DNA from: Candidatus Jettenia sp.
GTDB taxonomy: Bacteria; Planctomycetota; Brocadiia; Brocadiales; Brocadiaceae
DNA: 64,000 nucleotides
Assembly: GCA_021650895.1 (NCBI GenBank)
Contig: CP091278.1
Span: 1,579,659-1,643,658 of the forward strand
Reading direction: 5' to 3'
Below are positions 1-64,000 of this stretch, piece after piece. The position numbers and the translations under genes are program-made. Position 1 is the stretch's first letter. Every line of letters begins with the position of its first letter. The notes beneath the pieces are model-generated. The model searched no databases and was not told the DNA's origin. It saw nothing but the letters and a program-made list of their open reading frames with translations.

Positions 1-263
1 TTGTATTCGTCTTTATCTTCGGGGTCTGCCCCAGCGTATTCACCCTTGCCGTTTTTCAGCCTGGTATGCAAGTCTTCAAAGGCGTCGGAAATATATCTCA
101 AGAAAATCAGACCGAGCACAATGTGTTTATATTCTGCTGCGTCAATATTCTTACGGAGCTTATCTGCCGCCTTCCAAAGCTGCTTTTCAATCGGTTCCCC
201 GCCTGTGCGTTGCACGCGGACAGGTTCTTTTGTGCTATTCTCTTTAATCTTTGCCATCTTCAT
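1..263 (-). CDS. hsdM: Type I restriction-modification DNA methyltransferase subunit M, N-terminal part (cut by window edge)
   Basis: Reading leftward from an ATG at 263 (a second in-frame ATG lies at 257), 87 codons stay open to the window edge. The peptide contains [16 protein letters not shown], then [19 protein letters not shown]. This is the characteristic helical N-terminal domain (HsdM_N) of type I methyltransferases, which make N6-adenine methylation and partner HsdS and HsdR. The SAM-binding and NPPF catalytic motifs lie beyond the window. There is no strong ribosome site (only CTGGAA before 263). The gene starts about 60 nt after the attC of the preceding integron cassette, so it is either the next cassette or the chromosomal gene that borders the cassette array. 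Confidence 0.88.
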
Positions 264-316
264 TTCCAGTTAGTTATTCACTTCTCTCTTGCGCAGAGGT
301 ATTGTTTTATTTATAG

Positions 317-385
317 AGCTAACGACGCGTTGAGGGCACCCGGCAGCGCAGCTGACAGGCGCTTCGCTCGAACGCGGGGTTAGGC
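317..385 (-). other. attC recombination site of the orphan-protein cassette
   Basis: On the minus strand the 69 bp start with GCCTAAC (fits the R'' consensus RYYYAAC) and end with GTTAGCT (R'-like). The interior folds back on itself: CGCGTT pairs with AACGCG, CTC with GAG, and AGCGC with GCGCT, with unpaired bases as in real attC sites. The first core overlaps the TAA stop of the upstream cassette gene, a common layout in cassettes. Confidence 0.8.
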
Positions 386-797
386 ATCATATGCCCAAGG
401 GTCGTCTTTATCTTCATTGACACCGCAGATCTTGATTTCATCAGGCAGCGCCCAACCTCTCGAAAATTCTCGAGCCTTTTGCCACGATTCGAGCCGCGCA
501 GCGAGCAAGGCGATAGCCTCTTCATAAGAATGCGTTTCCTCGTCGAGAACTTCTTTCTCAGTGAAGTGACATCTGACGGTGCCATAATCAGTACGTTGCC
601 AATATGGGCAAAGCACTTCTTTGAAACCTGGTCGGTACGAGAATTCTCGAAGGTCTTTACCGAAGCGCATTAGATCATCGACAAGTATTTCGCCTTCGCG
701 CAGTGGGTAAATACGGTAGCAAAACTCACCAGGTGGAATTCTTAAGGGATCTTTATCCATCAGCGTCACTACACACGTACGTTTCTATGATGCCTAA
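323..797 (-). mobile_element. Integron gene cassette (orphan protein plus attC)
   Basis: The cassette is 475 bp, defined by G^TTRRRY cleavage at both attC sites. Its 5' end reads TTAGGC and its own attC begins GCCTAAC, so the excised circle would rebuild GTTAGGC, the exact complement of GCCTAAC. That match is expected only if the borders are right. The gene has essentially no ribosome site, which is also common for cassettes. Confidence 0.78.
380..760 (-). CDS. Integron cassette protein of unknown function
   Basis: I do not recognise this 126-residue protein, counted from ATG 760 (a GTG at 769 would add three residues). It is soluble, has no signal peptide or membrane segment, and is rich in charged and aromatic residues. 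Visible stretches are PGEFCYRIYPLREGE near the start and EIKICGVNEDKDDPWAYDA at the end. The stop codon overlaps the first core of the following attC. No Shine-Dalgarno sequence precedes the start, so translation may depend on the upstream cassette. Cassette proteins are often orphans; an immunity or stress role would be pure guesswork. Confidence 0.7.
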   Translation of the reverse strand: MDKDPLRIPPGEFCYRIYPLREGEILVDDLMRFGKDLREFSYRPGFKEVLCPYWQRTDYGTVRCHFTEKEVLDEETHSYEEAIALLAARLESWQKAREFSRGWALPDEIKICGVNEDKDDPWAYDA

Positions 798-853
798 CGA
801 AAGCATCAGCGGCACGACGCCTTTTTCGTGTCCGCTGAATGCTCCGGTTAGCC
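792..853 (-). other. attC recombination site of the CPCC-protein cassette
   Basis: On the minus strand the 62 bp run from GGCTAAC to GTTAGGC (R' fits GTTRRRY). The arms AGCATTCAGCGGACACGA and TCGTGCCGCTGATGCT pair along their length, with two extrahelical bases on one arm only. That is the asymmetric hairpin integron integrases recognise in single-stranded attC. A short AAAAGGCG loop closes it. Confidence 0.85.
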
Positions 854-1380
854 GGTGCTACGGCACCGACTTCCATTGTTTTTCAATCAATTCCCACTGC
901 TTCTCGATGTCTCTTGCTTCCTGCAAATCCATTAGTCCATCATATAAGCTGCACAAGATTCTCTTCTCCCGCTGGGCCGCTTCGGAAAATAGGCGTTCTT
1001 GATTGGTGGGAGAGAAATCTTTAGCCTCGTCATTGGACCAGACGCAATAAGTGTCTCTAAAATTCCTTCTTGCTTCGGAAAGACTGTGGTCGTTCGGTCC
1101 TCCGTTAGGTTGATCGGCCCAAGGATCATCTTGACCGTCGTCCTCCCAGTGGCACAACGAGCAGTAGTCGTATCCATTCCGGTATCGCAAAGTTGGATAA
1201 CCACACGCCGGACAAACAGCGTTGCCTTTACTATGTGTTTCATGACGCTCGAAGAACATTCGCCGCTTTGCGAACGAGGATCCTCGAAGTGCCGCGGGCG
1301 GCTCCCAATCACTGAAGCATTGCCTTGGCTCGGATAGCCACCTAAACGCTTCGTCTTTCATATCTCTTCCATACGGCTAA
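798..1380 (-). mobile_element. Integron gene cassette (CPCC-family protein plus attC)
   Basis: The cassette is 583 bp. It begins TTAGCC just after a G at 1381 and its attC starts GGCTAAC, the exact complement of GTTAGCC. This self-match again fixes the cassette borders. It is the first cassette downstream of the putative attI region and the integrase remnant. Confidence 0.78.
858..1361 (-). CDS. Cys-rich CPCC family protein carried on an integron cassette
   Basis: This is a 167-residue protein. Residues about 50-95 read CPACGYPTL, YDYCSLCHWEDDGQDD, then NGGPNDHSLSEARRNF. This matches the small Cys-rich CPCC family, with four cysteines in two CxxC pairs likely to bind one metal ion. The function of the family is not known to me. 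The N-terminal 45 residues and the helical C-terminus (LMDLQEARDIEKQWELIEKQ) are outside the core domain. The start ATG at 1361 is preceded by GGAAGAG. The gene fills the cassette and ends in TAG a few bases before attC. CPCC genes are small, mobile and often seen in cassette or toxin-immunity contexts, which fits here. Confidence 0.8.
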   Translation of the reverse strand: MKDEAFRWLSEPRQCFSDWEPPAALRGSSFAKRRMFFERHETHSKGNAVCPACGYPTLRYRNGYDYCSLCHWEDDGQDDPWADQPNGGPNDHSLSEARRNFRDTYCVWSNDEAKDFSPTNQERLFSEAAQREKRILCSLYDGLMDLQEARDIEKQWELIEKQWKSVP

Positions 1381-1554
1381 CATTAATTAGATTGATCCGC
1401 ATAATATGCAAATTCAGGTTTTTTGTCTATATAACATGCCTTTAATATGGTAAATACTATCGTGATAATTACTTTAGACACTGTCACTTATATCTCTTTG
1501 GACTTTTTATCATGTCTTCTTATACGGATCAGCATAAAATCCTCTTGTTCCATT
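1381..1554 (-). other. Putative attI region between integrase remnant and first cassette
   Basis: These 174 non-coding bp lie between the integrase stop codon and the GTTAGCC junction where the first cassette begins. In a reversed integron this is where attI must lie. I see no second attC hairpin, so the cassette at 798-1380 is probably the first in the array. No direct repeats diagnostic of an attI could be assigned. Confidence 0.4.
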
Positions 1555-1698
1555 TCAAGGCTTATCTAACAGGCTATAAGCTCCTGTCGATCCGCGATTA
1601 AGGATATGGGTATAGATCATCGTCGTTTTTACATCGCTATGGTTCATGAGTTCCTGAACGGTTCGAATATCATAGCTACCTTCCAACAGAATGGTGTA
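1555..1698 (-). pseudogene. intI: Integron integrase, C-terminal remnant
   Basis: Minus-strand reading gives [20 protein letters not shown], then [19 protein letters not shown] and stop TGA at 1555-1557. This is the end of an integron-type tyrosine recombinase: the NHSD histidine and the IYTH catalytic tyrosine are both present. Upstream of about 1698 the homology stops abruptly. The HxLRH motif and the rest of the enzyme (about 290 residues) are missing, so the gene is a decayed stump. It points toward the cassettes and in the same direction as them, unlike the divergent layout of class 1 integrons. Confidence 0.82.
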
Positions 1699-2414
1699 AA
1701 GATAAAGAATGCATTTGTCATAGGCACAAATAAATACTGCATTTGATGTGTAATATCAAGGAAATTTTTAGGGAATGGAGATGACAAGAAAGAAGAAAAT
1801 AGTGTTCGGGAGTGCAGATTTTTGTAGCAGTTCAGACGATCGGGTTTGTAGGGCAACCCTTCAGGATTGCTCATGGGCAAGGCTAAAGCCTCGCCCTACA
1901 TCGACTCCATTTTTTCATGAGTCGCTGCTAAAGACAGCTTAATTTAACATAATGATAGTAAAAGAATAACAACAGAGCATTTCTCCTTAAGTTATCTATA
2001 GCTATTTTAAAAAGCTTTGCTGTTTTCATGTTTTTCCTCCCTTGTAGTATATACCATAAATATATACTGCATATGCATGATTTATAAGGACAAAAGTAGT
2101 TTTATAGGGATGAAAGTGTTTTTTCTGTCTTGTCTTTTATTATTACTGACATTCAAGAGGTTTTCACGTATGATTGATGCAGAGATTTTGACGGGGTAGG
2201 AGCAAGGCGTGCCTTCCCCATACTACTACATTGTCAACAGGGTTTTCATAATAAATCCTGTGGTGGTATCTGATAAACAATACCCGGGCTGTTTCAGTCT
2301 TGCAAGTTGCACAACACCATTGAATTCCTGGGGTGTAGAGACTGAAATTTAAGATTTTTTGGGTGGATAATAAAGAAAGCTAAGCACAATGTCAGATTCT
2401 AAAAGAGAGCAACC
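1699..2414. other. Intergenic region without recognisable gene
   Basis: I see no credible gene here. It holds a REPIN-like element (1848-1899) and, at 2292-2347, a possible structured segment in which TTTCAGTCT pairs with AGACTGAAA around a second stem ACACC/GGTGT, followed by a T-rich stretch. The structure could be a terminator-like or 5' UTR element of the next gene; this is weak. The sharp end of integrase homology near 1698 puts a deletion or insertion breakpoint at the right border of the integron. Confidence 0.5.
1848..1899 (-). repeat. REPIN-like element (two different hairpins with GTAGGGC ends)
   Basis: The sequence begins GTAGGGCAACCC and ends AGCCTCGCCCTAC, so the ends are inverted repeats. 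The inner half carries GGCAAGGCTAAAGCC. It is the inverse orientation of the copies at 6555, 14124 and 20139. Confidence 0.7.
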
Positions 2415-3026
2415 ATGTTAAACCACAAACCATTTATCGTTGTAGGTGTGGACCTTGCGGGATCCCCGCGCCGTCCAACAGGTGTGTGCGTTCTGTATGG
2501 GATGAAAGCACAGACATACATTGCATTCACAGATGAGGAAATACTGAACCCGATACACCAGACACAGCCCGACATCGTTCCAATTGACGCACCGCTTAGT
2601 TTACCCAAAGGACGAAAGACAATCCATGACCGATCTGGTGAGCATCTTCGCGATTGCGATCGTGAACTACAAAAACGCGGTATTCGGTTCTTTCCTGTTA
2701 CGCTTGGTCCAATGAGAATGCTAACGGAACGTGGCATTGCGCTCAAAGGGAAGATTGAAGAGATGGGCTATCGTGCAGTTGAGTGTTACCCTGGCGGAGC
2801 ACAGGATGTATGGGGTATTCCTCGTCAGCGCCGAGATATTAAAGGACTTTGGAGGGGATTAAAGAAGTTAGGAGTGAGAGGGTTGACAGAGACGATGACA
2901 GGCGATGAACTAGACGCAGTAACAGCAGCCCTGGTTGGCCGATGGTTTCTGTTGGGTAAGGGAGAAATGCTTGGGAGTGAGGAAGGAATTGTTATGCCAT
3001 CTGATAACCGAAAATCAAAAACTTGA
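2415..3026 (+). CDS. DUF429 domain protein (predicted RNase H-fold nuclease)
   Basis: This 203-residue soluble protein opens with the family signature VVGVDLAGSPRRPTG. It continues with DIVPIDAPLSLPKG, a Cys/Asp-containing stretch RDCDRELQKRGIRFFP, then ECYPGGAQ and, near the end, TGDELDAVTAALVG. The conserved acidic positions (GVDLAG, IDAP, DELDA) are those of the DUF429 family, which is predicted to have an RNase H-like fold; the substrate is unknown. The length is near normal, although the C-terminal tail after GRWFL differs. The ATG at 2415 follows a modest AGAGAG site. It stands alone on the plus strand after a long gene-poor stretch. Confidence 0.82.
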   Translation: MLNHKPFIVVGVDLAGSPRRPTGVCVLYGMKAQTYIAFTDEEILNPIHQTQPDIVPIDAPLSLPKGRKTIHDRSGEHLRDCDRELQKRGIRFFPVTLGPMRMLTERGIALKGKIEEMGYRAVECYPGGAQDVWGIPRQRRDIKGLWRGLKKLGVRGLTETMTGDELDAVTAALVGRWFLLGKGEMLGSEEGIVMPSDNRKSKT

Positions 3027-3209
3027 TCACGAATTCTAACAAATCAATGGAGTTGAGACCGTCATTAGTTTAGCCAGGCAGGGTAATAACACCGCTTACC
3101 AAAGATCAGGCAATCGGGGTGGTTCTGGATGAAAGGCATGTCCTTGTGAAAATTGAGAAGTGCATGCATCTCTCTGCTAAATCTTAAAGAGAAAGGACCC
3201 GAAATAGAA

Positions 3210-3806
3210 ATGGTTCAGATTGATATACCAATAGCTTTTGCACTAGGGCAAATCTTTGCGGATGCTGCAAGGAAACAATTGCTGACGAGAAGGCCGGAAT
3301 ATTACTTTAGTGCATTAGCAAAGAATAATTTGTTTCACATATTCTTCTTTAGCTGGATACCTGTTTATTTTTTAGTGAATTACTTTGGCTGGGAGACTAC
3401 GCATATGTGGTGGCACAAGGATGTTGTTACTGATTATCCTTTCTTCCTGCCTGTCTTCCTCATTGCGTTCTTTTTCGCTGCAAATAGTGGGTTCTGGCTG
3501 TCGACGTTCCTGATAAGAAAGGGGAAATTCCTTTTCGTAAGGGCGAGTTATGCCAGTATTTTCCTGTATTCATTTCTCTGGGTTTTTGGCCTTTGGAAAC
3601 GGACAAGTTATCTCGGTTCATATAAAGAGTGGGCACAGGGAACAGCTAAAAGGGCGTGGGACGCTTCAGGTGGGGAACCCTTTCTTTACATGCTTTTCTT
3701 CAGCATTATTCTATGGTTTGCAGCCCTTGTCTTTTTCATTATTATACTGCGGACTGAGGGAAAAAATCTGATACTTAAAGGAGATAAAAATAAAAGTACA
3801 GAATAG
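3210..3806 (+). CDS. Integral membrane protein of unknown function
   Basis: This 198-residue protein has no family I recognise. I chose ATG 3210 (MVQIDIPIAFALGQ), preceded by AAAGGA; an in-frame TTG at 3153 would add 19 unconvincing residues. Four hydrophobic spans are visible: LFHIFFFSWIPVYFLVNYF, FFLPVFLIAFFFAANSGFW, ASIFLYSFLWVFGL and FSIILWFAALVFFIIIL. The last is followed by a basic tail, so the C-terminus is probably cytoplasmic. The N-terminal region before the first span is amphipathic. It is co-directional with the DUF429 gene but about 180 nt away, so a shared operon is unproven. Confidence 0.65.
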   Translation: MVQIDIPIAFALGQIFADAARKQLLTRRPEYYFSALAKNNLFHIFFFSWIPVYFLVNYFGWETTHMWWHKDVVTDYPFFLPVFLIAFFFAANSGFWLSTFLIRKGKFLFVRASYASIFLYSFLWVFGLWKRTSYLGSYKEWAQGTAKRAWDASGGEPFLYMLFFSIILWFAALVFFIIILRTEGKNLILKGDKNKSTE

Positions 3807-3920
3807 CATTATTGCATTGAAATCACTATCTGTTCTTTATATAACGATAAAAGCCAGATAGGGTTGGACATCCTGCCAAAAGAGCCAATGGGGCCATCCA
3901 CCGGCCTTTGTATTTAAAAA

Positions 3921-6230
3921 TTATTTGTACATACCAGGCGAGGCACTTCCAGGAAGCAAGCCTTCCTCCGGGTCGATCTCACATATGCTGCCGAGGCAGG
4001 CAGATTCTTTTGCCCCTACCGTGGAATCTTCTCTTTCGTATATCACAATATGAGAAAAATCGATCACGGGAAGATTTTTACTCCGCATCCTGTATTCATC
4101 TTCGGTAATTTCTTCAAAAGGTGAAAGCTGATATACCGTTTTCGACTTTGGCAAGAACGATAGTCCGCCGAGTATATCCCAGTTTTTGTAAAGCCAATGT
4201 ACTGTCTCAATCCATTCATCTTCTGCTACGGAAACCGTGACAGAAGGATTGTGTTCGGTATAGTTCTCCTTGATTATTTTCCAATATTCAAGCTGGTCAA
4301 TGGCATTGAAATCTTTCCCTGTTATACTTCCCTCCGGGGATTGTACCGGAAATTCTAATACGTATGTTGTGGCCGTTGCCGCATCCTGCCCAACTTCCGG
4401 ATAGTATGGAAATTTTTGTTCTTTTAGCATCATGAACAATGGATCTGTTGCAGAAATACGGACCCTGCGGACATAATACCTGGCAAAACGCGGGTGCATC
4501 CCTGAGGCTGCGTCAACAAGTTGAGAAACAGTTCCAGAAGGTTTAACACAGGTTACTGCAGTAGATTCATTGATACCAAATCGCCTGGCGTAGATGCGGT
4601 TCGTTTCAACAGCATGATCTCTTAGCTTTGCTAAAATCTTTGGATCGCGTACTGCAGGAGAATCCCACTGCCCGGTAATAGAGACACCCAGAAGCCGTTC
4701 TTCTTCACAATTCTTTTTCCACTCCGGCGAGAGATAGGGAAAGTCTGTCAGCATGGATTGGTACGTGCCCAGTATCGAAGCGATCCTGATTTTTTCCCGT
4801 AATGTTGTTTCTGTATCATCCGGACGGGCAACTACCTCGCTCAGATTACAGAATTGCTTTGAGCGTAAGATAATCTCCCCGCACGGATTGATACCGCTTG
4901 TCATCCAGTACGGCTCGAATTTCTTCCATCGGCGGGCAGGGATTTGTTTCGGCAGGCCGATGCGATTAAACAGTCCGCGTTCACCAGTTCCAGCCATTGC
5001 CAGGGCAAGCCACTCTTTCAGTAAGTCGGTAGCTTTCGGTTTTACACTATAAACGGCTGAATTATTCGCCATTGCACGCTGCGGTTCGTTCATATAGAAA
5101 TAACCGCTTTTGGCCTGGCGCATGTCATCATCATCAAAATCCGATAAAGAAATCAGCGCAGAGCGGCGTACCCCCCCCATTTCTACCATCTCACCAATTT
5201 TGCAGATGATATCATGCACATCGATATTGCGCAAACGTCTACCCTGGACGCCAAGGATTTTCGCGCGTGCATAGTTCAGTAAGGACTGAAGTGGCCCCGG
5301 ACCAGAGCTGCGCCCACCCATCGTATACAAACGGGATCCAGCCGGTCTAACCTGTGAGTAATCAAATTGGATATCTTTCCCCTCATACCAGGCGTGCAAC
5401 CCGATTTTAAGCGCATTTGCCCAACCTTCCTTGCTATCCCCAACTACATAAACAGGAAGTAATTCTCCTCTCTGCCTCTGGATCATCGGTAGTTGTTGAA
5501 TATTCTGACTTTCAACAGAAAAGCCTACTCCAACGCCAGACATTAAAAGATACATGATTTCAGACAAATCATCGAGAAGTGAAGGAGCAATGAACGAGCA
5601 ATTGTATGCTGCAACATTATTCGTCCGGGCTGCTTTACCAGCAGACCATAAAAGCCGCATGGAAGGCATTACCTGTTGGTTCAGGATTGCCTGCCTGATT
5701 TCTTCACACTCCTGCGGCTTTAATCGGCTGCCCAGATATTCCTGCATGAAACGCAGGTATCTGTCCACGGTTTCTATCCATGTCTCACGCCTTCCTTCCT
5801 CATCGATCCAGCGCGAATATGTTCGGTAATAGATAAATTCAGCGAGGGTATTGGAAAAATACCTCTTACTTTCTGTCACAAGGTGTTTAACCCGATCAGG
5901 AATACTCAGGGTCTTTTTGCGGATTTCCGTCCGCTCATGCCGATACAGGATATAAGCCTTGGCTGTTTTAGGAAATTCGAGCAAGATCAGTGCCTCTTCG
6001 ACAAGATCCTGAATCTCCTCAACATGGGGAATATAAGCTGTCTGATAACGTCTGGTAAGTTCTGATATGACTTCATTTGAGACCCGCATGGGGTCTTTAC
6101 CCAGATCACCTTCTCTGCTTGCCTGCATGGCCCGGTAAACTGCGTTCGTAATACGTTTTTGATCGAACGGCACAACCCTTCCATCCCGTTTTCTGATATG
6201 AGTAAATTTGCTCTGCACTGAGTTGGACAT
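3921..6230 (-). CDS. nrdJ: Adenosylcobalamin-dependent (class II) ribonucleoside-triphosphate reductase
   Basis: This enzyme makes deoxyribonucleotides with a B12-generated radical, so it works with or without oxygen. The first 100 residues form an ATP-cone regulatory domain (FTHIRKRDGRVVPFDQKRI), which usually binds ATP/dATP to set activity. The barrel follows, with NVAAYNCSF (first active cysteine), the SGVGVGFSVE loop, NPCGEI (catalytic cysteine region) and VKPSGTVSQ. The C-terminal CLGSIC may be the reducible pair. It is full length at about 769 residues. ATG 6230 has GAGGG upstream; the GTG at 6242 is less likely. No nrdR or other nrd gene is nearby, so it appears monocistronic. Confidence 0.93.
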   Translation of the reverse strand: MSNSVQSKFTHIRKRDGRVVPFDQKRITNAVYRAMQASREGDLGKDPMRVSNEVISELTRRYQTAYIPHVEEIQDLVEEALILLEFPKTAKAYILYRHERTEIRKKTLSIPDRVKHLVTESKRYFSNTLAEFIYYRTYSRWIDEEGRRETWIETVDRYLRFMQEYLGSRLKPQECEEIRQAILNQQVMPSMRLLWSAGKAARTNNVAAYNCSFIAPSLLDDLSEIMYLLMSGVGVGFSVESQNIQQLPMIQRQRGELLPVYVVGDSKEGWANALKIGLHAWYEGKDIQFDYSQVRPAGSRLYTMGGRSSGPGPLQSLLNYARAKILGVQGRRLRNIDVHDIICKIGEMVEMGGVRRSALISLSDFDDDDMRQAKSGYFYMNEPQRAMANNSAVYSVKPKATDLLKEWLALAMAGTGERGLFNRIGLPKQIPARRWKKFEPYWMTSGINPCGEIILRSKQFCNLSEVVARPDDTETTLREKIRIASILGTYQSMLTDFPYLSPEWKKNCEEERLLGVSITGQWDSPAVRDPKILAKLRDHAVETNRIYARRFGINESTAVTCVKPSGTVSQLVDAASGMHPRFARYYVRRVRISATDPLFMMLKEQKFPYYPEVGQDAATATTYVLEFPVQSPEGSITGKDFNAIDQLEYWKIIKENYTEHNPSVTVSVAEDEWIETVHWLYKNWDILGGLSFLPKSKTVYQLSPFEEITEDEYRMRSKNLPVIDFSHIVIYEREDSTVGAKESACLGSICEIDPEEGLLPGSASPGMYK

Positions 6231-6554
6231 AGTTGCCCTCACGAAAGAACTGAAACTGAAGTTGAAGTGAACAGTAACGTGAAGTCAATTTTATCTCAAT
6301 TTAAAGAGAAAAGAAATAGTATTATCTGACATGCCAGAGGTTTTCATGGGTATCTATAGATGGTAATTGATTTTTGGGGAGATTACATGAATTTCCCCAG
6401 TAAAAACCTTTAGAAAGAAAAGAAGAAGGTATGCCGGGGAGTGATGCTTTTGAAATGCTTGCTACCAGGAGACGGGATCATCCGGTAGTATTTAAGGGAT
6501 GAAACCGGACATTATTAAATTAGGTATTTGGCTACTTTTGTTTTTAATCAAAAC

Positions 6555-6628
6555 GTAGGGCAAGGCTTCAGCCTTGCTTCCCTGCATGAATGTACATGGG
6601 GGAGAACAACCCGAAAGGGTTGCCCTAC
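6555..6628 (+). repeat. REPIN-like element
   Basis: The ends are GTAGGGCAA and TTGCCCTAC. The left hairpin is GGCAAGGCTTCAGCCTTGC and the right hairpin AACCCGAAAGGGTT. It is nearly identical to the copies at 14124-14198 and 20139-20212, including the downstream AGAATTGAA. Confidence 0.8.
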
Positions 6629-6684
6629 AGAATTGAATTTCTTATACATTAAATTAGGCCTTCGTTCTGGATCGTGCAGAGCAA

Positions 6685-6705
6685 GGGCGAACACAAGGTT
6701 CGCCC
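6685..6705. repeat. REP-type single hairpin
   Basis: A perfect stem GGGCGAAC/GTTCGCCC with loop ACAAG is followed by CCTAC. It has the same general design as the REPIN halves but a different stem. Confidence 0.55.
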
Positions 6706-6739
6706 CTACAAAAGAACATTGAAATTCCTATACATTACA

Positions 6740-7000
6740 TTAGGTTAGGTTTTAAAAGGCAAAACCCAACGACTGTTCTTTTTTACCCAGCCTTCAACCC
6801 CCCCTGGATATGGGACTAAGGGGTGGGTTCTCTCCCGATTTACCCACCCCTCAATCCCCTCCCGAGAGGGGACTTTTTATTCCCCTCCTGGGAGGGATTA
6901 GGGGTATATGCATCAAGCTAACATGTGTAAACGGTGAAGAATAACATAATCCCCCTTGATCCCCCTTTAGAAAAGGGGGAAATGTTTGATATTGTTGATC
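6740..7000. repeat. Long dispersed repeat, left part (copy 1)
   Basis: This stretch runs from AACCCAACGACTGTTC through ACCCACCCCTCAATCCCC, GTATATGCATCAAGC and CCCCCTTGATCCCCC. It is repeated, with small changes, at 13640-13875. The inner GAGAGGGG/CCCCTC stretches can pair. Confidence 0.75.
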
Positions 7001-7374
7001 AGGCAAACTTTTCTCAAGAGAAAATCTTTCTTTCCCCTCTTTCCTAAACTTATTCTCCTTTCCTCCCTTTTCTAAACTTATCCTTCTTTCCCCCCCCTTT
7101 AGAAAACTTATCCTTACCCACAAGTTAGGTAGGGAGCGAAGGTAGAAGCAAGGTAAACCACGAAGTACACGAAGAAAGAAGAACGTAGAGACGCAAGATT
7201 TTGCGCCTTTACAATTGAGGTAGGGGTGTGTTGCTTCGCCTCAAGAAGGGATCGATCATAAAAAGAATTTATTGAGATTTGGAACTCTCTTATTCTTCGT
7301 GTACTTCGTGCTCTTTGTGGTATTTAAAGATGTGGGTAAGGATAAGCTTTTTTAAAGGGGGGTTGGGGGGGATT

Positions 7375-7610
7375 AGAGGGGAACATGAACACACCTTGCT
7401 CTTTTCCCAGAGGGATACCTCTTTTTTATGGAACACGATTCTTAGCTTGATGCATAGGAGATTAGGGATGGGTTCATTCCCCTGGAGAGACGCAACATTT
7501 TGCGTCTCTACTTCTTTCACAACATCTTACGTCTCTTCAATTGGGGTAGGGGTGGGTTAACGGCACAATAAAAAACTTTGAATTTCCTTAACATTAAATT
7601 ATACATGAAT
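7375..7610. repeat. Long dispersed repeat, right part (copy 1)
   Basis: This part runs from GGGGAACATGAACACACC through CTTAGCTTGATGCATA and a GAGACGCAACATTTTGCGTCTC hairpin (7487-7511), here given by its arms GAGACGCAA and TTGCGTCTC, to AAAAAACTTTGAATTTCC. It matches 13908-14090. In copy 1 the two parts are separated by about 370 bp of other short repeats; in copy 2 they are nearly contiguous. Confidence 0.7.
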
Positions 7611-7669
7611 AAACAAAGTTTGCTCATACCACCTTAAAACATACTTAATTAAAATGAAAACTCCTCAAT

Positions 7670-9406
7670 TTATTTATTCACGGTATCTCTTACTTCAGAT
7701 TTTTTCTCTTCAACCTCAGGCTCAACCAATGGCAAATATATCCTACATATCGTACCCTTCCCCGGTTTACTATCAATATGTATATATCCCTGATGCTGCT
7801 TAACGATTCCATATACGATTGCAAGTCCGAGTCCTGTCCCCTTTCCCGTCTCTTTTGTTGTAGAAAACGGCTCAAAAATCTTCTTTTTCGTCTCTTCATC
7901 CATACCTATACCAGTATCTGAAACCATTATAAGGGCATACTTCCCTGTTTTGCCATACCCGTGTGTCTTTACAAATTCATTATCTATTTCTCCACTATCC
8001 GTGCTTATGGTTAAGGCCCCTCCATAAGGCATGGCATCCCGCGCATTCATTACCAGGTTTATCAAAACCTGTTCTATCTGACCACTGTCTGCCATGATGA
8101 TGCAATCTTTACGAGTAAGTGATGTCTCAAGCTTAATATTCTCAGAGACAAGTCTCAGGAAAATCTGTTCGGCACATTTTATAATCATATTCAAATCTAC
8201 CGGTTTCGGATTGCTACTCTGTCTCCTGCTAAACATAAGAAGATTTTGTGTTAATTTTGTAGCTCTTTCCGTTGTTCCAAGTATCCTCTGAACATAAACA
8301 TTTAATGAATCATCCTCTTTCACCTTATTCTGTAATAGTTCTGTATATCCAATAATTGCCGTGAGTATGTTATTAAAATCATGTGCAATATTTCCAGCGA
8401 ATTTACTCAGAGATTCTAACCTTTGCGCATGAAGAAGCTGTTCTCTCTGCCTTATCCTCTCATCCTCTATACGTTTGCGTTCGGTAATGTCTGTTGAGAT
8501 ACCACAGATTGCATTCAGAGTTCCGGTAGAATCGAAAAGTGGAAATTTCATTGAAATATAGGTGTGCAAATTGCCATTTTGGAGTAATATCTCATCAAAA
8601 CTCATCGATGTCTTTGCCTCAATTACTTTTTTGTCGTTTGCCTGGAATATATCAGCCATCTGCCCGGGAAATAAATCATGGTCAGTCCTGCCTTGTATTT
8701 CGTCTCTTTTTCTATGAAGTAACTCCTCAAATTGGTTATTAACAAAGGTGTATCGTCCCTGAAGATCCTTGACATAGACAATCGTAGGGGTATTGTCAAG
8801 GATAGAGCGTATTCTCTGTTCGCTCTCAAGTAATGATTCTTCCATTTGCTTACGCCGGATAGTAGCGCCCAATTGAATAACAATCGATGAGATAAGATTC
8901 ACTAATCGCTCATCCTCTTCGCGTTGCTCCCGCACAAAAAATATTATTATAGCAAGAACCTTATCATTCGCTATTACAGGAATACCCATTGCAGTTTTAA
9001 GGCCAGGATCCCTTGCAACAGATGCACAGGAAATATCTCTATATATTATGGGGTCAGGTACCCATACCGGTTTCTTTGATGACCATACATGGCCAGGCAA
9101 ACCAATTCCCATTGGAAGGGTAAATTTTTTACCTTGTTCCTTAAACTCTTCCAATTCTCTTGAATCGGTGTGCCATGCCATGTGGCACTCAAGATATTTT
9201 TTATCAGGAGAGGGAAGCCAAACCTCACCATAAACCCACCCAGTGAATTCACATAAATTACGCAGCACAACAGAGAGTGCATTATGAAAATTTTCTGCTT
9301 CAGCAATTTCTAAAGCTATTGATTGCAATAGCTTAAACTCTTCTTCTACACACTTTTGCTCTCCTATATTTTGTAATTTTTCAATCATCCGGGTAATCCT
9401 CCTCAT
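7670..9406 (-). CDS. Orphan GAF-PAS sensor histidine kinase
   Basis: This soluble kinase has about 578 residues and no membrane segment. Residues about 20-195 form a GAF-like domain ([29 protein letters not shown]). A PAS domain follows ([21 protein letters not shown] ending in [16 protein letters not shown]). The HisKA box is [21 protein letters not shown] with the phospho-accepting histidine in AHDFNN. The HATPase domain has the N box ([10 protein letters not shown]), G1 (VSDTGIGM) and G2 (GTGLGLAIV). ATG 9406 is preceded by AAGGA at a good distance; the upstream TTG at 9424 is less likely. No response regulator is adjacent, so its partner is unknown. The GAF/PAS pair points to a cytoplasmic signal. 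Confidence 0.92.
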
Positions 9407-9681
9407 GTCATTATTTCCTTGCAAAATTTTTCCCTATATTTTCTGCTATCAAGGATAAGAAAAATACGTGCCAATACATCAAGAATGGATAAAAATAATT
9501 AAATTCTGAATTTACTCATAAAAATTGCGCTGAAAGGATTCCTGTACATTTCAATTGATAAATTATTTCGAGCAAGTAAAATGTTAAAGATTAATTTGGT
9601 TATTAATGAATAATAGTGTGGTCTTTTAACCCCTTAAGTCATGATTACACAAGTTATGGCATATCAAAAGGAGGTATTTCT

Positions 9682-10377
9682 ATGGAACCGGCGTCCGTCT
9701 GGAATAGTCTGGAGATGATAAAGCTGGTATTTTCGACCCTTACCCCTCTTGCAATTCTTCTTCTTGGCATATGGATAAATATACGACTGCGTAAGTTTGA
9801 GCAGGAAAGAGAAGCAGACCGGAAAGAGAAAAAACAGGAACGTGAAGAGCAGAAATGTATAGATAAAGAAGAAAAAGAAAGTGTACGCCAAAAAGAAGAA
9901 CGTGCATGCGAAGAACGAGAGCGTCTCTATCAAGAGAAAAAAGAGAAAGAGCTAATCCAGAACGAGCGAATACATATCCCTCACATCGAGTTTACTATAC
10001 AGTGCATCTTTTTTGGTCCACAGAACGGGATGTACATTGCCGAATTTGTCTTGAACGTTCGTAACCGAGGCTACACGGCTCAAAAGTTTCCCAGAATTAT
10101 GTTACGCGTTCTTGGAATTCGAAGTGGTGAAAGGCTCTCTTTTTGGGAAGGCAACGAACCCCGGCTAAGATTTCCCGAAAAGATTTTTGAAACTGATGTA
10201 GTTCCAAAAGACTGGGATTTTATTTTAGTAGAACCGGGTATAAAACATGATATTAATTTTACCACTATTATACCACACGAGTATCGATTCATTATTGCCC
10301 GGGCAGAATTTCATTATGAGAAATACCTGCCACAAAGCACTGAAAAGGTATTTGAGCTTCCCCTTAACTACTGCTAA
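9682..10377 (+). CDS. Membrane-anchored coiled-coil protein, unknown function
   Basis: This 231-residue protein starts at ATG 9682 behind an excellent AAAGGAGG site; longer upstream starts lack one. One transmembrane span (LVFSTLTPLAILLLGIWINI) is followed by a strongly charged helix of about 75 residues built from E, K, R and Q, a clear coiled coil. The C-terminal part from about residue 100 (HIPHIEFTIQCIFFGP, IAEFVLNVRNRGYTAQKF) looks like a beta-sandwich with NRG-type turns. I know no function. The layout (membrane anchor, stalk, beta domain) suggests a scaffold or sensor. It is alone, with a REP hairpin just downstream. Confidence 0.72.
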   Translation: MEPASVWNSLEMIKLVFSTLTPLAILLLGIWINIRLRKFEQEREADRKEKKQEREEQKCIDKEEKESVRQKEERACEERERLYQEKKEKELIQNERIHIPHIEFTIQCIFFGPQNGMYIAEFVLNVRNRGYTAQKFPRIMLRVLGIRSGERLSFWEGNEPRLRFPEKIFETDVVPKDWDFILVEPGIKHDINFTTIIPHEYRFIIARAEFHYEKYLPQSTEKVFELPLNYC

Positions 10378-10469
10378 TACATACGCTTAATAAGGAAAGG
10401 AAAGCTAATTACAAGACACAATAGTTATAGATAACTTTATCAGAATTATGGTATATCCTAATTGCTCTC

Positions 10470-10493
10470 GGCAAGGCTAAAGCCTCGCCCTAC
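10470..10493 (-). repeat. Single REP hairpin (half of the REPIN family)
   Basis: GGCAAGGCTAAAGCCTCGCC followed by CTACATCGA is the same half found at 1876-1904. The other half of the REPIN is absent here, so this is a singlet. Confidence 0.65.
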
Positions 10494-10520
10494 ATCGACC
10501 CCGTTTTTTCATATCGTATA

Positions 10521-13425
10521 TTATCTCAGGGCAAACTGAACACGACTTCTTTTTCCTTTTTTGTCATCTTTACGAGAGTAAATTTTTGATTCTACAATAA
10601 ATATCCTTTCCGGCTCAATTTTTTTACTCTTCAGAATATAATCCTTTACCTGGATTGCTCTTCTATCAGCCAATAATCGAAGATCATCATCTGTAATTAC
10701 GATATGATCCATAAGAAGTTTTTCCATTTTTCGAACTGGAATATTTTCCACAAATCCAAAAACATTTCTTGGTTTAGGAAAATCGGCTGCTCTGTATGCC
10801 TTTCTAAGATATGTCTCATATTCACCAGCATATATTTCTACTTCGCTTAAAGGCACTGCTGGTTTACCTTTTTTTGCTCTATCTTTAAGCTTTTGGACTT
10901 TTAAAAGATCTGCAAACCGGCGTAGCTTGAGGACATTCTCATTCCTTTCTGTCTGTTCACTCCATCTTGATTAATCTCAAGAAAGGCCGTTCATACAGCG
11001 CTGTTATCAGGTCTTTAAGCTTTTTGATGTCTTCCCTGCCAATCCGGTCACTACCGTAATCAAATTCTAAAAAAGCAAGTTTCTTTCCACTTCCGAATAT
11101 ATTTCCTAACAGCGCTAAAGGAGAGGTAACGATCTTTTTTACAAGATTTACCATGCCATCCAAAATAACCTTTCCAAGTTTAAATTTAGGATCATCTATA
11201 TTCCCTTTTACGGGAAAGTCTAATCGTATTTCACCTTTTCTATCCTTAAGGAAATTGATAGCAGATTTTATTGGTAGTGAAATTGCTTCCTGGCTGTCAA
11301 TCTTATCACCCAAAGTAAATCGATCGAGAATAATTCGGTTTTCCCCATAAAGCTCATTTCCGGATATCGTATATCCCAGATTGAGGTATAGTTTCCCTTT
11401 TTCTATAGTATAACCGATATATCTCCCGACATATGGGGTAAGGAAAGGTAAATCAAAACCACGTAAAACTACATTGATATCTGCATATTTCTTTTCAGAG
11501 AAAGGATCTATCTTTCCAGTAATTTCCAATGGGTAAACGCCTTTTAATCGCCCTGTAAGAGAAATATGAGCAGGCTTCATGTCTTCCGACGAAAACCCGG
11601 ATATCGTTGCTTTAATGTCTTCCAGTTTGCTCTTAAAAGCCGGGTTTACGTATCGGTCAATAAAATCGATTTTTCCGTTTTGAAGATTGATCGTATCGAT
11701 TGTAACAGGTGGAATAAATTCTTTGTAAACATGAGGAATCTCTTTCTCATGCTCCTCGCGCAACGATTCTTCTTTTTCTGTTTCCTGAGCCAAGATCACA
11801 TGAAAATCAGGTGTGCCATCGGAATGAACGAGCAGGTTAACAGAAAAATCATCAAGGAACACCTCGCCTATATATATTTCTGTAGGATTATACTTTATAC
11901 GGGCATTCAATAAGGAAAATATTTTCCATTGAAGAAAAGTGTGTTTGTACAATTTTTCAATAGACACGAAGTCGGATAGAGAAATGTCGCCCCGGTAACT
12001 CATCGTTGGACTACTTTCTTCCCTATAGCCAAAGGTGATATCTCCGTCTGCATGAACATTAGCTTTGGCGATGGCGAGATTGACTGCCTCGGTAACATAA
12101 GAATGCAGGGGAGAGATATCAACGTTAGCAGCAGATATCTTTCCCTTAGCAATAATTGGATCGATTCCGATACTCCCTTTCGCAGATACCATTCCCGTTT
12201 TATTCCAGCGTAAAGAAAGGGAGGCCAGGCCCTTCTCTCCACTCTTTGTGGTTAAACTACTACCATGAAGATTAACCTGATCTAACGTTACAAGCACAGG
12301 GCTGGATGACATCAGATCCTCACCCTGAATTGTAAATTCCTTTACAAGGAATTCACGAACAGTTAACAACCATGGACGTTTTGACTGTTCTGGCTGTTCT
12401 GACTGTTTGACAGGTGGAATAATATCCTGAAAATTGAAAGTCCCGTTTGTAAATCTCTTCAGAAGGAGAGAACCATTCTCAGTAAAAATCTCTTCAATAG
12501 TAATTTCTCTACCTGTAACATCCACCCTGGTGTTGTTGACAGAAAATTTTGGTATGACCACAAATTCCTCTTTTTCCTCCTTGTGTTTCAGTGTTAAGGA
12601 ATCAAGAGAGGCGGAAGTCTGAGAAAACACTAATTCCCGGGAAGAAACACTGCCATTTTTTTGGGAATACGAAAGTGCCGTTTTGACGTTCATATATCCA
12701 GAAAGGATATTCACCTTTGTACTGAAAGGAAGATAAGATGAGTATTGGGGAATGTACAATTTCTGAATATCTATCTGGAGAAAAGCTTGTTGAGGATCTG
12801 AAAATGGCCTGCTTTTTCCTGTGAGAAAAATGGGTGTATCATTCAATAGTGCAGAACAATTGAGAATAACTTCACTGTTAGCGTGCCGGGGAAGATTCGA
12901 TAGAAAAGGAATTATCACATTAAGGTTATCAAGTGTATGTTTTACTTCTTTCATCTCATCCCAAAAGTCAACTTTTCCATCGATAACTTTTATTTCATGC
13001 AAAGCAAACCGTATTGGAGTAGCGTTATTGCCTTTCTCTGTTATCAAATCAGAAAAGTTAAAGCTTGTTTCTCCGTTTCGAACGACCCGTATATAAGGCT
13101 GTCTTATGTGAAATCCCTTAATAATGAGTACCTTTTGGAATACAGAAGAAAACTGCAAATTGACAGAAAGCTCATCAAGCGATGCAAATATCTCACCATC
13201 TTTATCCTTTATTACCAAATTATCTACTATCAATGAAAGCAGGTAAGGATTAAACCTCACTCTGTGGACAAGGACGTCGCGTTGAATATTTGAAGAAAGC
13301 TTCTTCACCAGCATTGATTTAATGAAAACCGGTATAATAAAGAAACCGATAAGCGTAAAGACAAGAATAGAAGCAAATATCCCTGCCAAGATCTTTTCCC
13401 ACCGTTGTTTCAGTATTGCTTTCAT
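10521..13425 (-). CDS. DUF748/AsmA-like envelope protein, interrupted by one frameshift
   Basis: The first reading frame (13425 to 10957) gives about 822 residues. It has an N-terminal membrane anchor (ILAGIFASILVFTLIGFFIIP) and a long periplasmic beta-rich domain of the DUF748/AsmA type, which forms lipid-transport-like beta-groove structures between membranes. It then stops at TGA 10957-10959 right after ITALYERPFLRL. The expected C-terminus continues in another frame (10964 to 10521), with DFPKPRN, MEKLLMDHIVITDDDLRLLA and KIEPERIFIVESK, which are typical of this family's end. A 1-nt change near 10960-10990 would restore one protein of about 970 residues. ATG 13425 has GGGGG upstream. Confidence 0.8.
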
Positions 13426-13621
13426 ACCATACACAACCCCCTTGTGAAATCAGAACATTCAAATTTCTCTTATACATCCTCAAGGTATGAGGAGAGTGAA
13501 TTAAGGCGTTGGTTTTTACGCCGAATCTACCAATACTATTTCCAGAAAAGGCGGATTCGCTACCGCTTCATCCGCCCTACCGCAAACCCGCTTCATGAAA
13601 ATGAAAATTCATCTATAATTA

Positions 13622-14090
13622 AATGAGGTTAGGTTTTACAAGGTAAAACCTAACGACTGTTCTTTTTTACCTACCCTTCAGCTCCCCTTGGATGGGACTA
13701 AGGGGTAGGTTCTCTCCCGATTTACCCACCCCTCAATCCCCTCCCGAGAGGGGACTTTTTTATTCTCCTCCTAGGAGGGGTTAGGGGTATATGCATCAAG
13801 CTAAAATGTGGAAACGGCGAAGAATAACAAACCACCCATAATCCCCCTTGATCCCCCTTTAAAAAAGGGGGGAATCCCTCGTTTCCCCTTTTTAAAGGGG
13901 GGTTAGGGGGGAACATAGACACACCTTGCTCTTTTTCCAGGGGGATACCTCCTTATTTTATGGGACACTCTTCTTAGCTTGATGCATATGGGGTTCATTC
14001 CCCTGGAGAGACGCAACATCTTGCGTCTCTACAATTAGAGTTATGAGTGTGTTAACGGCATCATAAAAAACTTTGAATTTCCTATACAAT
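13622..14090. repeat. Long dispersed repeat (copy 2, compact form)
   Basis: It matches both parts of the 6.7-7.6 kb copy in the same order: AAAACCTAACGACTGTTC, CCCACCCCTCAATCCCC, GTATATGCATCAAGC, CACACCTTGCTCTTT, then a GAGACGCAA/TTGCGTCTC hairpin at 14008-14032 and AAAAAACTTTGAATTTCC. CATCAAGC and its reverse complement GCTTGATG lie as an inverted pair about 190 bp apart, so the unit has a large inverted architecture. Confidence 0.75.
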
Positions 14091-14123
14091 CAGGCCTTCG
14101 GCACTTTTATCTCTTAATAACAT

Positions 14124-14198
14124 GTAGGGCAAGGCTTCAGCCTTGCTTCCCCGCCTGAATACATACATGAGGATAGCAACCCAAAGGGGTTGCCCTAC
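14124..14198 (+). repeat. REPIN-like element
   Basis: GTAGGGCAAGGCTTCAGCC opens it and GGGGTTGCCCTAC closes it. The spacing and downstream AGAATTGAA are as in the copy at 6555. Confidence 0.8.
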
Positions 14199-14441
14199 AG
14201 AATTGAAATTCCTAAATGTTAAATCAGACATTCGGAGACCTTTCAGTGTCAGATGGACATAAACTTCACCGCTTGTATTGAAAATCACCCTAACAGTGTA
14301 TTATCCTTCTCTTTGGAGAAGGCAAACGTAAGTTTTGTCCCTGAAAAAAAGAGGATAATTCCAGAGGTAGTATGGTCAAATGATATGCCAAAAAAAAGAA
14401 AATTTTTGAGAACTTAAAATTCTTTATCCTTAGACTATCGG

Positions 14442-16886
14442 TCAAGACGTAACCCTATACCCTGATACATTACCCAAAAAATCTTTTGATCTTTTTAGCG
14501 CTTTCTCGAAATCAGCCAATTGCCGGCTAACTTTTTCATTTACCGTGTCAGGAGGAAATGTGCCATCATTCTGCATATCTCCTGATGTTATCCCCGTCAA
14601 TAGTTCAATACCCTCATCAATAGTGTTAACCGCCCAAATAGTAAATTTTTTCAGTATAACCGCTTCTATTACATCCTCACGCAACATCAAATTTTGCACA
14701 TTGCTTTTAGGAATGACAACCCCTTGGTCTCCTGTTAACCCTTTTACCCTGCATACATCGTAATATCCTTCAATTTTCTGGTTAATTCCACCGACAGCCT
14801 GAATTTGACCCAGTTGATTTACGGAACCTGTAACGGCAATTCCCTGTCTAATTGGTATATTTGCCAATGCCGATAGTAAAGAATACAGTTCTGCTGCTGA
14901 GGCGCTGTCGCCTTCAATACCTTCATAACTTTGTTCAAAAACAACTCTCGCGGTTAACGTTGACATCTTTCCTTTCATGTATTTATTTACCAGATAACCG
15001 CTCACAATCAAAACCCCTTTGCTATAAATGGGGCCTGCGAGTTTCACTTCACGTTCAATATCGATAATGCCATTATCGCCTGGACCAACAGTCACTGTTA
15101 TCCGGTTGGGTTTACCAAATTGATAATCACCCAAATTAATTACTGAGAGGCCGTTAACCTGTCCAATTTTTTCCCCGACCGTATCAATCAGGATGAGTCC
15201 ACGATCTATCATCTCCCGGATTCGCTCTTCAATGAGATTTGACCGGTAAATTTTTCCGTCCAATGTTTTCCGTATATGCCTTGATTTAATAAGAGATTCT
15301 CCATCCTGCATCGTCCAGAAATTTGCTTCTCGTATAATATCGGCCAGATGACCAAACTTCGTTGAGAGCTTCTCTTTATCTTCTGCTAAACGGGAAGCAT
15401 ACTCTATAATACTGGCAGTAGCTTCGTTATCCAGGTGCTTCATTTTTTCTTTATCACAAAACGTTGCTATAAATGACATAAAGTCATTTATATTTTTTTT
15501 CGTCATATCCATACGTATATCAAACTCTGCTTTTACCTTAAAAAGTTCTGCAAATTCATGATCGTAGAAATACAATGTGTGATAAAACCAGGGTTGGCCA
15601 ACCAACACTACCTTCACATTAATAGGAATGGCCTGGGGACGAATAGTCTTTGTGGTCATGTAACCCAATCTTTCTCCCAGCTCCTCTACCTGTACTTCAC
15701 AACTGCAAAGCGCCTGCTTTAATGCATCCCAACTGTTAAAATTTCGTAAAACATCCTCAATAGAAATAACCAGAAAACCGCCATTGGCCCGGAGCAGAGA
15801 GCCAGCTCTGATCATAGTAAAGTCTGTTGTTAATGCCCCGAATAGTATTTCCTTTTCTATCCGGCCAATGAGATTATTATAGGTAGGATTGCGTTCCTGG
15901 ATAACCGGCAGGCCTTTCTGTTTACTGTTATCGACAAGCACATTCACTTCATATTTTCTCAACATCGTCTGTTGCATAGTCTCTAGCTGAAGGTCAGAAG
16001 GGATGGGAGATGGTGGATAAGTTGCGCCCTTTTGTTGACGGAGGATTTTAAAAGTATCAATATTTTTCAGTACATCCTCCTGAGTCTCACGCAAAAAATT
16101 TACAATTTTAGGAAAATCATTATATTTTTCAACCAGTTCATCGATTACTCCCCCCACTACATGCAGGGCGACTTTTTGATCAAGTTCTTTCACCTTCTCT
16201 CTTGCACAATGTTCTAATTTACGAATATTCTTCATGGCGCCTTTTATTTCACCCTGCAATCTATCTTGCCTTTTCTGCAATTCCTCGCGTTTGGATTCAG
16301 ATAATGCCAGGAATTCCTCATCTCCAAGCACCCCTCCATCTTTTATCGGCATAATAACCATCCCCATGGGAGTCGCCTGTATAGCAAAACCTTCTTCCGT
16401 TGCCTTCTGACTAAGTTCCTGAGAAGCTTTCTCTTTTTGTTTTGCCAATTTATTCAATATTTCTTCGCGGTGAGCAGTATATTCATCAGCCTCGTATATC
16501 TTTGGCAACTCTTTTTGAATATGATTAAAAAAGGTATTCATATCTTCTTTCAATTTACTTCCTTGCCCGGCTGGTAATTGGATCACTCTGGGATTATATG
16601 GGTCATCAAAATTATTTACATAACACCAATCCGGGGGTGTCTCTTTTTCCTTCGCAATGTCTTCTAAAAAAGATTTTACTGAACACATTTTGCCAATACC
16701 GGATTGGCCTGCTACAAAGATATTAAATCCAACATCCTTAATTTTAAGACCGAATTGCAATGCATCCACAGCTCGTTTTTGTCCAATGATTCCTTGAAGA
16801 CGCCTGATATTAGAGGTATCTTTAATTCCCAGACTTACCGGATCAACCCTTTTTCTCAGCTCATGAACAGATAGCTCATAGTTCAT
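14442..16886 (-). CDS. LonB-type ATP-dependent serine protease
   Basis: This is a cytoplasmic ATP-dependent protease of the Lon family (COG1067 type) with about 814 residues. The N-terminal half carries an AAA+ module with P-loop FVAGQSGIGKM near residue 60, and a large helical insertion with coiled-coil character (residues 140-260). The second half has GGFLVISIEDVLRN (Walker B region). The C-terminal protease domain carries EGDSASAAELYSLLSAL (catalytic Ser) and GGINQKIEGYYDVC (catalytic Lys), so the Ser-Lys dyad is intact. GGAGG lies nine bases before the ATG at 16886; the ATG at 16892 sits too close to it. It is probably a housekeeping or stress protease and has no partner gene nearby. Confidence 0.92.
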   Translation of the reverse strand: MNYELSVHELRKRVDPVSLGIKDTSNIRRLQGIIGQKRAVDALQFGLKIKDVGFNIFVAGQSGIGKMCSVKSFLEDIAKEKETPPDWCYVNNFDDPYNPRVIQLPAGQGSKLKEDMNTFFNHIQKELPKIYEADEYTAHREEILNKLAKQKEKASQELSQKATEEGFAIQATPMGMVIMPIKDGGVLGDEEFLALSESKREELQKRQDRLQGEIKGAMKNIRKLEHCAREKVKELDQKVALHVVGGVIDELVEKYNDFPKIVNFLRETQEDVLKNIDTFKILRQQKGATYPPSPIPSDLQLETMQQTMLRKYEVNVLVDNSKQKGLPVIQERNPTYNNLIGRIEKEILFGALTTDFTMIRAGSLLRANGGFLVISIEDVLRNFNSWDALKQALCSCEVQVEELGERLGYMTTKTIRPQAIPINVKVVLVGQPWFYHTLYFYDHEFAELFKVKAEFDIRMDMTKKNINDFMSFIATFCDKEKMKHLDNEATASIIEYASRLAEDKEKLSTKFGHLADIIREANFWTMQDGESLIKSRHIRKTLDGKIYRSNLIEERIREMIDRGLILIDTVGEKIGQVNGLSVINLGDYQFGKPNRITVTVGPGDNGIIDIEREVKLAGPIYSKGVLIVSGYLVNKYMKGKMSTLTARVVFEQSYEGIEGDSASAAELYSLLSALANIPIRQGIAVTGSVNQLGQIQAVGGINQKIEGYYDVCRVKGLTGDQGVVIPKSNVQNLMLREDVIEAVILKKFTIWAVNTIDEGIELLTGITSGDMQNDGTFPPDTVNEKVSRQLADFEKALKRSKDFLGNVSGYRVTS

Positions 16887-17204
16887 TATCATCTTCCTCC
16901 ATTAAAAAGATTACTTGTGAGAATTTCCATACTCTTTATTTCATTTACAAATTTACAAAATATATGCCTATGGATAGGTAAAGTATTTTTTATCAAACGA
17001 TGAGGTTCCATGTACTTCGGGCAATACGAAAGGATCTTCTTGAGGAGATACATCTTCCTTCTGGATGAGGAAAACCAGGGCATTCCAGTAAATTTTCCCG
17101 GTTTTCTTTAAATGCCAAAATGAACATCGCTACTTAGTAAACTACAACAGGTTACCCAAAAAGTCAAAACTTTAAAATATAAATATTTTTGTACAGTAAT
17201 ATTC
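16887..17204. other. Intergenic region, nothing convincing
   Basis: A 64-codon frame on the minus strand (16889-17083) overlaps the protease start by four bases, but it has no family resemblance and a biased composition. I do not call it. No terminator or RNA is evident. Confidence 0.5.
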
Positions 17205-17732
17205 TCAAGAGCGATATCGTTTATTATTTTTAAACAAAGAAAGCTGGGAATCAAGGAGTAAATGGGTATTCCAGCCGATAATACAAGCGATAACAAGCCA
17301 CAGACGATCTATAAAGTGCTCATACATGCAGTAAAATGGCCAGTCATGAGATTGATTCTTTGCCAGGACATATTCATAAAAACCAGCAAGAAACAACGGG
17401 ATCAGTACAGATGAGAAATAATGATGAGTCCATCCCCGATGGTGATCTATTCTTGGAGTAATAGCAACAATAGCCAGCAGGGTAGCAAGCCCATAATGCT
17501 TCTTATATCCAAGATACAGCAGCAAAAGAAATACTGCTCTATAAAACCATCGTTGTGGAATTGATTCAGTATCGAGATCCGGGAAAATACTGAAAAAAAC
17601 AGTTATTCCAAAAATAAGAGCCGCTTCCTGAGGAAAAGAGGAAAAATCCAAAGAGCCATCGGATAATAATTTTACCGCAGTAATGGCAGTTCCACTTATA
17701 CATCCACCGATAATGTGTCCTTTGAAATTCAT
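17205..17732 (-). CDS. YdjM-like membrane-bound metal-dependent hydrolase
   Basis: This is a 175-residue integral membrane protein. It begins MNFKGHIIGGCISG, the family's N-terminal His motif, and then has FSIFPDLDTES (metal-binding PDxD), ITPRIDHHRGWTHH (the HRG-THH signature) and IIGWNTHLLLDS near the end. These histidines and aspartates are the hallmark of the YdjM/DUF457 inner-membrane hydrolases. Four to five hydrophobic spans lie between the motifs. The physiological substrate is not established; the E. coli member is SOS-linked. A second protein-like frame overlapping its C-terminus is not real. It is transcribed divergently from the isoaspartyl peptidase gene. Confidence 0.85.
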   Translation of the reverse strand: MNFKGHIIGGCISGTAITAVKLLSDGSLDFSSFPQEAALIFGITVFFSIFPDLDTESIPQRWFYRAVFLLLLYLGYKKHYGLATLLAIVAITPRIDHHRGWTHHYFSSVLIPLFLAGFYEYVLAKNQSHDWPFYCMYEHFIDRLWLVIACIIGWNTHLLLDSQLSLFKNNKRYRS

Positions 17733-17831
17733 AATTTGTTTCTTTCTTTAATATTAAAAAAGTGATACGATAATTCCAGTATAGTGACGAATTTCCTGAG
17801 AATAGAATATCTTATGGTACTATACTTTTTC

Positions 17832-17847
17832 AAAGAGAATTCTCTTT
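17832..17847. promoter_or_regulatory. Perfect palindrome in a divergent promoter region
   Basis: AAAGAGAATTCTCTTT is a perfect 16-bp dyad located ten bases before the ATG of the isoaspartyl peptidase, within the 124-bp divergent intergenic space. It could be an operator for a dimeric repressor; no regulator gene is adjacent. Confidence 0.35.
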
Positions 17848-17856
17848 AATTATCAA

Positions 17857-18765
17857 ATGGGTATTATGAAAAAAAGATACCAATCGAACGCCAGACCTCC
17901 AATTCTTCTAGTTCATGGAGGCGCTGGCTCATACAAGGACGATCCAAAGATGCTTGAACGAAAAAACAACAGTATCGCTGAGATTATCTCAAAGGTTTGG
18001 CTTGTGCTTCTTCAGGGAGAATCATCGGTAAAAACGGTATGCCGTGTGGTTGAGCTTCTGGAAGCTTGTCCTAACTTTAACGCCGGACTTGGCTCGGTGA
18101 TTCAAAGTGATGGAATGGCGCGTCTATCTGCTTCTTTAATGGATGGAAATAAACAAAAATTTTCCGGCGTACTGTTAGCAACGCATATCATCCACCCTTC
18201 AAAGTTAGCGTATGCCCTGCAGGACAGAGACCAAACAGTAGTGGGGCCGTTAGGGGCGCAGTTGCTTGCCCGAGAATTGGGAATTCCTCCTCAAAACCCG
18301 GTAACACCTGCACAAGCAACACAATGGATCTCATATTTGGAGAAACAGAAGCGGCCGTCTGATGAACACGGTACAGTCGGGGCTGTAGCCCTAGATCAAC
18401 ATGGGTGTTTGGCGGCTGCCACTTCTACCGGTGGAAGTGGCACGAATATCCCCGAGCGAGTATCAGATTCAGCGACTGTCGCCGGAAACTATGCCTCAAA
18501 GTTTGCAGCTATAAGCTGCACCGGGATAGGAGAACAAATTATGAATGATGGTGTTGCTGTTAAACTAGAAACAAGGGTTCGGGACGGGCGTTCTCTTATT
18601 GAAGCATCTAACATAATGTATGAAGAAGCAAATAACCGCCAGTATCGCTATGGATGGATTGGGGTTGATCATAAAGGTAATTGGGTAATGTACTGTACTA
18701 CGGAAGATATGTCCTGTGGAGTAATGAGTCAAGACATGGGAAATACAATGATATTCCACGGATGA
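17857..18765 (+). CDS. Isoaspartyl peptidase / L-asparaginase (Ntn hydrolase)
   Basis: This is a plant-type asparaginase, about 300 residues, which cleaves isoaspartyl dipeptides and asparagine. It is made as a proenzyme that cuts itself. Visible hallmarks are LVHGGAG near residue 22, NAGLGSVIQSDG and SASLMDG, and the autocleavage site EHGTVGAVALD, where the Thr becomes the N-terminal nucleophile. TGGSGTNIPERVSDSATVAG follows, with SDS in place of the usual GDS of the substrate loop, a mild oddity. Expected tail residues are present. The start is uncertain: ATG 17857 or 17866, both with weak ribosome sites. Confidence 0.9.
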   Translation: MGIMKKRYQSNARPPILLVHGGAGSYKDDPKMLERKNNSIAEIISKVWLVLLQGESSVKTVCRVVELLEACPNFNAGLGSVIQSDGMARLSASLMDGNKQKFSGVLLATHIIHPSKLAYALQDRDQTVVGPLGAQLLARELGIPPQNPVTPAQATQWISYLEKQKRPSDEHGTVGAVALDQHGCLAAATSTGGSGTNIPERVSDSATVAGNYASKFAAISCTGIGEQIMNDGVAVKLETRVRDGRSLIEASNIMYEEANNRQYRYGWIGVDHKGNWVMYCTTEDMSCGVMSQDMGNTMIFHG

Positions 18766-18826
18766 AATCTTTCCATACGTATTTGCCAGATCACATTGGT
18801 TCTGTACCGGCATATCGGAATACTGC

Positions 18827-19498
18827 TCAAATGCTTATACTTTCTCCGACCATCAATAGTACACCTCTTGTAGGAGAACTGCGCAGACCTTCTACAAATT
18901 GTCTCGGGTCTTGTTTTATCATATCAAAGGTATTATAGTGCATTGGTATCGCAATCTTAGGCTTGAGAAACTCTACTGCTTTCAGGGCATCTGTAATTCC
19001 CATAGTAAAATTATCACCTATTGGAATTAACGCAGCGTCGATAGTGTTAAGCTCTCCAATAAGTCTCATATCGGAAAAAAGCCCTGTATCGCCAGCATGA
19101 TATAGTACCTTATCCTCCATGATAAGTATAAAACCACAAGGATTTCCGGCAGTTCCTGCCTCCGTTGTAGAGCCATGATGGGCAATGGTAAGTTTTACAG
19201 TTCCAAAGGAAAAATGGTATGCACCACCGATATTCATCGGATGACTTTTTGCTCCCTTACTCTGAAAGTAGCTTGCCAGTTCAAATGGCGCAACAATCGT
19301 GGCATCGTTATTTTTACTTATTTCAACAGCATCGCCAACATGATCAAAATGACCATGACTCACAAGAATAGCGTCTACTTTTACATCTTCTGGCTTTATC
19401 TTCGCCAGAGGATTACCTTTGAGAAAAGGATCAAATATAACAGAGTACCTGCTTCCTTCAATGAGAAAGCATGAATGACCATGATATGTTATTTTCAT
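18827..19498 (-). CDS. UPF0173 metal-dependent hydrolase (metallo-beta-lactamase fold)
   Basis: This 223-residue protein has the full metallo-beta-lactamase set: MKITYHGHSCF at the start, SHGHFDHVGD (HxHxDH zinc ligands), IAHHGS, YHAGDTG (Asp ligand) and IPMHYNTF (final His). The length and order match the UPF0173 family (YtkL-like). The substrates of the family are not firmly known. Start ATG 19498 is the family's usual start. It is convergent with the isoaspartyl peptidase gene and the two stop codons are only about 60 bp apart, with no obvious terminator between. Confidence 0.92.
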   Translation of the reverse strand: MKITYHGHSCFLIEGSRYSVIFDPFLKGNPLAKIKPEDVKVDAILVSHGHFDHVGDAVEISKNNDATIVAPFELASYFQSKGAKSHPMNIGGAYHFSFGTVKLTIAHHGSTTEAGTAGNPCGFILIMEDKVLYHAGDTGLFSDMRLIGELNTIDAALIPIGDNFTMGITDALKAVEFLKPKIAIPMHYNTFDMIKQDPRQFVEGLRSSPTRGVLLMVGESISI

Positions 19499-19665
19499 AG
19501 TAGCTTCGATTCTTCTCCTGTATGTTTTAAAAGATTGTTTATAAGAAGTCTTGTCAAGGGAAACACAAGGATTGCTTAATTCTCTTTTCCTAATGAAAGA
19601 AATACTCTCTTAAGAATAAGCAAACATTGATTATCAGGCATTGTGCCTGCATCTCTTCCGAGTTT

Positions 19666-19992
19666 TTATTTCTTCCAATTTTTTATAATATCCTCAGCCC
19701 AGCTGAGTGCAGCAACAACGGTCGGAAATCCTATCGTACTGGTAAGAAGAATAATCGCATGGTATATCTCATCAGGCTTCGCCCCTGCTTTTAGGGCTCT
19801 TCTGACATGACTATGGACAGCACCTTCAGAATGGACAGTTGCTGCAGCCGCAAGCTGAATCAGATGGGTAGCCTTTTCATCGAGAGGGCCTTCCTGCCTG
19901 ATAACCTTACCAAGTTCTTCAACAGCATGAAAAAATTTCCCATACTTTTCTTTTATGGCAAGGAACTGTTCTGGTAAATTTTCGTCTGGCAT
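19666..19992 (-). CDS. Carboxymuconolactone decarboxylase / AhpD-like protein
   Basis: This is a 108-residue single-domain helical protein. The core HSEGAVHSHVRRALKAGAKPDEI aligns with the AhpD/CMD motif, followed by the C-terminal helix (FPTVVAALSWAEDI). The CxxC pair of true AhpD is absent (VHSH stands in its place), so disulphide reductase activity is unlikely. Many members of this subgroup share that feature and have no known reaction. AGGAGG lies upstream of the ATG at 19992. The gene is alone, about 170 nt upstream of the UPF0173 gene on the same strand. Confidence 0.85.
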   Translation of the reverse strand: MPDENLPEQFLAIKEKYGKFFHAVEELGKVIRQEGPLDEKATHLIQLAAAATVHSEGAVHSHVRRALKAGAKPDEIYHAIILLTSTIGFPTVVAALSWAEDIIKNWKK

Positions 19993-20138
19993 AGCATACC
20001 TCCTTTCTCGGAAATATTCAATCTAGAGGTAACCCTGAATGGACTACATATAGATAACTTAAGGAGAAATGCTCCGTTGTTATTCTTTTCCTATTTACAT
20101 TAAAATAGGCCTTCGAAGACTTTTATCTCTCATAAGAT

Positions 20139-20212
20139 GTAGGGCAAGGCTTCAGCCTTGCCTCACCGCTAGAATATACGGCCGGGATAGCAACCCTAAA
20201 GGGTTGCTCTAC
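20139..20212 (+). repeat. REPIN-like element
   Basis: It opens GTAGGGCAAGGCTTCAGCC and ends GGGTTGCTCTAC, with one C-to-T change in the right terminal repeat. AATTAAAATTCCTATACAT follows, as in the other copies. Confidence 0.75.
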
Positions 20213-20367
20213 GGAATTAAAATTCCTATACATCGAGATAGAAGCGAACCTGATGTTCTCCCATCCTTTATGTAAATCCAAAACTTATGCGTTTTCCTAC
20301 TAATTGAGGCAAACGTAAGGCTCTCTCCTATTTATGATCCAACAGTATTTAAGTAACTACCGCCAGG

Positions 20368-20583
20368 TTAAAGAGTATCCTCCAGCGCAAATCCAACTTT
20401 TATAATAACCTCCCAACGAGCAACCTTTTCATTTTCAATACGGCCTCTGGTTTCAATAACCTCAAACCATCGCATATTTCGGATAGTTTTTGATGCTCTG
20501 GCAATTGCATTTTGAATAGCATCTTCTACGGTAGTTGTGGAAGAACCTGCCAATTCAATAATTTTATATATATGATCACCCAT
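20368..20583 (-). CDS. Dodecin (flavin-binding storage protein)
   Basis: This is a 71-residue protein with the exact dodecin pattern: YKIIELAGSSTTTVEDAIQ, then RNMRWFEVIETRGRI with the stacking tryptophan (MRWFEV) that holds the flavin, and WEVIIKVGFAL at the end. Dodecins form hollow dodecamers that store or buffer riboflavin/FMN/FAD. AAAGGAG lies six bases before the ATG at 20583. It is monocistronic. Confidence 0.95.
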   Translation of the reverse strand: MGDHIYKIIELAGSSTTTVEDAIQNAIARASKTIRNMRWFEVIETRGRIENEKVARWEVIIKVGFALEDTL

Positions 20584-21004
20584 ACAGCATCTCCTTTATA
20601 TAAATTTTACCGAAATATCAATTCTATAATCATTTTACCCCTTCGGGGTTACTTATCTTGCAAGTATATCAGCCCTTTGGGCTTTGAACTATGCCTCAAA
20701 ACTTAACAAATACCATCCGAGATATACACACAGAACGGATATTCATTATCCAGATTGGTTCTATAATGACTAGCTAATCAGCAAAATGCAAATAAAATTT
20801 ATGAAGTTCCATTATTTCGAGATATGTTACCAATAAGGACGATATTAACTTCTTAACTAACATAAAATTTAATAGTCCAGTCTTATGGGAACAAAAGCAA
20901 TCTTCAGTTTATTTCGCCTTGATTTATCCACCTATTCGATTAATATATTAAAATGGTAAGAACAAAGCATTTACACAACAGATAAAAATATATTCGGCTC
21001 ATGC
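20584..21004. other. Intergenic region with short GC-rich hairpins
   Basis: The only structure I see is CCCCTTCGGGG near 20638 and AGCCCTTTGGGCT near 20671, both tight hairpins of the dispersed palindrome type. No gene. Confidence 0.5.
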
Positions 21005-21194
21005 TAGTACACTGTCAACTTAATTTATTATAATAGACTCTCTCGTATGTGTCATTGCGAGGGGTATTTTCCCGAAGCAATCTCTTTTGAAATATCCAAG
21101 GGATTGCTTCGGACAATACCCTCGCAATGACACAGCCCCATGCAGTTGAACCGATACAAACCATATTATCATGAATTATATTGACAGTGTACTA
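21005..21194 (+). mobile_element. 190-bp MITE, copy 1
   Basis: It is bounded by TA-GTACACTGTCAA and TTGACAGTGTAC-TA, i.e. perfect 12-bp terminal inverted repeats with a TA duplication, as made by IS630/Tc1-type transposases. The interior carries GTGTCATTGCGAGG and CCTCGCAATGACAC as a long internal inverted repeat. It has no coding capacity. Its reverse complement lies at 22219-22408. Confidence 0.88.
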
Positions 21195-21253
21195 GCAAAT
21201 GCATCACCCTGCAAAAATAACAAAATCAGTATCCGATATTATTTTTCGTACCT

Positions 21254-22189
21254 ATGAGAGTTATGAAGATTGTTATTCTTGATCATATTCAATTAGTAGA
21301 ACGGCACGTTACAATACTGAAGGAACTTGGAAATGTGGTAAGGTATAATAGTCCCCCTTTAACTGAAATGGAGAACATTGAAAGGATTGCAGGCGCAAAG
21401 ATACTTATATCTGGTTGGACAAATATCACAACAAATATTATTCAAAATTCTCCTTCACTAAAATTCATAGTTGTGCCAGCAGTAGGATATGAGAATGTAG
21501 ATGTAAAAGCAGCATCACAGATGGGGATTATGGTATCAAACTGCCCTACACACAATACTCAAGCTGTAGCTGAACATACGATAGCGTTAATGCTTTTGAT
21601 TGCACGCAGAGTTACTGAAGCAAATACCCACCTTAAAAATGGCGAATGGAAACCATCGAAGTATATGGGTATAGAACTGAGAAATAAGAGATTAGGACTT
21701 ATAGGATATGGCAATATAGGAAGAACCGTAGCACACATTGCCCAAAACATAGGAATGAAAGTTTCTCACGCAAATTCCAAAACCCCGCCGAACGATTTAG
21801 ACCAACTTATCGCAAACTCGGATTTTGTCAGCTTACATCTCCCTATTACTAATAAAACCAGGCATCTTATTAATGAGAGAAGACTGCGGCTTATGAAAAA
21901 AGATGCATATCTTATAAATACTGCACGGGGTGCAATACTGGACCAAAAAGCGCTTATCAAGGTAATAAAATCAGGCCATTTGGCAGGTGTCGCTTTGGAT
22001 GTATTCGAAAACGAGCCACATACCGGTAAATTATCAGGAGAATTATTGGACTTGGTAAGATGTCATAATGTTGTTGCTACACCTCACATGGGATTTAATA
22101 CACAAGAGGCATCATATCGGTTAGGTGAAGAACTCATAGCAAACATACAAGCAATAATTAGTGGAAATCCGATAAATATTGTATCCTGA
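21254..22189 (+). CDS. D-isomer-specific 2-hydroxyacid dehydrogenase
   Basis: This is a 311-residue NAD-dependent dehydrogenase interconverting 2-oxo and D-2-hydroxy acids. The exact substrate (glycerate, lactate, phosphoglycerate type) cannot be told. Features in order: VGYENVDV, the helix TQAVAEHTIALMLLIARR, the NAD fold GLIGYGNIGRTVA, LHLPITNKTRHLI, NTARGAILD (catalytic Arg), DVFENEP (catalytic Glu) and VATPHMGFNT (catalytic His). It is full length. ATG 21254 or 21263 could start it; neither has a strong ribosome site. The gene is framed by two MITE copies in opposite orientation, so it could have been picked up or could move as a unit. Confidence 0.9.
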   Translation: MRVMKIVILDHIQLVERHVTILKELGNVVRYNSPPLTEMENIERIAGAKILISGWTNITTNIIQNSPSLKFIVVPAVGYENVDVKAASQMGIMVSNCPTHNTQAVAEHTIALMLLIARRVTEANTHLKNGEWKPSKYMGIELRNKRLGLIGYGNIGRTVAHIAQNIGMKVSHANSKTPPNDLDQLIANSDFVSLHLPITNKTRHLINERRLRLMKKDAYLINTARGAILDQKALIKVIKSGHLAGVALDVFENEPHTGKLSGELLDLVRCHNVVATPHMGFNTQEASYRLGEELIANIQAIISGNPINIVS

Positions 22190-22218
22190 TAACTCGCAGA
22201 AAGTATAAAAATCGAAAC

Positions 22219-22408
22219 TAGTACACTGTCAATATAATTCATGATAATATGGTTTGTATCGGTTCAACTGCATGGGGCTGTGTCATTGCGAGGGTATTGT
22301 CCGAAGCAATCCCCTGGACATTTTAAAAGAGATTGCTTCGGGAAAATACCCCTCGCAATGACACATACGAGAGAGTCTATTATAATAAATTAAGTTGACA
22401 GTGTACTA
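22219..22408 (-). mobile_element. 190-bp MITE, copy 2 (inverted relative to copy 1)
   Basis: It has the same ends (TA-GTACACTGTCAA ... TTGACAGTGTAC-TA) and the same 190-bp length as copy 1 but reads as its reverse complement. Differences between copies are few (for example TTTTGAAATATCC versus the complement of GGACATTTTAAAA). Confidence 0.88.
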
Positions 22409-22436
22409 GTTCCGTGAAATGCTCTCCTGGTATTGA

Positions 22437-22688
22437 TTAACGCAGCGGTTTCAATAAATATTCCAATCCATTCAGCTTAATTTCATAGATACACTCGAGC
22501 ATAGTACCTAATTCACCTTTGGGGAATCCCTGTTGGGCAAACCACACAATATACGCCTCAGGCAAATCAATCAACAATCTTCCTTTATATTTGCCGAACG
22601 GCATACGTGTCTGTACAAGTTTTAAAAGATACTCTTTATCGGGGAACATAGCGTTTGTTTTATAAGTACCTAACCGTAATTTTTTCAA
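22437..22688 (-). CDS. DUF3820 family protein
   Basis: This small soluble protein of 83 residues has the family core TRMPFGKYKGRLLIDLPEAYIVWFAQQGFPKGELG. The MPFGKYKG and LPxxYxxWF elements are typical of DUF3820, a domain related to a C-terminal module found with some exonucleases. Its activity is unknown. The start overlaps the stop of the GIY-YIG gene by four bases (ATGA), so it is translationally coupled as the last gene of a three-gene operon. Confidence 0.82.
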   Translation of the reverse strand: MKKLRLGTYKTNAMFPDKEYLLKLVQTRMPFGKYKGRLLIDLPEAYIVWFAQQGFPKGELGTMLECIYEIKLNGLEYLLKPLR

Positions 22689-22957
22689 ATTCCTTTTATT
22701 TTGATTTTACCATCAACGAACATCTCTTTCTCAATTTTTGACAGTTTTTTTACTTGTGCTTCAACCTTTAACGCCATACCCTTACTTCCAATCTCCTTTT
22801 TCATAATCAACGTTAAAGGGCCTTTTCCTCTTAAGTATTTTGATCCTTTTTTACCATTTCCTGTATGTTCTGCAAATCTTCTTTCTACATCGGTAGTAAT
22901 GCCTGTGTATAATCTTCCCTGTTTACATCGTATCACATACAAAAACCAATTATTCAT
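22685..22957 (-). CDS. GIY-YIG family nuclease (UPF0213-like)
   Basis: This 90-residue single-domain protein has the FLYVIRC...LYTGITTD variant of the GIY-YIG motif, ERRFAEHTGN with the Arg and His of the catalytic centre, and ALKVEAQVKKLSK with the conserved metal-binding Glu. Small stand-alone members are thought to act on nucleic acid, but their role is not settled. It overlaps the neighbours on both sides by four bases (ATGA), placing it as the middle gene of the pepF operon. Confidence 0.9.
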   Translation of the reverse strand: MNNWFLYVIRCKQGRLYTGITTDVERRFAEHTGNGKKGSKYLRGKGPLTLIMKKEIGSKGMALKVEAQVKKLSKIEKEMFVDGKIKIKGI

Positions 22958-24741
22958 GATAATGATTTATACTCTGCCAGTAGTTTCCTGAATTTGTTAA
23001 CCGTCATTTCATACGCTTCTTTTCCGGTAAGGTCAACCCCGGCATCTTTCAGAATTTCAAGTGGTTCCTTGTGTGATCCTGCTTTCAGGAATGTCAAATA
23101 ATCTTCGACAGCGCCTTTTTCACCGGAGGTTACACGCTCGGATAAAGCGATTGCCGCGGACAAACTGGTAGCATATTTGTATACATAAAATGCATGGTAA
23201 AAATGGGGAATTCTCGCCCATTCATAGTTTAACTGATCATCAATAACTATCCCATTACCCAGATATGTTTCAAGATTTTTCCGGTATATGTCGGTTATGC
23301 TTTTTGCAATCAGTGCCTTGCCGGATTCGGCCATTTCATGAATATCTTTTTCGAAATTTGCGAACATGGTCTGTCTGTAGAAGGTTGCCTCTATGCGTTT
23401 CATGTTGTGATACAGAAAAAATTTCTTCTCTTCACTGGATTTAGCAATCTTTGACATATGATCAAACAACAAAGCTTCATTGAATGTCGATGCTATCTCA
23501 GCCAAAAAGATTGGATTTTGATAATAGATATAGGGTTGATTTTCAATGGAGTAGTCCCGATGCAGGCAATGGCCGAATTCATGAGTAAATGTTGAAACGT
23601 CAGAGAATTTTTCCGTGTAATTTAAAAAAATTAATCCCCTGCTCGCATAACTACCCCAGGAGAACGCCCCTGATCTCTTGCCGGGGGATTCAAATACATC
23701 AATTACCCTCGCATGAACAGTAGAATCGTACTTCCTGAGATATTCTGCACCGAGGGGTTCAAGGGCTGTACGAACCAGATCGATTGCTTCTTCATAGGAA
23801 TATTTCTTATCAACTTCATGAACCAGGGGAACATAATTATCATAGAAGTGTAATTTTTCAATTCCAAGCTCTTCCTGTTTCAGGGCATTGAATTCACTGA
23901 TCGCATCAATGTTTTCTTTTACAACCTCAATGAGATTACTGAATACCGTGGTTGGCACGTAATCGGGAAACAGGGACATCTCCAGCATAGACGAATAGTT
24001 CCGAACCTTCGCCAGTTTAATATTTGCAAGTACATGTGCTGCATAGGTATTTGCCAGGACGTCAATATTCTGCCGGTAAGGCCGGTAATAATAATCAAAT
24101 GCTTTTTGCCGGAGAGCCCGGTCGGGTGATTCCAACAATTGCGTATACTTTGCATGAGAAAGACGAATTATTTCTCCCTTATGTTCAAATTCCCCGAATG
24201 AAATATTGTTATCATTATAAGCCGAAAAAATATCATCAGACTTATCTAGGGCAATTTTCAGTTCCGCTAAAACAGTTTCCGTTTCTTCAGAAAGGATATG
24301 AGGATTGTACCGGGCATAGCCTTCCAGAAAGAAGCGATACCCCGCCAGATGAGGATTTTCACGAATCATGGTATCGATATCATTCTGTGATAAAGAGGAC
24401 AGCTCTTTTTTAATAAAAACAGTTTGTGCGGAAATCTTTGAGGCGAGCAGTTCGATACGCCCTTTCATCTCTTCATATATGGCGTTTCGGGTATTCTCAA
24501 AAAAGCGGACATTTGCATACACATATAAATTTTCTCTCATGATAGAATGGTTAATATAAAACTGCATAAACTGCTCAAGTTTATAGGGATCGGCAAGAGA
24601 GCCTTTGAACTTGAGAAGCTGAGGAAATTCTTTTTCTACCTTGCGATAATCTTCTTCCCAGCTATCATCTGATACATACAAAACAGACACATCCCATTTA
24701 TAGGTATCTTCTATTTGATCCCGGATTTTATTCTTGCTCAT
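22954..24741 (-). CDS. pepF: Oligoendopeptidase F (M3 zinc metallopeptidase)
   Basis: This is a cytoplasmic zinc peptidase that trims oligopeptides, about 595 residues and normal in length. The M3 zinc site is FTHEFGHCLHRDY (HExxH form: HEFGH) with the downstream Glu in EIASTFNEALL. The C-terminal YATSLSAAIALSERV and GSHKEPLEILKDAGVDLT are typical of the family end. The N-terminal oligo-F domain (residues about 100-230) is present. The start at 24741 gives MSKNKIRDQIEDTYKWDVS. It is the first gene of an operon with the GIY-YIG and DUF3820 genes. Confidence 0.95.
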   Translation of the reverse strand: MSKNKIRDQIEDTYKWDVSVLYVSDDSWEEDYRKVEKEFPQLLKFKGSLADPYKLEQFMQFYINHSIMRENLYVYANVRFFENTRNAIYEEMKGRIELLASKISAQTVFIKKELSSLSQNDIDTMIRENPHLAGYRFFLEGYARYNPHILSEETETVLAELKIALDKSDDIFSAYNDNNISFGEFEHKGEIIRLSHAKYTQLLESPDRALRQKAFDYYYRPYRQNIDVLANTYAAHVLANIKLAKVRNYSSMLEMSLFPDYVPTTVFSNLIEVVKENIDAISEFNALKQEELGIEKLHFYDNYVPLVHEVDKKYSYEEAIDLVRTALEPLGAEYLRKYDSTVHARVIDVFESPGKRSGAFSWGSYASRGLIFLNYTEKFSDVSTFTHEFGHCLHRDYSIENQPYIYYQNPIFLAEIASTFNEALLFDHMSKIAKSSEEKKFFLYHNMKRIEATFYRQTMFANFEKDIHEMAESGKALIAKSITDIYRKNLETYLGNGIVIDDQLNYEWARIPHFYHAFYVYKYATSLSAAIALSERVTSGEKGAVEDYLTFLKAGSHKEPLEILKDAGVDLTGKEAYEMTVNKFRKLLAEYKSLS

Positions 24742-24887
24742 ATATTTTTATTTCATCGTCCCTTCTTTATATCCAAATATGTATGGTTGTCGGCGCAAAC
24801 CTGTCACAATAGCCTGACTTGCCGTAGTATGTCTTCTATAGTAATCCAAAACAGAGAACAAAAAATTGGTTAAAAAATCAAATAAAA

Positions 24888-24919
24888 AATCCCAATATCC
24901 TTTTACCGATATTGGGATT
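24888..24919 (-). terminator. Rho-independent terminator after the cold-shock gene
   Basis: A 12-bp perfect stem AATCCCAATATC/GATATTGGGATT with loop CTTTTACC is followed on the minus strand by TTTTTTATTTG. It lies about 110 nt after the cold-shock stop codon. T runs on the plus side are weaker. Confidence 0.8.
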
Positions 24920-25028
24920 CCTTATTTTGTTATTATAATTATATTGAGTCGATTACTCTATATTCTTTTATATACTATAACTATTTAGTTGTTTCTACTT
25001 TAAAATAAGAGTACGCTTTTACATACAT

Positions 25029-25229
25029 TTATAATTTAACAACTTTTGCTGCCTTATAACCCTTTTGGTCTTTAATAACCTCGAAGTCAACCTTATCTCC
25101 TTCGGCGAGAGTTCTAAATCCACTACCTTGAATTTCGGTCTGGTGTACAAAAACATCAGTTCCGTTATCCTGAGTAATAAAACCAAAACCCTTTTTGTCA
25201 TTAAACCATTTTACTGTTCCAGCTGCCAT
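25029..25229 (-). CDS. csp: Cold-shock domain protein (CspA family)
   Basis: This 66-residue single OB-fold RNA chaperone has [17 protein letters not shown] (RNP1), [10 protein letters not shown] (RNP2) and [17 protein letters not shown]. All core aromatic residues for single-stranded RNA/DNA binding are present. AAAGGGGGTGA lies just before ATG 25229. The 5' UTR probably starts close to the palindrome at 25275-25300, which terminates the upstream transcript. The copy-specific role (cold or general) cannot be told. Confidence 0.96.
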
Positions 25230-25274
25230 TCAAATCACCCCCTTTAAGCATAAAAAAGTTAGAAAATAAAAAAA

Positions 25275-25300
25275 GCTACAATAGTTGCAACTATTGTAGC
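25275..25300 (-). terminator. Rho-independent terminator between radical SAM and cold-shock genes
   Basis: GCTACAATAGTTG and its complement make a perfect 26-bp palindrome, followed on the minus strand by TTTTTTTATTTTC. It ends transcription coming from the radical SAM gene about 45 nt ahead of the cold-shock start. Confidence 0.75.
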
Positions 25301-25436
25301 CTTATTATCACATCAAAACATATAATACGAATCTTGTAATACAGCCAAAAGTCAACTATGTTTATTATATTACTACATATCATATGTTAAAACAATACTA
25401 AATAATAATATATTTTATAATTTGAACCTTCCTAAA

Positions 25437-26915
25437 TTAAAGGACGTGTAATTCACTAATTTTGCGAAAATGATGACCGTAAATTGCAAGAGTAACAGAG
25501 AGCGATAACAATTCCCGACGATGAAAAGACGTCCATAATAAGAGTTTCCAAAATTGGGTACGCTCATTGCCAATAATACCAATGTAGTAGATAACACGAA
25601 ATAATGCCAATATATGACTAAATTCAAATTGGGCTTTAACCTTTGGCATTTTATATTCACGAAAAAAGGTCTTTATGCGCTGATAATAGTTTTCAGGGGA
25701 ATAAATATATCTCAATATATTTTTATATCCTTCCTGAAATGTATCCATGTCCATGGTAGGAATAATGTTTGTTGTGCCGTCTACATTATCCCCTGACATC
25801 TGTCCAAGTAAACGTCCCTCTTGCTTTAGACGTTCGTATAGTTTTGTTCCTGCAGGGGCCTGAAGCAGCCCAATCATTGCTGACACAATCCCGCTTTTCT
25901 GTATAAAATCAATTTGCCGCTGAAAAATGGATGGCGTGTCACTATCAAAACCTACGATAAAGCCTGCTTGTACTTGCAGTCCGGCTCGCTGAATACGTCG
26001 CACGTCTTCAATTAAATTACGGTTTTTGTTCTGTTTTTTGTTACATTCTGCCAGGCCATCCGTATCCGGCGTCTCAATCCCAACAAAAACCGCATCAAAG
26101 CCTGCTTCAGACATCATTCGCATCAAGTCATCATCATCAGCCAGGTTAATAGAGGCTTCTGTGTTAAACGGTATCGGTACATGTTCTTTTTGCCATTTAA
26201 TTAAAGCAGGAAGCAATTCTTCCTTGAGGCTTTTTTTGCTCCCGATGAGGTTATCATCTACGAAGAATACGGGTCCACGCCACCCCATACGATAGAAACT
26301 ATCCAGCTCGGCAATGATTTGTTCAGCGGTTTTGGTACGTGGGCGTCTTCCAAATAATGATGTCACATTGCAGAACTCGCAATGGTATGGACAACCCCGG
26401 GAGTACTGTATACTCATCGAGGCATATTGCCTCAGATCGGCTAATTCCCAAAGAGGTGTTGGGGTCTCTCGAATATCAGCAAACTGAGATGTGGTGTATA
26501 TCCGCCTGGCACAATTGTTATTCAGATCGTCTAAAAAGGACGGCAAGGTTATCTCTGCTTCGTTAAGAACGAAATGGTCGACATGCTCAAATTGCTCATG
26601 CTCGCTCGTGAATAAAGGTCCCCCGGCAACCACCTTAAGGTTGGCTTCCTTGCAGCGTCTAATGATCTGCTGAGCCGACGTTCTTTGTATAACCATACTG
26701 CTGATAAATGCATAATCCGCCCATAACAGATCTTCATCCTTGAGTCTTGTCACATTGACATCAACTAAACGCTTTGACCACTCAGGTGGTAGCATTGCAG
26801 CAACTGTCAGTAGTCCTAGTGGCGGAAAGGAGGCCTTTTTACGTATGAACTTAAGTGCATGTTTGAAACTCCAGAATGTATCTGGGAACTCGGGGTATAT
26901 CAACAGTATATTCAT
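25437..26915 (-). CDS. B12-binding radical SAM protein (DUF4070-type)
   Basis: This 492-residue protein has an N-terminal cobalamin-binding Rossmann-like domain (residues 1-150; MNILLIYPEFP, VVAGGPLFTSEHEQF) and a radical SAM barrel with the cluster motif CPYHCEFC (CxxxCxxC) near residue 180, followed by FFVDDNLIGSKKSL and FVGIETPDTDGL. A helical C-terminal region of DUF4070 type completes it. This architecture is shared by HpnP-like methylases (hopanoid C-2 methylase) and many uncharacterised enzymes, so C-methylation of a lipid or other inert carbon is plausible but unproven. The next gene upstream on the same strand is an alpha-oxoamine synthase, about 350 bp away. Confidence 0.88.
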   Translation of the reverse strand: MNILLIYPEFPDTFWSFKHALKFIRKKASFPPLGLLTVAAMLPPEWSKRLVDVNVTRLKDEDLLWADYAFISSMVIQRTSAQQIIRRCKEANLKVVAGGPLFTSEHEQFEHVDHFVLNEAEITLPSFLDDLNNNCARRIYTTSQFADIRETPTPLWELADLRQYASMSIQYSRGCPYHCEFCNVTSLFGRRPRTKTAEQIIAELDSFYRMGWRGPVFFVDDNLIGSKKSLKEELLPALIKWQKEHVPIPFNTEASINLADDDDLMRMMSEAGFDAVFVGIETPDTDGLAECNKKQNKNRNLIEDVRRIQRAGLQVQAGFIVGFDSDTPSIFQRQIDFIQKSGIVSAMIGLLQAPAGTKLYERLKQEGRLLGQMSGDNVDGTTNIIPTMDMDTFQEGYKNILRYIYSPENYYQRIKTFFREYKMPKVKAQFEFSHILALFRVIYYIGIIGNERTQFWKLLLWTSFHRRELLSLSVTLAIYGHHFRKISELHVL

Positions 26916-27263
26916 TATGTTTGTCAGAATAACCTCAATAAATATTAAAAATACTCCTACACAGCTAATTATAATCTTTACCTTTTATAACATAAATAAA
27001 CATGATGTCAAATGCAAAAGGAAGCGAAAGGAAGGTCGATGAGAATTTTCCAGTAATATCAAGAGGTTAAAGGAGATGCTTCAAAAGGAGAACAGAGGTA
27101 ACTTTGAACTTATGCTGATGTTCAAGTTCACTACAGGCTTACAGAAATGTGAGATAAAAAATATCGGGTAAAGACATAACCTTTTACCTCTGCATTCTCA
27201 AGTTCATAGTAGTAATCTTTTGAGAAGGAGTTATTCTGCCGTAGGGTTTTATGTAAGTTTTTA
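26916..27263. other. Intergenic region, nothing convincing
   Basis: It is AT-rich, with no stable hairpin. A 31-codon plus-strand frame at 27075 abuts its apparent ribosome site and is not called. Confidence 0.5.
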
Positions 27264-28634
27264 TTATAATAAAAACCCAAATTTTTCGGCAGCTTTCAGG
27301 ATGATGTCTATGCCCCTATCCAATTGATATTTGGTATGTTCGGAGGTAATAAATATACGAATACGTGCTTCATTTTTTGGTACTGATGGAAATTGCAGGA
27401 TGCTTCCATCAAAACCTTCTCTCTGGAGAAAGTCGTTGAGTTTTAAGGTATTTCGTTCCGAACCAAAAATCACCGGAACGATCCAACTCTTGCTGTTTCT
27501 CATGTCAACTTTTCCTGCAAGCTTCTTTCTAAAATACGCCGCATTTTCCCGTAGTAATCTACGCCGCTTCTCCCCTTCAGGTCCTGACGCCAGTTCAAGT
27601 ACCTTAATCATACCACCGGTTACTGCAGGGTCTAAAGCGCAGGAAAACATGCGACATTTTGCATACCAATTAACATAACGGACTATTTCTTTTTTTGCAA
27701 GTAATGCACCGCCAACCCCACTAAATGCCTTACTAAAAGTAATAATATAAAGATCGATGTCTTCTAAAACACCCTGCTCTTCACTGATACCTCTGCCATT
27801 TTCACCGGCAATCAGAACTGAATGAGCCTCATCAACGAGAATGTTTGCCTGATAATTTTTAGCCACCCGTACTATATCGCTAAGGTCACCATAATCACCA
27901 TCGGCACTATACACACTTTCTGCACAGACAAGAACACGTGATTTTCCAGGAGAGATTTCTTTTAAAATTTGATCGAGATGTTCACTATCATTATGTCGAA
28001 AATAGGAACAGTTTGCCCCGGATATCTTCGCCCCTTCAAGAATTGATGTATGAACCGATTGATCCATCACGATATGATTTCCAGGCTTCATGTATGCCTG
28101 GATAACACCTACGTTTGCACCGTAACCAGAGGAAAACAGTGATATTGAACGATCCTCTAATCCAAAAAAATGTGTGAGATCCTCTTCCAGCTTTTTATGA
28201 ATACCGTACGTACCACTGATTACTGGTGAACCAGCAGCACCGAGGCCGTGGGTATCGAGAGCATCTTTTGCCGCTGCAATTACATCAGGATGATAGCCAA
28301 ATCCCAGATAGTTATAGCTGGAAAAATTCAACAGTCTCATCCTATCGCCCGTTTCACGCTCAATTTCAATTTCAGTTTTTTGCGCCCCAAGTCTCGGTGA
28401 TTCAAATGTATATACACCATCTCTCGTTGCACTCTCTATCCATTCGTTAAAATGTTTTATTTCTGTCAGTTCAGGTCCAGGATTGCCGATGAACATATCG
28501 TAGGTATAGTTCTGATAATTTTGAGATTTATCATCAGACTTTGCCTGGAATTTAGCTTTACGATTCTCCAGAATTTTACGGGCAAGCTCACGTTTTTCTT
28601 CTAACGATATACTTTTTGCATTAACAGAACTCAT
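27264..28634 (-). CDS. Alpha-oxoamine synthase family PLP enzyme (BioF/SPT-like)
   Basis: This 456-residue enzyme condenses an acyl thioester with an amino acid. Features: NFSSYNYLGFGYHPDV (family start), GAAGSPVISGTYGIHKKLE, SSGYGANVGVI, VDEAHSVLIAGENGRG (PLP ring Asp and His) and ITFSKAFSGVGGALLA with the Schiff-base lysine. About 60 extra N-terminal residues precede the core, longer than BioF and more like serine palmitoyltransferase relatives or CqsA-like enzymes. No bio genes are near, so a lipid or signal product is more likely than biotin. AAGGGGG precedes ATG 28634. Confidence 0.9.
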   Translation of the reverse strand: MSSVNAKSISLEEKRELARKILENRKAKFQAKSDDKSQNYQNYTYDMFIGNPGPELTEIKHFNEWIESATRDGVYTFESPRLGAQKTEIEIERETGDRMRLLNFSSYNYLGFGYHPDVIAAAKDALDTHGLGAAGSPVISGTYGIHKKLEEDLTHFFGLEDRSISLFSSGYGANVGVIQAYMKPGNHIVMDQSVHTSILEGAKISGANCSYFRHNDSEHLDQILKEISPGKSRVLVCAESVYSADGDYGDLSDIVRVAKNYQANILVDEAHSVLIAGENGRGISEEQGVLEDIDLYIITFSKAFSGVGGALLAKKEIVRYVNWYAKCRMFSCALDPAVTGGMIKVLELASGPEGEKRRRLLRENAAYFRKKLAGKVDMRNSKSWIVPVIFGSERNTLKLNDFLQREGFDGSILQFPSVPKNEARIRIFITSEHTKYQLDRGIDIILKAAEKFGFLL

Positions 28635-28959
28635 GAAAATCCCCCTTTTCTATGAAAATACCTATTACTGCTCAATATCAGATAAGATTTGTAGAATCCT
28701 ACTTTCTATGAAGAATTACGTAGTAATAATACAACAGAAACACAAGATTAATCCTCCCGTCCCTTGATGAGAGAGGGCGATGGTAAAGATGCGCAATGAG
28801 ATTGCTTTTTTCCCTTATTCCCATCATGGGGGAGGAGGCACTATATTTTCTCGTTATATATACCGTAATTACACAAAATCAAACTGAAAGCTTCCCTTGA
28901 TTTCCTCCTTGCGGAGGAGAGAAAAGGGGTTAAAATCTCAAGTTCAGATAAAACAAAAA

Positions 28960-29005
28960 AACCTTACTTCGAGAATATTAAGTCAAATATTCTCAGAGTA
29001 AGGTT
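28960..29005 (-). terminator. Terminator hairpin of the GTPase operon
   Basis: AACCTTACT...GAGAATATT pairs with AATATTCTC...AGTAAGGTT with a small bulge, followed on the minus strand by TTTTTTGTTTT. It lies about 250 nt after the last gene of the GTPase operon. Confidence 0.7.
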
Positions 29006-29067
29006 CTCTGATTTATTTCGAATATATTTATCATGTTCGGTAGTAGGGCTATCTTTAATTCATAGGA

Positions 29068-29092
29068 GAGACGCATCATGATGCGTCTCTAC
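29068..29092. repeat. REP-type palindrome (GAGACGCA family)
   Basis: GAGACGCATCATGATGCGTC is part of a perfect 22-bp palindrome followed by TCTAC. Related hairpins lie at 7487-7511 and 14008-14032 inside the long repeats, also ending in CTCTAC. Confidence 0.6.
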
Positions 29093-29255
29093 CAGTATGA
29101 CTAAAGATCCTTTACTTTGCGTCCCCTGATCACTCAGGGTTTGCCTTTATCGCTCTGTATTAATTTTTAAAACGCTACCTATATAACAAGTATGTTGTCT
29201 TATGTCAAATAAAATAATATTTTTATTTAAAAGCTACAAAAGAATTGACGAAAAA

Positions 29256-30176
29256 CTAACCTGATTTCTTGGATCGTTTTAGTTTCTTTCCTAGCCTGAG
29301 TATAGATAGGAAGCGAGGTACAAACTGATCAAATATGTGAAAAGAATTATTTCTCCTTAATATTTTACTTTGATTATTAAGATTATCTTTCTTTCTTGGA
29401 TCAAAACGGTCTATAGGATCATCAACAAGCTCTCTGGTGTCTTTATCTTGTTCATCAAGAATAAAAGACGGGGTAGATTCTGTTATCCTCGTCCTCCGAT
29501 TCAGCCTCATGTTTGAATTGTCACCTAACTTTGCGATAATCTTGAAGTCAAAAGCCCTGATCATTTCTGATGTAGCTCCGAAAGCAAAATTTACACAGCC
29601 ATAATCTGAAGATACAATTACATGAGCTAGTTCTTTTAAGCCATTTTTATCAAACGGAATATAGACCGGCTCACGTATGGATAGTTCTTCAAATCTCTCA
29701 AGGGTGAATTTTGATGTTTTAATTAATTCTGCAAGCGATTTATCCAACAAGTCGAGTTTGAAAAAACAATCCTCCGATGCACGACGCACGATGTCATCGG
29801 CAGCAGGAAAATCTACTTTTCTCCACGTATTTAACAAATTTTCACCATCGTAATTAGCCAATATCCAGGGAAGGATAAACCAAAAATGCCTTCTGTATTC
29901 ATGGGGAATGCTAATGCCCTGCAAATGGTAAATGTTTCGACCATCTTTATCTTTATGGTTTGATAAACCGCAACTCACAAGAAACGTAGTTTGTAAATGG
30001 TTTAAGCAGTAAAGAGGCAAAATCGGTGATTTGCAGAAAGCATTTTTGTACTTATCATACAAATTGTAAAGCTGGTTTAATAGCTTAAGACTATCTGGAG
30101 AAATTTTTGGTGGAACAATCATCCATCGATAATCTTTCGATAAAGAACGGGAATATAAAAGTTCCTGGTATTTCAT
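29256..30176 (-). CDS. GAP1-like partner of the adjacent GTPase (tentative)
   Basis: This 306-residue protein overlaps the GTPase stop by four bases, so the two are translated together. The N-terminal 130 residues (LLYSRSLSKDYRWMIVPP, LQTTFLVSCGLSNHKDKDGR, YHLQGISIPHEY) resemble the N-terminal region of GTPase-associated protein 1 (GAP1-N), where a beta-rich domain ends in a GRxxxxxHL signature. This match is by eye and uncertain. The rest is helical, and the last 60 residues are highly basic (RFLSILRLGKKLKRSKKSG). No enzyme motif is visible. The context suggests an accessory of a predicted GTPase-centred conflict system. Confidence 0.55.
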   Translation of the reverse strand: MKYQELLYSRSLSKDYRWMIVPPKISPDSLKLLNQLYNLYDKYKNAFCKSPILPLYCLNHLQTTFLVSCGLSNHKDKDGRNIYHLQGISIPHEYRRHFWFILPWILANYDGENLLNTWRKVDFPAADDIVRRASEDCFFKLDLLDKSLAELIKTSKFTLERFEELSIREPVYIPFDKNGLKELAHVIVSSDYGCVNFAFGATSEMIRAFDFKIIAKLGDNSNMRLNRRTRITESTPSFILDEQDKDTRELVDDPIDRFDPRKKDNLNNQSKILRRNNSFHIFDQFVPRFLSILRLGKKLKRSKKSG

Positions 30177-31244
30177 TTGATCTGCCTTACCCTCTCCATT
30201 GCTTTGCCCAAGAGCGGTTCTATGTGTGTCTCAAATTGGCTTAAAATCTCGTAATCCTTATTTTTTTCTTCTAAAATAGCTCTGGCGATACTTTCGGCAT
30301 CAGGCTTACGCATGATGAGAGACCAGATTTTATTTACCAGCCCTGCTTTTTTAAGGATTTCTGAAAGTTCTTTTTCCCTTTGCCTTATACTCTTGCTGGC
30401 CTCTTCTCTCATCTGCTTTAAAGTTTGTCCTAAACAATAAAACAAAACATGTTCTGCATTCACCGGTTGTGGAAATCCCACAATCTTATCTTCGGACCTA
30501 AAAGGATGTTTTATATCCTCTGTAGGAGTAACAGACCGATGAACATTACCCTCTCCTACTGCAGAGACAGGAACAATACACCCCTCCCAGGAGGGATTTT
30601 GCTTCTGTAAAGATACCATCTGATTAAATACTTCCAGGCCTCGTTCAATCAACGGCGCATAATTGTCAGTTTTCCACTTGGCATCAACCGTATCTGCCTT
30701 TGTTAACATAATTACAAATATTAAATTCCTATTCGGATAAATTCTGCTATAGGTTGTGAATATCTCATGGATCCTGCGTGCTCCTGACCGATGCCGTGCT
30801 TCTTTAATATTCGGATAATACGTCAGGACAAAGGCATCTGCAACCAGGATAACAGCATTACTGAGTTCAATATGAGAAGCCAGGTCAGTAATTTCTGATC
30901 TGACCATATCCGGGGCCTCCTGAGTATCCGTTGTATCCGTAATTTCTGTTAAAATACCTCCGCGATAATCTATCCAATCAAAATAGGTTACCGGCCTTGA
31001 ATTATGATACACAGTAAAAGGCCATACCGTTGTCTGCTGTGTACCGTCAGGCCATTTTAATTTATCGGCAAGTGAAAATCTGCTAAAATCACCAACGCTC
31101 AATATGGCTTTATCAAATTGCTGTACAGAACGCGGCAATGTAAAAACCTGCCTCATTTTGACCCGCATCTCCAAGCGTTTCATAAAGTGCTGACATATAT
31201 GCTGTTTTGCCAGAACCTGATATACCTACCATAGTTACTTTCAT
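30173..31244 (-). CDS. GTPase of the double-GTPase conflict-system type, frameshifted after the P-loop
   Basis: The N-terminus starts at ATG 31244 with MKVTMVGISGSGKTAYMSAL, a clear P-loop. This frame closes at 31113. The rest of the protein reads in another frame from PRSVQQFDKAILSVGDFSRF on, with FDWIDYRGG (DxxG, G3), LTKADTVD (TKxD, G4) and VPVSAVGEG (G5). Taking one base out of the A5 run at 31142-31146 joins both into about 356 residues. The order and motifs fit the DO-GTPase family of bacterial GTPases placed in predicted conflict systems. GAGAGGTGA precedes the start. The C-terminal helical region has a coiled-coil-like stretch. Confidence 0.72.
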
Positions 31245-31332
31245 ATCTCATTCACCTCTCATAAATCATTTCATAATTACTGTGGGAAGTTTTGGAATAA
31301 ATTCTATCTCATAATAAAACCCCATACCCATA

Positions 31333-31605
31333 CTATGCCTTAGTTTTCTGCCTCATCATCTCAACAACTATACCAAAAATACCTCCCATGAATGGCGCTA
31401 TAATCGCTAGTTTTGAAAAACCTGCAATAACCCAAATTACTACAAAAAGAGAAAACCCTACCATTGCACCCAGAAAAAATGCCTGTATGAGTTGCGTAGG
31501 CGCTCTTTGAATTTGCCCAGATGCTCGTTGCTCCGGGGATTTCTGCTCATTCGGAATTAAAACCCTCTTACTGAGTTCCTTATGTCTTTCAATATTGTCT
31601 GACAT
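31333..31605 (-). CDS. Small two-span membrane protein, first gene of the GTPase operon
   Basis: This 90-residue protein has a charged N-terminal half (MSDNIERHKELSKRVLI), then two hydrophobic spans (LIQAFFLGAMVGFSLFVVIW and LAIIAPFMGGIFGIVVEMM). It lies 88 bp before the GTPase start on the same strand. I know no family. A membrane component next to a GTPase suggests a pore or anchor, which is inference from position only. Confidence 0.6.
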   Translation of the reverse strand: MSDNIERHKELSKRVLIPNEQKSPEQRASGQIQRAPTQLIQAFFLGAMVGFSLFVVIWVIAGFSKLAIIAPFMGGIFGIVVEMMRQKTKA

Positions 31606-31875
31606 TTGTTTACCTTCAAATAAAATGAAAAATCTTGCGTATATTACTTAAGCTACTATATTACTAAAATAGGTACTTTTTTAGCAACCTTTTTGTCAAT
31701 TAAGCGCATATGCAATGGGAAAGAGATCTTATATTGAAACAATACCGATACTTTTTATATCTTCTTTCGTAAACAGAAAAAACGTGTTGCGAATTTATTT
31801 AAAAAAACATTTGACATTATATTCCAATTTGCTATTGTGGCAAAAAAATATAAAAGAATTTCAAAACAGATACCT

Positions 31876-32754
31876 ATGAGAATAAAGATAACGCTTTCAG
31901 CAGATAGGCCAGCCATTATCGACTTCAACTATCAACATCAGATACAGGCGTTAATCTATGGATTTCTCTTCACATCAAACCCCGACTATTCCCGATGGCT
32001 TCATGAACAAGGCTTTGTTTATAAAAAGGATAAGCGGTTCAAGTTCTTTGTCTTCTCGGGGATATTATTTCACGGTCCAATCAAGATCATCCGCTCAGAC
32101 AACACAAACCATGCAAACAATTTCAATACCTCAAATGGTGGTTTTTCATTCAAAGCCTCTCAATCCAATCATTTCACCTTTTCCTTTCAAATAGCATCAC
32201 CCGTCGATCAGTTTATCCAACACCTGGTAGATGGCATATTTACTGAGGGGCAGGAGGTGAGGCTTGGCAGACAAACGTTCAACGTCTATCAGGTAGAAAC
32301 ATTGCCGGATCCTCTAAACTACTTAAACGGCTTAAACGATTTAAACGGCTTAAATAATTTAACCTTGCGTCCTTTAGAATCCCCTATTTTCATCAAAAAA
32401 CCTATGCCGCAAGGCCAACAGGATGTCTTTCTGTATCCTGGCGATGAAGGTTACGAGGAATTTTTGAGACAAAACCTCATGCACAAATACGAAACGCTTT
32501 ATGATAAACCCTTTGGCGGCGACGGTGAGTGCCTAAAGTTTGCCTTCTATCCCATTGCTGGAAAATCAATAAAACAGTTTACTGTTTTTAGTACCGGATT
32601 AGACGGCAGTGTGAGACCTATCAATATAAAAGGCACCTTGCAGCCCTTTATTGTTACCGGTCCTAAAGAATTAATTAAAATCGGCCTGGAATGTGGCTTT
32701 GGGCAAAATAATAGTATGGGATGTGGGTATGTAGAAGCCGTTCAAACCACTTGA
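31876..32754 (+). CDS. cas6: CRISPR endoribonuclease Cas6
   Basis: Cas6 cuts the CRISPR transcript within the repeat to leave the 8-nt AUUGAAAC tag. The start MRIKITLSADRPAIIDFNYQHQIQALIYG carries the family's catalytic-type His (NYQHQ) near residue 27. The C-terminus has the Gly-rich loop GLECGFGQNNSMGCGYVE. I chose ATG 31876; a GTG at 31837 would add 13 residues. Residues about 147-163 (LNYLNGLNDLNGLNNL) are encoded by 9-nt repeats of the same kind as the intergenic 9-mers, so this loop is an expansion not found in normal Cas6. The stop codon TGA lies in the first unit of the downstream 9-mer array. It is transcribed away from the GTPase operon. Confidence 0.93.
   Translation: MRIKITLSADRPAIIDFNYQHQIQALIYGFLFTSNPDYSRWLHEQGFVYKKDKRFKFFVFSGILFHGPIKIIRSDNTNHANNFNTSNGGFSFKASQSNHFTFSFQIASPVDQFIQHLVDGIFTEGQEVRLGRQTFNVYQVETLPDPLNYLNGLNDLNGLNNLTLRPLESPIFIKKPMPQGQQDVFLYPGDEGYEEFLRQNLMHKYETLYDKPFGGDGECLKFAFYPIAGKSIKQFTVFSTGLDGSVRPINIKGTLQPFIVTGPKELIKIGLECGFGQNNSMGCGYVEAVQTT
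32313..32366 (+). repeat. In-frame 9-nt repeats inside cas6
   Basis: About six units of the type CTTAAACGG lie head to tail and keep the reading frame. They code for Leu-Asn-Gly/Asp/Asn triplets. The unit is the same as in the arrays at 32749, 33323 and 34331. Confidence 0.8.
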
Positions 32755-32830
32755 ACAGCTTAAACTGCTTGACCTGTTTTAACGGTTTGAACTGTTTTAA
32801 CGGTTTAATCAGTTTGAACTATTTCTACAT
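32749..32830 (+). repeat. Degenerate 9-nt repeat array between cas6 and the four-helix gene
   Basis: The units read CTTGAACAG, CTTAAACTG, CTTGACCTG, TTTTAACGG, TTTGAACTG, TTTTAACGG, TTTAATCAG, TTTGAACTA. The period is strictly 9 with consensus YTTRAACNG. The first unit supplies the cas6 stop codon. Confidence 0.85.
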
Positions 32831-32863
32831 CATTTCTTTAAAACCTCTAACAGGAGATTCCCT

Positions 32864-33328
32864 ATGCACTTCGAAGACCTTGAGATCTGGAAGGCAGCGA
32901 GGGTATTAACAAATAAAATTTATGGAATTACAAAAGAGGGTGCCTTTGTAAAAGATTACAGCCTCAGAGACCAAATCAGAAGAGCATCCGTTTCCATCAT
33001 ATCGAACATAGCCGAAGGCTATGAAAGAGGCGGCAATCAGGAACTCATCCAATTTTTATCGATAGCCAAGGGGTCATGTGGTGAGGTGCGATGCCAGTTG
33101 TATATAGCAGGTGATCAGGGGTATATTTCTCTGAAAGATTTGAATCCCATTATTGAACAATGTAAACGTATTTCAATAATGATTAACAATCTTATGGCAC
33201 ATTTGAAAGGCAGTCGCTACAAAGGATCAAAATACAAATTACCAGAACAAAAAAGTATAAAAGAAATAGTAGATGAAATTGTGAACAGAGTTAAATCAAA
33301 CCCCGGCCAGGCAACCAAACCCTCTTGA
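32864..33328 (+). CDS. Four-helix-bundle protein, 23S rRNA IVP/Avd-like (copy 1)
   Basis: This 154-residue protein has the family core FEDLEIWKAARVLTNKIY, LRDQIRRASVSIISNIAEGYERG and EVRCQLYIA. This fold is that of the proteins encoded in 23S rRNA intervening sequences and of Avd from diversity-generating retroelements; both are pentameric, basic and nucleic-acid binding. Here it is not in an rRNA gene and no reverse transcriptase is near. AGGAG lies upstream of ATG 32864. It lies between two 9-nt repeat arrays inside the cas operon, and its stop codon TGA also lies in the first unit (CTTGAACCG) of the downstream array, as for cas6. The long basic tail after residue 120 is unusual. Confidence 0.85.
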   Translation: MHFEDLEIWKAARVLTNKIYGITKEGAFVKDYSLRDQIRRASVSIISNIAEGYERGGNQELIQFLSIAKGSCGEVRCQLYIAGDQGYISLKDLNPIIEQCKRISIMINNLMAHLKGSRYKGSKYKLPEQKSIKEIVDEIVNRVKSNPGQATKPS

Positions 33329-33414
33329 ACCGCTTAAACAGCTTAAACTGCTTTTTTCGGTTTGAACGGCTTAGACAGCTTGAACGGCTTGAACGGTTTA
33401 TTAAACGGCTTAAT
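33323..33414 (+). repeat. Degenerate 9-nt repeat array after the four-helix gene
   Basis: The units read CTTGAACCG, CTTAAACAG, CTTAAACTG, then TTTGAACGG, CTTAGACAG, CTTGAACGG, CTTGAACGG with two irregular spots. The consensus is the same as the array at 32749 and in the same orientation. Confidence 0.85.
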
Positions 33415-33439
33415 CTTTATTTTAATGTAAAGGAAAATC

Positions 33440-33517
33440 ATGCCATTATTCAATTGGACAGGGAATCCATGGGTGGATAGCAGGATAAAAAAGTTGAAAA
33501 AAAGAAAGGTAACTTGA
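33440..33517 (+). pseudogene. Orphan copy of the cas8 5' end
   Basis: ATG 33440 starts MPLFNWTGNPWVDSR, which matches the true cas8 start MPLFDWTGNPWVDAG at 34424. Nucleotide identity is high over about 47 bp and ends after GCAGGA; an extra A shifts the frame and the reading stops at 33517. AAAGGA precedes the start as in the real gene. It is a footprint of a duplication that separated cas6 from cas8. Confidence 0.85.
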
Positions 33518-33801
33518 TAAAACATGCCCTTTTGTATAATTAAAATTATATTTTTGCATATGGAATATTTACATAAAAGGTAACTTGTGAGGCACTTTTA
33601 TACTCAGGGAATATCAGCAGCAGAAATTTATTTAATTTCCTTTTTGAGAAATAATCCCATAGGGGTGAAATATCAATAGTTAGAATACAAAACAGGAGAA
33701 TAAAGCTCCAGAGGAGCGATATATACATGCCTTAATATACCGCTCATAACGGAGTTTTTCAGAATTTTTTCAAAACATAATTTTTACATAGTGGAAGCAA
33801 C

Positions 33802-34131
33802 ATGAAAGAAGAAGATAAAGAGATTGTTTTGGAATTCAAGAGGCGATTGACAGAGGATATTCGGGTTCAAATAGAAAAAGTAATAGTATTTGGTTCAAGG
33901 GCGAGGGGTGAAGGGACGGAAGACTCTGACCTGGATGTTATTGTTCTTGTAAGAGAAAAGACTCCGAAAATTGAGAAAAAACTGGAGGATGTTGCCTATA
34001 GTGTAATGTGGGATTATGATTTTAGACCAATAATCTCTCTTAAGGTTTTCAGCAAATCACAATTTGATGAGGCAACAGCTAAGGGTTTTTCTTTTTATAA
34101 ACACATTCAAAAAGAAGGTATTTCTGTATGA
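33802..34131 (+). CDS. MNT-type nucleotidyltransferase (antitoxin-like)
   Basis: This 109-residue protein is a minimal nucleotidyltransferase: IEKVIVFGSRARGEGTEDSDLDV has the GSxxxG loop and the SDLDV metal aspartates near residues 30-45, and DYDFRPIIS may hold the third acid. In MNT/HEPN pairs this partner neutralises the HEPN RNase by AMPylation. The stop overlaps the start of the HEPN-like frame (ATGA), as in a true operon. It is inserted between the orphan cas8 fragment and real cas8. Confidence 0.88.
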   Translation: MKEEDKEIVLEFKRRLTEDIRVQIEKVIVFGSRARGEGTEDSDLDVIVLVREKTPKIEKKLEDVAYSVMWDYDFRPIISLKVFSKSQFDEATAKGFSFYKHIQKEGISV

Positions 34132-34286
34132 GCGAGGAAGTCAAAAGGCTTATAGAAGCCAGAAAAATAAGAGAGATAGCAGATTATGATATTCAGGAAG
34201 AGATTATTGAACCCGTTGCATCGCTTAAGATTGAAGAAGGAAAAGCCTTCTTAACAGCAATCAAAAATCTCCTTGGGGTTTTATAA
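34128..34286 (+). CDS. HEPN-like toxin remnant (internally shortened)
   Basis: This is only 52 residues, where a normal HEPN partner has about 110-140. It opens MSEEVKRLIEARKIRE and passes directly into the usual C-terminal helix (ADYDIQEEIIE, KIEEGKAFLTAIKNLLGVL). The middle, which holds the Rx4-6H RNase site, is missing, so the protein should be inactive as a nuclease. It may be the product of an internal deletion that keeps frame. It is coupled to the nucleotidyltransferase stop by ATGA. Confidence 0.65.
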   Translation: MSEEVKRLIEARKIREIADYDIQEEIIEPVASLKIEEGKAFLTAIKNLLGVL

Positions 34287-34330
34287 GGAAATTCAACCTA
34301 GGAGGAACTATGCCATTAGTCATTATTCAT

Positions 34331-34410
34331 CTACTTGAATAGTTTAATCAATTTAAACGGCTTCACCTGCTTGAACAGCTTGTACGGTTTAAACTGCTTG
34401 AACACTTTTA
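34331..34410 (+). repeat. Degenerate 9-nt repeat array directly before cas8
   Basis: The units include TTTAATCAA, TTTAAACGG, CTTCACCTG, CTTGAACAG, CTTGTACGG, TTTAAACTG, CTTGAACAC. It ends 10 bases before the cas8 ribosome site (AAGGAG). A short cas8-start-like piece (ATGCCATTA, 34310-34318) precedes it. Confidence 0.82.
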
Positions 34411-34423
34411 TAAGGAGTTGAAC

Positions 34424-36247
34424 ATGCCATTATTTGATTGGACAGGGAATCCATGGGTAGATGCAGGAATTGCAGCTTTGTGTATCTTACAAAAAAAAGA
34501 CATTCCTGAATATCTGACATTAGATGATTGCAAAGGGGCTGCGGGTTTTATCAAAGTACTTTATCCCAAATGGGCAGCTAGGGGGCATGGTTTTGTAAAA
34601 ATATTTCACAATCTTCCAGCATTTAATACCAGTGTTGAACAGCCTGATAGTCTAAAAGAAGAATTAAGAAAACTAAAAGAAAAACTTGCTTCTGAACTGA
34701 ATATTAAATTAAAAATGGTTAGTAAAACTAGGCAATTTAAAGAACAATCTAAAGAAGTTCGCAAACGTCATGTAACAAATGACTACAAGCTTTCGGTATT
34801 CGAGAGAAGGTATACAGAATTTATTGATGATATGGTTGCTAAACTCGAAACCATTGGGAGTGGACATACATGCATTGCCACAGGTCAACATGAGGCAAAA
34901 ATTTTATTACAACGTGATAAATATCCACTTCTCGGCAGTGGAGATATGGTAAATTATTTCTCTTTCTTTGATGAAGGGTTAAGATTTTCTTACAATGCTA
35001 CTTTTGCTGTGCAATTTGCACCCTTAGCAATACTGGAAGTAAGTGACGAAGTTAAGAAAACGACTAAAGGAAAGAAAAAAGAAAATGAAGACGTTGAAAC
35101 TAAGAAAAAGAAACAAACTAGACTTTTTTTAGCCCACTCTCATGATGAAAGGATTCTCTTGAATGAGATAGTGGGTATTTTGTCTAATTCAATAAAGCAT
35201 TTTAAAAAAGCACTTTCACAAAACACCGAGATAAGTTTTTATAGCCCTCCGATTAAATCGCGTAACTTGAGCGAGGGAGCAGTTAGATTAGCAGAATACT
35301 TTATTGGAAACTCTGATGACTTAATAAGTGATACTGGAATAGCTATTCGTCTGTATTCATTCAGCAATGCTGGGCAACATGCAAATGTTAGTTTTGTTGA
35401 TTTGCCAGCTTCAATTTATCGCTTTATGTCAAAAGCACGGCGTTTTGCTTACTTTAATAACCTTAAAGATTTTTTCTCAAATTTACAATGGAATGAGTAT
35501 GAAAAGTTTGTTGAGGGGGAATCGATTACATATAAGTTTTTTGATAAAGAAAATAATCGCCTTAGAACAGATTGGAAACTTTTCGAACTTTATCTTACGG
35601 AGATTGAAGAAATGCCTCATCAAGACTTACAGACAATTGCTTATGCTGGTACACAGTTCTATCGGCATATAAAGACAATAAATCAAAAACCCTTAAAAGA
35701 ACTTGAGCAGATTGGGAAAGGGAAGTTCGGGGAATACAAACGACTTTTATTGAGTGTCCATAAACAAACACCTCTATGCACAGTCGAACAATTTCAAATT
35801 CTTGCTCCAGATGTTGAGTCAGAAGAAATCAAAAATTGGCTTTTAATACGAGATTTGATTCTTTTCCGAATTTATGAATGCCAACATAATGAACAACTTG
35901 CAGCAGAAAAAATATTACTTCCACAAATTGATAGTAAACTCTCCCCAAGACTACAAGCTCAAATTGAAGTTGCAGATAGGATATATGAGTATTGTATTAT
36001 GCAAAATCATAGAAGCCGGTTAAAAGAATTTGAAAGTGTTGAGAAGAGTTTTCAAGATTTTTTTACTGTGCTGGTTGCATTGCAAAGGGAGTGTTTTATT
36101 TGTTCGACTGAAGAGTTGGAAATACTTTTTCCAAAAGCCGATAATGGTCAAATTTTATGGAAAGATACCAAGAATACTATTATGTTTAGAATTTATGAAT
36201 GTGTTCATAAAACTAACTTACAATCTAATCGCAAGGAGGTTTTATAA
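34424..36247 (+). CDS. cas8b1: Type I-B Cascade large subunit Cas8b1 (Cst1)
   Basis: This is the large subunit of the I-B (Tneap) interference complex, about 607 residues, which reads the PAM and helps recruit Cas3. The N-terminus PLFDWTGNPWVDAGIAALCI is diagnostic of Cst1. Further on are RDKYPLLGSGDMVNYFSFFDEGLRFSY and the helical C-terminal part. The two CxxC pairs seen in many Cst1 proteins are not visible; only HTCIATGQHE stands at the expected place, so zinc binding may be lost. ATG 34424 follows AAGGAG at six bases. The stop overlaps the cas7 start by one base (TAATG). Confidence 0.9.
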   Translation: MPLFDWTGNPWVDAGIAALCILQKKDIPEYLTLDDCKGAAGFIKVLYPKWAARGHGFVKIFHNLPAFNTSVEQPDSLKEELRKLKEKLASELNIKLKMVSKTRQFKEQSKEVRKRHVTNDYKLSVFERRYTEFIDDMVAKLETIGSGHTCIATGQHEAKILLQRDKYPLLGSGDMVNYFSFFDEGLRFSYNATFAVQFAPLAILEVSDEVKKTTKGKKKENEDVETKKKKQTRLFLAHSHDERILLNEIVGILSNSIKHFKKALSQNTEISFYSPPIKSRNLSEGAVRLAEYFIGNSDDLISDTGIAIRLYSFSNAGQHANVSFVDLPASIYRFMSKARRFAYFNNLKDFFSNLQWNEYEKFVEGESITYKFFDKENNRLRTDWKLFELYLTEIEEMPHQDLQTIAYAGTQFYRHIKTINQKPLKELEQIGKGKFGEYKRLLLSVHKQTPLCTVEQFQILAPDVESEEIKNWLLIRDLILFRIYECQHNEQLAAEKILLPQIDSKLSPRLQAQIEVADRIYEYCIMQNHRSRLKEFESVEKSFQDFFTVLVALQRECFICSTEELEILFPKADNGQILWKDTKNTIMFRIYECVHKTNLQSNRKEVL

Positions 36248-37458
36248 TGAGAACTTTAACAGGAATAATTTTAATTGATGCAGGACATTCTGCCTTAAAC
36301 AATGCTGGATCTGTCCGTGAAGGACAAGGTAAAACTCGAATGAATGTTAAAAAAGTATCCTTAAAGAATGGTTCACTTCCGTATGTTTCACCACAAGCCT
36401 TTCGGTATTGGTGGCGAAATACAATTGCAGAAGAAAGTCATATTGATGGTCATGGGTGGAGTCTTTCACCAATTGTTAGAGGAGAAAAAACTGCATTTAC
36501 ACAAGGTAATCCTGTGGTTCATGAAGACGATGACATTTTTGGGTATATGCTAGCGATTTCGGCGGATGAAGAAACTGAGGGTACTGTTAATCGCCGTATT
36601 GCTCCATTAAAATGTTCTCCATTGCTTTCAATTCTTAAGAATGTAATTGTTTTGGATGAAGCCTCAATGATGCGTCAGGAAGGTGGTTTTATAACAAACA
36701 ATGATGGGATACGTGAAGAAGTTCCAGGAAATGCAGTGCGTTACAAGCAAGAGTGGTATGCAACAATTTTACAAGGAGTATTTTCTCTTACGCTGGATGC
36801 TGTGGGAGTTTTTGATATTGGAAATGGATACGATATTAATGAATCTATAAGACAAATTGCAATTGGACAAGGTGCGAGAGAAGAAAATCTGCCTACAGGC
36901 ACCCAAAACGAAGCAAATACACCTATTATCAGAAATCGTGTTGTTCTTCCTATAAGTACTCGCAGACAACGAATAGTTGATACTATTAAATCACTTGCCT
37001 TGCTTCGTGGTGGTGCAAAATTGACTCCGTACCTTACAGATACAAAACCCAAATTTGTTATTACAGCAGTTCTGTCATGTTCAAACCATATCTTTATGGA
37101 GCTTGTGCGAGAAGTTAATGAAAATGCCTTTTTCGATACCGAGGCGTTTAAAGAAGTGATAAGAAACTTTGGGGATAGAATCATTAGTCCAGTCTACGTT
37201 GGATGGGACAAAGGATTTTTGGCAGATCAAAGAACATCATTCAGTAATTATTTTACCGATACTGATAGTGGAAAAACCTTACGAATAACTACAAATTCTG
37301 AAACTAATCGACGCCAGATTGATTTTGCAGAGGGTCAAAGGCCAGAGGGTGCAATTGATATTCAAATAAGCTTTGGCAGTGTCAGAGATGTTCTTGAAGA
37401 AGCCTCACTATTTATTTCTACGACAATTTTGCTAGAACCGTCTCAGGAGAGGCACTAA
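36247..37458 (+). CDS. cas7: Type I-B Cascade backbone protein Cas7 (Cst2/DevR family)
   Basis: This RAMP-fold protein of 403 residues coats the crRNA spacer. Family signs are the start MRTLTGIILIDAGHSALNNAG, then SLPYVSPQAFRYWWRNTI (where the thumb region begins) and TNDTSGKT-like segments (ITPVYVGW: SPVYVGWDKGF), with NRRQIDF near the end. The length is near the usual for Cst2/DevR. The start overlaps the cas8 stop by one base and its own stop overlaps the cas5 start by one base, so the Cascade genes are one tightly coupled unit. Confidence 0.9.
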   Translation: MRTLTGIILIDAGHSALNNAGSVREGQGKTRMNVKKVSLKNGSLPYVSPQAFRYWWRNTIAEESHIDGHGWSLSPIVRGEKTAFTQGNPVVHEDDDIFGYMLAISADEETEGTVNRRIAPLKCSPLLSILKNVIVLDEASMMRQEGGFITNNDGIREEVPGNAVRYKQEWYATILQGVFSLTLDAVGVFDIGNGYDINESIRQIAIGQGAREENLPTGTQNEANTPIIRNRVVLPISTRRQRIVDTIKSLALLRGGAKLTPYLTDTKPKFVITAVLSCSNHIFMELVREVNENAFFDTEAFKEVIRNFGDRIISPVYVGWDKGFLADQRTSFSNYFTDTDSGKTLRITTNSETNRRQIDFAEGQRPEGAIDIQISFGSVRDVLEEASLFISTTILLEPSQERH

Positions 37459-38099
37459 TGCAAGTTCTTCGTGTTCACATCAGGGGTTGGACCGCATCAT
37501 ATCGTGTTCCAATTTTTATGATGGGAGATCAACCAACATTTAAAATTCCTCCATTTTCTACTGTATATGGAATTATATCAGCTGCTGTCGGCAGATTCAT
37601 TACTTCCATGGATACCGGCGTAGGTGTTGTAGCTTTTAGTGAAAATAAGGCAAACGATCTAGAAAAAATTCATTCACTTACCAAGAAATTTACAATTACA
37701 CCATCAAAGCCGATACGGCGAGAATTTTTGCATTCTGTTGATGTTTTCCTGTATTTAACTGAGAAAAATTATCAGCATGCCTTTGAGAATCCATATTATC
37801 CAATTTTACTTGGCCGTAGTTCGGACTTAGGTTATGTTAAAAAAGTCAAGATTATTACCTTACAACAAACCAATGAAGCCGAATTTAGAGGTACTTTGCT
37901 TCCATTTGAAGAGCCCTTTCGTTCCCAAGTTGCAAGCCCAATTATGTCTCTTCCAATTTGCTTTACTGACTCTGCTCCCCGTTGTCCGATTGCTGTCAAG
38001 ATTTTTTACATGGTTGAGAAAAAAGCAAGAGTGAATGCACAAAATTTATTTATAGATGCCGAAATGAATTGGGGCGTATGGATTTATCCAAAAGGGTGA
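37458..38099 (+). CDS. cas5: Type I-B Cascade protein Cas5 (Cas5t)
   Basis: This 213-residue RAMP protein caps the 5' tag of the crRNA. The N-terminus VLRVHIRGWTASYRVPIFM, followed by PTFKIPPFSTVYGIISAAVG, is typical of Cas5. PYYPILLGRSSDLGYVKKV and the C-terminal GVWIYPKG complete it. Its start codon overlaps the cas7 stop (TAATG). The stop is five bases before the cas3 ATG. Confidence 0.9.
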   Translation: MQVLRVHIRGWTASYRVPIFMMGDQPTFKIPPFSTVYGIISAAVGRFITSMDTGVGVVAFSENKANDLEKIHSLTKKFTITPSKPIRREFLHSVDVFLYLTEKNYQHAFENPYYPILLGRSSDLGYVKKVKIITLQQTNEAEFRGTLLPFEEPFRSQVASPIMSLPICFTDSAPRCPIAVKIFYMVEKKARVNAQNLFIDAEMNWGVWIYPKG

Positions 38100-38104
38100 T
38101 AATT

Positions 38105-40312
38105 ATGATATATGCAAAAAGCAACGGTGAAGAATTGTTCGATCATACAGTAAATTGTTTATCTGTTTTTAAAACAATAAGAGAGAATTTTTTCTATATT
38201 CCACAACTTTGTGGAGTAGTAGAATTCTGGAAGCATCTATTCTTTGCTATTTTCTTTCATGATTTCGGTAAGGCAGCCAAGGGTTTTCAGGATAAATGGA
38301 ATAGTTGGGGGTATCGCCATGAAGTTTTATCTGCAAGTTTTTCACTCGAGCTAAATTTACCTGAATTATATACGCACACAATAACTTTAGCAATAATAAC
38401 GCATCACAGAAATTTAAGAGATGAGATACTACGGGTCTTTACAGATGCTGAACTATCAGAGTGGAATAAACGTATTGGTGAAATTGAGGCAAATCTTAGT
38501 TACTTACATCACCGTTTTTATGATACAATACCATGTCTTACTAAACAATTTTTGGATAAGACGTTATTAGATATTCCTCGCGTTTATACTCTTAGTCATC
38601 TTAAAAATGGCTATGAGGGTAGTATTCGATGGTACATTAATACTAAAAATAAGCCCAACAAACTTTACGCAATATTTTTACGTGGTTTTCTCATAGCTTG
38701 TGATCATCTTGCTTCGAGTGGGAAAAGTGAAATCATGGCAGGCATTAAAGAAGTAGCTTCGAAGCTTAATATTCCGATTTTTAAACCATTTCAAGATAGA
38801 GCAAGGCAGGTTTTGGGAAATGCTCTTCTTTCTGCACCGACTGGTTCTGGTAAAACGGAGGCCAGTTTATTATGGGCAGAGGGTAACCAGGATAGCGGTC
38901 GGAGAATTTATTATGTTTTACCCTATACTGCCAGTATAAATGCTATGTATCGGCGATTAGCTCAATATTTTGGAGAAGATGCTGTCGGAGTATTGCATGG
39001 CAAAGCAAGCTATTTTGCTTATAAAACATTGTTGGAGCAAGATTATAGTTCTGAAGAAGCCTCATTACTTGCAAGGGAGATACAGGAATTATCAAGAAAA
39101 CTATATCGTCCAATAAAAGTACTTACTCCTTTTCAAATATTAAAGGTGTTTTTTGGTGTGAAAGGATGGGAAAGTCAACTTTCAGAGATGTCCGGTGGAT
39201 TGTTTATTTTTGATGAAATACATGTATATGATGCTCATATAACTGCTCTTATTCTGAAGGTTGTTGAGTATTTGGCAAAAATTGAAGCAAAGTTCCTTTT
39301 TTTATCTGCTACTTTCCCTAAATTTCTCAGAGAAAAAATCAAAGCGATACTGCCAAATATACGGGAATTTGGTCCTGAAGAAAATGATACTGATGGGAAA
39401 GAACTATTGTTAACTCCTAGGCATAGAGTTTGTTTATTAGAGGGTGAAATAATAACGCATATCGGTAAAATACAAGATGAACTGAAAAAAGGAAGTCGTA
39501 TTCTTATAGTTTGTAATACTGTAAAAAGGGCTCAGGAATTGTACCAACTTCTAAAACCATATGCGAGATCTTCAGAATTATTACACGGTAGGTTCATTTT
39601 AAGAGACAGAGAGAAAAAGGAAAAGAGGCTTGAAGAGAAGGATAAGGAAGACAAAGATAAGATACAACTACTTGTAGGTACCCAGGCAGTGGAGGTCTCA
39701 CTTGATCTTGACTTCGATACCATTTTTACTGAACCAGCACCTATCGATGCCTTGATTCAGCGTCTTGGAAGGGTTAATAGAAAAGGGTTGAAAGGAATAG
39801 TTCCAGTCTATATTTGTACACAGGGCTCTGAGAAGGACAAATATTTTTATGATTTACAAAGGATAGAAAAAACAATTGACTGCTTTGTGGATGGTGAAGA
39901 GTTAAGTGAACGAAGAATTATTGATATGGTGGAATCTGTTTATAGTGATGGTTATGACAGCAAGGAGAGCCATAATTTCCAAGTTGCTTGGGAGGCTTTT
40001 GATCACGTAATTGACTCATTGACTCCATTTGAAGATTCTGCAGAGAAAGACAACTTTTATGATTTAATTCGATCATTTGAAGTAATCCCCAAACGATTTG
40101 AACCGGAATACCTTCTCTGTAAAAGCAAAAAAGAACATTTTGAGGCTATGCGCTTTATAGCTAGTATTTCCTTAGGACAAGGAACTATGCTCAGGAAAGG
40201 TGGTAGACTAGAGATGAGAAGCGATGGATACTTGGTAGCTGATGCTCGATATGATGATGACCTTGGCTTAATGATTGATGAAATAGAAAGAGATGTTGGG
40301 ATTATTGACTGA
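38105..40312 (+). CDS. cas3: CRISPR-associated nuclease-helicase Cas3
   Basis: This 735-residue effector unwinds and shreds the DNA marked by Cascade. The N-terminal HD nuclease has FFHDFGKAAKGFQDKW (HD pair, residue about 51), YRHEVLSA and IITHHRNL. The helicase has APTGSGKTEASLL (Walker A, about 243), FIFDEIHVYDAH (DEIH box, about 367), LSATFPKF (motif III) and LIQRLGRVNRKG (motif VI, about 550). All motifs are intact. I chose ATG 38105, with AAAGGGTGATAATT in front; the longer frame upstream lies inside cas5. Confidence 0.95.
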   Translation: MIYAKSNGEELFDHTVNCLSVFKTIRENFFYIPQLCGVVEFWKHLFFAIFFHDFGKAAKGFQDKWNSWGYRHEVLSASFSLELNLPELYTHTITLAIITHHRNLRDEILRVFTDAELSEWNKRIGEIEANLSYLHHRFYDTIPCLTKQFLDKTLLDIPRVYTLSHLKNGYEGSIRWYINTKNKPNKLYAIFLRGFLIACDHLASSGKSEIMAGIKEVASKLNIPIFKPFQDRARQVLGNALLSAPTGSGKTEASLLWAEGNQDSGRRIYYVLPYTASINAMYRRLAQYFGEDAVGVLHGKASYFAYKTLLEQDYSSEEASLLAREIQELSRKLYRPIKVLTPFQILKVFFGVKGWESQLSEMSGGLFIFDEIHVYDAHITALILKVVEYLAKIEAKFLFLSATFPKFLREKIKAILPNIREFGPEENDTDGKELLLTPRHRVCLLEGEIITHIGKIQDELKKGSRILIVCNTVKRAQELYQLLKPYARSSELLHGRFILRDREKKEKRLEEKDKEDKDKIQLLVGTQAVEVSLDLDFDTIFTEPAPIDALIQRLGRVNRKGLKGIVPVYICTQGSEKDKYFYDLQRIEKTIDCFVDGEELSERRIIDMVESVYSDGYDSKESHNFQVAWEAFDHVIDSLTPFEDSAEKDNFYDLIRSFEVIPKRFEPEYLLCKSKKEHFEAMRFIASISLGQGTMLRKGGRLEMRSDGYLVADARYDDDLGLMIDEIERDVGIID

Positions 40313-40761
40313 TGGATACAACATTTATCTTACAATGTTCTGGTTTTTTAACATTTAACGAGTTCAAATTACCAGGGATAAACAAAGTAAATATGAAGTA
40401 TATATGTTTATCCTGTTCCATCCTGTCTACTCCTATTAGATCAAAAGTCGCAGATTACCTAGGTTACATAGGATAGTATTCTGTAAACCAAACGGGATAC
40501 GGATAAGATATTTTGTGAGTTTCTGGAATTTTTAGTTCTTCATGTACTTCGGTCTTTTTGTGGTAAAATATGGAGAATCTAAATGAACATGGATAGATAG
40601 GATGAACGGGATAAAAGTAGTGCATGTGCTCAAAATTAAGTTGAAAATCATTACGTATATCCATTCATGCCTATTCGTGCTCATTCGTGGCTAACTAAAA
40701 TATCGTGTTCATCCTGTCCCTCTATTAAAAATGAAACCTCTTAGTCTAAGAAAGGATTTGT
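40313..40761. other. Intergenic region with degenerate short repeats
   Basis: No gene. It contains scattered pieces of the ATCCTGT and CATTCGTG kind (for example ATCCTGTTCCATCCTGTC near 40411, ATTCGTGCTCATTCGTGGC near 40673), which are degenerate and intermixed. It separates the interference genes from the SEC-C and adaptation genes. Confidence 0.5.
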
Positions 40762-41680
40762 ATGATGGATTACCAGGCACTGGATGACAAGTCGCTTCTA
40801 AAACTTCTTTTTACTGAAACAGACCGGCTGCCACGAAAGGCGGTGGATGAATTTGTCAGACGTGGTGAACGGATGATAAAGCCACTCGATGAGATCGTAT
40901 CAAAAGAGTCCTCCTGGACAAACAGCATACCGGAATGGTGGGCCGTGATACATGCGGTATTTATCCTTGGTGCAATTGATACAAAAGAGGCTGTTTTTAC
41001 CCCTGATACGGGCTTTACGACGGGCAGAAGCGCATGATGTTGATTGGATTACTACGGTACTCCCATCGATATTTGGCAAATTAGGAATGCCAGCAATAGA
41101 TGAACTGAAAAAGATTGTAAAGGATAAGGCGAGCGATTGGAGGGTTAAGGATTCAGCAATAATGGGATTGGCTGCTATTACTATTAATCATCCAGAGATT
41201 GAAGATGACATTTTCCCTCTTATTCACTCCGTGTTAACCGATACGGAAGAGGATATCGATGTGAGAAGATGCGCAGGAAATGTGCTCCTCGATTTTGTAC
41301 GAAGCGAATACAAAGAGTCACTTCTTGCTTTTTGTGAGGAAGAGGAAAAAGCAAAAGAGGATGAATTTGAAATCGTTGCATTCAGTGAGGAAGATGTCAA
41401 AGAGGTTTTTTCCATAAATGGAAAAAATCTCTACCATTACACAAGAGATTGGTTATCTTTTTATGATGAAGATGAGATAGAGAAACGGCAAGAGCGGTGG
41501 AGAAGAGAAGAGGAGGAGGAGGAGGAGGAGGAGGAGGAGGAGGAATTAGAATACCTTAAAGAGGATGAGGAATTTTTAGAGCCTTTTACCCCTGAAAAAC
41601 GGAAAATCGGCCGTAATGAACCCTGCCCATGCGGCAGCGGGAAGAAATATAAGAAATGTTGTATGAATAAAGAAAAATGA
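40762..41680 (+). CDS. SEC-C motif protein with helical repeats, one frameshift
   Basis: The first frame (40762-41037) and the second (to 41680) form one protein of about 305 residues if the T5 run at 40994-40998 is T4. The junction then reads [19 protein letters not shown]. The N-terminal part ([22 protein letters not shown]) and the middle ([19 protein letters not shown]) are HEAT-like helices, similar to DUF1186-type proteins. A run of about 15 glutamates, encoded by GAG repeats, precedes a SEC-C zinc motif [18 protein letters not shown]. It is not a known Cas protein. Its position between cas3 and cas4 may be chance. Confidence 0.75.
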
Positions 41681-41687
41681 TTGAAGG

Positions 41688-41820
<133 letters not shown>

Positions 41821-41844
41821 AAAATTTGTAACAGGTGCAAAGTT

Positions 41845-42354
41845 ATGAATAGCTCTCTGCATAATATCCGCTTCACCGGTACCCAAATTAACTACTTCTT
41901 TCTTTGCAAGAAAAAGCTCTGGTACTTTTCCCATGATATCCAGATGGAACAGAATAGCGATGCCGTCTACCTCGGAAAGCTGATTCATGAGACGTCGTAT
42001 GAACGGGAGAAGAAGGAGATTGATATTGATGATACTATCAAGATCGATTTCATCGGGAACGACAGGGTTATTCATGAGGTGAAGAAATCTGATAAGGTAG
42101 AAGAACCGCATATCTGGCAGTTGAAGTATTACCTCTGGTATCTGAAGCAGAAAGGTGCTGATGGTATTACCGGCAAGATAAATTATCCTAAACTGAGAAA
42201 GACCCTGGACGTGTTCTTAGAACCGGAGGATGAGGAAAGGATTCAATCAATTTTAAAGGAGATACAGGATATTATAAATGCTGAATTACCGCCATCGGTA
42301 GAGCGGATGAGGATGTGTAAGAGTTGTAGTTATGGGGATATTTGCTGGGTGTGA
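41845..42354 (+). CDS. cas4: CRISPR adaptation exonuclease Cas4
   Basis: This 169-residue RecB-like nuclease helps pick and trim prespacers so that they carry the right PAM. The first cysteine is in INYFFLCKKKLWYF; the C-terminal cluster CKSCSYGDIC supplies the other three Fe-S ligands. The nuclease motifs are LGKLIHE (His), IDFI (Asp), HEVKKSDK (ExK) and IWQLKYYLWYL (QxxxY). All are intact. It starts about 25 bp behind the 7-nt inverted element. Confidence 0.9.
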   Translation: MNSSLHNIRFTGTQINYFFLCKKKLWYFSHDIQMEQNSDAVYLGKLIHETSYEREKKEIDIDDTIKIDFIGNDRVIHEVKKSDKVEEPHIWQLKYYLWYLKQKGADGITGKINYPKLRKTLDVFLEPEDEERIQSILKEIQDIINAELPPSVERMRMCKSCSYGDICWV

Positions 42355-42369
42355 TGAGGCTGTGTAGAA

Positions 42370-42435
42370 GGATTCAGAATACAGGAGTCAGAAGACAGAA
42401 TCCAGGAGACAGAACTCAGAAGTCAGAAGTCAGGA
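42370..42435 (+). repeat. 7-nt repeat cluster, left flank of the second four-helix gene
   Basis: The units are GATTCAGAAT, ACAGGAGTCAGAAGACAG, AATCCAGGAGACAG, CTCAGAAGTCAGAAGTCAGG. These are degenerate TCAGAAG/TCAGGAG units in the plus orientation. Confidence 0.82.
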
Positions 42436-42470
42436 ACAAAAATATGGGAGTGAAGAGAAAGGAGTGTGAT

Positions 42471-42839
42471 ATGGAGAGGTTGCCGGCAAAAAGTTTTCAA
42501 GATCTGATTGTTTGGCAAAAGGCTCATCAATTTGTATTAGCTGTTTACCGTTTCAGCGAAGACTTTCCTAAAAAAGAGTTGTATGGGTTAATATCTCAAA
42601 TAAGGAGATCTGCGGTTTCTATTGCAGCAAATATTGCTGAAGGGTTTAAGAAAAAGACCAGGGCTGATAAAGTACGGTTTATGAATATTTCTCAAGGTTC
42701 CCTGAAAGAGTGTAGATACTATTTAATCTTAGCAGAGGATCTCAAATATGGTAATGGTTTAAAGTTAGTGTCACAGCTTGAAGAAGTCAGCAAATTATTA
42801 GAATCATACTCTACTTCTATTCTAAAGTCTTATTTATAA
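42471..42839 (+). CDS. Four-helix-bundle protein, 23S rRNA IVP/Avd-like (copy 2)
   Basis: This 122-residue protein has SFQDLIVWQKAHQFVLAVYR, YGLISQIRRSAVSIAANIAEGF and ECRYYLILAEDL: the complete four-helix core without extra tail. It is related to copy 1 (32864) at the family level, but the two are strongly diverged, so this is not a recent duplication. AAAGGAG at seven bases fixes ATG 42471. The gene sits between cas4 and cas1, bracketed by 7-nt repeat clusters in opposite orientation. No reverse transcriptase or rRNA is close. Confidence 0.88.
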   Translation: MERLPAKSFQDLIVWQKAHQFVLAVYRFSEDFPKKELYGLISQIRRSAVSIAANIAEGFKKKTRADKVRFMNISQGSLKECRYYLILAEDLKYGNGLKLVSQLEEVSKLLESYSTSILKSYL

Positions 42840-42870
42840 TTCATGTTGTCTAGATCTTATTATTTTATTA

Positions 42871-42906
42871 TCTTCTGACTCCTGACTTCTGTCTTCTGGA
42901 TTCTAC
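42871..42906 (-). repeat. 7-nt repeat cluster, right flank of the second four-helix gene (inverted)
   Basis: CTTCTGACTCCTGACTTCTG followed by TCTTCTGGATTC is the reverse complement of the left flank type (GAATCCAGAAGACAGAAG). The four-helix gene is thus enclosed by inverted arms. Confidence 0.82.
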
Positions 42907-42914
42907 ATTTTCTT

Positions 42915-43906
42915 ATGAAACAAAACTACTACATCTTTAACAACGGCCGCCTGAAACGGCAGGAGAATACGATCTTCTTTGAAAAGGAAGATGGTTCGAA
43001 GTCCATTATTCCTATCGAGAACACAGAAGCCCTTTACGCCTTTGGGGAGATTGACTTCAATACCAAACTCTTCAATTATCTGGCGCAGAAAAGTATACCG
43101 GTGCATGTCTTTAACTATTACGGATTTTATTCAGGCAGCTATTATCCCGCGAATATTTAAACTCGGGACAACTCCTGGTAAAGCAGGTGAACCATTACGC
43201 AAGCCGTCAAAAGAGGATTGCGCTTGCAAGGGCATTTGTGGATGCAGCCAGTTTTAATATCCTGAAGAATCTGAGATATTACAGTAATAGAGGCAAGGAA
43301 TTAGACGAATATATTAATACGATTGAAGGATTCAAGGCACAGGTCGATAAAATAGAATCAGTTGAAGAGTTGATGGGACTTGAGGGGAATATCCGAAATA
43401 CCTACTATAAGGCATGGCCTATAATTATTGACCAGGAGATAGAATTCGAACGCAGGGTGAAACAGCCGCCCGATAATATGATCAATGCCCTTATCTCATA
43501 TCTGAATTCAATGGTTTATACAACATGCCTTGGTGAAATATACCATACCCAGTTAAGTCCACTTATCTCATATCTCCATGAACCGGGAGATCGCAGATTT
43601 TCATTAAGTTTAGACTTGGCTGAAATATTTAAACCCATTTTTAGTGATAGAACGATATTTACCCTACTGAACAGGCAACAAATTACCGAGAAGGACTTTA
43701 TGACGGAAGTAAATCTCTGTTACCTTAATGAGAAGGGAAGAAAGGTCGTAATCAAAGAGTATGATGAAAGACTGAAAACCGTGATAACTCATAAGAGACT
43801 TGAGAGACAGGTCTCTTATCGGTACTTAATAAGACTGGAATGCTATAAGCTGGTTAAACATATTATTGGTGAGCAGGAGTATGAGGGATTTAAAATCTGG
43901 TGGTGA
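42915..43906 (+). CDS. cas1: CRISPR integrase Cas1, interrupted by one frameshift
   Basis: Cas1 with Cas2 inserts new spacers at the leader end. The first frame gives MKQNYYIFNNGRLKRQENTI to NYYGFYSGSYYP and stops at 43158-43160. The rest (REYLNSGQLLVKQVNHYASR onward) reads one frame over, beginning with CGC at 43148. One lost C (CCCC to CCC at 43146-43148) explains it; with it restored the protein has about 331 residues. The catalytic residues are present: Glu in ALISYLNSMVYTTCLGEIYH (N/E region), His in SPLISYLHEPGDRRFSLSLDLAEIF and the Asp in DLAE. If the shift is real, adaptation is off. Confidence 0.88.
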
Positions 43907-43913
43907 GTTCTCT

Positions 43914-44020
43914 AAGAATTCAGAATCCAGAAGTCAGGAGCCAGGAGTAGGAGATAGGTTTTTGACTTCTGACTTCTGACTCCTGAATTCTGACTTCTGG
44001 ATTCTGGATTCTGAATTCTT
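43914..44020. repeat. Empty inverted-repeat element made of 7-nt units (between cas1 and cas2)
   Basis: The left arm is AAGAATTCAGAATCCAGAAG and continues with GTCAGGAGCCAGGAG. The right arm ends CTTCTGGATTCTGGATTCTG then AATTCTT, the reverse complement. The centre holds TAGGTTTTTGA. No gene is inside. Confidence 0.85.
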
Positions 44021-44040
44021 CTTAATACGAGGTTAATACA

Positions 44041-44307
44041 ATGTATGTAATCGCCGTTTACGATGTTGATCAGAAGAGGTGTGGAAAGATGCTGAAGCTG
44101 TGCCGTGGTTATCTTCATCATATCCAGAACTCTGTATTTGAGGGTGAAATTACAGAGGCTAAGTTGGAAGAATTGAAGATAAGGGCTAAAAAGATTATGA
44201 GCGATGAGGATGAAGACTCGCTTATTATATTCAAATCGAGAAATGAAAAATGGCTGGACAGAGAGATTGTTGGAACTGAAAAAAGATCTGTGGATAATAT
44301 TTTATAA
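44041..44307 (+). CDS. cas2: CRISPR integration protein Cas2
   Basis: This 88-residue ferredoxin-fold protein bridges two Cas1 dimers. It opens MYVIAVYDVDQKRCGKML, with the conserved YDV Asp. GYLHHIQNSVFEGEIT is the usual second signature, followed by SLIIFKSRNEKW. The frame is intact. It starts about 20 bases after the 7-nt inverted element and is the last cas gene before the leader. Confidence 0.94.
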   Translation: MYVIAVYDVDQKRCGKMLKLCRGYLHHIQNSVFEGEITEAKLEELKIRAKKIMSDEDEDSLIIFKSRNEKWLDREIVGTEKRSVDNIL

Positions 44308-44733
44308 TTATTAGGTGGAGGACGACAGGAAAAGATAAAAGAGTATTTTTTAGCCATGAATGGATGCGAATAATAACGAATACTGGATGTAGAGATAAGT
44401 TTTAAACCTGTCTTCTCAGTGAAAGGTGTGGGGCATATTTGACAATCAGGCCAAAGAGGTTTAAAGCAATCTCTTATCCAGATAAATCTGTGTCCATCTG
44501 TAGCTAAATGGAAACATACAACCTGTCAACCACTGGATAAATAGCGATTTCTGTGCCTTATAATATATGTTAAGTAAGCTTGCGTGAGAATTATACAGTT
44601 ATGGGAAGGCAATTTAAGTGAGGTATGTCGACCTCTGGACTTTTTTACATAACTGGAGATCGACGAGAAAAACGATAATTTTTAGTTCACAAAACAGCCA
44701 TAAGTCCTTATATTTATTATATCCATAAAACGG
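44308..44733 (+). promoter_or_regulatory. CRISPR leader region
   Basis: These 426 bp between cas2 and the first repeat contain no gene. The AT-rich last 180 bp (from about 44560) are the expected site of the crRNA promoter and the integration signals. The repeat ends ATTGAAAC, the known I-B 5' tag, when read from this side, so transcription runs left to right and this end is the leader end. Confidence 0.7.
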
Positions 44734-47700
44734 CTTTCATTGAACCTATAAGGAATTGAAACTTAGAAAAGGGGGATTATACAAGGAGTTGGATAATGCT
44801 TTCATTGAACCTATAAGGAATTGAAACATAGTAGGGACACGGAGCACCGTGTCCGTACTAGGCTTTCATTGAACCTATAAGGAATTGAAACTATCAAAGA
44901 TGAAATAGACCTTGCGAAAAAGCAGATTCTTTCATTGAACCTATAAGGAATTGAAACTAGGCCGGAAGGCCATGCCAGCCGTCTTGAACTACTTTCATTG
45001 AACCTATAAGGAATTGAAACCATCTTGTATGCCTGCTCTATCGAGGTTCCTTTCGGCTTTCATTGAACCTATAAGGAATTGAAACGGAAGCGAAAAACTG
45101 GATTGGAAAGGGAGTGTACGCTTTCATTGAACCTATAAGGAATTGAAACGTGTACATTAACGTTAGAACATTTTACGATGTTTGCCTTTCATTGAACCTA
45201 TAAGGAATTGAAACTCCGCTGGAAAAGCATAATCGGATGCGGGGGGGAACTTTCATTGAACCTATAAGGAATTGAAACGAAAAGCTTAAAGGTAAATGAG
45301 CATTTGCGTCACCGCCTTTCATTGAACCTATAAGGAATTGAAACTCCATACTGGAGATGCGTAATTTTGCCATACAGACACTTTCATTGAACCTATAAGG
45401 AATTGAAACTTCAACGGCGGGATAATATATAAAACAGGAGAAGAACTTTCATTGAACCTATAAGGAATTGAAACGGGAATTACTCTTACTCGCTAATCTC
45501 AATCCAGGAAGCTTTCATTGAACCTATAAGGAATTGAAACCACTTCTTTCTTGATACTCAATACCTTCAGATGCATCTTTCATTGAACCTATAAGGAATT
45601 GAAACCTGCGACGGGAAGGGAGACTTCTATGCCGTCCCGCCGCTTTCATTGAACCTATAAGGAATTGAAACGAAGCGGTCCGGCAAAAATTTATCGGGGA
45701 AATGGCCTTTCATTGAACCTATAAGGAATTGAAACAGGGAGGTTCGATGGTGATGATTAATAATCTCATCTTTCATTGAACCTATAAGGAATTGAAACAT
45801 TCATCTGCGGGAGACGAGATCACCGCGGCCGACCTTTCATTGAACCTATAAGGAATTGAAACTCGGTATGGCAGAAGATCGCCATGCTCGTGCCCTCCTT
45901 TCATTGAACCTATAAGGAATTGAAACTCATTAATCCATCAACCGTTTTCCCTTTACTTACTACTTTCATTGAACCTATAAGGAATTGAAACGGGAGAGGC
46001 GGGCGAATACATGAACCGCAAGGAGGCCTTTCATTGAACCTATAAGGAATTGAAACTTATCACACGAGTACTGGGAGGGCACGGTGGATAACCTTTCATT
46101 GAACCTATAAGGAATTGAAACACGACAACACCGACAAAGGTCAGATAGTTCGTGAGGCTTTCATTGAACCTATAAGGAATTGAAACAACGAATACGAAAT
46201 CGCTCTGTACGCACTTGCTCCCTTTCATTGAACCTATAAGGAATTGAAACCAGCTAAACGCATGGAGAAGGAAGCAAATAAGATGTCTTTCATTGAACCT
46301 ATAAGGAATTGAAACGCCGAAGGTCAACATTGGCGGAATTTACCAGATTGCTTTCATTGAACCTATAAGGAATTGAAACACGTGTAAAAAACACGCTGAG
46401 ATAACAAAACAACTGCTTTCATTGAACCTATAAGGAATTGAAACAGGGATCCGGGGAAGTCGGAAATCAATAAGTTAAGTCTTTCATTGAACCTATAAGG
46501 AATTGAAACGTATTGGAGCGGATTGCAAAGGAATACGGTACCGCCTTTCATTGAACCTATAAGGAATTGAAACCGTGGTTTCATGTCTTATACAGATGTG
46601 GCAACGACACCTTTCATTGAACCTATAAGGAATTGAAACGCATCACCATAGGGGCAGATTTTAGACAATCCTCACCTTTCATTGAACCTATAAGGAATTG
46701 AAACGGAGATAGAATCAGTTCTCTGTTGGTATGGGCAGCCCTTTCATTGAACCTATAAGGAATTGAAACTATGAAATTAAGACAAGCAGCAACTACGGGA
46801 TACACCTTTCATTGAACCTATAAGGAATTGAAACTTGGTATACTAGGGAAGTATGAGCAAAACTGTGAACTTTCATTGAACCTATAAGGAATTGAAACAT
46901 GTCTCGGCACGTTAAGCCTTCTAAGGACTTCGCTCTTTCATTGAACCTATAAGGAATTGAAACGATGCTGCTGTCCACCTGAATATCACGCAGAAAACTT
47001 TCATTGAACCTATAAGGAATTGAAACGGAGAAGGAAGAGAAAAAGGAGACGGTACAAGAAAGCTTTCATTGAACCTATAAGGAATTGAAACGTCAACCGC
47101 ACCGGTTGGCATCAAAGGTACATTGTACTTTCATTGAACCTATAAGGAATTGAAACTCAGAAAGTTACCACATCGGCAAGGGATTACGAAATACTTTCAT
47201 TGAACCTATAAGGAATTGAAACGTCTTGACGGCCTGTTTGGTACATTCGTGAAGTACTTTCATTGAACCTATAAGGAATTGAAACTTGAAAAAACCTGAA
47301 GGCTACGTCTTCGCAAACCCGCTTTCATTGAACCTATAAGGAATTGAAACGCAGTAGATGAAGGGGCTACAGTGGTAACTGTAGAGCTTTCATTGAACCT
47401 ATAAGGAATTGAAACTCGTAAATCCGTACATCTTGCACCATGCGACTGTCCTCTTTCATTGAACCTATAAGGAATTGAAACAAGATTGACCCTAACGAAG
47501 TTGCCTGGGATGATACTCTTTCATTGAACCTATAAGGAATTGAAACAAAAGGGTAATTTACAAGTGGACGACTGGGGCGAGCTTTCATTGAACCTATAAG
47601 GAATTGAAACACCATTGCGCAGTTAAAGTTGTATGCAAATAAGTACACTTTCATTGAACCTATAAGGAATTGAAACAACTGGCGAACCGCGGGAAATAGG

Positions 47701-50700
47701 CAGGAAAGATGCTTTCATTGAACCTATAAGGAATTGAAACGGAGATAGAATCAGTTCTCTGTTGGTATGGGCAGCCTCTTTCATTGAACCTATAAGGAAT
47801 TGAAACGGCGAAAGCTGAGTAAACACTGAACTGAATGGAGGACTTTCATTGAACCTATAAGGAATTGAAACGAGGAAGCTGGGCGACGTACTGGGAATTA
47901 GGAGGAACCTTTCATTGAACCTATAAGGAATTGAAACTGAGACCTCAAGTGCACAGATTTGTTGCAGCTCCTACTTTCATTGAACCTATAAGGAATTGAA
48001 ACCTGGAGGGAACACAGACCGGTGAGCTGGTCTACACCTTTCATTGAACCTATAAGGAATTGAAACGCTCAATTAGCGGAATTGTTCTTTCAAATCCAAA
48101 AACTTTCATTGAACCTATAAGGAATTGAAACGCAGAAGCAAGACACAGCAAGCAATCTCTTTCAGACCGACTTTCATTGAACCTATAAGGAATTGAAACC
48201 TGCCAGGGTGCCCACATCCCATCTCCTAGCGGCCTTTCATTGAACCTATAAGGAATTGAAACCTTGGAAGAGGGGAAGAATTTAGGATTTGTAGAAAACT
48301 TTCATTGAACCTATAAGGAATTGAAACAAAACCTTGAAGAATGGCGCAAACACTATAACAATCCTTTCATTGAACCTATAAGGAATTGAAACGGGAAAGT
48401 CATCTATCTTACTTCAAATATTGGCCTGCTTTCATTGAACCTATAAGGAATTGAAACAACAACCGCTCTTTGAGTTCACAGAGGAGAACGTAGACTTTCA
48501 TTGAACCTATAAGGAATTGAAACGCAATCTTTGCGAAAAGATAGATCCGATCCGGGGGACTTTCATTGAACCTATAAGGAATTGAAACGGAGATGAACTT
48601 CTTATTCATGGAGGGATTTACACTTTCATTGAACCTATAAGGAATTGAAACTAAAATAAGACCATGCGGGAAGTTATTAGATTTATATACTTTCATTGAA
48701 CCTATAAGGAATTGAAACTTGAAACATTTTGGTTATTTTGTGGTCTACTTTATCCTTTCATTGAACCTATAAGGAATTGAAACTGCGGAGGTGCTCATAT
48801 GAAAACAGGAAGATTCCAACTTTCATTGAACCTATAAGGAATTGAAACTATCATCTGGCGGTTTGAAATGCGTAACGCAGATTGCCTTTCATTGAACCTA
48901 TAAGGAATTGAAACACATCATCTTCTTTTACCCCAACCACACCTGCAGCTCTTTCATTGAACCTATAAGGAATTGAAACACTTAGTAACGATAAAATAAT
49001 GGAGGTAGGTACCAATCTTTCATTGAACCTATAAGGAATTGAAACTAAGGAGATGAAAGAATTTTTTGAAAGTCTCAGGGCCTTTCATTGAACCTATAAG
49101 GAATTGAAACGAACTGTTCTGGCCCTCTTGGAAGAGGGGAAGAATTCTTTCATTGAACCTATAAGGAATTGAAACAACGTAAAATCCATCCTCTGGACTG
49201 CGGCGAATAACTTTCATTGAACCTATAAGGAATTGAAACAACAGGGTTATCAGTCATTAAATTGTATTGAATAAACTTTCATTGAACCTATAAGGAATTG
49301 AAACGGGAAAATTTAGATATTGAAACGTCTGATAATAATCTTTCATTGAACCTATAAGGAATTGAAACTATATCTCTGCAGCTTCTTCTCAAGAGGGATC
49401 AACTTTCATTGAACCTATAAGGAATTGAAACCAAAAATACTGTTGTCAAGCCAGTACAGCTTACCAGCCTTTCATTGAACCTATAAGGAATTGAAACATT
49501 TTCTCAAAAGTGTTATGTGAGAAGTATAGCTTGCTTTCATTGAACCTATAAGGAATTGAAACCAATTAAAAAACATGTCAACAGATTTCGACGAAAAGGC
49601 TTTCATTGAACCTATAAGGAATTGAAACAAAGGGGAAGATGCGATAATGTCTGTTGTTTATTACCTTTCATTGAACCTATAAGGAATTGAAACGTGAAAA
49701 AACAAATCCCACGCCCTTAAACCTTTATCTTTCATTGAACCTATAAGGAATTGAAACTATTTTCCTTGTTCAAGAAAATAATCAAAAATTAACTTTCATT
49801 GAACCTATAAGGAATTGAAACCGATGAAATCACCCCTCTATCGCATTTCTCACAGCCCTTTCATTGAACCTATAAGGAATTGAAACATTTTACGTGTGTT
49901 GAGGATGGAGTATAAATGAGTGTCTTTCATTGAACCTATAAGGAATTGAAACTCTTAATTCGTCCGTTTTCCTCTTCTGCTGCGTACTCTTTCATTGAAC
50001 CTATAAGGAATTGAAACTTCTTAAAATTCTTTGCATGAGGATAGGCCTCAAGCTTTCATTGAACCTATAAGGAATTGAAACTTCTTAAAATTCTTTGCAT
50101 GAGGATAGGCCTCAAGCTTTCATTGAACCTATAAGGAATTGAAACCCGTGAGAACACTACGAAAATATTGTTGTCAAGTCAGCTTTCATTGAACCTATAA
50201 GGAATTGAAACGCTTACAATGTGGTTCTGTGATGATTCCCTGCTTACCTTTCATTGAACCTATAAGGAATTGAAACTGCCGTATCTGAACATTGAAACAA
50301 CACCTTGTTTCGCTTTCATTGAACCTATAAGGAATTGAAACGCATTATAAACCTGCTGGAAGGCATACGCAGCATTCTTTCATTGAACCTATAAGGAATT
50401 GAAACAGGTACTCGGCTACAGTACGCATATCAACGTTGTTCCTTTCATTGAACCTATAAGGAATTGAAACACATCGTCTTGATTGTACGATTTACAAGTA
50501 TCAGCACTTTCATTGAACCTATAAGGAATTGAAACATCGGGTAGAGTACTTGCTTGTTTAATCCTTTTCTTCTTTCATTGAACCTATAAGGAATTGAAAC
50601 ATGTTAAGGACGGTATAACAGGTCTTTGGAATGCCTTTCATTGAACCTATAAGGAATTGAAACGCGGAAGGGCCGCAGAGGTACTTTCTGATGTGCTGCT

Positions 50701-53700
50701 TTCATTGAACCTATAAGGAATTGAAACATGACAATCGAAGAATGGTATAAAAAACGATTCGACCTTTCATTGAACCTATAAGGAATTGAAACTAAGCTCA
50801 AGGCGCTGGGAATCATCACCAAAGCGGACTTTCATTGAACCTATAAGGAATTGAAACAAGCGATTAAGAATTGCCCTTTTTTCTAGTGACAAACTTTCAT
50901 TGAACCTATAAGGAATTGAAACGACAGTACCGTCTTGTTTCAGCGCAATACTGTGGTCTTTCATTGAACCTATAAGGAATTGAAACTGATTTAAACATGG
51001 AGATATCACGCATTACCTCTTTACTTTCATTGAACCTATAAGGAATTGAAACCAATATAACTCCAGGTATCGCATCACCAGTGGCAGCTTTCATTGAACC
51101 TATAAGGAATTGAAACGCCCGGGACGGAACAAGGTAAGACTCAGAACCACGACTTTCATTGAACCTATAAGGAATTGAAACAACAACTCGACCAGCAGCC
51201 TACCGTCTGGATGGGTGGCTTTCATTGAACCTATAAGGAATTGAAACACAGTAAAGATTTCTGGTATTACGATAAAGGGTGACTTTCATTGAACCTATAA
51301 GGAATTGAAACTCCGAATGAAATCGATAAATTTGTTCATGAGATAACTTTCATTGAACCTATAAGGAATTGAAACGTCATACAGCCTTGGCCTCATCCAG
51401 GCAGCCAGGCCTTTCATTGAACCTATAAGGAATTGAAACGGTGAAGAATGGAGCGGCAGAGACGGATTACACCACCCTTTCATTGAACCTATAAGGAATT
51501 GAAACTGGGTATGATATCGAGCATTGAGGCATTTCCGGGAACTTTCATTGAACCTATAAGGAATTGAAACGATGAAGCTCGATACCACACAACCGCAAGA
51601 GGCCATCTTTCATTGAACCTATAAGGAATTGAAACGTGTTTTTATGGGGACCACCAGGCATCGGAAAAAGCCTTTCATTGAACCTATAAGGAATTGAAAC
51701 TTGAAGGGTAAATGGTACTCTCCGTCACGGAAAACCTTTCATTGAACCTATAAGGAATTGAAACCGAGGAATACGAAGAACATCACGGCATGATCGCCAA
51801 CCTTTCATTGAACCTATAAGGAATTGAAACGAGTTCAAACTTCCGGAATTTAAATTCGATAAATTCCCTTTCATTGAACCTATAAGGAATTGAAACTCAA
51901 CATTCGAGACAATTTCAATATCATGATCAGCTTTCATTGAACCTATAAGGAATTGAAACGAACCAGAAACCTGAAACCCAGGTCAGTTCCCCCTGGCTTT
52001 CATTGAACCTATAAGGAATTGAAACTTATGAGGATATAGGTGGATGGTTTTTGTTTTGTCTTTCATTGAACCTATAAGGAATTGAAACATAAAATCCTTT
52101 GAGTCTTCAAGCCTTACGATCTTTCTTTCATTGAACCTATAAGGAATTGAAACAGAGGGGATAAAGGGGTGGGTAGATGCGGAGGAAACTTTCATTGAAC
52201 CTATAAGGAATTGAAACACCTACCACGACCCCCGTTGTGGAAGGCTCTTATGCCTTTCATTGAACCTATAAGGAATTGAAACTCTAATAGTCCGTTTGCA
52301 TCAGCAATCGGGATCTTCTTTCATTGAACCTATAAGGAATTGAAACATGGCGACCTCCTGGCCGCCCCCGAATCAAACCTCATCTTTCATTGAACCTATA
52401 AGGAATTGAAACTCATCTATTGCGATGCAAGGGTGGCAAATGTCGAGCTTTCATTGAACCTATAAGGAATTGAAACTGCTATGGCGGGCGGGATCGAGAT
52501 TAAGGAGTATTCTTTCATTGAACCTATAAGGAATTGAAACCAGCAACAAAACCTTTGGCATCATCCCCAACAACCGCCTTTCATTGAACCTATAAGGAAT
52601 TGAAACTACAATCACCCTCGATAGTACCACACCCGCCCAGATCCTTTCATTGAACCTATAAGGAATTGAAACGGATATTAACAGCCGTGTAGTGCAAGAC
52701 CCTGCAAGCTTTCATTGAACCTATAAGGAATTGAAACAAATTATAATAATTGCTTGTTGAGAAAAAAAACAAACTTTCATTGAACCTATAAGGAATTGAA
52801 ACTGTGTGCCACAAACACAAAGACCTAACATAAAGGTACTTTCATTGAACCTATAAGGAATTGAAACAGTAGCAATCGCAGAAACAATAATTGCAAATGC
52901 TTCCCTTTCATTGAACCTATAAGGAATTGAAACTTACTTGAAGATGAAAATACAATAATAAAGTGTACGCTTTCATTGAACCTATAAGGAATTGAAACCA
53001 CATTATTTGCTTCATCGAACGTGAAATATTTACCTTTCATTGAACCTATAAGGAATTGAAACGAGACTTACTCTGAATGGTATTTAGAAGCAAAGTTATC
53101 TTTCATTGAACCTATAAGGAATTGAAACTCATTATCGATACCATCCGTACACTTTATTATTGTACTTTCATTGAACCTATAAGGAATTGAAACCCAGCAG
53201 CGATCTTGTTTGTGGTGTTTGCCTTTTGACTTTCATTGAACCTATAAGGAATTGAAACTCTTTCCAGCCACAATTCAAGCACAGACCTGTTTTCCTTTCA
53301 TTGAACCTATAAGGAATTGAAACCAGATTAAATCTGCAATTAGAGATGTAACCGCTAATCTTTCATTGAACCTATAAGGAATTGAAACCAGTTTTACTTC
53401 TTCTTTACACCCGGAGCATGTGATCTTTCATTGAACCTATAAGGAATTGAAACGATATGTACGGCGGATTTGGAACAGCTTTAAGCTTCTTTCATTGAAC
53501 CTATAAGGAATTGAAACTCTGGTTTCTAAGTACCTCGTACACCCACACCAGGCTGCTTTCATTGAACCTATAAGGAATTGAAACGAATAAAATGATCGGC
53601 GTCTCAAAGGGATGCAGCACCTTTCATTGAACCTATAAGGAATTGAAACAATTTTAGCCGCAGTGTTTTATCGTTTGCATTGTTCCTTTCATTGAACCTA

Positions 53701-56700
53701 TAAGGAATTGAAACTTGCTCAATGTAACGTCATAGATTTCTGCTAGCTGCCTTTCATTGAACCTATAAGGAATTGAAACTACAAAGATTACTCGTATTAA
53801 GCTCCAACTCTTTGCTTTCATTGAACCTATAAGGAATTGAAACCAAATATAACAACCGGATAGTTATAGATAGTCTCCCTTTCATTGAACCTATAAGGAA
53901 TTGAAACGATTTTGCTTAGCTAATTCCCTTGAGTACTTCATCTTTCATTGAACCTATAAGGAATTGAAACCTCTAACGCATTGAGTATGCGGTCATGGAG
54001 CTGCTCCTTTCATTGAACCTATAAGGAATTGAAACTTTTTAACTTTCTCGACATTCATATTGTATGATTTCTTTCATTGAACCTATAAGGAATTGAAACT
54101 GATAATGCCGTTCGATCGTTAACCCCTCTGCCGTCCTTTCATTGAACCTATAAGGAATTGAAACAAGCTAATTTCATGATTTTCAACTTGCGCATCGTAA
54201 GCTTTCATTGAACCTATAAGGAATTGAAACCCACATAGAGATAGTTTTCATCAACCGCCAATCCATCCTTTCATTGAACCTATAAGGAATTGAAACTGGA
54301 AACATGGAATTGCACTAAAAGGTTTCGGCGCCTTTCATTGAACCTATAAGGAATTGAAACTCTCAAGTGATTGGGACGAACGGACTGAACTATAGCCTTT
54401 CATTGAACCTATAAGGAATTGAAACGTTCAAGAATCCAGTGGCGTAGGAAACAACAGCCATGCTTTCATTGAACCTATAAGGAATTGAAACCTGTTTTTG
54501 CGACAAAGTTACACACGTCGCAATACCCTTTCATTGAACCTATAAGGAATTGAAACCACCTATGACAACCTCTCCGAATATATCCTTCCTCCTCTTTCAT
54601 TGAACCTATAAGGAATTGAAACAGATTTGACATCTTGTTATACGCATCTTCGTAAGGACTTTCATTGAACCTATAAGGAATTGAAACTCATCCCTTTCAA
54701 TTTTTATTGAATTGTTTATGATACTTTCATTGAACCTATAAGGAATTGAAACAAACACGGTCTAAAGACCTTGCTATATCTTACACTCCTTTCATTGAAC
54801 CTATAAGGAATTGAAACTGATGAGATCACACCGAAATTGCTCGAAGAATATAGACTTTCATTGAACCTATAAGGAATTGAAACGGAAGATACCTTATCAA
54901 GAAATTTCATTGACAAGATCTTTCATTGAACCTATAAGGAATTGAAACGAGACTGAGTTTAAAGCGGGAGGATGGGACGCAGGCTTTCATTGAACCTATA
55001 AGGAATTGAAACAGAATAGATGAGGTTTTGACGGTAAGGAAAAGAACTTTCATTGAACCTATAAGGAATTGAAACGCAGCCCCTTCACGGCCGGGGGCAT
55101 GGCGCCAAGATACTTTCATTGAACCTATAAGGAATTGAAACTTTTGACCTTCACCCCTGACAAGTCTTGTTTTGCTCCCTTTCATTGAACCTATAAGGAA
55201 TTGAAACTACTGTATGGGGCAAGCGTGTACAGGGCTATTTCGTACTTTCATTGAACCTATAAGGAATTGAAACGCAGAAGAAGGAACATTTCATTGCCCA
55301 TACGCTCTTCTTTCATTGAACCTATAAGGAATTGAAACTCGGGAGAAGAAGCGTGGTTTGGAGCATCCTTATACTTTCATTGAACCTATAAGGAATTGAA
55401 ACGGAGATAGAATCAGTTCTCTGTTGGTATGGGCAGCCCTTTCATTGAACCTATAAGGAATTGAAACGGCTAAAATTGCTTTCGACTTTGAAAAAAAGCA
55501 ATTCTTTCATTGAACCTATAAGGAATTGAAACATCAAACAAATGTTGGTTAGTATTTCTGGATGATCAGCTTTCATTGAACCTATAAGGAATTGAAACCT
55601 TAAATAACAAACAAAACAATATTTCAAGGAAATGCTTTCATTGAACCTATAAGGAATTGAAACACCATTGTACCGTTTGTTGAAGCACAAGAAGGGGCAA
55701 CTTTCATTGAACCTATAAGGAATTGAAACAATCAAAGATATCGAAATTGGCAAAGTTCAATTATCCTTTCATTGAACCTATAAGGAATTGAAACAACAGA
55801 AAAGGAGAGACGTGGGAGGGGGATATATATGCTTTCATTGAACCTATAAGGAATTGAAACATACAAAATAGTTGGAAAGGTTGTAAAAGTGTGGAGCTTT
55901 CATTGAACCTATAAGGAATTGAAACTCGGCAACATCAAGTGGCGCTAACTCATCAGACTCTCCTTTCATTGAACCTATAAGGAATTGAAACGACAGACGC
56001 CCTCAACCAGTTCAACCGGGGCGATAGCTTTCATTGAACCTATAAGGAATTGAAACATGACGGGATGGTCTGGGCGCGGCCATTTGGCGACCACTTTCAT
56101 TGAACCTATAAGGAATTGAAACTATTTACACAGGGCTATTACGAAGAAGAGATACTGCTTTCATTGAACCTATAAGGAATTGAAACTAAGAGGAATCTTG
56201 AAGAATTGAGTTTTTCTATAGGCTTTCATTGAACCTATAAGGAATTGAAACGGGGAAGGGTATTCCTGCATCGGCATCTGAACAGGCTTTCATTGAACCT
56301 ATAAGGAATTGAAACAAAAGCAAATAGCCTATGGTGATTCGTTTGGTAAATCTTTCATTGAACCTATAAGGAATTGAAACGCGAGCGGATGAAGGGTATG
56401 GATGTGCAGGAAAGACCTTTCATTGAACCTATAAGGAATTGAAACGAGATAGTATTAGTGGCAACCCATGACTGGTATGGCAGCTTTCATTGAACCTATA
56501 AGGAATTGAAACACGTATGAGAGTACGATACCTCCTGTACTCCTTTCGGCCTTTCATTGAACCTATAAGGAATTGAAACGCCTCAACGGGTGCGCCTTGT
56601 CTGACGATTGGGTGCTTTCATTGAACCTATAAGGAATTGAAACGTGGATGGCTCTCAAGATTGTGCTCCTGCTCCTGCTCTTTCATTGAACCTATAAGGA

Positions 56701-59700
56701 ATTGAAACTATTTTTTGAGTTGTTTAAAGGTGCATTCCTCGTCTTTCATTGAACCTATAAGGAATTGAAACATCATTTAACTGTAGACCGGAAGACTGTG
56801 CTGACTGCTTTCATTGAACCTATAAGGAATTGAAACCTATTTGTTCTTCTGTATCAATAGCCTTCCCCGCCTCCTTTCATTGAACCTATAAGGAATTGAA
56901 ACGTTTTTGTGCAAGTAAACATCTTTATCTTTATCTTCTTTCATTGAACCTATAAGGAATTGAAACCAGACAAGGAAAAGGTTCTTGTGGGCGATATCGA
57001 GCCTTTCATTGAACCTATAAGGAATTGAAACCCGGCAAGCGGGGCTGTGGTGCTGATGGTGCGGTTTGCTTTCATTGAACCTATAAGGAATTGAAACCAG
57101 TAAGTCCCGGTTGCTGTACCCATAGTGGCGTCCTGCTTTCATTGAACCTATAAGGAATTGAAACTTTTTCGATACTGTGTTGGCAGTTCGCCAATATCAA
57201 TCTTTCATTGAACCTATAAGGAATTGAAACTAATAAAGGGACATGGGAGTGGTTCTGGTTTGCAACCTTTCATTGAACCTATAAGGAATTGAAACGTATT
57301 ACCATCAAAGGGGAAACGGGAAAGACCTTACCTTTCATTGAACCTATAAGGAATTGAAACGGTCTATAATCTGGTTCTTGAGTTGCGAGATCTGTTCTTC
57401 TTTCATTGAACCTATAAGGAATTGAAACAGAAAGTTTTCAAGGGCTTTCATGATAGAGGCGCGCCTTTCATTGAACCTATAAGGAATTGAAACTACGAAC
57501 AGGCTCTATGTACCATCGAGCACAGACAGCTTTCATTGAACCTATAAGGAATTGAAACTCATGAGGAGAACGAAGAAAATCATATGAAAGAGAACTTTCA
57601 TTGAACCTATAAGGAATTGAAACGTATAATTGCCTGGGGTGTTGGTGTTTCAATAAACCTTTCATTGAACCTATAAGGAATTGAAACTTTTTTATGGAGT
57701 TTACAGGTGTGAAGATAGCATACTTTCATTGAACCTATAAGGAATTGAAACCACCCAGGCACAACATCGTAATGACAACCCTTTTTCACTTTCATTGAAC
57801 CTATAAGGAATTGAAACCGATTTTAAATCCGCATCTGCCCAGCCAGCACCCTTCTTTCATTGAACCTATAAGGAATTGAAACTTGTTAATTTTCGTAATC
57901 ATTATAATCCCCCATATCTTCTTTCATTGAACCTATAAGGAATTGAAACCTATATGGGCACCGCAGGCGCTCCGGCGCAGCAGGCTTTCATTGAACCTAT
58001 AAGGAATTGAAACAGCTAACCGCTATTGAAAAAGCAAAGGCAAGTAAAACCTTTCATTGAACCTATAAGGAATTGAAACAAGATTAACTAACAAAATCAT
58101 CGACAGCCCCTGTACTTTCATTGAACCTATAAGGAATTGAAACATATTGCCGATACCCCGCCGGTAGCATACCAGACCTTTCATTGAACCTATAAGGAAT
58201 TGAAACGGCGATGAAGTTGATGAGTTCCATGTTTGGTTCTGTCTTTCATTGAACCTATAAGGAATTGAAACGAGTCTGTTTATGTGTACTTGTTCTCACG
58301 GTTAAGGCCTTTCATTGAACCTATAAGGAATTGAAACGTCGTTGATTTTTCAGTCATAACTTTTCTCTCTATCCTTTCATTGAACCTATAAGGAATTGAA
58401 ACGTATCCCTTAACCTTACAACTGCTCTGGCTGGCGCTCTTTCATTGAACCTATAAGGAATTGAAACTCTGAGAGAGATTCCTTCAGCGTTCTCAAAGCA
58501 TCGCTTTCATTGAACCTATAAGGAATTGAAACATGCTGTGGGCCTGAAAGTTACAGACCTTTGGCCGAACTTTCATTGAACCTATAAGGAATTGAAACCA
58601 TTATATGCCCGGCATCGCTCAAAATTAACTGGAAGCTTTCATTGAACCTATAAGGAATTGAAACGAAGCTTACCTTCCCGCGCCACACCAGCAGCGCCTT
58701 CCTTTCATTGAACCTATAAGGAATTGAAACGGCTTAACAATGTGTGACACCTGCAAACATCTGGAGGCTTTCATTGAACCTATAAGGAATTGAAACGGCA
58801 TATAGAAATGAGGTGGCCTTGCTCAAGGCAAAGCTTTCATTGAACCTATAAGGAATTGAAACAAGCAACCCTCTCCCTCGTGGCAAACGATCGAATGGCT
58901 TTCATTGAACCTATAAGGAATTGAAACTACTATTTACGATTCTCTTTTAACAAACTTTTCCTTCTTTCATTGAACCTATAAGGAATTGAAACCATCAAGC
59001 GTTACCTTTGATTTTACCTTGCAGTTGGCCTTTCATTGAACCTATAAGGAATTGAAACTAACTCCACCTGCGCCTCACGGCAAACATCTTCCCCCTTTCA
59101 TTGAACCTATAAGGAATTGAAACATAAGGCATTGTACAGACAAACCTTAAATCAATTTCTTTCATTGAACCTATAAGGAATTGAAACCACTGACACTCAC
59201 ACTAAATTCATAAGTCTCAGCCTTCTTTCATTGAACCTATAAGGAATTGAAACCAACGAGCAGGAGAGAAAAAGGGTTGAAACACAGCTTTCATTGAACC
59301 TATAAGGAATTGAAACGGTGTAAATTCAAAGGCAATGGGCGGCGTTCCTACTCTTTCATTGAACCTATAAGGAATTGAAACTGGAGATAATCCTGACTTT
59401 TCGGGAAGAGTTCTCCCTTTCATTGAACCTATAAGGAATTGAAACTGAAGAAACATACAGAATTTCAACACTTCTTATACTTTCATTGAACCTATAAGGA
59501 ATTGAAACGTCTACCGTATCCGCATACGCCCATTCCCATTCCCTTTCATTGAACCTATAAGGAATTGAAACAAATAATGAATATAGCAATCATTATCTGT
59601 AACGAGACTTTCATTGAACCTATAAGGAATTGAAACTTGAGCGCAGGGCGATGTGCTTGGAATCGTACTCCCTTTCATTGAACCTATAAGGAATTGAAAC

Positions 59701-62700
59701 ATACCGCAAACCTTGCAGAAGGCACATACCGCTATACTTTCATTGAACCTATAAGGAATTGAAACTAGTAACCCTTTTGGTTATTACTATAATCTGTTCA
59801 CTTTCATTGAACCTATAAGGAATTGAAACCCTCAGTATTGTGTGATAGTGGGATTGGTATTTACTTTCATTGAACCTATAAGGAATTGAAACGTCGATAT
59901 ACCCCGTCACTGCCTCATCGGTAACACTACTTTCATTGAACCTATAAGGAATTGAAACTGATTTATATTCTCCTGACTGGTATTCCCAAGTGTGCTTTCA
60001 TTGAACCTATAAGGAATTGAAACGATGTTTCATTATTGTAATACTAATTTCAAACAATACTTTCATTGAACCTATAAGGAATTGAAACAAGGTTGTGTAC
60101 CGGAAGGTGAGTGATGCGGAGCGGGCTTTCATTGAACCTATAAGGAATTGAAACAAAAAAATCGTAAAGTAATAAAAAAGGCACAAGGCTTTCATTGAAC
60201 CTATAAGGAATTGAAACCACCTTGACGGCCTTCAGTTGATCTATTCGCATCTTCTTTCATTGAACCTATAAGGAATTGAAACGGTCGGATGTAAAACCTA
60301 CCAATACATTTAGTGGACTTTCATTGAACCTATAAGGAATTGAAACCTGTGAATAGGTGGCAAATGTTTCTGCCAAATAGGACTTTCATTGAACCTATAA
60401 GGAATTGAAACGGCTTGTTCTTGTAAAAGGCCTTCTGCATGTCCCTCTTTCATTGAACCTATAAGGAATTGAAACGAACGCCGCCTTTTTTTCTCTAATC
60501 GGCCCTGACCTTTCATTGAACCTATAAGGAATTGAAACTTAGAAGTAATGCAAAAGATAAACCTAGTAAATTGGCTTTCATTGAACCTATAAGGAATTGA
60601 AACTCTTCTAGGTAGGTGATTAATGAGATACTTAATATTCTTTCATTGAACCTATAAGGAATTGAAACGATCAAGCTTTTGCTGCGCTGTCTGGAGTTTT
60701 TCAGCTTTCATTGAACCTATAAGGAATTGAAACCAGAAAGAGCGCAAGACATACGATAGTTGCGATAAACTTTCATTGAACCTATAAGGAATTGAAACTT
60801 ACGTGCATGGTCTTGCTTCCTGAGCTTGCAAATCCTTTCATTGAACCTATAAGGAATTGAAACTATCCGTCCAGGCTAAAGAGCTGAATGACTTTTCAGC
60901 CTTTCATTGAACCTATAAGGAATTGAAACTTTCAAGGGCAGTGTTATCGTCAAGGTGATGATAGTTCTTTCATTGAACCTATAAGGAATTGAAACGAGAA
61001 GAAGACCGGGACGTTGAGTGCTGGTGGGAGCTTTCATTGAACCTATAAGGAATTGAAACGTGAGCTGGTCTACACAATTGATGCCCCAGTCTCGCCTTTC
61101 ATTGAACCTATAAGGAATTGAAACTATTTACTCTACAACAGAACGTGTTGTTGAAGAGAAACTTTCATTGAACCTATAAGGAATTGAAACAATTCAAAAT
61201 ATACCTCATCTTTTCCCTCCTCTACTTTCATTGAACCTATAAGGAATTGAAACAAGATTGGCAGTGCTGGTAATTCAGAAAAGATCACCTTTCATTGAAC
61301 CTATAAGGAATTGAAACAATAGAGCGCAATAAACAGCTCCAGAATGGCTGCCATCTTTCATTGAACCTATAAGGAATTGAAACAAATCTAGAAGCAAAAA
61401 CCAGACAGGTGGAGTTTGACTTTCATTGAACCTATAAGGAATTGAAACCAGAGAAAATGTTCGCACCGGCAGTTGAGTATATCCTTTCATTGAACCTATA
61501 AGGAATTGAAACAATGGAGAAAAGCTTTGGTACAAAAACGGCAAGCTCCTTTCATTGAACCTATAAGGAATTGAAACCTATTAGGGAGAACAAGCCTTCT
61601 TTGTTTTCTACTTCTTTCATTGAACCTATAAGGAATTGAAACCATTTACGATGTCATTCTTGTAATCATTCTTACATCTTTCATTGAACCTATAAGGAAT
61701 TGAAACAGCCCTAACACTAGCGATGATAGTTCATCGTTGTAGCTTTCATTGAACCTATAAGGAATTGAAACCGTGTTTTCGATTGTGTAGATGACTTTTG
61801 ATCTTGCCTTTCATTGAACCTATAAGGAATTGAAACGATGGTTTTCGGAATGTATGTATAAGGGAAGCATATCCTTTCATTGAACCTATAAGGAATTGAA
61901 ACAATGAAAATCGGCTCTGACCATGAGCTTTTAGGAGAACTTTCATTGAACCTATAAGGAATTGAAACTGGCTTATACTCATACGGGTCTTGAGACGCCC
62001 CTGCCTTTCATTGAACCTATAAGGAATTGAAACCGAGGAACGGCATTAGAATATTAGCGCGGGGGCGAGCTTTCATTGAACCTATAAGGAATTGAAACGG
62101 TAGATGCGAAAAGCTGCTGTTGGCCAAACAATACCTTTCATTGAACCTATAAGGAATTGAAACGAAATACAAACAATATAAAACCGTAAAAAGAATTTAT
62201 CTTTCATTGAACCTATAAGGAATTGAAACGTTTGGCTTTCAGGGATACGTAATCAGCAATAAGGCTGCTTTCATTGAACCTATAAGGAATTGAAACAGCA
62301 ATAACAGGATATATGCGGCTAAGGCGGCAAGCTTTCATTGAACCTATAAGGAATTGAAACCTGTTTGGGCGTTTTTTATTATAATAGGTAGGGGTTCTTT
62401 CATTGAACCTATAAGGAATTGAAACTTTATCGACACAATTAACTCCAATTTCATAAACTTTCTTTCATTGAACCTATAAGGAATTGAAACACAATAAGAT
62501 CATAGTTACCTAAGAAAACTAAAGAGCCTTTCATTGAACCTATAAGGAATTGAAACGAATATGTTGTACGTGCTCAGCGTCGTTCAATGCTTCTTTCATT
62601 GAACCTATAAGGAATTGAAACAAGTGTATAAGCGTCTGAGTACGGATGCGAGGAAATCTTTCATTGAACCTATAAGGAATTGAAACACAACAACAGAAGA

Positions 62701-64000
62701 TACAGAGCGAAAAGCATACCCTCTTTCATTGAACCTATAAGGAATTGAAACGAGCCTTGCCTGATCTTTGTCGATCAGCAAGTTCTCTTTCATTGAACCT
62801 ATAAGGAATTGAAACATCTCACTTTCTTCATTATTTATCTCTCCTTTCTCGTCTTTCATTGAACCTATAAGGAATTGAAACGCAGGAACCGTATAGAATC
62901 ATATGGATTGTTAGACTTTCATTGAACCTATAAGGAATTGAAACTTGTAGCCTTGTACAAGAAATATAAAAATAATCCCCTTTCATTGAACCTATAAGGA
63001 ATTGAAACGAGAGAATGAACATTGGTTTTTCGTCCAGATCGTCCTTTCATTGAACCTATAAGGAATTGAAACCGGTAAAACAAACTGCTTTCTTGCTTCT
63101 CAATCAACTTTCATTGAACCTATAAGGAATTGAAACGTTTAAGATTACAGCGCCAAAGGTGGTGTACCGGAACTTTCATTGAACCTATAAGGAATTGAAA
63201 CTCTTCATCATCGTATACTTTTCGATAAACGCCTTCACCTTTCATTGAACCTATAAGGAATTGAAACTAGCCCTTACACAGGAGCAGAAGGAAAGCAGGA
63301 TACTTTCATTGAACCTATAAGGAATTGAAACAGCTGTGGGAGCTACCGGTATGGCTGTGTTATCGTACTTTCATTGAACCTATAAGGAATTGAAACGCAG
63401 ATACACCTCTGTCTTATCCGCCAGGTAGTTCTTTCATTGAACCTATAAGGAATTGAAACAGAAAAGTTTTAAAATTATATCGGGGTATTTCTCAACTTTC
63501 ATTGAACCTATAAGGAATTGAAACGGGATGCGAAAAATGTGATAGGGGTGTGATTTCATCCTTTCATTGAACCTATAAGGAATTGAAACAGAAATCATTT
63601 GCATATGATTTCTTGCTATACGTGACTTTCATTGAACCTATAAGGAATTGAAACACCTTATAGGGGGTGGGGGTATGCGCAACTACACAACTTTCATTGA
63701 ACCTATAAGGAATTGAAACGCAAAATCAAGGCATACAAGGCTATTTTAAAATAATCTTTCATTGAACCTATAAGGAATTGAAACAGGATAACGTTGGTAT
63801 TCACCACACTAACCCCTCTGCTTTCATTGAACCTATAAGGAATTGAAACTCGTACCTGATTTTAAGGGCAAACCTATCGTACTCCTTTCATTGAACCTAT
63901 AAGGAATTGAAACATGGACTGGCAAACGGTATCTTCACGGTATCCACCCCTTTCATTGAACCTATAAGGAATTGAAACTGAACCCCGTTTGCAAACCGAA
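44734..64000 (+). CRISPR. Type I-B CRISPR array with 297 repeats in the window, not ended
   Basis: The repeat is 29 bp: CTTTCATTGAACCTATAAGG followed by AATTGAAAC. I counted 297 repeat starts line by line; the last begins at 63950 and a partial spacer runs off the window. Spacers are mostly 35-37 nt (mean unit 64.9 bp). Repeats are identical wherever I checked, including at the right edge, so the trailer end, where repeats decay, is still beyond the window. The 5' tag left by Cas6 would be ATTGAAAC. Repeated reading of the minus strand gives FQFLIGSMK/VSIPYRFNE peptides, which are not proteins. Confidence 0.99.

What the first reader, a model, noticed from the sequence alone, without database searches (positions are those of the whole stretch)
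43140..43165. cas1 broken by a single-base deletion in front of a giant array
Restoring one C at 43146-43148 rebuilds the family motif Y-Y-P-R-E-Y-L and joins both frames. An array this large needs (or needed) a working Cas1. Either inactivation is recent and the array is frozen, or it is a sequence error.
Basis: seen in the sequence. Interest (0 to 1): 0.6.

Follow-up and report, generated by a model that had tools for sequence, protein, structure and literature searches.

The report
CRISPR cas1 frameshift, probably assembly error
The CRISPR gene cas1 in this anammox bacterium reads as broken by one missing base, but the same assembly shows the same kind of missing base in genes the cell cannot live without (such as its only gyrA), so the break is almost certainly a sequencing error and not a frozen immune memory.

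Summary
At 43146-43148 the cas1 frame of a type I-B locus shifts by -1, giving an 81-codon start that stops at 43158-43160 and a 257-codon remainder. Both halves match adjacent parts of the Cas1b profile.

The likely cause is an uncorrected base deletion in the assembly, a Ca. Jettenia genome in one 3.82-Mb contig. I compared 355 ORFs (430 kb) of a sibling species with this genome. Fourteen, cas1 included, carry one 1-2-base deletion here and no other lesion. Two of these cannot be real in a living cell of this kind: gyrA (the only DNA_topoisoIV-family gene in the genome) and acsB (single copy; needed for carbon fixation). Both other Jettenia genomes keep cas1 intact at the same place. The gene shows no decay: dN/dS is about 0.04, and changes private to this lineage are 29 synonymous to 3 non-synonymous. 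The array has 335 repeats, 333 of them identical, so acquisition was active very recently.

A genuine, very recent loss of Cas1 is not excluded without reads, but I give it about 9%. The genome has two other intact cas1 genes, each beside an array with a different repeat. Low interest; treat as an artefact.

The parts
43146..43148 (+). C run at which one base is missing relative to the intact reading frame of all relatives (the exact missing position inside CCC/GCG cannot be told from sequence)
   Evidence: alignment to two sibling species
42915..43160 (+). cas1, first part (81 codons, N-terminal beta domain), ends at TAA 43158-43160
   Evidence: TIGR03641 positions 1-77, E 1e-27; PF01867
43133..43906 (+). 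cas1, second part in the -1 frame (catalytic domain; carries the E, H and E of the LEG, YLHEP and DLAEIF motifs)
   Evidence: TIGR03641 positions 74-324, E 1.3e-106; aligned to solved Cas1 7ei1/4wj0
41845..42354 (+). cas4, intact
   Evidence: TIGR00372
44041..44307 (+). cas2, intact
   Evidence: TIGR01573
31837..32754 (+). cas6
   Evidence: PF01881
34418..36247 (+). cas8b1 (Cst1-like, weak match)
   Evidence: TIGR01908, E 5e-5, above its cut-off
36247..37458 (+). cas7 (Cst2/DevR)
   Evidence: TIGR02585
37458..38099 (+). cas5
   Evidence: TIGR01895
38069..40312 (+). cas3 (HD + helicase)
   Evidence: TIGR01587, TIGR01596
44590..44733 (+). leader; motif TACATAACTGGAG(A/G)TCGACGA shared with the two sibling species
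44734..64000 (+). CRISPR array (continues to window-extended position 66434): 335 repeats CTTTCATTGAACCTATAAGGAATTGAAAC, 333 exact, one internal and the terminal one with one substitution; 334 spacers

Best explanation
The cas1 frameshift is a consensus error in the genome assembly: one base was dropped from a short C run, as happens in insufficiently polished long-read assemblies. In the organism (a Candidatus Jettenia anammox bacterium) cas1 is then an ordinary intact type I-B Cas1, working with Cas4 and Cas2 to add spacers at the leader end of the 335-repeat array. Shown: the frameshift, its restriction to this assembly, the same lesion type in essential single-copy genes, the absence of any other decay in cas1. 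Inferred: the sequencing technology, and that cas1 itself is one of the errors and not one of the few real lesions.
For: (1) Census against a sibling species (G016, about 95-96% DNA identity): 355 ORFs, 430,370 bases; 14 frameshifted in this genome, all by a single 1- or 2-base deletion; in the reverse direction 3 breaks in G016 that are not mirror images of breaks here, of 363 ORFs. Mostly shortening of short homopolymers. (2) gyrA is broken mid-gene by loss of one C from CCC (C1:2247970) and PF00521 finds no other copy, only the two halves of this one; acsB is broken (C1:1657702) and is single copy; nadB and hslU are broken too. (3) Each of the 14 genes, cas1 included, has a single persistent frame lesion and zero further in-frame stops. 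(4) cas1 is intact at the syntenic place in both other Jettenia genomes and in every close relative. (5) cas1 shows no relaxed selection: dN/dS 0.044 and 0.034 to the siblings; private codon changes 29 synonymous to 3 non-synonymous, versus 19:5 and 31:5 in the siblings. (6) 333 of 335 repeats are identical and no spacer is shared with the siblings, so acquisition ran until very recently. (7) Precedent: in re-sequenced Ca. Kuenenia all six differences in conserved genes were frameshifting indels, judged sequencing or assembly errors (PMC7709395); Nanopore systematic errors are mainly homopolymer indels (PMC8011154).
Against: No reads could be examined. Reported completeness is 99.89%, and the housekeeping genes sampled through PF00133 and PF00009 (several aminoacyl-tRNA synthetases and translation GTPases) are unbroken, so the error rate is moderate (about 1 per 31 kb of coding sequence) and the prior expectation of an error in cas1 is only 0.03. 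Some of the 14 lesions may be real, since G016 itself has about 3.
Confidence: 0.88

Rival explanations
1. The deletion is real and very recent: this strain has just lost Cas1 of its I-B system, spacer uptake has stopped, and the large array is a frozen record still used for interference.
For: The frameshift removes the normal reading frame; two other Cas1 proteins exist, which could relax the need for this one. cas1 genes are dispensable for interference (general knowledge).
Against: Same lesion type in gyrA and acsB of the same assembly; no decay in cas1; zero substitutions in the 311 leader-proximal repeats (9,019 bases) limits a freeze to roughly under 3.3e-4 neutral substitutions per site, against dS of 0.32-0.41 to the sibling species, so it would have to be caught just after the event.
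Confidence: 0.09
2. Cas1 works as two polypeptides: the break lies between the N-terminal beta domain and the catalytic domain, and the two parts assemble.
For: The break falls near the domain border; the catalytic residues are in the second part.
Against: No relative is split; the first ATG/GTG/TTG start of the second part, GTG 43187, lies well inside the conserved region and would drop residues such as SREYLNSGQLLVK; no sign of selection for a split.
Confidence: 0.02
3. Programmed -1 frameshifting or transcriptional slippage restores full-length Cas1 from the encoded sequence.
For: A C run sits at the shift site.
Against: CCC is too short for transcriptional slippage and TTATCCCGCG is not an X XXY YYZ slippery site (sequence; general knowledge); relatives encode the gene in one frame.
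Confidence: 0.01

Closest known systems
Type I-B Cas1 (Cas1b, TIGR03641) of Ca. Jettenia ecosi J2 and other Brocadiaceae
   Same: Same gene order cas4-(accessory ORF)-cas1-cas2-leader-array, same 29-bp repeat, 96% identical C-terminal part
   Different: This copy reads with a one-base deletion; the array is larger (335 repeats against 89 in J. ecosi and 10 in G016)
Homopolymer indel errors in long-read assemblies (e.g. PMC8011154, PMC12007338)
   Same: Single 1-2-base deletions, mostly in short homopolymers, that fragment otherwise perfect genes, essential ones included
   Different: Sequencing technology of this assembly is not known to us; the rate (about 1 per 31 kb coding) is moderate

Membership tests
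Cas1 (type I-B, TIGR03641) | Full-length match to the profile | tested here: met
   In two adjacent frames: positions 1-77 and 74-324 of 324
Cas1 (type I-B, TIGR03641) | Catalytic Glu, His and acidic residue | tested here: met
   Motifs LEG, SYLHEP and LDLAEIFKP align to solved Cas1 7ei1 and 4wj0; residue roles from general knowledge
Cas1 (type I-B, TIGR03641) | Adjacent cas2/cas4 and a CRISPR array with leader | tested here: met
Cas1 (type I-B, TIGR03641) | One uninterrupted reading frame | tested here: not met
   Stop at 43158-43160 in the deposited sequence; judged a sequence error
Genuine pseudogene | Relaxed selection or further lesions | tested here: not met
   dN/dS 0.034-0.044, 29:3 private syn:non-syn codon changes, zero extra stops
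Genuine pseudogene | Lesion present in independent reads or strains | not testable with these tools
   No reads held; no second genome of this species found
Assembly error | Same lesion type in genes that cannot be broken in a living cell | tested here: met
   gyrA and acsB, both single copy
Assembly error | Excess of frame lesions over a sibling genome, one lesion per gene | tested here: met
   14 of 355 against 3 of 363 ORFs; one persistent frame lesion each

The most novel reading that the evidence does not exclude
The deletion is real: a strain with a 334-spacer I-B array lost its Cas1 only very recently, giving a natural frozen snapshot of an otherwise fast-turning-over array.
Probability: 0.09. 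Interest if true: 0.35.

Novelty: not a real feature. Interest (0 to 1): 0.1.

Why it matters
If the frameshift were taken at face value, this organism would be annotated as having a dead adaptation module beside a giant array, and similarly as lacking gyrase A and acetyl-CoA synthase. The finding is a warning that pseudogene calls from this assembly are unreliable. If it were real it would be a snapshot of an array frozen just after loss of Cas1.

Tried and rejected
Looking for the broken junction or the repeat in viral contigs found nothing; the array has no near match in the phage collection. hzsA was first thought decisive because one copy is broken, but the genome holds a second intact copy in a 4.9-kb duplication that is 99.96% identical, so it was dropped as proof. 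G016 contig 4 beyond about 540 kb is not syntenic with the G000 stretch chosen, so the census was re-aimed at contig 2. Essential genes sampled through PF00133 and PF00009 were intact, which fits a moderate error rate but adds no support. Splitting of Cas1 and programmed frameshifting were considered and found without support in relatives.

Full report
What was claimed.

From ATG 42915 the frame reads MKQNYYIFNNGRLKR...SGSYYPANI and stops at 43158-43160. The -1 frame continues ...SREYLNSGQLLVKQ... to the stop at 43906. The two parts match positions 1-77 and 74-324 of the 324-position type I-B Cas1 profile TIGR03641. The second part carries the catalytic motifs LEG, YLHEP and DLAEIF and aligns to solved Cas1 structures. 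Around it lie cas6, cas8b1-like, cas7, cas5, cas3, cas4 and cas2.

The array. It runs from 44734 past the window end to 66434 in window-extended coordinates: 335 repeats of 29 bp, 333 identical, one internal and one terminal with a single substitution, 334 spacers, two of them present twice.

The organism. The window lies in a 3,822,769-base single-contig genome (G000). Its closest named match is Ca. Jettenia ecosi J2 (96% identical protein), and two other genomes of its genus are held: G016 (4.1 Mb, 4 contigs) and G017 (3.9 Mb, 220 contigs; from its contig and coordinates the J. ecosi record, inference). It is therefore an anammox bacterium of the genus Jettenia.

The frameshift is private to this assembly. 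In all relatives in which the gene was read upstream, and in every close relative of the family search, the frame is open through this site. In G016 and G017 the gene sits at the syntenic place with the same repeat and a similar leader. The arrays differ greatly in size (G016 10 repeats, G017 89, G000 335) and share no spacer, so the locus turns over quickly.

No sign of decay. Between G000 and the siblings cas1 has dN/dS of 0.044 and 0.034; codon changes private to G000 are 29 synonymous and 3 non-synonymous, against 19:5 and 31:5 for the siblings. The 311 leader-proximal repeats (9,019 bases) show no substitution. If repeats drift neutrally after a freeze, the 95% bound is about 3.3e-4 substitutions per site, some three orders of magnitude below dS. 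Purifying selection or recombination between repeats would weaken this bound. So Cas1 was working until very recently, or still works.

Is the assembly sound? This was tested by a census. ORFs of at least 150 codons from 1.2 Mb of G016 were aligned to 0.98 Mb of G000 (at least 90% identity and 90% coverage). Of 355 ORFs (430,370 bases), 14 are frameshifted in G000, all by a single 1- or 2-base deletion, mostly in short homopolymers. In the reverse direction five breaks were listed in 363 ORFs, two of which mirror breaks of G000, leaving three. Each of the 14 genes has one persistent frame lesion and no further in-frame stop. A looser earlier census also found a few insertions in G000, for example in the SEC-C gene of this window.

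Two of the broken genes settle the matter for the assembly. One is DNA gyrase subunit A, broken at C1:2247970 by loss of a C from CCC; the family PF00521 finds only the two halves of this one gene in the genome. The other is the acetyl-CoA synthase gene (NF040764), broken at C1:1657702 and single copy. Anammox bacteria fix carbon by the Wood-Ljungdahl pathway (PMC6828613), and gyrase A is essential in bacteria (general knowledge). nadB and hslU are broken too. Hence at least part of these single-base deletions are errors, and the cas1 deletion is of exactly that kind. The same conclusion was drawn for six frameshifting indels in a re-sequenced Ca. Kuenenia (PMC7709395). Uncorrected homopolymer indels in protein-coding genes are the known systematic error of Nanopore-only assemblies (PMC8011154); which technology made this assembly is not known to me.

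How likely for cas1 itself. The rate is about one per 31 kb of coding sequence, or 0.03 expected per cas1-sized gene. The sibling has 3 lesions where this genome has 14, so about four fifths of the lesions here are in excess. The lack of decay in cas1 and the fresh array raise this further. I put the error at 0.88, a genuine recent loss at 0.09, and a split or recoded Cas1 at 0.03 together.

Other Cas1 proteins. The genome holds an intact type I-C cas1 (L016:11352-12383, with cas4, cas7, cas8c, cas5, cas3) and a third intact cas1 (L017:9447-10430, with cas6 and cas2). Their arrays have unrelated 36-37-bp repeats, so rescue of the I-B array in trans is unlikely (inference).

Verdict. Not a real feature; low interest.

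Noticed in passing
window 31133 (ORF 30173-31183, - strand): Another private lesion: 2-base deletion in a gene that is 357 codons long and intact in both sibling species (weak match to a double-GTPase family).
   Followed up: partly
window about 40998 (ORF 40952-41680): A one-base insertion in a T run truncates a SEC-C protein that has 297-298 codons in both siblings; another probable sequence error.
   Followed up: partly
G000:C1:2247970 and C1:1657702 (outside the window): The genome's only gyrA and only acsB are frameshifted by single-base deletions in the assembly.
   Followed up: yes
G000:C1:581 kb (L168:11327-16221) and C1:1876 kb (L119/L120): A 4.9-kb stretch with the hydrazine synthase alpha gene is present twice at 99.96% identity; one copy of hzsA carries a one-base insertion.
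   Followed up: partly
spacer 216 of the I-B array and L017:11883-11907: A spacer of the I-B array and a spacer of the third CRISPR array overlap by 25 identical bases, so two CRISPR systems of one cell appear to have sampled the same target.
   Followed up: no
L017:9447-11522 and L083: A full cas1 is followed by a second, shorter cas1-like gene (278 codons, match mainly in the N-terminal part) and a cas2; J. ecosi has a similar cas1 plus short cas1-like pair (281-codon open frame).
   Followed up: no
window 42342-42839 and L025 about 9240-9616: Between cas4 and cas1 this genome has a four-helix-bundle (23S rRNA IVP) ORF where J. ecosi has an unrelated ORF: a variable slot inside the adaptation module.
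   Followed up: no
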